DNA of 35,988 bases from an uncultured Anaerolineales bacterium (GTDB taxonomy: Bacteria > Chloroflexota > Anaerolineae > UBA4142): NCBI GenBank assembly GCA_903825565.1, contig CAIKBD010000136.1, positions 1-35,988 of the forward strand. Direction: 5' to 3'. The notes beneath the pieces are model-generated. The model was given only the letters and a program-made list of their open reading frames with translations, did not search any database and was not told where the DNA came from. Below are positions 1-35,988 of the stretch, in pieces (the stretch's first letter is position 1; each line of letters begins with the position of its first letter). The position numbers and the translations under genes are program-made.

Positions 1-2
1 GC

Positions 3-116
3 AACTATTTTGACGAACAGGATTCGAAGAAGACCGCTCAGCGTTTAGCCAAACGGATTGAGAAGCTGGGTTATCAAGTCACCCTTCAAACACCACCTGT
101 TTCCGTGCCAGCCTAA
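3..116 (+). CDS. C-terminal fragment of an ORF truncated by the window edge (...NYFDEQDSKKTAQRLAKRIEKLGYQVTLQTPPVSVPA*); resembles transposase-associated C-termini
   Basis: Open frame from window start to TAA at 114-116; QRLxKRIEKLGYQVTL style seen in IS-encoded proteins. Confidence 0.4.
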   Translation, partial: NYFDEQDSKKTAQRLAKRIEKLGYQVTLQTPPVSVPA

Positions 117-248
117 CCGATTATTTTCAAGTCAGAACTAGTGCATCTTTAGCAATCTGGTTTTGCATTAGCAAGCTATTTTGTGCTGTCAATTACTGCA
201 TAATGCAAAACAGCTTTGTTGATTATGCACTAGGTAGCCTGGGTTGCG

Positions 249-494
249 GTGATTCATAACCCGTATTGGAAAATGCGGTTTGAACACGTGTGCCGGCATT
301 TGAGCAAGGAAAAAGCCATCGTCGCTATCGCGCGTCAGATGCGCGTGGTCGTGCGACCCGTCCGGCATGATCACGAATCGGATCAACACACCGATGCGAC
401 CGCGATTGCCCGCAAAATGATGACGTGGGCAGAGCAAGGCGAAAAGGCGATGCATCCCAGCATGACCGGACCGCAATTTGTCCGGATGCAATGA
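249..494 (+). pseudogene. Possible C-terminal remnant of a transposase (IS110-like: KEKAIVAIARQMRVVV)
   Basis: Short ORF with transposase C-terminal-like sequence, next to a truncated ISAs1 transposase. Confidence 0.35.
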
Positions 495-507
495 GACCGT
501 TTAGGCA

Positions 508-1401
508 TTGGACGAGACTTGCGAGTTGCACTACGGCCACGACTATTTTGCCAACCAGGACAAAGCGGGGGAGAGTGTTTTGCTCAATCTGGATGGCAAG
601 ACCTTGCGTGGGACCATTCCCGCTGGACAGACCCGGGGCGTCCATCTCCTGGCCGCCTATTTGCCTGCCGAAGGCTGGGCCTTGGCACAGGTTGAAGTGG
701 CCGCCAAAGAAAATGAAATTCCAGCCTCTGCCCGTCGGCTGAAAGCCCTGGATTTACAGGGTAAAATCATCACTGGGGATGCGCTCTTGGCACAACGCGA
801 CCTGTCGCGCCAAATTGTCGAAGCCCACGGTGACTATGTCTGGACGTTGAAAGGGAATCAACCCCAAATGTGCGAAGACCTGGTGACGCTGTTTGCAGGC
901 GAAAAAACTGTTCCCGGTTTTAGTCCGGCGACGAAAGATTTTCGCACGGCCCAGACCAGCGAAAAAGGGCACGGGCGCATTGAACGGCGCACCCTGACGG
1001 CGAGTACTGAATTAAAAGGCTACGGCGATTGGCCCTATGCCGAACAGGTTTTCAAACTCGGACGCTACTTCAAGCGCACTCGCGATGGGCATGTCACTCA
1101 CGAAGTGGTGTATGGCATCACTAGTCTGACGGCTCAAGAAGCGGGGCCCACGCGGCTCTTGGAGCTCATTCGCAGTCATTGGGGGATTGAGAATGGGTTG
1201 CACTATCGACGCGATGAAACGTTGCGCGAAGATTGGTGTCATTTGAAACAAGGTCACGCCCCACGCGCGATGGCAGTGATCAACAATCTCATTGTCGGAT
1301 TGGTGTTGCGGTTGGGATACCCGAACCTGGCTGAAGCGCGCCGATATTTCGATGCACATCCGCAAGCCACGCAACGATTGGTTTTGCTCCATTTTCCGTG
1401 A
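508..1401 (+). pseudogene. ISAs1-family transposase, N-terminally truncated
   Basis: LNLDGKTLRG...KGNQP...RSHWGIENGLHYRRDETLREDWC...AVINNLIVGL is typical of DDE_Tnp_ISAs1; N-terminal domain missing. Confidence 0.85.
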
Positions 1402-1489
1402 CTATTGAAAAGCCGTGCCTTTCAATTCGGTTATTTGACACCAGAATTCCCAAGTTCTATAATGTTCCTTGATTTTCTGAGAAATTTAT

Positions 1490-2260
1490 ATGGTCAAATC
1501 GAATCAATCCATTATCCGCGCAAGTCGAATTCTTAAAATGCTGGCACTCGACGCGGGTGACTTTAGTTTGCTGGAAATCAGCCAAGCCGTCAAACTCCCA
1601 TCTAGCACGGTGTATCGTCTTTTGGCAACCTTGGAGAAGGAAGGTCTTGTCGAACGCGTGGATGATGGTACACGCTATCGTCTTGGGTTGGAAGTTTTTC
1701 GGCTTGGCAATGCCGTGTTGAACAATATGCGGCTAGAGCAAGATGCCTATCCCTATATGAAAGAGCTTGCCCGCTTATCAGGCGAGACGGTAAACTTAGG
1801 TGTGCTCAGCGGGAATAGTGTTCTATATCTCCGAAAAATCGAAAGCAAAGAACCACTGCGTGCGGATTTGGTCGTGGGCGGACTTGTGCCCAGCTATTGT
1901 TCTGCGACGGGCAAAGTTCTGCTTGCATTTCTGCCGCCCGAGCAAATTGATATTCTTTTTCGCGATACATTACTCGTCCGCATGGGACCCAATTGCATCA
2001 CGTCCCTCGATCAATTGAAACAAGAACTGAAAACAATTGCGCAACGCGGTTATTCAATTGATGATCAAGAATTCAGCGCACAAATTCGTGCGATTGGAGC
2101 TCCAATTTGGAATCATCAGCACCACGTCATTGCCGCACTTGCGGTAGCAGGTCCCGCAAGTCGTCTGACACCTTCGCGAATAAATGATCTGATTCCTGAT
2201 ATTACTCAAATTGCTCTTGAAATTGCTTCCCGGTTGGGTTATCACCCAGCAAGTGTCTAG
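1490..2260 (+). CDS. IclR family transcriptional regulator
   Basis: N-terminal wHTH (ILKMLALDAGDFSLLEISQAVKLPSSTVYRLLATLEKEGLVER) and IclR effector-binding domain. Confidence 0.93.
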   Translation: MVKSNQSIIRASRILKMLALDAGDFSLLEISQAVKLPSSTVYRLLATLEKEGLVERVDDGTRYRLGLEVFRLGNAVLNNMRLEQDAYPYMKELARLSGETVNLGVLSGNSVLYLRKIESKEPLRADLVVGGLVPSYCSATGKVLLAFLPPEQIDILFRDTLLVRMGPNCITSLDQLKQELKTIAQRGYSIDDQEFSAQIRAIGAPIWNHQHHVIAALAVAGPASRLTPSRINDLIPDITQIALEIASRLGYHPASV

Positions 2261-2287
2261 TTCTTCCATTCCAAATAGCGCAGATTA

Positions 2288-2324
2288 ATCGCGTCGGTTG
2301 ATTGTTGACCGACGCGATTTTTTT
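2288..2324 (+). terminator. Rho-independent terminator after iclR-family gene
   Basis: ATCGCGTCGGT-TGATTGTTG-ACCGACGCGAT followed by a T run; perfect 11-bp stem. Confidence 0.85.
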
Positions 2325-2388
2325 CAACACCACCCCTTTGTTTTATCGCTACGGACGAAATTTTCGATTTTCAATTTTCAAAAAAACA

Positions 2389-2418
2389 TTGACAAGGCAT
2401 ATGTTATTGTTGTATAAT
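2389..2418 (+). promoter_or_regulatory. Sigma70-type promoter, TTGACA - 18 bp - TATAAT
   Basis: TTGACA at 2389-2394, TATAAT at 2413-2418, upstream of the sulfatase operon. Confidence 0.8.
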
Positions 2419-2452
2419 TTCACAAAGAGAAAATAGATTTCACAAGGTGAAA
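2418..2452 (+). promoter_or_regulatory. Tandem palindromic operators TTTCACAAAGAGAAA / TTTCACAAGGTGAAA, probable regulator binding sites
   Basis: Second copy is a perfect 6-3-6 palindrome; centres about 20 bp apart; first copy starts at the end of the -10 box. Confidence 0.7.
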
Positions 2453-2487
2453 TTGCTTTATTGGTTTCAGTGTCGAAATCTTGATCA

Positions 2488-3882
2488 TTGCAAGGTGGCA
2501 ATGTGAATAATGCTATTGTGTTTATGGCTGACGAGCACAACCCCCGCTATTCGTCAGTTTTTGGGCACCCATTCATCCGTACGCCAAATTTGCAAAATCT
2601 TGCTGAACGCGGAACGGTGTACGAGAATGCTTACACCCCTTGTCCGCTGTGCATGCCGAGCCGTTCTGCGTTTCTCACCGGCAAGCGTGTGCACGAAATG
2701 CCGGTCTTTAGCAACTGTGTTGCGAACATCAACTCCGGTCATCCCACCTTTGGTCAAGTGTTGGCAAAGCAAGGCGTCTACACTTTGAACATTGGTACTC
2801 TGCATGCCTTTGATCGTCCTGAGAACCTGGGATTTTCGCAATTGATTTTGCCGCACGCACCGCCACCTCCCGGCGATTGCAATCATGGACGCAATCCGCT
2901 GATGATTCGTCGCAACGCCGCGCAACGCGCCAATTCGTTTGGTCCGCGCGACAATGCCTTTGATCGCGACCTAAAATCCATCAATGCCGCGATTGAATGG
3001 TTGACCACGCAAGCACCACAAATGAGCCAGCCCTGGTGTTTGGTCATCAATTTGTACAAACCCCACTTTCCGCTTTTCACCACGTCCAAATTTTGGGAAC
3101 CGTATGCGGGGTTGCTCGATCCGCCCGCGTTTGGCATCGAGCAAGCATCCGCCCAGCATCCGTACGCGCAAGACCTTCGCGCGCATTTTCAGTTCGATCA
3201 ATTTACACCCGCGCAAATTAGCGGTTTGCGCCAGGGTTATTTTGCGTGCGTGAGTTTTGTGGATGCCCAACTGGGTCGCATCCTGGAAACGCTGGAAGTG
3301 ACGCGCTTGGCAAACACGACGAATCTTTTTTACACGAGCGATCACGGCGAGATGCTCGGCAAGTTTGGCTTGTGGTGGAAGAGCAACGGCTATGAAGATG
3401 CCGTCCGCATTCCGATGATTGCGGCAGGTCCAGATTTTTCGTCAGCCCAACGCGTGAGCACGCCAGTAGATTTGCATGATCTGCAAGCAACGCTCTTTCG
3501 TGTGATGGGCGCAGAGCGACCGTCCGCTTGGCATGGCACTGCTTTGCTCGACCTGCCGCAACACGACTCGAATCGGGTTATTTTTTCCGAGTATCACGGA
3601 CATGGCACGCGCTCCGGCTTGTTCGTTATTCGCAAAGGCGATTGGAAATTGATTTATTACATGGCGGGTCCGCACCAACTGTTCGATTTGGCAAGCGATC
3701 CACAAGAGCTCGCCAATGTGTATTTGAAAGAAACAGCCAAGGCGCAGGAACTAGAACAAGAATTACGCCGCATTTGCAATCCCGAAGCGGTGAATCAGCA
3801 CGCGCATCAAATTGAGCATGCACAACTCGTGGCACTGGGTTTGTGGAACACCGATCCCAACCGCCCCGATGTTGATCTTTAA
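2488..3882 (+). CDS. Sulfatase family protein
   Basis: CMPSRSAFLTGK (C-x-P-S-R formylglycine motif), TSDHGEMLG, C-terminal GDWKLIYY...QLFDLASDPQELANVY; non-ATG start (TTG 2488 or GTG 2503). Confidence 0.92.
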   Translation: MQGGNVNNAIVFMADEHNPRYSSVFGHPFIRTPNLQNLAERGTVYENAYTPCPLCMPSRSAFLTGKRVHEMPVFSNCVANINSGHPTFGQVLAKQGVYTLNIGTLHAFDRPENLGFSQLILPHAPPPPGDCNHGRNPLMIRRNAAQRANSFGPRDNAFDRDLKSINAAIEWLTTQAPQMSQPWCLVINLYKPHFPLFTTSKFWEPYAGLLDPPAFGIEQASAQHPYAQDLRAHFQFDQFTPAQISGLRQGYFACVSFVDAQLGRILETLEVTRLANTTNLFYTSDHGEMLGKFGLWWKSNGYEDAVRIPMIAAGPDFSSAQRVSTPVDLHDLQATLFRVMGAERPSAWHGTALLDLPQHDSNRVIFSEYHGHGTRSGLFVIRKGDWKLIYYMAGPHQLFDLASDPQELANVYLKETAKAQELEQELRRICNPEAVNQHAHQIEHAQLVALGLWNTDPNRPDVDL

Positions 3883-3899
3883 TCTGAAGGATATATTCA

Positions 3900-5864
3900 A
3901 TGTTAAACCAACCTTCCAAACTCATCACACTGGGATTGGACGCGGCGATCCCGCGCTTGATCAAACAATTCGTCGCGGAAGGCATCATGCCCAATACCGC
4001 CAAACTCATGCAACGCGGCGCGAGCGCATCAGTTGTCACCACCTTTCCGCCTCTCACCGCGGCGGCGTGGGCGGCAATCACGACCGGCGCTGGACCGGGA
4101 ACGGCGGGCATTCCCAGCTTGATGGTACATCTGCCCGGCGAACCGCTCGATCAATGGCACACGTCGTTCGACAAACGCATGCTACTCGCCGAAACTCTGT
4201 GGGAAGCGGCGGCACGCGACGGCAAACGCACCGCGCTCGTCAATTGGCCTGTGACGTTTCCGATGGAATTAAAGGATGGCGTTCAGGTTGCCGCTTCGCT
4301 CAATCCACCCTTTCGGTTTTTCTACATGCCGTTGTTCGACTTGGCAAGCAGTGCCTTGTTTGCGACCGAGCCGTACGCCTGCAATCAAGTGCCAGGACGC
4401 ACCGTCATCGTTAAACTATGTCCGGCCTGGGGCTGGGTCAATCCGCCACAGTCGTACAGCCCATTGCTCGACATCGAGATTACCGTGCCGCCGGTTTACA
4501 TCCAAGGAATTTCGTATCACGTCGCGATCTATGATTCGAAAGGCGAGGGTTATGATCGTGTGCTGATTTCGCCGAGCAAGAACAGCGCTGAAGCGGTTGC
4601 AGATTTGGGGCTCGGCGAAATCAGCGAGTGGATTACCAAAGCATTTGCGACGAAAGAGGGTGAACGGCTCGGACGTTTCCGGTTCCAGTTGATTGGATTG
4701 ACGACCGATGCGCAACGCTTCAGTTTGTACGTCAGTGCGATCAGCACCGCCGAGTCCTACACGATTCCATCTGATTTTACGCCGGGTCTGGAATCGGCGG
4801 CGGGACCGTATATGGAAGTGGATGACCCTTGGGCGTTTCTCGATGGCTGGGTCAATATGGACACATACGTCAAGCAATTGGAAGCGCATGTCGAATGGTG
4901 GGTCAAAGCCACCAAGCACACGCTTGCCAATTCAAACTGGGACATGGCGTTTAGTTGGGTCGGTGTGATTGATCATTTGCAACATGTCGTATGGGGCGGC
5001 ATTGATCCCAAATGCGTCAGCTACAAACCGGAACAAGCCGCGCAGTGGATGGCGCCTCTGCGTCACATTTATCAAATCGTAGATCGCGGCATCGGGCGAA
5101 TTTTGGATAGCGTCAATCTCGACGAGACCTTGGTTATGCTCGTGTCAGACCACGGCTTTACGCACATTGATTTCAATCCGTACCTCAAGCATCTGCTCGC
5201 TCAAGCTGGCTTGTTGAGTTTTTCGCTCGATCCCCAAACCGGCGCGATGATCGTGGATTGGTCCAAGACCAAGTGTTTTCCGCTCGAACCGTGCCACGCG
5301 CACATCTTTGTCAATCTCAAGGGGCGCGATCCAAACGGCATTGTCGAACCGCGCGATTACGAAAAAGTGCAACAAGAAATCATCCAAGCGATGCTCGCGT
5401 TGCGCGACCCGCGCACCGGCGAAACGATTGTTTCGATGGCGATTCCAAAACAAGAAGCCGGTGTGTTGGGCGTTTTGCAGAACCAAGGATTTGATCGCAT
5501 CGGCGATGTGTTGTTCGCGTTCAAGCCGGGCTACATCGCCAATCCATTTGTGTACCCCATCGCGATCACGTACCCGGATGGCACACGCCGCATCGTGCCG
5601 AATCCCGAAGATTACGAACCCGCTGTCCTGGGTCGGCACTTTACCGGCATTCACCTCACCTCGCCGACCATCGAAGAGATGCACGCGTTTATGTTGTTGG
5701 CTGGACCCGGCGTCAATCACTTGGAGCGCAAGCAACCGGTAAATGTCGTGGACATTGCGCCGACCATCGCCTACATTCTCGGCACGCCCATTCCCAAAGA
5801 TGCCGAAGGCGATGTGTTGCGTGATGTGCCGGCCAATCTGTGGAACAAGCGAGGTAACCGATGA
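3900..5864 (+). CDS. Alkaline phosphatase superfamily / type I phosphodiesterase-nucleotide pyrophosphatase
   Basis: LGLDAAIPRLI...TFPPLTAAAWAAITTGAGPG...VSDHGFTH...DIAPTIAYILGTPIPKDAEG. Confidence 0.9.
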   Translation: MLNQPSKLITLGLDAAIPRLIKQFVAEGIMPNTAKLMQRGASASVVTTFPPLTAAAWAAITTGAGPGTAGIPSLMVHLPGEPLDQWHTSFDKRMLLAETLWEAAARDGKRTALVNWPVTFPMELKDGVQVAASLNPPFRFFYMPLFDLASSALFATEPYACNQVPGRTVIVKLCPAWGWVNPPQSYSPLLDIEITVPPVYIQGISYHVAIYDSKGEGYDRVLISPSKNSAEAVADLGLGEISEWITKAFATKEGERLGRFRFQLIGLTTDAQRFSLYVSAISTAESYTIPSDFTPGLESAAGPYMEVDDPWAFLDGWVNMDTYVKQLEAHVEWWVKATKHTLANSNWDMAFSWVGVIDHLQHVVWGGIDPKCVSYKPEQAAQWMAPLRHIYQIVDRGIGRILDSVNLDETLVMLVSDHGFTHIDFNPYLKHLLAQAGLLSFSLDPQTGAMIVDWSKTKCFPLEPCHAHIFVNLKGRDPNGIVEPRDYEKVQQEIIQAMLALRDPRTGETIVSMAIPKQEAGVLGVLQNQGFDRIGDVLFAFKPGYIANPFVYPIAITYPDGTRRIVPNPEDYEPAVLGRHFTGIHLTSPTIEEMHAFMLLAGPGVNHLERKQPVNVVDIAPTIAYILGTPIPKDAEGDVLRDVPANLWNKRGNR

Positions 5865-6748
5865 ACGTTGGATTGATTGGCACCGGCACGATGGGCATTC
5901 TTGCGGCGGAATCAATCGTTCGCGCCGGGCATCGCCTCGTCGCGTGCGATGCGAGTCCTGCCGCAATCGCCAAAGCCGCACGCATCGGCGCGGTGTCGGT
6001 CGAATCCGCCGCGCAGGTCGCCGAGCAAGCCGAAATCATTTTGATGTTGTTGCCCACCCCGCGCCACATCGCAGAGGTTGTGACCGGCGAGCGCGGCTTG
6101 CTTAGTTGCGCGCAACCCAGTCAAGTCATCATTGATATGAGCACGGTTGACCCAGACTCGACACGCAAGATGGGCGCGCGCGCCGCCGGGTTCGGCGTCG
6201 CTTATCTTGATGCGCCAATCCTGGGTCGTCCCAGCGCGCACGGTCGCTGGGTCTTGCCGGTCGGCGGCGAAGCGAGCGTGGTCGAGCGTTGTCGTCCGGT
6301 GTTAGAAGTAATCGGACGCAAGGTGATTCACGTCGGACCGTTGGGCGCGGGCAACACGTTGAAATTGTTGAATGCGTTGATGTTCTCGGCAATCAATGTG
6401 ATGACCGCCGAAATGATGGCGATTGCATCCAAAGCCGGGCTTGCGCCGGAATTGTTGTACCGCACGCTCGCGGAAAGTGAGGCGGCGACGGTGAGCGGCT
6501 TGTTCAAAGAAGTGGGCGCGAAAATGGTCGCGCGCGATTTCACGCCGACGTTTGCGATTGACCTGCTCTGCAAAGACAATGGTCTTGCGGTGACGATGGC
6601 GAAATCGTGCGGCGCGCCGCCGGTCGTCGCGAGTGTCGTGCAAACGATGAACGAGCTGGCGCGTGCGCGCGGCTTGGGCAGTGAAGACACGAGCGCATTG
6701 CTCAAAGTGTACGAAGCCCTACTCAATGCTTCGGATTCCACGAATTAA
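5861..6748 (+). CDS. NAD(P)-dependent oxidoreductase, 3-hydroxyisobutyrate dehydrogenase-like
   Basis: GLIGTGTMG Rossmann motif, DAPILGRPSAHGRW, GPLGAGNTLKLLNAL; overlaps upstream stop by 4 nt. Confidence 0.92.
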   Translation: MNVGLIGTGTMGILAAESIVRAGHRLVACDASPAAIAKAARIGAVSVESAAQVAEQAEIILMLLPTPRHIAEVVTGERGLLSCAQPSQVIIDMSTVDPDSTRKMGARAAGFGVAYLDAPILGRPSAHGRWVLPVGGEASVVERCRPVLEVIGRKVIHVGPLGAGNTLKLLNALMFSAINVMTAEMMAIASKAGLAPELLYRTLAESEAATVSGLFKEVGAKMVARDFTPTFAIDLLCKDNGLAVTMAKSCGAPPVVASVVQTMNELARARGLGSEDTSALLKVYEALLNASDSTN

Positions 6749-6753
6749 CGATT

Positions 6754-7536
6754 ATGCCTACGTTTCCATTTTATCGAACTGATCGACCCAGAATCATCGG
6801 ACATCGCGGCGCGGCGGCGCACGCGCCGGAAAACACGATGGCTTCGTTCGAGTTGGGTGTGCAACTCGGCGCGGATGCCATTGAGCTGGATGTGCATCAG
6901 AGCCGCGACGGACATTTGATCGTGATGCACGATCCCAAGGTGTCGCGTACGACGAATGGACGCGGACACGTCAAAGATATGACGCTGGCAGAGATCAAGC
7001 AACTCGATGCTGGTGCGTGGTTTGATGAACAGTTTCGCGGCGAACGTGTGCCCACGTTGATTGAAGTTTTAGATTGGGTGAAAGGGCGCACGCCGTTGAT
7101 CGTCGAAATCAAAGGTGATCCGCAACCGGCAATTGGCATCGAAGAGAAAATCGTCAAGCACCTGCGCGATTATGCTTTGCTTGATGATACTCTCATCATT
7201 TCATTTCATCATCCCGCGTTGCGTCGCATCAAAGAATTGGAGCCGCGCCTCATCACGGCGATCAGTTATCTCGCTCAATTGATTGACCCGGTTGCCGCCG
7301 TGCGCGCCGCGAACGCCAATGGCGCGCTGGGACACGCCTCGTGCTGGACGCCGGAAACAGTGACCCAGGTTCGCGCCGCCGGCATTGCCGCGCTCACGTG
7401 GTACACGGAAAAGTTTACACCTGAGGGTATGCAATTTTTGATGGACCTGGGATTGGATGGAATCTTGATTGACTATCCCGGTCAATTGCGTGAGTATATC
7501 CAGCACGCAAGTTCACTGCCGCAAGGAGGTATGTAA
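6754..7536 (+). CDS. Glycerophosphodiester phosphodiesterase (GDPD) 1
   Basis: IIGHRGAAAHAPENTMASFELGVQLGADAIELDVHQSRDGHLIVMHD. Confidence 0.95.
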   Translation: MPTFPFYRTDRPRIIGHRGAAAHAPENTMASFELGVQLGADAIELDVHQSRDGHLIVMHDPKVSRTTNGRGHVKDMTLAEIKQLDAGAWFDEQFRGERVPTLIEVLDWVKGRTPLIVEIKGDPQPAIGIEEKIVKHLRDYALLDDTLIISFHHPALRRIKELEPRLITAISYLAQLIDPVAAVRAANANGALGHASCWTPETVTQVRAAGIAALTWYTEKFTPEGMQFLMDLGLDGILIDYPGQLREYIQHASSLPQGGM

Positions 7537-8465
7537 TGGCGATTGTATCCAGCACAGTTAAAAAACGCGCCTTTCCCTGGTCTTTGCATCTGTCCAGTTT
7601 GCATCAAGAGTATCTCGTTTTTGCATTGCTGGTATTACCCAACCTGGCTCTCTTTACGATTTGGATTTACTGGCCCTTTGTTCAATCGTTCTATCTCAGT
7701 TTCACGAACTGGAATCCGCTCAGCCCGGTTACAAGTTTTATCGGGTTGGATAATTACGTGCGGCTCGTGAACCAACCGATTTTTTGGCAAGTGTTGTCGA
7801 ATACGGTCATTTTTACCGTTGGCGTTCTGGGGATTCGCTTGACCTTGTCGTTAGGTCTCGCGGTTTTGCTCAATCAGCAATTGGCGGCGCGCGGCTTTTG
7901 GCGGATGGTCTATTTTTCACCACACATTACAACTTCGGCGGCGATGGCGCTGGTGTGGTTGACCATCTATGATCCCATCTATGGTCCGCTTCAAGCCATC
8001 TTTGAGGCATTCGGCGCGCAGTTTCCGGATGTCTTGAGCAGTACGCTGTTCGCCTTGCCGGCGTTGATGTTGGTGGACATTTGGAAAGGGCTGGGCTATT
8101 CGACCATCGTTTTTCTCGCCGCGATGCAAGGAGTGGACCACGAAATGAAAGACGCGGCGGCAGTGGATGGCGCGAATGGCTGGCAAATGTTTTGGAATAT
8201 CACGTTCCCCGCAATTTCACCGATCACCTATTTTTTGATTGTCACCGGCTTGATCGGTTTGTTCAAAACGTTCAACCTGGTGCATGTGATGACCGGTGGT
8301 AAACCTCAGAACGCCACGAACCTCTACGTGTTCTATCTCTATCGCGAAGCGTTTCACTTTCAAAAATTTGGGTATGCCTCCGCCGTTGCGGTCGTGATGG
8401 TTATCCTCATAATGATTTTCACTTATTTGCAGACCCGCGCGGCAGACAAATGGGTGCACTATTAA
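7536..8465 (+). CDS. Carbohydrate ABC transporter permease (UgpA/MalF-like)
   Basis: Multi-TM; EAA-like loop MKDAAAVDGANGWQMFWNITFPAISP. Confidence 0.92.
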   Translation: MAIVSSTVKKRAFPWSLHLSSLHQEYLVFALLVLPNLALFTIWIYWPFVQSFYLSFTNWNPLSPVTSFIGLDNYVRLVNQPIFWQVLSNTVIFTVGVLGIRLTLSLGLAVLLNQQLAARGFWRMVYFSPHITTSAAMALVWLTIYDPIYGPLQAIFEAFGAQFPDVLSSTLFALPALMLVDIWKGLGYSTIVFLAAMQGVDHEMKDAAAVDGANGWQMFWNITFPAISPITYFLIVTGLIGLFKTFNLVHVMTGGKPQNATNLYVFYLYREAFHFQKFGYASAVAVVMVILIMIFTYLQTRAADKWVHY

Positions 8466-8489
8466 TCGGCTGAGAAAGAGAGAACCGCA

Positions 8490-9347
8490 ATGAATCAACT
8501 TGCCACAATCCGCAGAATGAATCCGCGCAAATTTTTGAGCCAGTTCTCGATCCATCTCATCGTGATCTTTTGGGCGCTCTTTATCGGTTTTCCATTCTTT
8601 CAAATGATCCTGACCTCGTTCAAGGATATCAGCGAAGTCAATCACGTGCCGATGGTCATCTTCCCCAGCGAGTGGCGCTGGCAAAATTATGTGGACGCCT
8701 GGACGCTCGTGCCGATGGATCGCTTTACGATCAACAGCATCATCTACACCGTGACCATCACCATCGGCGAGTTGCTGATGGGTATCAGCGCGGGCTATGC
8801 CTTTGCGCGTTTGCGTTTCCCGTTCCGGGACAAACTGTTTTTTCTGATCTTGCTCACGTTCATGGTCCCCGGGCAAATTACGTTGATCCCGCGCTTTATC
8901 ATGCTCGCGGATTTGCATTGGATGGATACGTATCAGGGCTTGATCATTCCGCAACTTTCGAGCGCGTTTGGGCTTTTTCTGCTACGCCAAAATTTCAAAA
9001 GTTTGCCCCAGGAAATTTTCGACGCGGCAACGATTGATGGCGCGGGACATTTGCGGAAAATGTTTACGATTGCCTTGCCGATGGCAAAACCGATTCTATG
9101 GACCGTGACCTTGCTCGCCGCAATCAGTCATTGGAATGACTATCAATGGCCCCTCATCGTGACCAACTCAGCGGAAATGCGCACTTTGCCCGTTGGCATC
9201 CAAATGCTCAAGACGGCGATGGATGCAACGTACTGGAATATTGTTATGGCAGGCGCAACGATTGTTGTCGTGCCGATCTTGATTCTTTTCTTACTGGCGC
9301 AAAAGCAATTTATTGAAGGCGCGCTCAGTGGTGCGCTCAAGGGTTAA
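8490..9347 (+). CDS. Carbohydrate ABC transporter permease (UgpE/MalG-like)
   Basis: Multi-TM; EIFDAATIDGAGHLRKMFTIALPMAKP. Confidence 0.92.
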   Translation: MNQLATIRRMNPRKFLSQFSIHLIVIFWALFIGFPFFQMILTSFKDISEVNHVPMVIFPSEWRWQNYVDAWTLVPMDRFTINSIIYTVTITIGELLMGISAGYAFARLRFPFRDKLFFLILLTFMVPGQITLIPRFIMLADLHWMDTYQGLIIPQLSSAFGLFLLRQNFKSLPQEIFDAATIDGAGHLRKMFTIALPMAKPILWTVTLLAAISHWNDYQWPLIVTNSAEMRTLPVGIQMLKTAMDATYWNIVMAGATIVVVPILILFLLAQKQFIEGALSGALKG

Positions 9348-9442
9348 TGACCAGCCATTGAAAGGAGAGACAAACGCAAGACCAATTGTGATCTGTTCGT
9401 TGAACTACGAAGGAAACCAATTGAACTTTCAAGGAGGAGAGT

Positions 9443-10879
9443 ATGTCTTCAAATGGAAAAAAGTACACTTGTACACGTCGTGAATTTCTGAGACTTGCCG
9501 CTGGTACCACAGCCGGGATTGTCCTAACCGCGTGCGGGGCTAATCCAACTGCGGCACCCGCGCCAACGACGGCGCCCACCAAAGCCGCCGCCGCGCCGAC
9601 CAACGCGCCCGTCGCACCGACGGCCGCCGCCGCAACTGCTGCGCCTAAACCAACTGCCGCGCCAACCGTTGCCGGGGCAACCAATCTTGTGTGGTGGACC
9701 TCGCTCGCCGGGGTGGTGGCGACGACGCTGGACACGATGGCGAAGAATTACGTCGCCAAAAATCCCAAGGTCGCGATCAAGGTTGAGAATCAAGGCACGT
9801 ACGTTCAATTGCGCGACAAGTTGCTCGCCGCTGCCGCCGCTAAGCAATTGCCCGACATGATCCTGATGGGCAACGGTTACTGGGCGCCCTTTGCGCGCAA
9901 CAACATCTTGGAACCCCTCGATGATTACATCAAAGGTGCGAACGGCATTGACCTCAAAGATTATTTTCCGTTCGTCAATCGCGGCGCGATTGACGGCAAG
10001 TACTATCAATTGCCCATCCCCGTGAGCGCGCCGCTGTTCTACATCAACCTGGACATGTTCAAAGCGGCGAATGTTCCAGTGCCAACGGAAAAATGGACCT
10101 GGGATCAGCATTACGATTCCATCATCCCGGCGTTGACCATCAAAGACGGAAGCAAAGTCAAGGTCTACGGTCACGCGTATCGCACCAACACCTGGAATCA
10201 ACAACAAGACATTTGGGCGTACGGCAGTCAGATGAGCGACGACAAATACAATCTCTTCCTCGACTCGCCCGAAATGATCAATCAGTGGAAGCGCTGGCAA
10301 AAGCTGAGTGCCGGTGGACACAATCACATTCCGACGCAAGCCGAGGGCGGCACGTTGGAAATGTTCGCCAACCAAACGACCGCGACGACCTGGGCTTCGA
10401 CCGGTTCGCTCCAACGCTTTGAAGATCAAGTCAAGGGGCGGTTCAAATGGAGCGTGTTGGCGTCGCCGTACGGACCCAAGGGACGCTTTGCGGCGGAAGG
10501 CGGCGGCGGCATCCACATCGTCGCCGGTTCGTCGAAAGAGAAAAAAGACGCGGCGTGGGGTTTTGTGAAATATACCCAGGAGCCGGAACAAGTTGCATTT
10601 TTCGCCAAGTCCACAGGTTATCTCGCCTTCACTAACAAAGGCCAGGGATTGATCGCAGATTTCCTCAAAGACAATCCACTATTCAAGATCGCGTACGAAG
10701 CGCTGGGCAGTGGTGGGCGCAAATCGGAACCGTTCGCTGATTGCGCGCGCGCCCAAACACTCATCTGGGAAACCTTGGATAATCTCGCCATTGGAACGCA
10801 GGACGTCGAAAAGACGTTGAAGCAATTGCAAAAAGACGCCACGGCGATCATGATCGAAGACGGCTACCAAAAGAAATAA
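9443..10879 (+). CDS. Extracellular solute-binding lipoprotein, family 1 (sugar ABC)
   Basis: Twin-Arg plus lipobox (TRREFLRLAAGTTAGIVLTACG), Ala/Pro/Thr linker, SBP_bac_1-like fold; RBS AGGAGG at 9431. Confidence 0.9.
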   Translation: MSSNGKKYTCTRREFLRLAAGTTAGIVLTACGANPTAAPAPTTAPTKAAAAPTNAPVAPTAAAATAAPKPTAAPTVAGATNLVWWTSLAGVVATTLDTMAKNYVAKNPKVAIKVENQGTYVQLRDKLLAAAAAKQLPDMILMGNGYWAPFARNNILEPLDDYIKGANGIDLKDYFPFVNRGAIDGKYYQLPIPVSAPLFYINLDMFKAANVPVPTEKWTWDQHYDSIIPALTIKDGSKVKVYGHAYRTNTWNQQQDIWAYGSQMSDDKYNLFLDSPEMINQWKRWQKLSAGGHNHIPTQAEGGTLEMFANQTTATTWASTGSLQRFEDQVKGRFKWSVLASPYGPKGRFAAEGGGGIHIVAGSSKEKKDAAWGFVKYTQEPEQVAFFAKSTGYLAFTNKGQGLIADFLKDNPLFKIAYEALGSGGRKSEPFADCARAQTLIWETLDNLAIGTQDVEKTLKQLQKDATAIMIEDGYQKK

Positions 10880-10973
10880 CCGCCGTCTGTAAACGTAAGC
10901 ATCACCAATAAAGCATCGGCGCATCAATAGTTTCCTGCAGAGATGCGCCGATGTTCCCTTGCAAGAGTGTCGC

Positions 10974-11717
10974 ATGTCCACTTTGCCTGTTCGCGTGCCG
11001 ACCCAGTTTAGCATCATTGCGCATCGCGGCGCATCCGCGTACGCGCCGGAAAACACGCTCGCCGCGTTCCGGTTGGCGGAGCGCATGGGCGCAACCGAAA
11101 TCGAATTGGATGTTCAATTCTCGCGCGACCGCCAACTGGTCATCGTCCACGATGAAACGCTCGACCGCTATGGTTATCCCAGCCTTGCCAGCGCCGACCT
11201 GACCTGGACCGAGTTGCAAACGTTGGATATGGGCAGTTGGTTTTCGCCGTACCTGTATCGCGGCGAGCAAATGCTTCGGCTGGATCAGTTGTTCCAAATT
11301 TTTCGGAATCGGTTTATTTATCATATCGAACTCAAAACGCCATCGCTCGATTTGCCGCAAGCCGTGTTGACATGCGTGGATAATTTTGGTTTGAACGCCA
11401 ACGCGATCATCACTTCATTCCATTTTGATTTGCTCATCCGCGTGCGTGCGCTTGCGCCGCAACAACGCGTGGGGTGGTTGCTGAAAACCGGCGAGTTCAC
11501 CAACGAAAATATAACGCGCGCCGCCAATGCCGGTTTCTTTCAAATTTGTCCTATCGCCCGCGAAACGACGCTCGACCTGGTTACGCGCGCACATCAATTG
11601 TTGCCGGTGCGCGCTCATACAGTCAAAGGGCTTGACGATATGCGTCAAGCGCTAGAAACCGGTTGTGATGGACTCACCATCAATTGGCCCGACTGGTTGA
11701 TTCACGGGTCGCCATAA
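10974..11717 (+). CDS. Glycerophosphodiester phosphodiesterase (GDPD) 2
   Basis: FSIIAHRGASAYAPENTLAAFRLAERMGATEIELDVQFSRDRQLVIVHDETLDR; ATG at 10974 preferred to the track's TTG at 10959. Confidence 0.93.
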   Translation: MSTLPVRVPTQFSIIAHRGASAYAPENTLAAFRLAERMGATEIELDVQFSRDRQLVIVHDETLDRYGYPSLASADLTWTELQTLDMGSWFSPYLYRGEQMLRLDQLFQIFRNRFIYHIELKTPSLDLPQAVLTCVDNFGLNANAIITSFHFDLLIRVRALAPQQRVGWLLKTGEFTNENITRAANAGFFQICPIARETTLDLVTRAHQLLPVRAHTVKGLDDMRQALETGCDGLTINWPDWLIHGSP

Positions 11718-11779
11718 TGCAACTCTCCATTTGCGTTAGGACCGGATATTATCCATAATTGATTTGAAAAGGAATTGAA

Positions 11780-12625
11780 ATGAGTGAGACAAATTCACCA
11801 ACAACTTGGCAAGACACCTACGCAATCAGTACGAGCATTTTCCGGAAAGATACGCTCGCGGTGGCATTGGGCAAAATTGCAAACGGTGGTTTCCAGTGGG
11901 TCGAAGTGTGTGGGAGTGATACGCATCTCGATCCGCGTTATCAGCCGGACGTTGCCGAAGCGCGCGACCTGTTTCGTGCGCTGAATTTGCGCGCCCACGC
12001 TTTGCATACGCCATTCACTACATTAAAGCTGGGCCATCCCGATCCCAAGCTCATCCCCGAATGGTTGCGGGTGATTGGTGCGAGTCTCGAAATCGGGGTG
12101 GAGATTGGCGCGGCGCTTGCCGTGGTTCACGTCAATGGCGACCCAGCCGGGTTGACCGATGCGATGTACGCAGAGAGCAGGCAAGTGTCTATCGAGTACA
12201 TCGAGGCGTTGCGCGTCCGCGCGCGTGAACTGGGAATTAAACTCGCGATTGAGAATATGACCCGGCGTCCGCACTTGCGGCAACGCTTTGGCATGTCGCT
12301 TCAAGAATTGTGCAGTACCTTTCCTGGTTCCGACCTGGGATTTTGTCTGGATGTCGGTCACACGGCAACCTGCCGCATTGACCCAGCCGCCGAAATTGCC
12401 GCCGCGGGCAATCGGCTGGTGACGATTCATGTTGACAGCAATGACGGCGAAGATGATTTGCATTGGCTTCCTCCGCGCGGCATTATGGATTGGTCGCGCA
12501 ATAAAAAATTGCTCGTCGCGGGTGGTTATCGCGGACGTTACGTCATTGAATTAAAAGGACACGACGATCCCGATGGCATTTTCGCGCAAGCCGTTGCGTT
12601 TGCTCGGGAAGACGTGAATGTTTAG
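11780..12625 (+). CDS. Sugar phosphate isomerase/epimerase (AP endonuclease 2-type TIM barrel)
   Basis: IENMTRRPH...LGFCLDVGHTATC...VTIHVDSNDGEDDLHWLPPRGIMDW. Confidence 0.88.
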   Translation: MSETNSPTTWQDTYAISTSIFRKDTLAVALGKIANGGFQWVEVCGSDTHLDPRYQPDVAEARDLFRALNLRAHALHTPFTTLKLGHPDPKLIPEWLRVIGASLEIGVEIGAALAVVHVNGDPAGLTDAMYAESRQVSIEYIEALRVRARELGIKLAIENMTRRPHLRQRFGMSLQELCSTFPGSDLGFCLDVGHTATCRIDPAAEIAAAGNRLVTIHVDSNDGEDDLHWLPPRGIMDWSRNKKLLVAGGYRGRYVIELKGHDDPDGIFAQAVAFAREDVNV

Positions 12626-13652
12626 AAACATAACGCGCTGGCTAGCAGTGGTTTGGTTTTGCGTGGGGTGTGCGCTGGGATGTCAGGTGACGCCGCCACC
12701 GCCACCGCCGCTAGCGGTTACGCCAACACCACTCCCCAGTTCGCCCACCGAAGTGAGCGCGTGGCATCCTGGTCAATTCGAAATTGTGTTGCTGGATGTC
12801 AAGCATGGCGACGCCCAGTTGATCATTAGCCCGACCGGCGAAACATTGCTGATTGATGCCGGCGAAGAAGCCGCCGCGCCCAGTGTCGCGGAGAAAATCC
12901 GCGCGTTGCTGGGAAAACTCGAAGTAGATTATTTTCTGGCGTCGCATTATCACATTGACCACATCGGCGGTTTTGTGCCCCTCGTGCGGGATCACGGACT
13001 GGTCATTCGCAAAGGGATTCTGGATCGAGGCGGCGGACGCAATGCCTACGATACGGCAACGTATCGCCGGTACTATGATCATGTTACCAATGCCAGCCGG
13101 AGTGTCCAACGCGTTCGCTTGCTGACAGGCGACAAGATTGATCTCGGCTCATCTACCCAGGTCACGGTTGTAGCCGCGGGCGATTCGGAGGCGCACACGA
13201 ACTGCGGCATTACCGTGAACGGCGGCAATGATAACGATTATTCGATTGCGCTGTGGGTAACGTTTGGCAAGTTCGACTATTGGACGAGCGGCGATCTCAG
13301 CGGCGAGGATAGTACGGAAACGACGGATGCCGAATCGGCTTGCGCGCGTTTGGCGTCGCGCCCGGCGGATCTCTACAAAGCCAATCATCACGCGATCAGC
13401 TGGAACAATAACGCCAACTTGCTCAAGGTATTGCAACCGCAAGTCGCGCTGATCTCACTTGATAATTTGGGCAAGACGGATGCGCTTTCACGCATAAACA
13501 AATACGCTCGGGTATATGCGACGAACAAAATCATTGCGCTCGATACCGACCGCAAAACGCCCATCATCGTGAATGATAGCGATGATCTCATCGTCCTCTC
13601 ACGCGATGGAAACACGTTTACCATCGAAGGAGACCAATATGTGGCACGATGA
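12618..13652 (+). CDS. MBL-fold metallohydrolase lipoprotein, ComEC/Rec2 C-terminal-like
   Basis: Signal/lipobox ...GCALGCQ, Pro-rich linker, ASHYHIDHIGG metal motif. Confidence 0.85.
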   Translation: MFRNITRWLAVVWFCVGCALGCQVTPPPPPPLAVTPTPLPSSPTEVSAWHPGQFEIVLLDVKHGDAQLIISPTGETLLIDAGEEAAAPSVAEKIRALLGKLEVDYFLASHYHIDHIGGFVPLVRDHGLVIRKGILDRGGGRNAYDTATYRRYYDHVTNASRSVQRVRLLTGDKIDLGSSTQVTVVAAGDSEAHTNCGITVNGGNDNDYSIALWVTFGKFDYWTSGDLSGEDSTETTDAESACARLASRPADLYKANHHAISWNNNANLLKVLQPQVALISLDNLGKTDALSRINKYARVYATNKIIALDTDRKTPIIVNDSDDLIVLSRDGNTFTIEGDQYVAR

Positions 13653-13720
13653 CGTGTGTGACAACTGAAAACTTTAAACATGTTGATCGCGTTGTTTATC
13701 ACCAAATTTAGGAGACACGA

Positions 13721-15172
13721 ATGAAGACAGTGCAATTTGAATACGGCGAAGGCACCCTAGCGGTGCAACTGCCCGACTCGGCGGATGTGTTTGTCCCCGG
13801 CGAAACCGTCGCCGATCCGCCATACTTGACGGACGTTGAAACCGCAACGCGCGAATCGGTGCTGAATCCAATCGGAATGCCGTCGCTCGCGCAACTCGCC
13901 AAGCCCGGCGCAAAAGTGACGATCAGTTTTCCGGATAAAGTGAAAGGCGGCTTTCAAGCCAACTCGCATCGCAAGACCTCGATCCCGATCATCATCGCTG
14001 AATTGCTTCAAGCCGGCGTGAACAAGCGCGACATCAAACTGATTTGCTCGAACGGCTTGCATCGCAAAAACACCGACGAGGAAATTCGCTCGCTCATCGG
14101 CGATAAGTTGTATCACGAACTTATGCCGACGCATCAAATCGTCAACCATGATTCCGAAGACTGGGACAATCTGGTTGACCTCGGCTACGACGAACTCGGC
14201 GACCGCGTGATTATGAATCGCGCGGTGTTCGAGTCGGACGTGCCGATCTTGATTGGGCACGTCGTCGGCAATCCATACGCCGGTTATTCCGGCGGCTATA
14301 AAATGGTCGCCACCGGATTGACCCATTGGAAATCCATCGCGGCGCATCACATCCCCGCCGTCATGCACACACCGGATTTCGTGCCCGCCTCGCCGCACAG
14401 CATGATGCGGCAAAAGATGAATGCGATTGGTCAGCACATGGAAAACAAGATGGGCAAGAAATTTTTCATGTGCGACGCCGTGCTCGATACCAACGCGCGA
14501 CAGATTGCGATTTTCTCCGGCTATGGCGCGGCAATTCAACCGTTGTCGTGGCAGGTGGCGAACCGACGCACGTTCGTGCCGTATGCGAAAGAAAAATACG
14601 ATGTGATGATGTTTGGGATGCCGCAGAGTTTCCATTACGGCAACGGACACGGCACAAATCCGATCTTGATGATGCAAGCGATTGGCGCGCAGATCATTCG
14701 CCACAAACGCGTGCTCAAAAATAATTGTGTCATCATTTGCAGTTCGATTTGCAACGGCTATTTTCACGACGAAGAATTTCCGTCGTATCGTGAGTTGTAT
14801 GAACTGTTCCAGAACGATTACCACAACATTCTGCCCGATCTGGACAAGTACGGCGAGTATTTTTGCGCGAAGCCAGAGTATGTAAACAAGTATCGCTACA
14901 ATTACGGGTATCATCCGTATCATGCGTTCTCAATGATTTCGTGCGGGCACATCGCCGAGATGCACACGGCGGCGGTGTACATCGTCGGCGCGTATGCGCC
15001 GGGCTATGCGCGCGCGATGGGGATGAAAACGCGTGCGACCTTCAGCGAGGCAATGCAGGATGCCGAACGCTACACCGGACCGAATCCGAAAATTCTTGCC
15101 TTGCCGCGAACTTTTCGGACGGGCGCAGTGCATTTGATGATGCACGGCGATACGGTGCTGGACGCAGAGTGA
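13721..15172 (+). CDS. LarA-like nickel-dependent lactate racemase family protein
   Basis: SNGLHRKNTDEEIRSLIGD...HDSEDWDNLVDLG...PILIGHVVGNPYAGYSGGYKMVATGL. Confidence 0.85.
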   Translation: MKTVQFEYGEGTLAVQLPDSADVFVPGETVADPPYLTDVETATRESVLNPIGMPSLAQLAKPGAKVTISFPDKVKGGFQANSHRKTSIPIIIAELLQAGVNKRDIKLICSNGLHRKNTDEEIRSLIGDKLYHELMPTHQIVNHDSEDWDNLVDLGYDELGDRVIMNRAVFESDVPILIGHVVGNPYAGYSGGYKMVATGLTHWKSIAAHHIPAVMHTPDFVPASPHSMMRQKMNAIGQHMENKMGKKFFMCDAVLDTNARQIAIFSGYGAAIQPLSWQVANRRTFVPYAKEKYDVMMFGMPQSFHYGNGHGTNPILMMQAIGAQIIRHKRVLKNNCVIICSSICNGYFHDEEFPSYRELYELFQNDYHNILPDLDKYGEYFCAKPEYVNKYRYNYGYHPYHAFSMISCGHIAEMHTAAVYIVGAYAPGYARAMGMKTRATFSEAMQDAERYTGPNPKILALPRTFRTGAVHLMMHGDTVLDAE

Positions 15173-15200
15173 GTTGTACTTTGGATAAAAGAACTGGCTA

Positions 15201-16590
15201 TTAGGTGAACTGACCTGCGGAGAGCAAGTGCGAACCGACAGCTGTCCTACGTAACGTTTTGAGCTTGTGGTAACCGTCAGCTCATCGTAGCGTTTTTGTA
15301 TCACGAAATATGTAGTTGAAAGACGCACTGTTTAATCAAATGCCCATTGTGATAAATTTTGAACCTTTGCGGATGCGTCTCGACGGTGACTTTAACATAG
15401 TGAAAGCGTAATCGGCGTCCGACTTTCACCGACTCGCCCAAGATGTCCACGTAGCCATGGGGCGGAACCCATCGAATGATCGTGAGCTTTCCAGTGGCAA
15501 CCGGAATATTCTTGAGATCGAGCGTGAAACGGGCGGGCAACTTCTGAAGGCGTTTGCTTCGACGATATTGCGTGGGTGTCCGAAACCCCAGACCTTGATG
15601 CACATGTTGGTCATTGACGGTCAGGACCAGGTGCCGCAGTTCACGGCGCACATCTGCAGCACGAGCAAAAGGTCGTTGCAACACAAGTGGTTGGAACCAG
15701 CCGTTGAAGTTTTCGACGGAGCCATTTCGTTCAGGTCTGGCTTCGGGGATGAAGACTGGTTCCACGCCCAAACGTAAGGCGAGACGAATGACGCGATTGA
15801 GCGAACGTGCATACCGCCCGGCACCATAGAATTGACGCCCATTGTCGAACTGAACCATGCGAGGTAACCCGAGACGTTGCCAAGCATGGATCAGAAAGAC
15901 CAAGACCTGTTCCAGGTCATTTCCCGCATGAAATTCGGCATAAACCGCTTGGTCGAAGGCATCCTTGCACAGGTAGAAGTAGAATTTGGTCTTGTTGCCG
16001 GTGAGATAGCGCGGACCGACCAAATCGACCTGATGCACTTGGTTGGTGTCGTGCGCTTGCGGTCCGGGGTAGCTACTGCTCGGCAACCGCCGTGCAAGTC
16101 GGAGACGTGGACTGGTCAGGTTGTGCCGTTGCAAGATACGTTCAATCGTGCGCAACGTTGGGATCGGTTTGAACTCCAATCCCACGAGTTCTTCGCGAAT
16201 CGTTGCGGCACCAATGAAAGCATACCGTGTTTGCGCGGTGGCATGCGCGTTCAGCCGACGCCGAATCGCGAGAATGGCGCGTTCGATGTGCATGGGTGTC
16301 CGATCTACGATAGTGTTGTGAGCCCGGCTCAGATCATAGAGACCTTCACCGCCGGCACTGAGATAGCGATGCCACCATTTCCGCACCCAGGATTCCGAAC
16401 GTTGTAAAGTGCGATAGATCGTGGCGATGGGTTCGCTGGCCAACCGCATTCGAATCGCGTGTTGACGATCTGAAAGTTCGTTCCGCATAGTTTCCTTTCC
16501 GTGCTGACGATTACCACGGAAGTCACTATACGCCAAGATGGTGATTGGAACGACATAAACCGCTACGATGAGCTGTCGGCTCGCACCTAA
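15201..16590 (-). mobile_element. Insertion sequence encoding an rve-type transposase (IS481-like); approximate boundaries
   Basis: Transposase ORF flanked by GTGCGAACCGACAGCT (15228-15243) and inverted AGCTGTCGGCTCGCAC (16571-16586); CAGCTCATCGTAGCG (15278-15292) inverted at 16561-16575. Confidence 0.7.
15301..16536 (-). CDS. Transposase, HTH plus integrase catalytic core (rve)
   Basis: HTH ...IATIYRTLQRSESWVRKWWHRY; DDE-type QVDLVGPRYL...VQFDNGRQF...RPERNGSVENFNGWFQ. Confidence 0.9.
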   Translation of the reverse strand: MAYSDFRGNRQHGKETMRNELSDRQHAIRMRLASEPIATIYRTLQRSESWVRKWWHRYLSAGGEGLYDLSRAHNTIVDRTPMHIERAILAIRRRLNAHATAQTRYAFIGAATIREELVGLEFKPIPTLRTIERILQRHNLTSPRLRLARRLPSSSYPGPQAHDTNQVHQVDLVGPRYLTGNKTKFYFYLCKDAFDQAVYAEFHAGNDLEQVLVFLIHAWQRLGLPRMVQFDNGRQFYGAGRYARSLNRVIRLALRLGVEPVFIPEARPERNGSVENFNGWFQPLVLQRPFARAADVRRELRHLVLTVNDQHVHQGLGFRTPTQYRRSKRLQKLPARFTLDLKNIPVATGKLTIIRWVPPHGYVDILGESVKVGRRLRFHYVKVTVETHPQRFKIYHNGHLIKQCVFQLHIS

Positions 16591-16670
16591 TCATTCAAGA
16601 AGGGTGGTAGCGGTGCGGGTTCAACGTCTTTGCCCTCGGGATCTTGCAACCCTTCACGAACCCAAATCAA

Positions 16671-17015
16671 TTATTGGGGACGAATGCCGAGCGCGACCAT
16701 ATTCTCCCCGTACACCCACACACGATCCAAGACCAGTTTCATGATGCGCTGTCGATCCTCCGCATTACCTTCATTCCACAATTGTTTGAAATCTCGGAAT
16801 AGTTTGTGCGCTTCGACCAACTCATCCCGCGCGATCGGTTGCAGTTGAGCGAGTTGCGCATTGAGTTCCTCGCGGCGTTTGACGTATTCTTGTTCTTGAA
16901 TTAAGCCCATGTCCCATCGGTAATAAAGGCGATTGATGATGGCTTTGATTTCTTCGATACGTTCACCCAGGTTCCCTTGACCGATCAACTCACCTGCCCT
17001 AGTCAAAAACCTCAA
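16671..17015 (-). pseudogene. C-terminal remnant of a large serine recombinase
   Basis: Coiled coil RIEEIKAIINRLYYRWDMGLIQEQEYVKRREELNAQLAQL...LWNEGNAEDRQRIMKLVLDRVWVYGENMVALGIRPQ; catalytic domain absent. Confidence 0.7.
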
Positions 17016-17437
17016 CTGTCTTAATAATTGCTGTCAAAAACTATCATTTCAAGGGAAGCGGGTTTGATTTTTCCTGCATCAAGTTTTCGTCCAGGACAGA
17101 GTGTGCAACACTCCATTTGACCTTCCTCCGATTCGTGATGGTGGTTCTGCAACTCCCATCTTACTCGGAAGAAGGTCTTTTTCAAAGAGTGTCAAGCGAC
17201 TTTTGGAAAGCCCTGTACTCGCGTGCGCGCGAGATGTCAAAATTTGTGCAGACATGCACATGGATTTTTTCCTGCTCCAAGGATGTGGGTTGAAATCAAG
17301 GTGCGGTACGTGTCCTTGAGGTGGGCAGTCTCAAACAAATGGTGGTATAATCTGGCTCGTGTTCAGAACGGAATTTTTATGTGATTGAACAACCCAGGAT
17401 TGCCGGACTAGAATGATGTTGATTTGAGATTCAATTT

Positions 17438-19564
17438 ATGCTGACCTTGTTCAACACTTTATTCGAAGTCACCCCCTATGCGATCATTTCGGCTGGCACC
17501 GCAATCATCGCGCTGATCGTTGCGCTGGTCGCGTGGCAACGTCGCACGGTGCCGGGCGGAACCTCGCTTGCCCTGCTCATGCTCGCCGCCGGTCTCTGGT
17601 CGGGCGGCGCGGCGTTCGAGTATTCCGCGCTCGACCCAGCCCAGACTGTCTTTTGGGCGCAGATCGAATATTTCGGCGGCGTGACTTGCCCAGTATTTTT
17701 TCTCCTGTTCGTTTTGGAATATCATCGTTTGGAACGCTGGCTCACGCCGCGCGTGATTGGCGCGTTATTCATCGTGCCAGCAATCACGCTGGGCTTGGTC
17801 CTCACCAATCAATGGCACGGTTTGATTTGGCCCAGTTTGCAAGTGAGTCTGGTTAATCCGCATCGCATCATTTATGGGCATGGTTTTGCTTTTTGGTTGG
17901 GCGCAATCGGGTATTCGTATCTGGTCTTGTTCTTGGGTTCAGCTTTGCTGTTGCAATCTGCTTTGAGTGTGTCCAGTTCTTATCATCGCCAAGTTCAACT
18001 CGTGGTAGCGGGCGCGGTGATTCCTTGGGTGGCAAATGTGCTGACCATCCTGGGACTCAGCCCCGTGCCCGATTTGGATTTGACGCCCCTGGTCATGGCG
18101 GTGAGCGGCACACTGTTTGCATGGGCAATTTTTCGATTTCATCTGCTCCAGGTTTTGCCGGTGGCGCACGGCTTGCTGATCGAAAAAATGCTGGATGGCA
18201 TGATTGTCTTGGACGCGCATCATCAAATCGCCGATGTCAACCCAGCGGCGCAAGCAGTGCTGGGCATGGACAAGGATTCGGTCATTAGCAAAACCCTCGA
18301 ACAATTATTGCCCCGATTAGCCGAGGCGGTAACGCAAGCCCTTGGCAATCAAACTTTTCCGATTGCGATTGCCTTGCAACGCAACACCACCCAGCGTTTT
18401 TTCGATGTCCAAGTTTCGCCCTTGATGGATGCAAATAATCAAGGGCTGGGATATTTGGTGATTTTGCGCGACGTGACCGAGCGGCAACACGTTGAGCAAG
18501 CCCTGCGCGAAAGCGAAGCCCAGTTGCGCGCGCTCGTTGATTATTCGCCAGCATCCATCATCAAATTCAGCCCCGAAGGAAATATCTTGTTGTGGAATGC
18601 GGCGGCGGAAAAAATTTATGGTTGGACGGCAAGCGAAGTTATCGGCAAGCCCTTACCCAGTGTGCCCACCGACAAACAATCGGAAAAGCTGGGATTCCAA
18701 AACCAGGTCAATCAAGGCGAGGTCATTCCGTACACCGAAGTGCAACGCCAACGCAAAGATGGTTCGCCGATTGATGTGGGCTTGGCAGTTGCGCCGTTGA
18801 AAAACGAGCAAGGTCAAGTGTATGCGCAGATGAGCATCTCGACCGACATTGGCGAATTGAAACGCGCACAAGCCGAACTCGCGCGCCGCGCGCAAACCGT
18901 CGCGTTGCTCGAAGAGCGCGCGCGCCTCGGACGTGACTTGCACGATTCGGTGACGCAATTGCTTTACAGCGTGATGCTCTTTGCCGATGCCAGCAAGGAC
19001 GCGGCGCAAAACGCCGACCTGGATTTGACCCAGCAATATCTATCGCGGCTCAGCGAGACCGCGCGCCAGGCGCTCAAAGAATTGCGCCTGCGCGTGTATG
19101 AACTGCGTCCCTCGGTGCTCGAACACGAAGGACTCGCGAGCGCGTTGCGGCATCGCCTAGCCCAGGTTGAACAACGCGCGGGTGTGCAAACCGATTTGAA
19201 TATCGCGTTGCCGCACGCTTTGCCCGCGCCCGTTGAATTGGCAATTTATTGGATTGCGCAAGAAGCGTTGAACAATGCGCTCAAACACGCCAACGCAACA
19301 CGCATCGCGCTGGCTTTGAACGCGGATGAAAATTCTTTGCGCTTGGAAATCGCCGACGATGGCAAGGGATTCGACCTGGACCTGCTGCAAGAACAAGCGG
19401 GAGTGGGGATGACCAGTATGCGCGAGCGCGCGCGCGACCTGGGGGGCGTATTCAACATCACGTCCGCGCCTGGTCAAGGCACGCGTATCCAGGTTACACT
19501 TCCTGGGTATATCCTGGCTCCCGCGCCAACTGAACTATCGAGCAAGGAGAACAAAACCCAATGA
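17438..19564 (+). CDS. Sensor histidine kinase: 7TM N-terminal region, two PAS domains, HisKA_3/HATPase
   Basis: LARRAQTVALLEERARLGRDLHDSVTQLLYSVMLFAD (HisKA_3), YWIAQEALNNALKHANAT, DDGKGFD, G-box. Confidence 0.94.
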   Translation: MLTLFNTLFEVTPYAIISAGTAIIALIVALVAWQRRTVPGGTSLALLMLAAGLWSGGAAFEYSALDPAQTVFWAQIEYFGGVTCPVFFLLFVLEYHRLERWLTPRVIGALFIVPAITLGLVLTNQWHGLIWPSLQVSLVNPHRIIYGHGFAFWLGAIGYSYLVLFLGSALLLQSALSVSSSYHRQVQLVVAGAVIPWVANVLTILGLSPVPDLDLTPLVMAVSGTLFAWAIFRFHLLQVLPVAHGLLIEKMLDGMIVLDAHHQIADVNPAAQAVLGMDKDSVISKTLEQLLPRLAEAVTQALGNQTFPIAIALQRNTTQRFFDVQVSPLMDANNQGLGYLVILRDVTERQHVEQALRESEAQLRALVDYSPASIIKFSPEGNILLWNAAAEKIYGWTASEVIGKPLPSVPTDKQSEKLGFQNQVNQGEVIPYTEVQRQRKDGSPIDVGLAVAPLKNEQGQVYAQMSISTDIGELKRAQAELARRAQTVALLEERARLGRDLHDSVTQLLYSVMLFADASKDAAQNADLDLTQQYLSRLSETARQALKELRLRVYELRPSVLEHEGLASALRHRLAQVEQRAGVQTDLNIALPHALPAPVELAIYWIAQEALNNALKHANATRIALALNADENSLRLEIADDGKGFDLDLLQEQAGVGMTSMRERARDLGGVFNITSAPGQGTRIQVTLPGYILAPAPTELSSKENKTQ

Positions 19565-20205
19565 CCGAGCCAATTAAAATTTTGATTGTGGACGACCACG
19601 CGATTGTGCGCGAGGGGCTGGTGGCATTGATGGCAAGCAAACGAGATTTGCGCGTGATTGGGCAAGCCAGTAACGGCGAGCAAGCCGTGCGCTTGGCGCG
19701 CGAACTCAACCCCGATGTCATCTTGATGGATTTGCAAATGCCTGTGATGAATGGTTTGGATGCCACGCGGCTCATTCGCCAAGCCAATCCGCAAGCGCGT
19801 ATTTTGGTGCTCACCAGTTTCGCCGATGATGACCAAGTGGTGCTGGCGATTCAAGCGGGCGTCCTAGGTTATCTGCTCAAAGAAACGGCGACCCAGGAAT
19901 TGCTCGAAGCGATTCGGTGTGTCTATCGCGGCGAATCGCCGATGCATCCCGCCATCGCGCGCAAACTCGTCCTGGGTTTCAACAAGCCCGAACCCGAACC
20001 GAATCCGCTGACCGAACGCGAAACCGATGTGCTCAAATTGTTGGCGCGCGGTTGGTCTAATCAGGCGGTTGCCGATGCGCTAAGCATTAGTCTGGCGACG
20101 GTCAATTTTCACACGGGCAACATTCTAAGCAAACTGCAATTGGAAAATCGCACCCAAGCGGTGCTATATGCCTTGCGAAAAAAAATGGTGACGCTGGACT
20201 CGTAA
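19561..20205 (+). CDS. NarL/LuxR family response regulator
   Basis: IKILIVDDHAIVREGL...DVILMDLQMPVMNG...LTERETDVLKLLARGWSNQAVADALSISLATVNFHTGNILSKL; 4-nt overlap with kinase. Confidence 0.96.
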   Translation: MTEPIKILIVDDHAIVREGLVALMASKRDLRVIGQASNGEQAVRLARELNPDVILMDLQMPVMNGLDATRLIRQANPQARILVLTSFADDDQVVLAIQAGVLGYLLKETATQELLEAIRCVYRGESPMHPAIARKLVLGFNKPEPEPNPLTERETDVLKLLARGWSNQAVADALSISLATVNFHTGNILSKLQLENRTQAVLYALRKKMVTLDS

Positions 20206-20229
20206 CTCGGACAAGCCGAAAGCAAATTT

Positions 20230-20301
20230 GAACCGCCAAGACGCCAAGCACGCCAAGAGAAAAAATATAAAATCTTGGCGCTCTTTGCGCCTTGGCGGTT
20301 C
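20230..20301. repeat. Imperfect inverted repeat GAACCGCCAAGACGCCAAGCACGCCAAG...CTTGGCGCTCTTTGCGCCTTGGCGGTTC
   Basis: About 27-nt arms readable directly; sits just after the response-regulator stop. Confidence 0.8.
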
Positions 20302-20386
20302 AAAATATTTTTGGGCAAGGATTTAACGCACAAGGTACTATCACCCGACCTATTATTTTTACTAGGTCACGCCTAGTGAAAACTCG

Positions 20387-20416
20387 AAAAGACTGCTGTT
20401 ACAAGCAGTCTTTTTT
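20387..20416 (+). terminator. Rho-independent terminator AAAAGACTGC-TGTTACAA-GCAGTCTTTTTT
   Basis: 10-bp stem and T run. Confidence 0.85.
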
Positions 20417-20505
20417 GTTAGCCCCACTCTAGTGAAAAAAATGTTACGCGCACGCGCCGAATCGCGTACAGTTCAAGCAGATTTTATTTTGCGCGACAAG
20501 GAGGC

Positions 20506-20898
20506 GTGTTGGAAAACAGTGGCGTTTTGCTCGTCGCCAAAGCAGGTCCATTCGGCGACGCCTTGTCTAATCTCATTTCTCCTGTTCTTGCAATTCCCCA
20601 GCCCTTGCGCGCTGAAACGGGTTTACTTGCGCTTAAACTCATTCGTCAAGCGTCGCCTCAACTCGTCATTATCGCCAGCAGTATTGCGGACAGCGAAACA
20701 ATCGAACTGGTGCGCCAAATCAAGCAAACCACGCCGAGTGTGAAATGCCTCGTTTTGACCGAGACCGTCTATCAAGCCGATCAAGCGCGCGCGGCAGGCG
20801 CGGACGAAAGTGTGTTTAGTCATCTCTCCGCCGCGCAATTGATAACGACGATTCAACGCCATTTGCGCGCAACGTCCGCGTATCATCCCACCGAGTAA
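20506..20898 (+). CDS. Degenerate receiver-like (pseudo-receiver) protein
   Basis: CheY-like periodicity (GVLLVAKAG...PQLVIIASSI...VKCLVLTET...GADESVFSHLSAAQLITTIQRHL) without the acidic pair or phosphoacceptor Asp; GGAGG just before GTG. Confidence 0.6.
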   Translation: MLENSGVLLVAKAGPFGDALSNLISPVLAIPQPLRAETGLLALKLIRQASPQLVIIASSIADSETIELVRQIKQTTPSVKCLVLTETVYQADQARAAGADESVFSHLSAAQLITTIQRHLRATSAYHPTE

Positions 20899-20905
20899 AA
20901 CGAAA

Positions 20906-23038
20906 ATGTCTGTGCTTGCTGATGCAACCTGGGACCCTGGGCATTTGAACGAAGCATTGGAGACGCTCGCGCGTCAAGCCAATCTCGTCGCGCGCGCCAC
21001 GCCCGCGTTGAAAACCAACCCAGGTCGCGCCGCCGCGCTCGCGAATGCCGATGACGACACGCGCGCGCACTGGGTCGAACAAGCGGCGCAACACCTGGGC
21101 ATCGAAGCCGAACCTGTCGTCGCGCTGCATTCCCAGGTTGAGTTGTTCATCGAACGCGCCGCGCCTGCGCTCGTGACGATTCGCCACGCCGAGACCCAGG
21201 GTTATCTCGCAATGCTTAAAGGCGGACGCACGGTGACGCTGATTGCGCCCGACCTCACGCGCCGCAAAATTTCCGCCGCCGCGTTGCGCGAGGCACTGTG
21301 CGCCGAAATCGAAACGCCGTACCTTGAGCCGCTCGCCGAGGTACTGGCGAATGTGCGCGTGCCCGAACAACGCCGCGCCCAGGTTCGGCAAACCGTGCTC
21401 GCGCAACAACTGAGCACTAGCCCGATTGTCCACGGTTGGCTGTTGCGCCTCGCGCCGCGCGGTGTGACCTGGGCGCACCTGGCTCACAGCGGCACGCCGA
21501 TATTGTTCGCGGCGCTCATCGCGCTTGCGCTCGTGCAACAAGGTGTGACGATTGTGAACTGGGGCGTAATCGGGCGCGGCGCACTGCAAGGTTCATTCGA
21601 GTGGGCGTGGTTGTGGGCGTGGGCGCTCGTGATGGTGATGGGCGTGCCATTGCAAATGCTTTCGTCCGTTGTCGGTGCGCGCTTGAGTGTGATTGTCAGC
21701 AGTCTGTTCAAAAACACCTTGTTGTTCGGAATGTTGCAATTGCACCCCGAAGAAATTCGCCATCAAGGGATTGGACAATTTCTCAATCGCGTGATGGATG
21801 CGGGCGTCGTCGAAAGCGGTTCCTTGTCGGGCGTGTTGACGATTTTCTTTTCGATAATTCAGGTGGCAACCGCGCTCGGTGTGCTGTCGCTCGGCGTCGG
21901 GGGCTGGGTCAGTATGGGCTTGCTCGCGCTCATCACTCTCGGCATCGGCATCCTGGGTTGGCAAATGTGGCGGAGCAACGAAACCTGGGTGGACACGTAT
22001 CGCGGAATGACCAATCACCTGGTCGAGCAGATGGTTGGTTATCGCACCAAGCTCGCGCAACAGGATGCGGCGTTGTGGCACACGGACGAGGACGCCGAAC
22101 TCGCGCAGTACGTGGGCGCATCGGAACACGCCGCGCGCACGAGCAACTGGCTCGCCGCATTGCCGCGCGTGTGGATGATTGCGGGGCTTGCCAGCATCCT
22201 GCCCGCCATCGTTTGGCAAACCGTCGCGCCGACGACAATTGCGTTGAGTCTGGGCGGCATTCTGCTCGCCGAGCAAGCATTGAACGTCATCGTCGCCAAC
22301 ATTCACAATCTCATTTCGTTTGCCAAAGCGTGGCAACAAATCAAGCCCTTGTTCGACGCCGCGCAACGCGCCACCGACCCAGGTTTGATGTTGAACGATT
22401 TGGGCGCGGCGCAAACGCAAAACGATTCCGCGCTCGTCACTTTGCGCGAGGTTGCGTTTCGTTATCGCGAGCGCGGACGCCTGGCTCTGCGCGATGCGTC
22501 GCTCGAAATTTTTGACGGCGACCGCGTGATTATCCAGGGCGGGTCGGGCGGCGGCAAGTCAACGCTTGCGGCGGTGGTGGCGGGCTTGCGCGTGCCCGAA
22601 TCGGGTTTGCTTTTATTGCGCGGCTATGACCGCGCGAGTGTGGGGCTGGACGAATGGCGCAAGCGCGTGGTCGTCGCGCCGCAATTTCACGAGAACCACG
22701 TGTTCACCGAAACGTTCGCGTTTAATTTGTTGATGGGACGCCATTGGCCCCCCAGCGAAGAGGACACCGCCGAAGCGATGCAAGTGTGCGAAGAACTGGG
22801 TCTGGGCGAATTGATTGCGCGAATGCCATCGGGCTTGTCGCAAATGGTGGGCGAGAGCGGTTGGCAATTATCGCACGGCGAGCGGAGCCGCTTGTTTATC
22901 GCGCGCGCGTTACTGCAACGCGCCGACCTAATTATTCTCGACGAAAGTTTTGCCGCGCTCGACCCAGAAAACCTGGAACGCGCGTTGCGATGTGTGCTCA
23001 ATCGCGCGGCGTCGCTCGTGGTCATCGCGCATCCTTAA
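20906..23038 (+). CDS. ABC exporter (TMD-NBD fusion) with about 170-aa atypical N-terminal domain; candidate peptide exporter
   Basis: Walker A GGSGGGKST, signature LSHGE, Walker B LIILDES, six-TM region about residues 190-450; no catalytic Cys/His pattern of C39 recognised in the N-terminal domain. Confidence 0.85.
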   Translation: MSVLADATWDPGHLNEALETLARQANLVARATPALKTNPGRAAALANADDDTRAHWVEQAAQHLGIEAEPVVALHSQVELFIERAAPALVTIRHAETQGYLAMLKGGRTVTLIAPDLTRRKISAAALREALCAEIETPYLEPLAEVLANVRVPEQRRAQVRQTVLAQQLSTSPIVHGWLLRLAPRGVTWAHLAHSGTPILFAALIALALVQQGVTIVNWGVIGRGALQGSFEWAWLWAWALVMVMGVPLQMLSSVVGARLSVIVSSLFKNTLLFGMLQLHPEEIRHQGIGQFLNRVMDAGVVESGSLSGVLTIFFSIIQVATALGVLSLGVGGWVSMGLLALITLGIGILGWQMWRSNETWVDTYRGMTNHLVEQMVGYRTKLAQQDAALWHTDEDAELAQYVGASEHAARTSNWLAALPRVWMIAGLASILPAIVWQTVAPTTIALSLGGILLAEQALNVIVANIHNLISFAKAWQQIKPLFDAAQRATDPGLMLNDLGAAQTQNDSALVTLREVAFRYRERGRLALRDASLEIFDGDRVIIQGGSGGGKSTLAAVVAGLRVPESGLLLLRGYDRASVGLDEWRKRVVVAPQFHENHVFTETFAFNLLMGRHWPPSEEDTAEAMQVCEELGLGELIARMPSGLSQMVGESGWQLSHGERSRLFIARALLQRADLIILDESFAALDPENLERALRCVLNRAASLVVIAHP

Positions 23039-23041
23039 CGA

Positions 23042-23099
23042 GTAGGGGCAACCCTGTGTGGTTGCCCACCCAGGGCGAGCACATAGGCATCGCCCCTAC
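23042..23099. repeat. Intergenic palindromic element GTAGGGGC...GCCCCTAC with two internal hairpins (three-way-junction shape)
   Basis: Outer arms 23042-23049/23092-23099; inner GGCAACC..GGTTGCC and GGGCGA..TCGCCC. Confidence 0.8.
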
Positions 23100-23139
23100 G
23101 AATTCATTTCGTTCGAGTCCAAGCACGATAGGAGAAAAA

Positions 23140-24201
23140 ATGTTACTCAACAATACCTTGCAAGCCATCACCTACATTTTGTGGGCGGGCTTTGGTCTTT
23201 TGATTTTGATTTACACCGTGACGGCGGCGAATCGGCGCACCCTGGGTCTCGCCATCCCAGGTTTGATTGTGCGAGCTGGGTTTTCATCGCTCGCCGCGTT
23301 GTTGATTATCACCTACGTCAACGCGAGCGCGGCGTACATCGAGCCGCAAGAAGTAGGCGTTGTGCTCTCCACCATCGCGCCCGACGGCTATTATGACCGA
23401 CCTCTGCGTTCGGGCTTGCGGTGGGTTGTGCCGATGCTCGAACAAATCAAACGCTATCCCATTTCCTGGCAAACGTACACGATGGCGGCGAGTCCGAACG
23501 AAGGACAAAAAGTGGGCGACGATTCCATCAAGGCGCGCACCTCGGATGGACAAGAAGTCGCGCTCGATTGTTCGCTCATCTTTCAACTCGACCCCGACCA
23601 GGTGATGCGGATTCACATTGATTGGCAAGGTCGCTACATCGAAGATTTTGTGCGCCCCGTGACGCGCGGCATTGTGCGCTCGATTGTGTCCCAGTATACC
23701 GCCGACGAAGTGAACAGCGGCAAACGCACCGACCTGGAACGCGATATCAATCGGCAACTGCGCGAAACATTTCAGGACAAGGGTTTTAACGTAGACCGTT
23801 TCATTTTACGCAACGTCGCCTTTTCGTCCGAGTACGCCAACTCGATTGAAATGAAACAAGTCGCGCTCCAAGAAATTATCCAGACCGACCATCAAGCCGA
23901 CCAAGCGCGTCGCCGCGCGCAAGGCGAGGCGGATGCCGTGCTCATCAAAGCCAAAGCTGACGCTGAAGCGATTCGGTTGACGGCAGATGCGCTCAAGCAA
24001 AACAAGGATGTGCTGACGTACGAGTACATCAACAAACTGTCGCCGAATGTGCGCGTGATGCTCGTGCCGAACAATGCGCCGTACATCTTGCCCTTGAACG
24101 ATTTGAATCCTGGCGACCTGGGCACGCCGACACCCAGTCCCAGCATCACGCGCACGCCGACCATCACCGCCACGCGCACCATCACGCCGACGGGACGCTA
24201 G
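23140..24201 (+). CDS. SPFH/Band 7 (prohibitin-like) membrane protein
   Basis: N-terminal TMs, EPQEVGVV, RSGLRWVVPMLEQIKRYPISWQTYTM, long A/E/R helix QADQARRRAQGEADAVLIKAKADAEAIRL; RBS GGAG 9 nt upstream of ATG. Confidence 0.93.
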   Translation: MLLNNTLQAITYILWAGFGLLILIYTVTAANRRTLGLAIPGLIVRAGFSSLAALLIITYVNASAAYIEPQEVGVVLSTIAPDGYYDRPLRSGLRWVVPMLEQIKRYPISWQTYTMAASPNEGQKVGDDSIKARTSDGQEVALDCSLIFQLDPDQVMRIHIDWQGRYIEDFVRPVTRGIVRSIVSQYTADEVNSGKRTDLERDINRQLRETFQDKGFNVDRFILRNVAFSSEYANSIEMKQVALQEIIQTDHQADQARRRAQGEADAVLIKAKADAEAIRLTADALKQNKDVLTYEYINKLSPNVRVMLVPNNAPYILPLNDLNPGDLGTPTPSPSITRTPTITATRTITPTGR

Positions 24202-24212
24202 GACAAGTAAAA

Positions 24213-25220
24213 ATGCAAAAGCTAAAAGATGCAAGTGTTTGCCCAACTCAACGCCGACGCGCGTCACACTATCTCACTTTATATTTTTTACTTTTTACTT
24301 TTTACTTGACCACCGCTTGCGCGGCGTTTGGCGACACGTGTCCAGCCAATTGCGCGCACCTGAATTTGACGAATAAAAATTTTGCGGGCGCGAACCTGGC
24401 GCGTGCGCAATTTATGGAAGCCAATTTGCGCCAAGCGCGTTTTGCCAATGCCGATTTGAGCGGCGCGGATTTTTCGGGCGCGAAATTAATTCAAGCCGAT
24501 TTGCGGAACACGAATTTGCAAAACGCGCGCTTGATTGGCGCCGACCTCACGCAAGCCAACCTGGGTGAAGCGAACCTGGAATACGCCAACCTGGGAAGCG
24601 CGAATCTCAAAAGCGCGAACCTGGTGCGCGCCGATTTGCGCGGCATCCAAGCCACCTACCTCGATTTGACGGACGCGCAGTTGAACGGCGCGAATCTCAG
24701 CGGAATGGATTTGGCGGCGTGTGTTTTTCAAGGCACCAAATTGTCCACCGCCAATTTGAGCGGCAGTAATTTGGCGGGCAGTTCGCTCAGCCGCGCCGAC
24801 CTGAGCGGCGCACTGTTGATTCGCGCAACCTTCGCGGGCGCGTGGCTCAACCTGGCAAACCTGACGAGCGCGAATGGGCATAACGCGGTGATGAATGGCG
24901 CGAGTTTGTACGGCGCGAACCTGGCGGGCGCGGATTTGAGCGCGACCCAGTTACGCGGCGCAATGCTGGTCGGCGCGCAACTGAATGGCGCCGATTTGCG
25001 CGATGCGGATTTGCGCGGCGCGGTGCTGAATTATGACCCCGCCAATTTCAACCTGGGCGATGCCGTCCAAGACCCCGTTGTGATGGAATTGAATCAAGCG
25101 GCGCGGCAATCGTTGAATCGAAATGCGGATTTGCGCGGCGCGCGTTACAACCGCGCGACGCAATGGCCCCAGGGTTATCGCGTGCCGAACGAAGCGACCC
25201 TGGTGGAAGATACGCCCTGA
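24213..25220 (+). CDS. Pentapeptide-repeat lipoprotein 1
   Basis: FLLFTFYLTTACA lipobox-like start; A(D/N)LxxAxLxxA repeats throughout. Confidence 0.9.
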   Translation: MQKLKDASVCPTQRRRASHYLTLYFLLFTFYLTTACAAFGDTCPANCAHLNLTNKNFAGANLARAQFMEANLRQARFANADLSGADFSGAKLIQADLRNTNLQNARLIGADLTQANLGEANLEYANLGSANLKSANLVRADLRGIQATYLDLTDAQLNGANLSGMDLAACVFQGTKLSTANLSGSNLAGSSLSRADLSGALLIRATFAGAWLNLANLTSANGHNAVMNGASLYGANLAGADLSATQLRGAMLVGAQLNGADLRDADLRGAVLNYDPANFNLGDAVQDPVVMELNQAARQSLNRNADLRGARYNRATQWPQGYRVPNEATLVEDTP

Positions 25221-25225
25221 AAAAA

Positions 25226-26437
25226 ATGATGCAAAAATTCCTAGTATTGTTTATCGGTTTGATGCTCACTGCTTGCGCGACAAATTTGGCGGCGACGCCC
25301 GAACAATGCGTGGCGCGCATTGGCATTATCAATTCGCTCAGCGGCGTGTTTGCCGAGAGCGGGCGTGATTTGCAACGCGGTTACGAAATGGCGCGCGACG
25401 AAATCAATGCGCGCAATGAATTGGCGGGCTGTGTCTTGCAACTCGACACGCGCGACGACCATTCAGACCCAGCGCAAGCCAGGGACGCGACGCGACAACT
25501 CGCGCGCGAACCCGTCGTGGCGATGATTGGCGCAGTGAACAGCGACCTGACGATTGCCGTCGCCGCGCTCACCGACGAAAATCACGTGCCGCTCATCGTG
25601 CCCACCGCATCGAGCGATGTGTTGACCGCCGCGTTTGAATCCACCGTGCGCGTTGCCGCATCGCAACCGCAACTCGTCGGCACCCAGTTCGAGTTCTTGG
25701 AAAATCTGCGCGTCGCGGGCACGCCCATCAAATCGGTGGGATTGTTGTACGAAGCATCCGAATCGGGACGCGGAATTTTTGTCGCCGTCAAACGCGCGGC
25801 GCAAGACCACGCCATCGCGCTCATCGCCGCCGAAAGTTATGCGCAAGGCGCGACGGATTGGCGCGCCGCCCTGGGTCGCATTCAACACGCCAAGCCCGAC
25901 GTGCTTTATCTCGACACGAATCGTTTGAGCAACCCAGGATTGTTGGTGCGCCAAGTGCGCGACCTGGGTCTGAAGCCGAGCATAATCATCGTGAGCACGT
26001 TGAGCGATGCGTTGCTGGCGGAGGCGCGCGCGGAAAATTTGGTGACGAGTGTGCAATGGCTGGCGACCCTGGATTGGCGTGATGAAAACGGCGTGACGAC
26101 GGCGGCGTGGGCGCGCGAGTTTGAGCAACGGTATCACGCGCCCGCCAATTTCAAAAACATCGCGGGGTATATGGCGGTGCAGTTGCTCGCGCGCGCGCTC
26201 AAGACCCAGCCACTCTCGAAGGCGGCGTTGGCAAATCCCAGTTCGCTTCGTTCGCCCTTGTTGCGCGCATTGTATCAAGTGCGCGCGGACAAGACCGTGT
26301 TCGGTCCCATTCGCTTGGACAACCTGGGACAAAATCAACATCCTGTTTTAATCGCCCAAGTCATTGACGGCAAACTGACCATCGTCTATCCAGAGTTGTA
26401 TCGCGCGCGTCCGTTGGTCGTGCCCGCAGAAGAGTAG
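25226..26437 (+). CDS. Type-1 periplasmic-binding lipoprotein (branched-chain amino-acid binding-like)
   Basis: MMQKFLVLFIGLMLTACA lipobox; ARIGIINSLSGVFAESGRDLQRGYEMARDEINAR...VVAMIGAVNSDLTIAVAALTDENHVPLIVPTAS; ATG at 25226 preferred to upstream track start. Confidence 0.88.
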   Translation: MMQKFLVLFIGLMLTACATNLAATPEQCVARIGIINSLSGVFAESGRDLQRGYEMARDEINARNELAGCVLQLDTRDDHSDPAQARDATRQLAREPVVAMIGAVNSDLTIAVAALTDENHVPLIVPTASSDVLTAAFESTVRVAASQPQLVGTQFEFLENLRVAGTPIKSVGLLYEASESGRGIFVAVKRAAQDHAIALIAAESYAQGATDWRAALGRIQHAKPDVLYLDTNRLSNPGLLVRQVRDLGLKPSIIIVSTLSDALLAEARAENLVTSVQWLATLDWRDENGVTTAAWAREFEQRYHAPANFKNIAGYMAVQLLARALKTQPLSKAALANPSSLRSPLLRALYQVRADKTVFGPIRLDNLGQNQHPVLIAQVIDGKLTIVYPELYRARPLVVPAEE

Positions 26438-27574
26438 ATGGCAATGTCACACCAAAAATTATTTTTTCTCGTTTTGCTTTTGAGCGCAGTTGCGTCAAGC
26501 GTATCCAGTTGTTCGATGGTCGGCACGGTCATCACGCTGAACGATTGTCCGCCGCAATGCGCGGGCGTCACAATGTCGCATAAAAATTTCAATCGCGCCG
26601 ATTTGCACAGCCAATCGTTGAGCCGCTCGATTTTTCGCCAGGGCACATTTCGCCAAGCCAATCTCAGCGACGCCGATTTGTCGGGCGCGGATTTGAGCGG
26701 GAGCGATTTGACGGGCGCGAATTTGCGCGGCGCGAATTTTGCGGGCGCAACGCTCAAAGATGTTGTGCTCAGCAATGCCGATTTGACCGATGCGAACTTG
26801 AGCGGCGCAAATCTGACGGGCGCGTTTTTGACGAGCGCGAATCTCACGCGCACCAAACTGACCGCGACCATTTTTAATGAGGCGCATCTCGTCGGCGCAG
26901 ATTTAACGGGCGTCCGCTTGGCGGGCAATCAAATGTTCGAGGCGGATTTGCGCGGCGCGCAATTATTGGACGCCGACCTGAGCGGCGCGAACCTGACCCA
27001 GGCACAATTGTCCTCCGCCGATTTGCGCCAAGCGAACCTGGGAGGCGCGACCTTGTATCGCGCGCAACTGTACGGCGCGAACTTGAACAGCGCGCATCTC
27101 AGCGGCGCGGATTTGTCGGGCGCGGGAATGGATGGCACGGATTTGCGGAACGCGGATTTGCGCGGCGCGGTGTTGCAAGGCGCGGGGCTGACAGGATGCA
27201 ACCTCGATGGCGCAAACCTGTCACGCGCGCATTTGCCTGGCGCATTTCTCGCGGGCGCGGTGTTGACGGGCGCTGACCTCACCGACGCCGAATTTGTCGA
27301 GGTCGTCCAAGTGAGCGGGCAAGAATATCTGCACGCGGCAACCTTGTATGGCACAACCCTGGCACAAACGGATTTGAGTCGCGCCGATTTAGCGGGCGCA
27401 TCATTAAACGGCGTGGATTTGCGCGGCGCGAATTTACGCACCGCCGTGTTGACGAAAACGCTCACGCTCAACGGCGTGCCCGTTTTGGAAACCGTGATTC
27501 TGAATGGCGTGCGTTGGGATGACACGACGCAATTCCCAAATGGCTTTAACCTGGCATCGTTACAGGGGAGGTGA
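26438..27574 (+). CDS. Pentapeptide-repeat lipoprotein 2
   Basis: FFLVLLLSAVASSVSSCS lipobox; NDCPPQCAG...KNF then ADLSGADLSGSDL repeats; paralogous to 24213-25220. Confidence 0.92.
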   Translation: MAMSHQKLFFLVLLLSAVASSVSSCSMVGTVITLNDCPPQCAGVTMSHKNFNRADLHSQSLSRSIFRQGTFRQANLSDADLSGADLSGSDLTGANLRGANFAGATLKDVVLSNADLTDANLSGANLTGAFLTSANLTRTKLTATIFNEAHLVGADLTGVRLAGNQMFEADLRGAQLLDADLSGANLTQAQLSSADLRQANLGGATLYRAQLYGANLNSAHLSGADLSGAGMDGTDLRNADLRGAVLQGAGLTGCNLDGANLSRAHLPGAFLAGAVLTGADLTDAEFVEVVQVSGQEYLHAATLYGTTLAQTDLSRADLAGASLNGVDLRGANLRTAVLTKTLTLNGVPVLETVILNGVRWDDTTQFPNGFNLASLQGR

Positions 27575-27637
27575 ATCGAAATTAAAATTCGTGACTCGAA
27601 CGGCGACTGAATCAAAATAAATTTACCAGGAGAAAAA

Positions 27638-27886
27638 ATGGAACATTCAAAAACAAACCCAGGATTGCGCGTGCGCGCGAATGTGCGCGCGGGCGGCGTG
27701 ACGATTTACGGCTCGGACAATTGCGGCTGGACGACCAAGCAAAAGGAGGCGTTCGACGCCAAGGGGATTCCGTACACCTACGTCAACTGCGACAAGGAAA
27801 CTTGCCCCACCATCGTCAAGGCGTTTCCGACGGTTACGGGCTATCCCGATGAAACGGACAACTGGACGGGTTTTCAAAAAATCTAA
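27638..27886 (+). CDS. Leader-family small protein 1: leader LRVRANVRAG + degenerate glutaredoxin-like domain
   Basis: LRVRANVRAG then GVTIYGSDNCGWTTKQKEAFDAKGIPYTYVNCDKE...FPTVTGYP; RBS CAGGAG. Confidence 0.85.
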   Translation: MEHSKTNPGLRVRANVRAGGVTIYGSDNCGWTTKQKEAFDAKGIPYTYVNCDKETCPTIVKAFPTVTGYPDETDNWTGFQKI

Positions 27887-27933
27887 GCGCGCACAAGTTC
27901 AACGCGCAAATTCAAACATCCAAGGAGGATTGT

Positions 27934-28695
27934 ATGTGGTGGTTGATTTTCGGTTTACTGATTGTGATTGGCGTGTGGCTGTACTTCAAGCCCGCGTGGG
28001 CGCCGCAACCGACCCAGGTACAAGGCGAGCTGGCTAAAAGCGTGCGACTCGTCGGCGACCGCGCGGGCACGATGTACGCGGGGCTGGGCGGCTGGCTCAA
28101 ATTGCGCCGCGACAAATCGCAACTCGTGACGCAGTTTCAAACCTGGGCGGCAACCGATACGCTCAATCAAGCGGCGGCGAATGCGGAACTGGCGGGAACG
28201 GCGGCAGAACTCAAGACCTGGCTCGCCACGTTGTCGGACAAGGAATTGAAAATGTTTTGCGACAAGGTCGCGCATTTCACTGCCGCGCTGGGTTTCGACC
28301 TGGCTTGGTTGTGGGACGACCAACTGCGCGGACAAGCCGAACTGAAACGCGCGCTTGAAGAAGCGGTGGCGTTGTACTGCATCACCGTTTGGCGCGCGCA
28401 ACGCGTGCAAGATGAAGTGCGCGCATTCGTCGCCTGGGACCGTTGGCAGGCGCATCCCAACAAGCATCGCGCGTTGGGACAAAAAATGTACACCGCGCTC
28501 GTGCAGAACGGGATGATTATGATGGACGTGGAAATGTACACCGCGTCGGACAAGGCGCGCTGGGCGCAGATGAACCGCTCAATCAAAGAAGTGGCGCGCG
28601 CCAATCCCGAAGCGGTGAGCGCGATTGTGCGCGGGATGGTGTTCGCGCATCCGCAACCGCCCGCCGCGCCGAGTGATACGTCGGCGCAGGCGTAA
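27934..28695 (+). CDS. Membrane-anchored protein of unknown function
   Basis: N-terminal TM WWLIFGLLIVIGVWLYF then helical soluble domain; RBS AAGGAGG. Confidence 0.8.
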   Translation: MWWLIFGLLIVIGVWLYFKPAWAPQPTQVQGELAKSVRLVGDRAGTMYAGLGGWLKLRRDKSQLVTQFQTWAATDTLNQAAANAELAGTAAELKTWLATLSDKELKMFCDKVAHFTAALGFDLAWLWDDQLRGQAELKRALEEAVALYCITVWRAQRVQDEVRAFVAWDRWQAHPNKHRALGQKMYTALVQNGMIMMDVEMYTASDKARWAQMNRSIKEVARANPEAVSAIVRGMVFAHPQPPAAPSDTSAQA

Positions 28696-28714
28696 TGGAA
28701 AGCGAGCGCCGAAA

Positions 28715-28897
28715 ATGAAAACCAGGAAATTTTGGCGAACGTCGCGGCGCGTGATTGCGCGGATGTGTGCGCGCGCTGGCTTGAGTGTGCGCGCGCACAT
28801 CCGAATCGGCAAATCGCAAACGGAATGCACGAAATGTCAGAGGGGTTTCCAGACCTGCTTTTTGCCAATGGGCGATCTTTTTGTAGCAATGTGCTAA
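28715..28897 (+). CDS. Leader-family small protein 2 (divergent, N-terminally extended): LSVRAHIRIG + TECTKCQRGFQTCF
   Basis: MKTRKFWRTSRRVIARMCARAGLSVRAHIRIGKSQTECTKCQRGFQTCFLPMGDLFVAMC*; motif in frame, weak RBS. Confidence 0.5.
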   Translation: MKTRKFWRTSRRVIARMCARAGLSVRAHIRIGKSQTECTKCQRGFQTCFLPMGDLFVAMC

Positions 28898-28927
28898 TCG
28901 CTCGTGGGATACGATGGAGCATAAAAA

Positions 28928-29155
28928 ATGAAACGTCAACCAACTAGACCATCCAATCGCGCTGGAATTGCCGTGCGAACCCAGGTGCGCGCGGGCGAAC
29001 GCCTCGACCTGAGCAACGCGCAACCCGAAATCAATTTGTTTGACCGCACGATGTTTGTAGTTTTGGACGCGCTCCAAAAACCGACGAACGCGGTGTACGA
29101 CTGGGTGTGCGCGCCCAATCGAAAGGAGTCCAATGAAAATTCGTTCGGGCGTTAA
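28928..29155 (+). CDS. Leader-family small protein 3: IAVRTQVRAG + unknown core
   Basis: MKRQPTRPSNRAGIAVRTQVRAGERLDLSNAQPEINLFDRTMFVV... Confidence 0.7.
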   Translation: MKRQPTRPSNRAGIAVRTQVRAGERLDLSNAQPEINLFDRTMFVVLDALQKPTNAVYDWVCAPNRKESNENSFGR

Positions 29156-29306
29156 GGTGGGACAAGGGCTGGGTGATTGGGTGGCAAAGGTGTGTCAAGT
29201 GACGGGCGTGACCGCAAGCGCGCAAAAGTACACCCAGGTCACGGGCAAAGCGTGCGGGTGCGAAAAACGCCAAGCGATTCTCAATCGCCTCGCGCCGTCT
29301 GCCTAG
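29133..29306 (+). CDS. Leader-family small protein 4: MKIRSGVKVG + 47-aa core
   Basis: MKIRSGVKVGQGLGDWVAKVCQVTGVTASAQKYTQVTGKACGCEKRQAILNRLAPSA*; GAAAGGAGT RBS; below the track length cutoff. Confidence 0.7.
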   Translation: MKIRSGVKVGQGLGDWVAKVCQVTGVTASAQKYTQVTGKACGCEKRQAILNRLAPSA

Positions 29307-29315
29307 ATGAACCCA

Positions 29316-29363
29316 AGTGCCGCGCGCTAATCAATCCGCGTCATGCCGATGGCGCGCGGCACT
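29316..29363 (+). repeat. Intergenic hairpin AGTGCCGCGCGC ... GCGCGCGGCACT (perfect 12-bp stem)
   Basis: Arms 29316-29327 and 29352-29363. Confidence 0.8.
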
Positions 29364-29393
29364 CGTTCCGAATCCAACCAGGAGAATTGAAAA

Positions 29394-29585
29394 ATGAAAT
29401 AGCAAAAAACAGAACGGCAACTGCGTGTGCGAACGCAGGTCAATGCGGGAGGGATAGGATTGGACTACTGCGAGCAGTTCGTCGGAAAATCCAAGTGTTA
29501 TTGTGAATGGCTTATCCGAGACAACCAAGCAGGAGTGAACAAGAGCACTAATCAATCGGAATACGACAAATGTTTGAAGAGTTAG
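29394..29585 (+). pseudogene. Leader-family member with in-frame amber at codon 3: MK*QKTERQLRVRTQVNAG + GIGLDYCEQFVGKSKCYCEWLIRDNQ...YDKCLKS
   Basis: Codon-by-codon alignment with 31746 (ATG AAA AAG CAA... vs ATG AAA TAG CAA...) and intact downstream frame. Confidence 0.65.
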
Positions 29586-29609
29586 AGACTTTGTAAAGGA
29601 GCAACGCAA

Positions 29610-29837
29610 ATGAAAAAACAATTACAGGTACGAACGCGCGTGCAAGCCGGCTGGGAAGACAAGATCAAGGGTTGCAGTTTCTGGGAAACCACCGGCGATG
29701 ATGGCGTGACGCGCCTCAAAGGTCAATGCCTTGATCTGCAAGGGCGCGTGAAAGAGACCGCCATCGCATTTCCGACCAGTTATGCCGGGATTGTTCTGAA
29801 TTGCGACGGACAACTGACCCTGGGCGGATGCGGTTAA
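29610..29837 (+). CDS. Leader-family small protein 5: LQVRTRVQAG + CVNH (cyanovirin-N homology)-like domain
   Basis: KGCSFWETTGDDGVTRLKGQCLDLQGRVKETAIAFPTSYAGIVLNCDGQLTLGG matches the CVNH pattern C..L.G.C....G......I.......I.NCDG.L. Confidence 0.75.
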   Translation: MKKQLQVRTRVQAGWEDKIKGCSFWETTGDDGVTRLKGQCLDLQGRVKETAIAFPTSYAGIVLNCDGQLTLGGCG

Positions 29838-29912
29838 ATCCCGGGCGCGCCAATTCTAAAACCAGGAGATGCCATGACCTAAACTCATTTTACATTCAAC
29901 GCATTTACATCC

Positions 29913-29934
29913 GCGCGCATCGTGGGATGCGCGC
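29913..29934 (+). repeat. Hairpin GCGCGCATC-GTGG-GATGCGCGC
   Basis: Perfect 9-bp stem, 4-nt loop. Confidence 0.85.
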
Positions 29935-29969
29935 AAAAACCAATTCACAACCAAAAGGAGAAACTGAAC

Positions 29970-30161
29970 ATGCGAATTCGAACCAACCTCAAAGCGGGCA
30001 TCCGTGGCACGTATGTGGTGCAAGCCGGCGACACACTGGTCTCCATCAGCAAAAAATATTACAAGGGCAATGCCAAACGCTGGAAAGACATTTGTAACAC
30101 CAATCGCCTCGTCGATTGCAACAAGATCAAACCCGGTCAATCGCTCGTGATTCCCGACTAG
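29970..30161 (+). CDS. Leader-family small protein 6: MRIRTNLKAG + LysM domain
   Basis: TYVVQAGDTLVSISKKYYKGNAKRWKDICNTNRLVDCNKIKPGQSLVIPD*. Confidence 0.9.
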   Translation: MRIRTNLKAGIRGTYVVQAGDTLVSISKKYYKGNAKRWKDICNTNRLVDCNKIKPGQSLVIPD

Positions 30162-30178
30162 GTGAAATGCGATGTGGC

Positions 30179-30208
30179 GATGCGGCGTCTGACGCTGGGC
30201 GCGGCATC
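30179..30208 (+). repeat. Intergenic hairpin GATGCGGCGT...GCGCGGCATC (10-bp stem, one mismatch)
   Basis: Homologous to 30475-30504. Confidence 0.65.
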
Positions 30209-30236
30209 CCATCGAACAAAACCCAGGAGCAATGAA

Positions 30237-30457
30237 ATGAAAAAGCAAACGACGAAAAAACAAATCCGCGTGCGCGCACAAATCCGCGCGGGATTCCCAT
30301 CACCATCAAAGGGACCATTCAAGCTGCCGTTTCCCTGAGCAAAATCAGTACCAAGTTTTACGGGACGCCGAACAAGTGGATGAAATTGTGCACGGCGAAT
30401 AACCTGCCGGATTGCAACAAGATCTATGCTGGCAAATCGCTCGTGATTCCCGACTAG
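30237..30457 (+). pseudogene. Leader-family LysM paralogue disrupted by a frameshift just after the leader
   Basis: Frame 0: MKKQTTKKQIRVRAQIRAGFPSPSKGPFKLPFP*; shifted frame: IPITIKGTIQAAVSLSKISTKFYGTPNKWMKLCTANNLPDCNKIYAGKSLVIPD*. Confidence 0.8.
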
Positions 30458-30474
30458 TTGAAATGCGGTGTGGA

Positions 30475-30504
30475 GATGCCGCGTCCGACGCTGGGCGCGG
30501 CATC
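30475..30504 (+). repeat. Intergenic hairpin GATGCCGCGT...GCGCGGCATC (10-bp stem, one G-U)
   Basis: Arms 30475-30484/30495-30504. Confidence 0.8.
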
Positions 30505-30532
30505 CCATCGAACAAAACCAAGGAGCAATGAA

Positions 30533-30697
30533 ATGAAAAAGTCAACGATGAAAAAACAAATCCGCGTGCAGACCCAGGTGCGCGCAGGACTCGAAAACAC
30601 CTGTGAGCGGTGCAAACAGATGTGTCCGTCCAATCATGGGATACGCGCGATGTGCATCGAGCGGTGTAAGCAATTGTATTGCCAGGACGCTGGATAA
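30533..30697 (+). CDS. Leader-family Cys-rich small protein 8
   Basis: MKKSTMKKQIRVQTQVRAGLENTCERCKQMCPSNHGIRAMCIERCKQLYCQDAG*; AAGGAG RBS. Confidence 0.8.
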   Translation: MKKSTMKKQIRVQTQVRAGLENTCERCKQMCPSNHGIRAMCIERCKQLYCQDAG

Positions 30698-30732
30698 TGC
30701 GCGGTGCACAATCAAAACAAGGAGCAATAAAA

Positions 30733-30879
30733 ATGAAAAAACCAACGACGAAAAAACAAATTCGCGTGCGCGCGCAAATCCGCGCGGGCAAGTGGCAGTT
30801 CTGCAAAGCGCTCAAATGCAACACCGTAGAAAAGGGCGGCGCGCCGAACACGTGCCAAGCGGTCGAGTGCGTCAACTAG
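30733..30879 (+). CDS. Leader-family Cys-rich small protein 9
   Basis: MKKPTTKKQIRVRAQIRAGKWQFCKALKCNTVEKGGAPNTCQAVECVN*; AAGGAG RBS. Confidence 0.8.
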   Translation: MKKPTTKKQIRVRAQIRAGKWQFCKALKCNTVEKGGAPNTCQAVECVN

Positions 30880-30885
30880 TCGAAC

Positions 30886-30926
30886 GTGCCGCGTGTTTTA
30901 TGCAGATGTTGTGAAACGCGCGGCGC
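30886..30926 (+). repeat. Intergenic hairpin GTGCCGCGTGTTTT ... GAAACGCGCGGCGC (14-bp stem with G-U pairs)
   Basis: Arms 30886-30899/30913-30926. Confidence 0.8.
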
Positions 30927-30955
30927 AGATTCAAAAAAATCAAGGAGATGAAACA

Positions 30956-31120
30956 ATGGAAGACAAAATCAAAATCGAAATGACCCCAACGAAAGAAACG
31001 CCGGAGCGTCCTGTTGAAACGAGTGCGCCGCGCGCTGGGTTGCGCGTCCGCGCACAGGTGCATGTGGGTCATGGAGAAGATGCGTCCGATTGGCGCAACA
31101 AAGTTTGGCTTTGGCGTTGA
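30956..31120 (+). CDS. Leader-family small protein 10: LRVRAQVHVG + short core
   Basis: MEDKIKIEMTPTKETPERPVETSAPRAGLRVRAQVHVGHGEDASDWRNKVWLWR*. Confidence 0.7.
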   Translation: MEDKIKIEMTPTKETPERPVETSAPRAGLRVRAQVHVGHGEDASDWRNKVWLWR

Positions 31121-31170
31121 GTGGAACCCGAAGACGAAAACGTAATGGCGTTGTACCCCCACTAGGCGTG

Positions 31171-31227
31171 CGGCGCGCCGAACACGTGCCAAGCGGTTGA
31201 GTGCGTCAACTAATCGGACGCGCCGCG
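31171..31227 (+). repeat. Leaderless duplicate of the 3' end of the 30733 gene plus following hairpin arm (…GAPNTCQAVECVN*)
   Basis: Nearly identical to 30837-30893 at a constant 334-bp offset. Confidence 0.85.
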
Positions 31228-31259
31228 CATCGCACCGGAGAAAATGCGATGCGCGGCGC
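31220..31259 (+). repeat. Intergenic hairpin GCGCCGCGCATCGCA-CCGGAGAAAA-TGCGATGCGCGGCGC (perfect 15-bp stem)
   Basis: Arms 31220-31234/31245-31259. Confidence 0.9.
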
Positions 31260-31287
31260 AGATTCAAAAAAAATCAGGAGATGAAAA

Positions 31288-31665
31288 ATGGAAAAAGCGA
31301 GTTTCTGGCGACGGTTGTTCGCCTATTGTCTGGACAATATCATCATCGGCGTGGTCTGGGGCGGCTTGACCATGTTCCTGGAAATGGACCCGCTCGTTGA
31401 AAATCTCATCGTGCTGATCATCACGGCGGTGTACTTTATCGTCTTTTGGGCAACCAACGGACAACCGCTGGGTCATCGCGCGCTGGGCATCAAGGTCGTG
31501 ATGTTGGATGGTTCCCCACTAACGTATGGCAAAGCGATTTTGCGTTTCATCGGCTATTGCCTGTGCGATGCGTTGCTCGGCATCGGCTATCTGTGGGTGA
31601 TTTTCGACAAGAACAAACAGGGCTGGCACGACAAGATTGCCGGCACGATTGTCGTCAAAGCGTAA
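31288..31665 (+). CDS. RDD family membrane protein
   Basis: FWRRLFAYCLDNIIIG...GQPLGHRALGIKVVMLDGSPLTYGKAILRFIGY...DKNKQGWHDKIAGTIVVKA. Confidence 0.92.
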   Translation: MEKASFWRRLFAYCLDNIIIGVVWGGLTMFLEMDPLVENLIVLIITAVYFIVFWATNGQPLGHRALGIKVVMLDGSPLTYGKAILRFIGYCLCDALLGIGYLWVIFDKNKQGWHDKIAGTIVVKA

Positions 31666-31676
31666 CCCGTTCATGT

Positions 31677-31715
31677 TGCCGCGCGTCTCGCGTAGACGCC
31701 CGCGAGCGCGCGGCA
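31677..31715 (+). repeat. Intergenic long hairpin TGCCGCGCG-t-CTCGCG ... CGCGAG-CGCGCGGCA (9+6 bp)
   Basis: Arms 31677-31692/31701-31715 with one bulged T. Confidence 0.85.
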
Positions 31716-31745
31716 CAATTTCAAAAATAACAAAGAGAAGTGAAA

Positions 31746-31907
31746 ATGAAAAAGCAAACGATGAAAAAACAATTGCGTGTGCAAACCCAGGTGCGCGCCG
31801 GTGCAGACCGATGCGAAATTTGTAAACTGAGTTGCCTGTTCGAGCCGAGGGATGAAAACCGCGAGCGTTGCAACAACAGTTGTAATCAAACGGCATGTCG
31901 CAAATAA
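31746..31907 (+). CDS. Leader-family Cys-rich small protein 11
   Basis: MKKQTMKKQLRVQTQVRAGADRCEICKLSCLFEPRDENRERCNNSCNQTACRK*. Confidence 0.8.
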   Translation: MKKQTMKKQLRVQTQVRAGADRCEICKLSCLFEPRDENRERCNNSCNQTACRK

Positions 31908-31970
31908 CAAGCTCCGCCTGTTTTTAGGGTGTGGCAAGAAAAGCCGAAAGCAAAATAAAGAGTAGCCCAA

Positions 31971-32114
31971 ATGAAAACACCAACCGCCAAAAAACAATTA
32001 CGTGTGCAAACCCAGATACGCGCAGGTGTGACACGCGCCGAATGCATTAAAAAATGTCCACGACACGAAGCCACTCTATTCAAAGCGTGCCAAGCCAAGT
32101 GTCCGAGCGTGTAA
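31971..32114 (+). CDS. Leader-family twin-CxxxC small protein 12
   Basis: MKTPTAKKQLRVQTQIRAGVTRAECIKKCPRHEATLFKACQAKCPSV*. Confidence 0.8.
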   Translation: MKTPTAKKQLRVQTQIRAGVTRAECIKKCPRHEATLFKACQAKCPSV

Positions 32115-32152
32115 AAAAATTGTGCTTGAACTTTCAAAATCCAGGGTAAAAA

Positions 32153-35086
32153 ATGAAACCGTCTCTAATCCTGTGGCTGGGCATACTGATATTGCTGTCT
32201 GCACTGTTAATGCTCGGCGTTGACACCACGTTGGCGCAAACCTCGAATGAAGCGATGCTGTGCTTTCTCCGCAACGGCGAGGTCGCGTGCATCCATCGCC
32301 CACTAAATGTTTCCGGCAATCTATCCACCCGCCTGCAAACGACCTTGCAAGCGTTGGTCGCTGGTCCCACGCCAACGGAACGCGCCGCCGGTTTGTCGTC
32401 GGCGATTCCGGCGGGCGCGACGCTCGCCCAGGTCAACGTCGGCGGCGTCGGCGTCAACGTCATGCTGGTCCTGCCCGAAACATTTTTGCGCCAGACGCTC
32501 AATGCGTCCATCTCCGATCAGCTCGTCGCGCAAATCGTTCAGACGGTTTATCCGTTTCGCGCCGAGTTGCGAACGGCGGCGGGCATTCGCGCAGGCGCGG
32601 TGAATGATCGGCTCATCGTTCACGTGCTCGTCCAAGACCCCTGGGATGCCGCGCATCCATTCCGCGACCTGGCTTTATATTTGAACGAAAATCCAATCGT
32701 GCGTAAAGGGAGCGTGGCGATACCCAGGTCGCCGGCTCGCGCAACCTCGTCGCTCGCCGGCAAAGCGATCTATCTCAGCGCGGGGCACGGCTATTACTGG
32801 CATGCGGGTTATGCCAAGTGGCTCACGCAACGACCGGTCTGGGACGACCTGGTGGAAGATTTCAATAATGCCGAAGTGGTCAACCAATATCTCATTCCGT
32901 ACCTCCGCAATGCCGGCGCAGATGTGTTCACCGTCCGCGAACGCGACATGAACACGACTGAAATCACGGCAACACTCACCTCGCCCGGTTATGCGGAAAC
33001 CGGAACCTGGGTGAATGGAACCGATCCCATTACCAAATCAACCTTGCTCTTTCCCTGGCATTACGCCAGCACGAATGCAACCGCAACCGCCACGGCGACC
33101 TGGATAATTACGCCCACGCAAACCGCGCGCTATACACTTTATGCCTGGTACGTGGATGGCGCGAATCGCGCGCCCGACGCGCGCTATCGCATCGAATCGG
33201 CGAGCGGCGTGGTTGACTTGCAGGTAGACCAAACGGTTCACGGCATGACCTGGCGTCCGATTGGCGTGGTGGCGTTGTATGCCAATCAGCCCGTCCGCAT
33301 CACGCTGTCGAATGTTTCGGCGGTGGCGGGGCGCGTGGTCACGGCAGGCGCGGTCCGCATCGGCGGCGGCATGGGCAGTATCCTGGGAAGCACGAGTCCG
33401 ACGACGAGTGGGCGTCCGCGTTATGAAGAAGCGTCGCGGTACTGGGCACAGTTCCAAGGTGCGCCCACCTCGGTTTATCATCCTGGGGCGGCGAGCGATG
33501 TGACGGACGATGTGGGCACGCGCCCGCGCTATGCCGAGTGGGAACATCCGGCGGGCGAAGATGCCTTGTTCCTTTCCTGGCACACGAACGGATCGAGCAA
33601 TCACAATTCGCAAGGCACGGAATCGTACATTTACGACGGCACGCTGGGCGGCATGTGGTCGCCCGGTTCAGATTACTTGCAATACTATTTGCACACGTCG
33701 CTGGTCAATAGCATTCGGAGCGCCTGGGATCCATCCTGGGTTGATCGCGGCATGTTAGCCGCCAACTTTGGCGAAGTGCGTCCGCTCAGCACCATGCCCG
33801 GCGTGTTGATGGAAATTGCGTACCACGATAATCGCGCTGAAGCGAACGCGCTGGTTGATCCGCGCTTTGCCCAAATCACGGCGCGCGCGATGTATCAGGG
33901 CATCGTGCGTTATTTCGCCGGCCGCGATCAAACGACGCCGATCTTTTTACCCGAACCGCCCGCCGGGTTTGCCGTGCGTACTAGCGTCCCAGGTCAGGCG
34001 ACCTTGACCTGGGATGCATCGCCGACCGACGGCGATGGTCCGCTCGGCGATGCCGCTACGAGTTATCGCGTGTACACCAGCCCCGATGGTTTTGCGTGGG
34101 ATGCGGGCGTGAGTGTAGCCACCCAGGTTTACACCGTGACCGGATTGACCGCCGGTCAAATAATTTTTGCGCGCGTCACCGGCGTCAATGCCGGCGGCGA
34201 ATCCCTGCCCTCGTACACGTTGGCGGCGCGCGTCCCGACATCGGGCAATCCAGCCATTTTGTTGGTCGAAGGATACACGCGCAATGATCGCAGTAACGCC
34301 ACTTGGCAAAACGATGGCATTAGCGTCGGCGACACGATCACGACCGGACCCAGCTTGCGACTGTACGCGGATCGCACCAATCGGCAAGATTATGCGATTC
34401 AACATGGCTTGGCGATTACGCGCGCGTTCGACAGTGCGACGCGCAATATGGTGAGCAATGGCAGTGTGAGTTTGAATCGTTACGCGGTGGTGGCGTGGAT
34501 GGCGGGCGAAGAGAGTTCCTCGTCCGAGTCTATTCCGATTGGCGCGGGACCGCTGGCGTTGACCGACGTGGAGCAATCCTTGCTTGCCAATTTTGTGGCG
34601 CGCGGCGGGTCGCTCTTGATGAGTGGTTCGGAAATTGGGCGCGACCTGGTGATGCAAAACCAGGGCGCGGCGTTTTATCGTGACACGCTCAAGGCATTTT
34701 ATCAGGGGAGTGATGCGATGAAACTCAATCCGCCCGATCCCTATCCCAACAAATTGTATCCAGTGCCCGGTGGAATTTTCGCGGGCATGGGCATATTCTA
34801 TTTTGATAATGGGACGCACGAAATCTACAACGCCGACCGCGTAGATTATTTTCTGCCCCTGCCCGAGGACCGTCGTGCGCGTTCGGCGTTGACGTATCAA
34901 GCCGCGATTGGTAGCGCCGCGTTGACCTGGAATTCGGGCGTGTGCGCGCGCGTGGTCTACCTGGCTTTTCCCATCGAGACGATTTATCCAGCCGAGACGC
35001 GCGCCGAGGTCATGCGCCGCGCGCTCGATTTTCTGTCGCCGTGCCAGCAATCCTGGGTCGAGTACTTGCCGTTGATTCGGCGATAG
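32153..35086 (+). CDS. Secreted N-acetylmuramoyl-L-alanine amidase (GerMN-like, Amidase_3, inserted golvesin-like domain, FN3)
   Basis: Signal peptide; GKAIYLSAGHGYYWHAGY...LFLSWHTNGSSNHNSQGTESYIYDG...GVLMEIAYHDNRAEANAL; FN3 APPAGFAVRTSVPGQATLTWDASP-like. Confidence 0.85.
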   Translation: MKPSLILWLGILILLSALLMLGVDTTLAQTSNEAMLCFLRNGEVACIHRPLNVSGNLSTRLQTTLQALVAGPTPTERAAGLSSAIPAGATLAQVNVGGVGVNVMLVLPETFLRQTLNASISDQLVAQIVQTVYPFRAELRTAAGIRAGAVNDRLIVHVLVQDPWDAAHPFRDLALYLNENPIVRKGSVAIPRSPARATSSLAGKAIYLSAGHGYYWHAGYAKWLTQRPVWDDLVEDFNNAEVVNQYLIPYLRNAGADVFTVRERDMNTTEITATLTSPGYAETGTWVNGTDPITKSTLLFPWHYASTNATATATATWIITPTQTARYTLYAWYVDGANRAPDARYRIESASGVVDLQVDQTVHGMTWRPIGVVALYANQPVRITLSNVSAVAGRVVTAGAVRIGGGMGSILGSTSPTTSGRPRYEEASRYWAQFQGAPTSVYHPGAASDVTDDVGTRPRYAEWEHPAGEDALFLSWHTNGSSNHNSQGTESYIYDGTLGGMWSPGSDYLQYYLHTSLVNSIRSAWDPSWVDRGMLAANFGEVRPLSTMPGVLMEIAYHDNRAEANALVDPRFAQITARAMYQGIVRYFAGRDQTTPIFLPEPPAGFAVRTSVPGQATLTWDASPTDGDGPLGDAATSYRVYTSPDGFAWDAGVSVATQVYTVTGLTAGQIIFARVTGVNAGGESLPSYTLAARVPTSGNPAILLVEGYTRNDRSNATWQNDGISVGDTITTGPSLRLYADRTNRQDYAIQHGLAITRAFDSATRNMVSNGSVSLNRYAVVAWMAGEESSSSESIPIGAGPLALTDVEQSLLANFVARGGSLLMSGSEIGRDLVMQNQGAAFYRDTLKAFYQGSDAMKLNPPDPYPNKLYPVPGGIFAGMGIFYFDNGTHEIYNADRVDYFLPLPEDRRARSALTYQAAIGSAALTWNSGVCARVVYLAFPIETIYPAETRAEVMRRALDFLSPCQQSWVEYLPLIRR

Positions 35087-35113
35087 ATATTTTCAAAACA
35101 AGGAGAAGCGAAA

Positions 35114-35296
35114 ATGAAAAAACAATTGCGTGTGCGAAGCCAGGTGCGCGCGGGATTCCGCAATAGCAACGGCGAGACCAATGCGAAAACACAACAGGCG
35201 ATCAAACTAGGAGCGTGTCAATCAGCGTGCCAAAACAGGGGTTTCGTCCGGAACTCGGACGCATGGAACACGTGTGTGAACACGTGTGTCGGATAA
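35114..35296 (+). CDS. Leader-family twin-CxxxC small protein 13
   Basis: MKKQLRVRSQVRAGFRNSNGETNAKTQQAIKLGACQSACQNRGFVRNSDAWNTCVNTCVG*. Confidence 0.85.
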   Translation: MKKQLRVRSQVRAGFRNSNGETNAKTQQAIKLGACQSACQNRGFVRNSDAWNTCVNTCVG

Positions 35297-35304
35297 TCGG
35301 ACGA

Positions 35305-35340
35305 GCCGCGCATCGCATCGGAGACGATGTGGTGTGCGGT
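35305..35340 (+). repeat. Intergenic hairpin GCCGCGCATCGCA-TCGGAGACGA-TGTGGTGTGCGGT (13 bp including four G-U)
   Basis: Homologue of 31220-31259 with all changes pairing-compatible. Confidence 0.8.
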
Positions 35341-35371
35341 GCATATTCAAACAAATCAAGGAGATGAAACA

Positions 35372-35545
35372 ATGAAAAAGCCAATGACGAAAAAACAACT
35401 GCGGGTGCGCGTGAACGTGCGCGCGGGTTTTTCGGTTGAAGAGTGCAAGGGTAAATGCTATGCAAAACATACCTCAGTGCATTCGCCGTATGATTTGCAT
35501 GACTGTCTAGAGCAATGCGAATGGGGGCTTGACCCCAACAAATAA
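35372..35545 (+). CDS. Leader-family twin-CxxxC small protein 14
   Basis: MKKPMTKKQLRVRVNVRAGFSVEECKGKCYAKHTSVHSPYDLHDCLEQCEWGLDPNK*. Confidence 0.85.
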   Translation: MKKPMTKKQLRVRVNVRAGFSVEECKGKCYAKHTSVHSPYDLHDCLEQCEWGLDPNK

Positions 35546-35613
35546 CAAGGGCGGTTCGTAGGACGAGTGCACGGATCAAGCCCTAGAAACTTTACCAACA
35601 GGAGGTAAATCCA

Positions 35614-35913
35614 ATGTCACAAAATTGTTCAAAGCTCAAACTGCGTTCGAGTGTTCGGGTTGGGGCGGTTGTGCTCTATGGCAAAACCGGCGACCAAAAC
35701 ACTGACCTGGCGTTGCGCGCGCTCGATCATCTCGGCGTGCAATACGGTTTTTCGGAATGCAACAATCCGCAAGGTTGTCTGACGCCAAACGGCATGGTGA
35801 CCGAAACACCCACCTTGACCGGCTTGCCTAAACCCAGTGACCGCTGGGAGGGACCAGGCGTGTTTGAAGGATTGGTGCGCGGATTTCTCATGATTCCGAC
35901 GAACGGTCGCTAA
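35614..35913 (+). CDS. Leader-family small protein 15: LKLRSSVRVG + glutaredoxin/thioredoxin-like domain lacking CxxC
   Basis: LKLRSSVRVGAVVLYGKTGDQNTDLALRALDHLGVQYGFSECNNPQG...TETPTLTGLP; RBS AGGAGG. Confidence 0.8.
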   Translation: MSQNCSKLKLRSSVRVGAVVLYGKTGDQNTDLALRALDHLGVQYGFSECNNPQGCLTPNGMVTETPTLTGLPKPSDRWEGPGVFEGLVRGFLMIPTNGR

Positions 35914-35940
35914 TCGTTTGCGCGGGATGGTCATGCCGAT

Positions 35941-35971
35941 GAGCGGCGCGAGAAATTGCATCGCGCCGCTC
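35941..35971 (+). repeat. Intergenic hairpin GAGCGGCGCGA-GAAATTGCA-TCGCGCCGCTC (perfect 11-bp stem)
   Basis: Follows last leader-family ORF, near window end. Confidence 0.85.
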
Positions 35972-35988
35972 AAAGCGCGTCCGCAAAA

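What the first reader, a model, noticed from the sequence alone, without database searches (positions are those of the whole stretch)
27638..35913. Array of 16 small genes with one shared N-terminal leader and unrelated downstream domains
Sixteen co-directional small ORFs carry the same motif near the N-terminus, often preceded by MKKxxxKKQ. The motif copies are: LRVRANVRAG, LSVRAHIRIG, IAVRTQVRAG, MKIRSGVKVG, LRVRTQVNAG, LQVRTRVQAG, MRIRTNLKAG, IRVRAQIRAG (two copies), IRVQTQVRAG, LRVRAQVHVG, LRVQTQVRAG, LRVQTQIRAG, LRVRSQVRAG, LRVRVNVRAG, LKLRSSVRVG. After the invariant Gly the sequences are unrelated: glutaredoxin-like (2), CVNH-like (1), LysM (2), Cys-rich/twin CxxxC (at least 5), others. 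Leader codons vary synonymously (TTG/CTG/TTA; CGT/CGC/CGG; GCC/GCG/GCA), which points to protein-level conservation rather than a simple recent DNA repeat. The arrangement resembles RiPP families with one leader and diverse cores, but several cores are whole folded domains and no modifying enzyme is visible. My favoured inference is a shared export/processing signal for a set of small secreted or surface effectors. Most members are too short for ordinary gene callers.
Basis: partly seen in the sequence, partly recalled or inferred. Interest (0 to 1): 0.95.

Follow-up and report, generated by a model that had tools for sequence, protein, structure and literature searches.

The report
Secretion-tagged cysteine miniprotein array
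A bacterium, probably a Chloroflexota, carries over 40 small genes that share a ten-residue N-terminal tag followed by ever-changing, mostly disulfide-type miniproteins; relatives show that the tag goes with one family of cut-and-export pumps, so this looks like a new kind of secretion tag with a large secreted repertoire behind it.

Summary
All 16 motif copies are present, on one strand (0 in 60 shuffles). The array continues on contigs C474 and C446, about 44 members in all. C446 ends in an ABC exporter with an intact C39 (leader-cutting) peptidase domain. Conservation stops abruptly at the Gly (3.85 bits, then 0.3). Leader codons are under purifying selection (pN/pS 0.52 against 1.01 in cores). 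Of 35 cores with two or more Cys, 33 have an even number, and 13 have twin CX3C (0.6 expected), which points to secreted disulfide miniproteins. Orthologues of the exporter (41-58% identity) occur in about 18 genomes of the class and two others of the phylum. The motif (MKVKTNVKAG, LKVRTDIRAG, VAVRTDLRAG) sits next to many of them: 13 hits in 292 kb against 0 in 716 kb of control loci. Two relatives carry LanM lanthipeptide synthetases whose apparent precursors end their leaders in the same motif or a close variant. Best reading: an atypical, non-GG leader that is recognised, cut after Gly and exported by this transporter family. Unexplained: in one relative the motif also heads three heavy-metal P-type ATPases, and here an ABC transporter. 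What the cargo does is inferred only.

The parts
27638..27886 (+). member 1: leader LRVRANVRAG + glutaredoxin-like core
28763..28897 (+). member 2 (doubtful start, no Shine-Dalgarno): LSVRAHIRIG + 4-Cys core
28928..29155 (+). member 3: IAVRTQVRAG + core without Cys pair
29133..29306 (+). member 4: MKIRSGVKVG + GLGD...CGCEKR...LN core; 38% identical over its length to a leader ORF of genome G009 (BLASTP E 3e-16)
29394..29585 (+). member 5: in-frame TAG at codon 3 (MK*QKTERQ-LRVRTQVNAG), 4-Cys core; possibly a pseudogene
29610..29837 (+). member 6: LQVRTRVQAG + 61-aa core predicted to be beta-rich, 4 Cys
29970..30161 (+). member 7: MRIRTNLKAG + LysM domain (Pfam 1.3e-11)
30237..30338 (+). member 8: IRVRAQIRAG, LysM core lost by frameshift after the leader
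30533..30697 (+). member 9: IRVQTQVRAG + 6-Cys core (C2C3C9C3C4C)
30733..30879 (+). member 10: IRVRAQIRAG + 4-Cys core
30956..31120 (+). member 11: LRVRAQVHVG with longer N-terminus, 16-aa core
31746..31907 (+). member 12: LRVQTQVRAG + 6-Cys core (C2C3C11C3C4C)
31971..32114 (+). member 13: LRVQTQIRAG + twin CX3C core
35114..35296 (+). member 14: LRVRSQVRAG + twin CX3C core
35372..35545 (+). member 15: LRVRVNVRAG + twin CX3C core
35614..35913 (+). member 16: LKLRSSVRVG + 82-aa core, glutaredoxin-like claim unconfirmed
20906..23038 (+). ABC transporter without a Pfam C39 match (ABC2 of the conserved cassette; TIGR03797-like, below cut-off)
22990..24201 (+). SPFH/Band 7-family protein of the conserved cassette, by homology to L205 and other loci; start not settled
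24213..25220 (+). pentapeptide-repeat protein with lipoprotein-like N-terminus (cassette)
25163..26437 (+). periplasmic-binding-protein-like protein with lipoprotein-like N-terminus (cassette; named from its sequence)
26438..27574 (+). second pentapeptide-repeat protein (cassette)
27934..28695 (+). 253-aa protein with one N-terminal hydrophobic (TM-like) segment; a cassette family found in 10 of the loci compared
35862..35988 (.). 127-bp end overlap (99.2%) with contig C474, where the array continues

Best explanation
The shared N-terminal motif [LIM]-x-[VI]-[RKQ]-[TSA]-x-[VIL]-[RKQ]-[AVTS]-G is the recognition and cleavage signal of a dedicated C39-peptidase ABC exporter (the PCAT type; its gene is at the end of the same array on contig C446, with a short HlyD-like helper). 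The exporter's cytosolic peptidase domain binds the basic, alternating leader, cuts after the Gly, and the transporter passes the core out of the cell. In this genome the signal heads at least 40 different cores. Most are small cysteine-rich proteins that probably oxidise outside the cell into disulfide-stapled miniproteins, often twin-CX3C helical hairpins; a few are small domains (LysM, glutaredoxin-like). The hypervariable cores behind a fixed leader are most simply read as a diversified extracellular repertoire for antagonism or signalling. Supported by computation: leader/core boundary, motif-exporter pairing, disulfide type. Not shown: cleavage, export, cargo activity.
For: Information content is 3.85 bits at Gly and 0.3 at the next residue over 44 members. 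Leader pN/pS 0.52 (0.46-0.58), core 1.01. A C39 exporter with the Cys-His-Asp residues in place is on contig C446 of the same array. Loci of 18 exporter orthologues from other genomes: 13 motif hits in 292 kb, 12 at the N-terminus of an ORF; 0 in 716 kb of distant ABC loci; 0 in shuffles; the pattern came from this genome only. Forward test in genomes outside the class: VAVRTDLRAG ORF directly upstream of the helper and exporter (L221), MEVRTDLKAG in G405. Lanthipeptide-type precursors beside LanM in two genomes end their leaders in MLLQSSLRVG, MQFKSGLLAG and MDVRSGLVAG. Three exporter paralogues that have lost the catalytic Cys and His have no motif ORF nearby. Even Cys number in 33 of 35 cores, p 1.8e-8; twin CX3C in 13 against 0.6 expected.
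Against: The motif lacks the PCAT consensus L(-12), E(-8), L(-7), G(-2). It also heads three heavy-metal P-type ATPases in G150, an ABC transporter and, weakly, an acyltransferase on C474, which cannot be exported cargo. Several orthologous exporters with an intact peptidase have no detected motif ORF nearby (L156, L159, L162, L166, L169, L172, L174). The exporter gene and the window are on different contigs. Two of the three lanthipeptide-type precursors match the motif only loosely. A second, separate C39 exporter exists in the genome (C69).
Confidence: 0.76

Rival explanations
1. The motif is a docking or sorting tag, not mainly an export signal: it brings soluble miniproteins and some membrane enzymes (P-type ATPases, ABC transporter, acyltransferase) to one membrane platform made by the SPFH, pentapeptide-repeat and ABC proteins of the conserved cassette.
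For: The tag is kept (MKVRTHIKAG, MRVRTHIKAG, MKVRTHVKAG) on three diverged P-type ATPases in G150 and on an ABC transporter here. SPFH, pentapeptide and 253-aa proteins are conserved neighbours.
Against: Most members have disulfide-type cores, which fits export. LanM-associated precursors carry the motif just before their Cys/Ser/Thr-rich cores, where leader cleavage would be expected. Conservation stops at the Gly.
Confidence: 0.12
2. The array is a RiPP family: the leader serves a modifying enzyme and the cores are modified peptides, for example lanthipeptides or other Cys-linked products.
For: One leader and many cores; LanM next to the same cassette in G221 and next to the exporter in G405.
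Against: No LanM in this genome; no modifying enzyme among the larger ORFs examined in the three contigs. Even Cys numbers suggest disulfides. Several cores are whole domains. In the LanM loci the motif is only the last ten residues of a longer leader.
Confidence: 0.08
3. The repeated motif is a recent DNA-level repeat or degenerate remnant spread by local duplication, with little protein function.
For: Some neighbouring members are recent DNA duplicates (window 30114-30296 and 30410-30592, 87%), and two or three are broken.
Against: Synonymous variation is high while the protein is kept (pN/pS 0.52). Homologous motifs lie next to orthologous exporters in distant genomes.
Confidence: 0.03

Closest known systems
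Double-glycine leader peptides and PCAT exporters (PCAT1/CtA, ComA, LahT)
   Same: N-terminal leader, conservation ending at the cut site with Gly at -1 and a hydrophobic residue at -4; C39 peptidase ABC exporter, whose C39 domain matches PCAT1 at E 4e-12
   Different: No L(-12), E(-8), L(-7) or G(-2); the leader is basic with alternating hydrophobic residues, which suggests a strand rather than the helix seen in PCAT1-CtA (PMC6959990)
NHLP/Nif11 precursor families and their three-gene ABC/HlyD export system (PMC2887384)
   Same: Family-wide leader, hypervariable Cys-rich core, two ABC proteins plus a HlyD-like protein, LanM in some clusters
   Different: The precursors do not match the family models and lack the acidic GG logo; the exporter scores 207 bits against a TIGR03796 cut-off of 853
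Prochlorosins (one leader, many cores)
   Same: Many hypervariable cores behind one leader type in a genome
   Different: No lanthionine synthetase here; disulfide-type cores; short leader (comparison from the literature and memory)
Conotoxin-type gene families and alpha-hairpinins
   Same: Fixed secretion sequence, hypervariable mature part with fixed cysteine frameworks; twin CX3C as in alpha-hairpinins (from memory, a lead only)
   Different: Bacterial, different secretion route; toxicity and fold unknown

Membership tests
PCAT substrate with classical double-glycine leader | conserved leader ending at a Gly, hypervariable cargo after it | tested here: met
PCAT substrate with classical double-glycine leader | consensus L(-12) E(-8) L(-7) G(-2) G(-1) | tested here: not met
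   only G(-1) and a hydrophobic -4 agree; -2 is Ala/Val, -7 Arg, -8 Val
PCAT substrate with classical double-glycine leader | cognate C39-ABC exporter in the same locus | tested here: met
   contig C446, intact Cys/His/Asp; linkage to the window contig is by the shared array, with an end overlap shown only for C136-C474
PCAT substrate with classical double-glycine leader | cleavage after the Gly and export | not testable with these tools
   needs biochemistry
NHLP / Nif11 precursors (TIGR03793, TIGR03798) | match to the NCBIfam leader models | tested here: not met
   no match for the array members scanned
NHLM-type exporter (TIGR03796) | score above the curated cut-off | tested here: not met
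   207 bits against 853
Class II lanthipeptides | LanM synthetase in the genome or cluster | tested here: not met
   none in this genome; present in relatives G221 and G405
Disulfide-rich secreted miniproteins (twin CX3C, alpha-hairpinin-like) | paired cysteines in repeated frameworks | tested here: met
   33 of 35 even; twin CX3C 13 against 0.6 expected
Disulfide-rich secreted miniproteins (twin CX3C, alpha-hairpinin-like) | disulfide connectivity and helical hairpin fold | not tested
   no structure made for these cores
Bacteriocins/microcins | antimicrobial activity and immunity | not testable with these tools
   needs assays; no immunity gene identified

The most novel reading that the evidence does not exclude
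The ten-residue motif is a general address tag of a conserved membrane platform (C39-ABC exporter, second ABC, short HlyD, SPFH protein, pentapeptide-repeat proteins, 253-aa anchor): soluble tagged proteins are cut and exported, while tagged membrane proteins such as heavy-metal P-type ATPases are docked to, or activated by, the same peptidase. That would be a bacterial sorting system with one tag and two fates.
Probability: 0.13. Interest if true: 0.9.

Novelty: new variant of a known kind. Interest (0 to 1): 0.74.

Why it matters
It would define a new leader class for peptidase-containing ABC exporters, easy to search for, in Chloroflexota-type bacteria whose secreted peptides are little known. 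It points to a large set of short, hypervariable secreted miniproteins likely to be missed by ordinary gene callers, and to linked lanthipeptide clusters in relatives. The motif on metal-pumping ATPases raises a testable question about a tag that is not only for export.

Tried and rejected
Leader HMM built from this genome alone (A1) found no clustered hits in 59 relatives and only two single, chance-like hits in 396 class genomes; the link to other genomes came only through the exporter orthologues and a broader motif. The related-loci scan with the exporter gave no homologue above 34% and no motif. The 20906 ABC protein as sole exporter: rejected, no C39 match. Sec signal: the leader has no hydrophobic stretch (read from the sequence). 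CVNH for 29610: no family, sequence or significant fold match. Second glutaredoxin (35614): not confirmed. LanM in this genome: none. Literature search for the motif strings: nothing. The later leader HMM A2 and its co-occurrence figure (p 5.6e-7) are partly circular, because A2 includes motifs from those genomes, so I do not rest the case on them. The large exporter and ABC2 search outputs contain generic ABC matches, which were ignored.

Full report
Observation. The window is contig C136 of a 6.37 Mb, 530-contig genome. A strict pattern finds exactly the 16 motif copies listed, all on the + strand, and none in 60 dinucleotide-preserving shuffles. The same motif is found on two further contigs, C474 and C446, 14 copies each. 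A profile of the leader finds its significant hits in the genome only on these three contigs. The end of the window overlaps the end of C474 over 127 bases at 99.2%, so these two are probably neighbours; C446 is placed with them only by the shared array and paralogous genes.

Anatomy. Over 44 members the conservation profile rises through the ten positions to 3.85 bits at the Gly and falls to 0.3 bits at the next residue; the residues before the motif are often MKKxxxKKQ. 36 of 44 have a Shine-Dalgarno sequence. Pooled pN/pS is 0.52 in the leader (bootstrap 0.46-0.58) and 1.01 in the first ten core codons. The core value is near saturation and says only that cores are unrelated. The cores hold 6.3% Cys. 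Of 35 small cores with at least two Cys, 33 have an even number (p 1.8e-8), mostly 4 or 6; the framework CX3C-Xn-CX3C occurs in 13, against 0.6 in shuffled cores. A few pairs are recent duplicates, so the members are not all independent.

Exporter. C446 ends in an 897-aa ABC protein with a Peptidase_C39 domain (Pfam 8.9e-20) that matches PCAT1 (E 3.7e-12) and keeps the catalytic residues. A 152-aa HlyD-like protein lies in the same array (HlyD-like from its sequence and position; no convincing family match). The window's 20906 protein is an ABC protein without a C39 match.

Other genomes. Full-length orthologues of the exporter, 41-58% identical, occur in about 18 of 298 sampled genomes of the class and in two genomes outside it. 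Around 18 orthologue loci, the motif pattern defined on this genome has 13 hits in 292 kb, 12 at the N-terminus of an ORF; 43 loci of distant ABC transporters, 716 kb, have none, and shuffles have none. The controls differ in G+C (40 against 54%) and taxonomy; the shuffles correct for composition. The hits include tandem MKVKTNVKAG-SVNWG ORFs beside the helper and exporter (G224, G251), IAVKTNVRAG with a 4-Cys core (G008) and LKVRTDIRAG (G114). Two loci fetched afterwards served as a forward test: G630 has VAVRTDLRAG right upstream of helper and exporter, and G405 has MEVRTDLKAG near the exporter.

Lanthipeptide link. G221 has the same cassette (ABC2, SPFH, pentapeptides, 253-aa protein, helper) next to a LanM (E 1.6e-253), with two precursors whose leaders end MLLQSSLRVG and MQFKSGLLAG before Cys/Ser/Thr-rich cores. 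G405 has LanM (E 2.4e-268) and a precursor ending MDVRSGLVAG. The first fits the motif fully, the other two loosely. Both genomes also have a leader-only ORF of the NHLP kind (TIGR03793 in G221, 7.2e-19; G405 by eye). That the motif stands where leader cleavage is expected is the strongest argument that it is the cutting and export signal.

What does not fit. In G150 the motif heads three heavy-metal P-type ATPases (TIGR01525); in this genome it heads an ABC transporter (E 0.007) and perhaps an acyltransferase (E 1.3) on C474. These are not exportable. Either their tags are cut without export or the tag also docks proteins to the exporter. I keep this as the novel case. Several orthologous exporters with an intact peptidase have no detected motif ORF nearby (L156, L159, L162, L166, L169, L172, L174), and three peptidase-dead paralogues have none either; with these numbers the contrast is suggestive only.

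Comparison with the known. The known PCAT consensus is L(-12)xxxE(-8)L(-7)xxxxG(-2)G(-1) with a helix at -10 to -4 (PMC6959990). Here only Gly -1 and a hydrophobic -4 agree; the rest is basic and alternating. The members scanned do not match NHLP or Nif11 models and the exporter is far below the NHLM cut-off, so I do not file it as a member of those families; it works like them. No held paper contains the motif strings. I therefore call it a new variant of a known kind.

Function of the cargo. Nothing here tests activity. Hypervariable, disulfide-type cores with fixed frameworks, next to secreted wall- and protein-degrading enzymes (amidase 32153-35086; metalloprotease on C474), suggest extracellular antagonism or signalling; the SVNWG cores beside large regulators in G224 and G251 suggest signalling in those genomes. 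I give antagonism about 45%, signalling 20%, other roles (metal or wall binding, redox) the rest.

Noticed in passing
window 29133-29306; L208 933-1106: The GLGD...CGCxxR...LN core has relatives among small hypothetical proteins of phages (MW202828.1 E 4e-5; Microcystis phage Mel-JY01 E 0.03), so a phage-type module seems to have been joined to the leader.
   Followed up: partly
L164 3605-3851, L165 5689-5718: MKVKTNVKAG-SVNWG mini-ORFs (three tandem copies in G224) next to helper, exporter and a large AfsR/SARP-like TPR regulator: candidate pentapeptide pheromone.
   Followed up: partly
L160 6494-9223, L173 8455-11250 (own contig C57), L170 2579-5434: Exporter paralogues whose C39 domain has lost the catalytic Cys and His (CG to GG or NG, HF to RF), beside SPFH/pentapeptide genes in two cases.
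   Followed up: partly
L205 9402-11675 and 16942-19194, L161 2269-4263 (G150): Three heavy-metal P-type ATPases start with the motif (MKVRTHVKAGEF, MRVRTHIKAGEF, MKVRTHIKAGEF).
   Followed up: partly
L209 4150-4356, L220 7670-7870: NHLP leader-only ORFs without a core in both LanM-bearing relatives, in L220 directly next to the exporter.
   Followed up: partly
window 20906-28695: Conserved cassette (ABC2, SPFH, two pentapeptide-repeat lipoprotein-like proteins, binding-protein-like protein, 253-aa TM-like protein), in whole or part in L160, L162, L173, L175, L205, L208 and L209; its role is unknown.
   Followed up: partly
window 30237-30458 and 29394-29585: Two array members look broken: a LysM member frameshifted after its leader and a member with an in-frame TAG at codon 3.
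   Followed up: no
L210 3867 and 10182, L212 1982 (G089, G020): Repeated LKVQTGVRAGDSGAGCCAP-like frames next to long ORFs, probably a separate repeat and not part of this system.
   Followed up: no
window 508-1401 and 15301-16536: ORFs that read like IS transposases or integrases, by sequence only.
   Followed up: no
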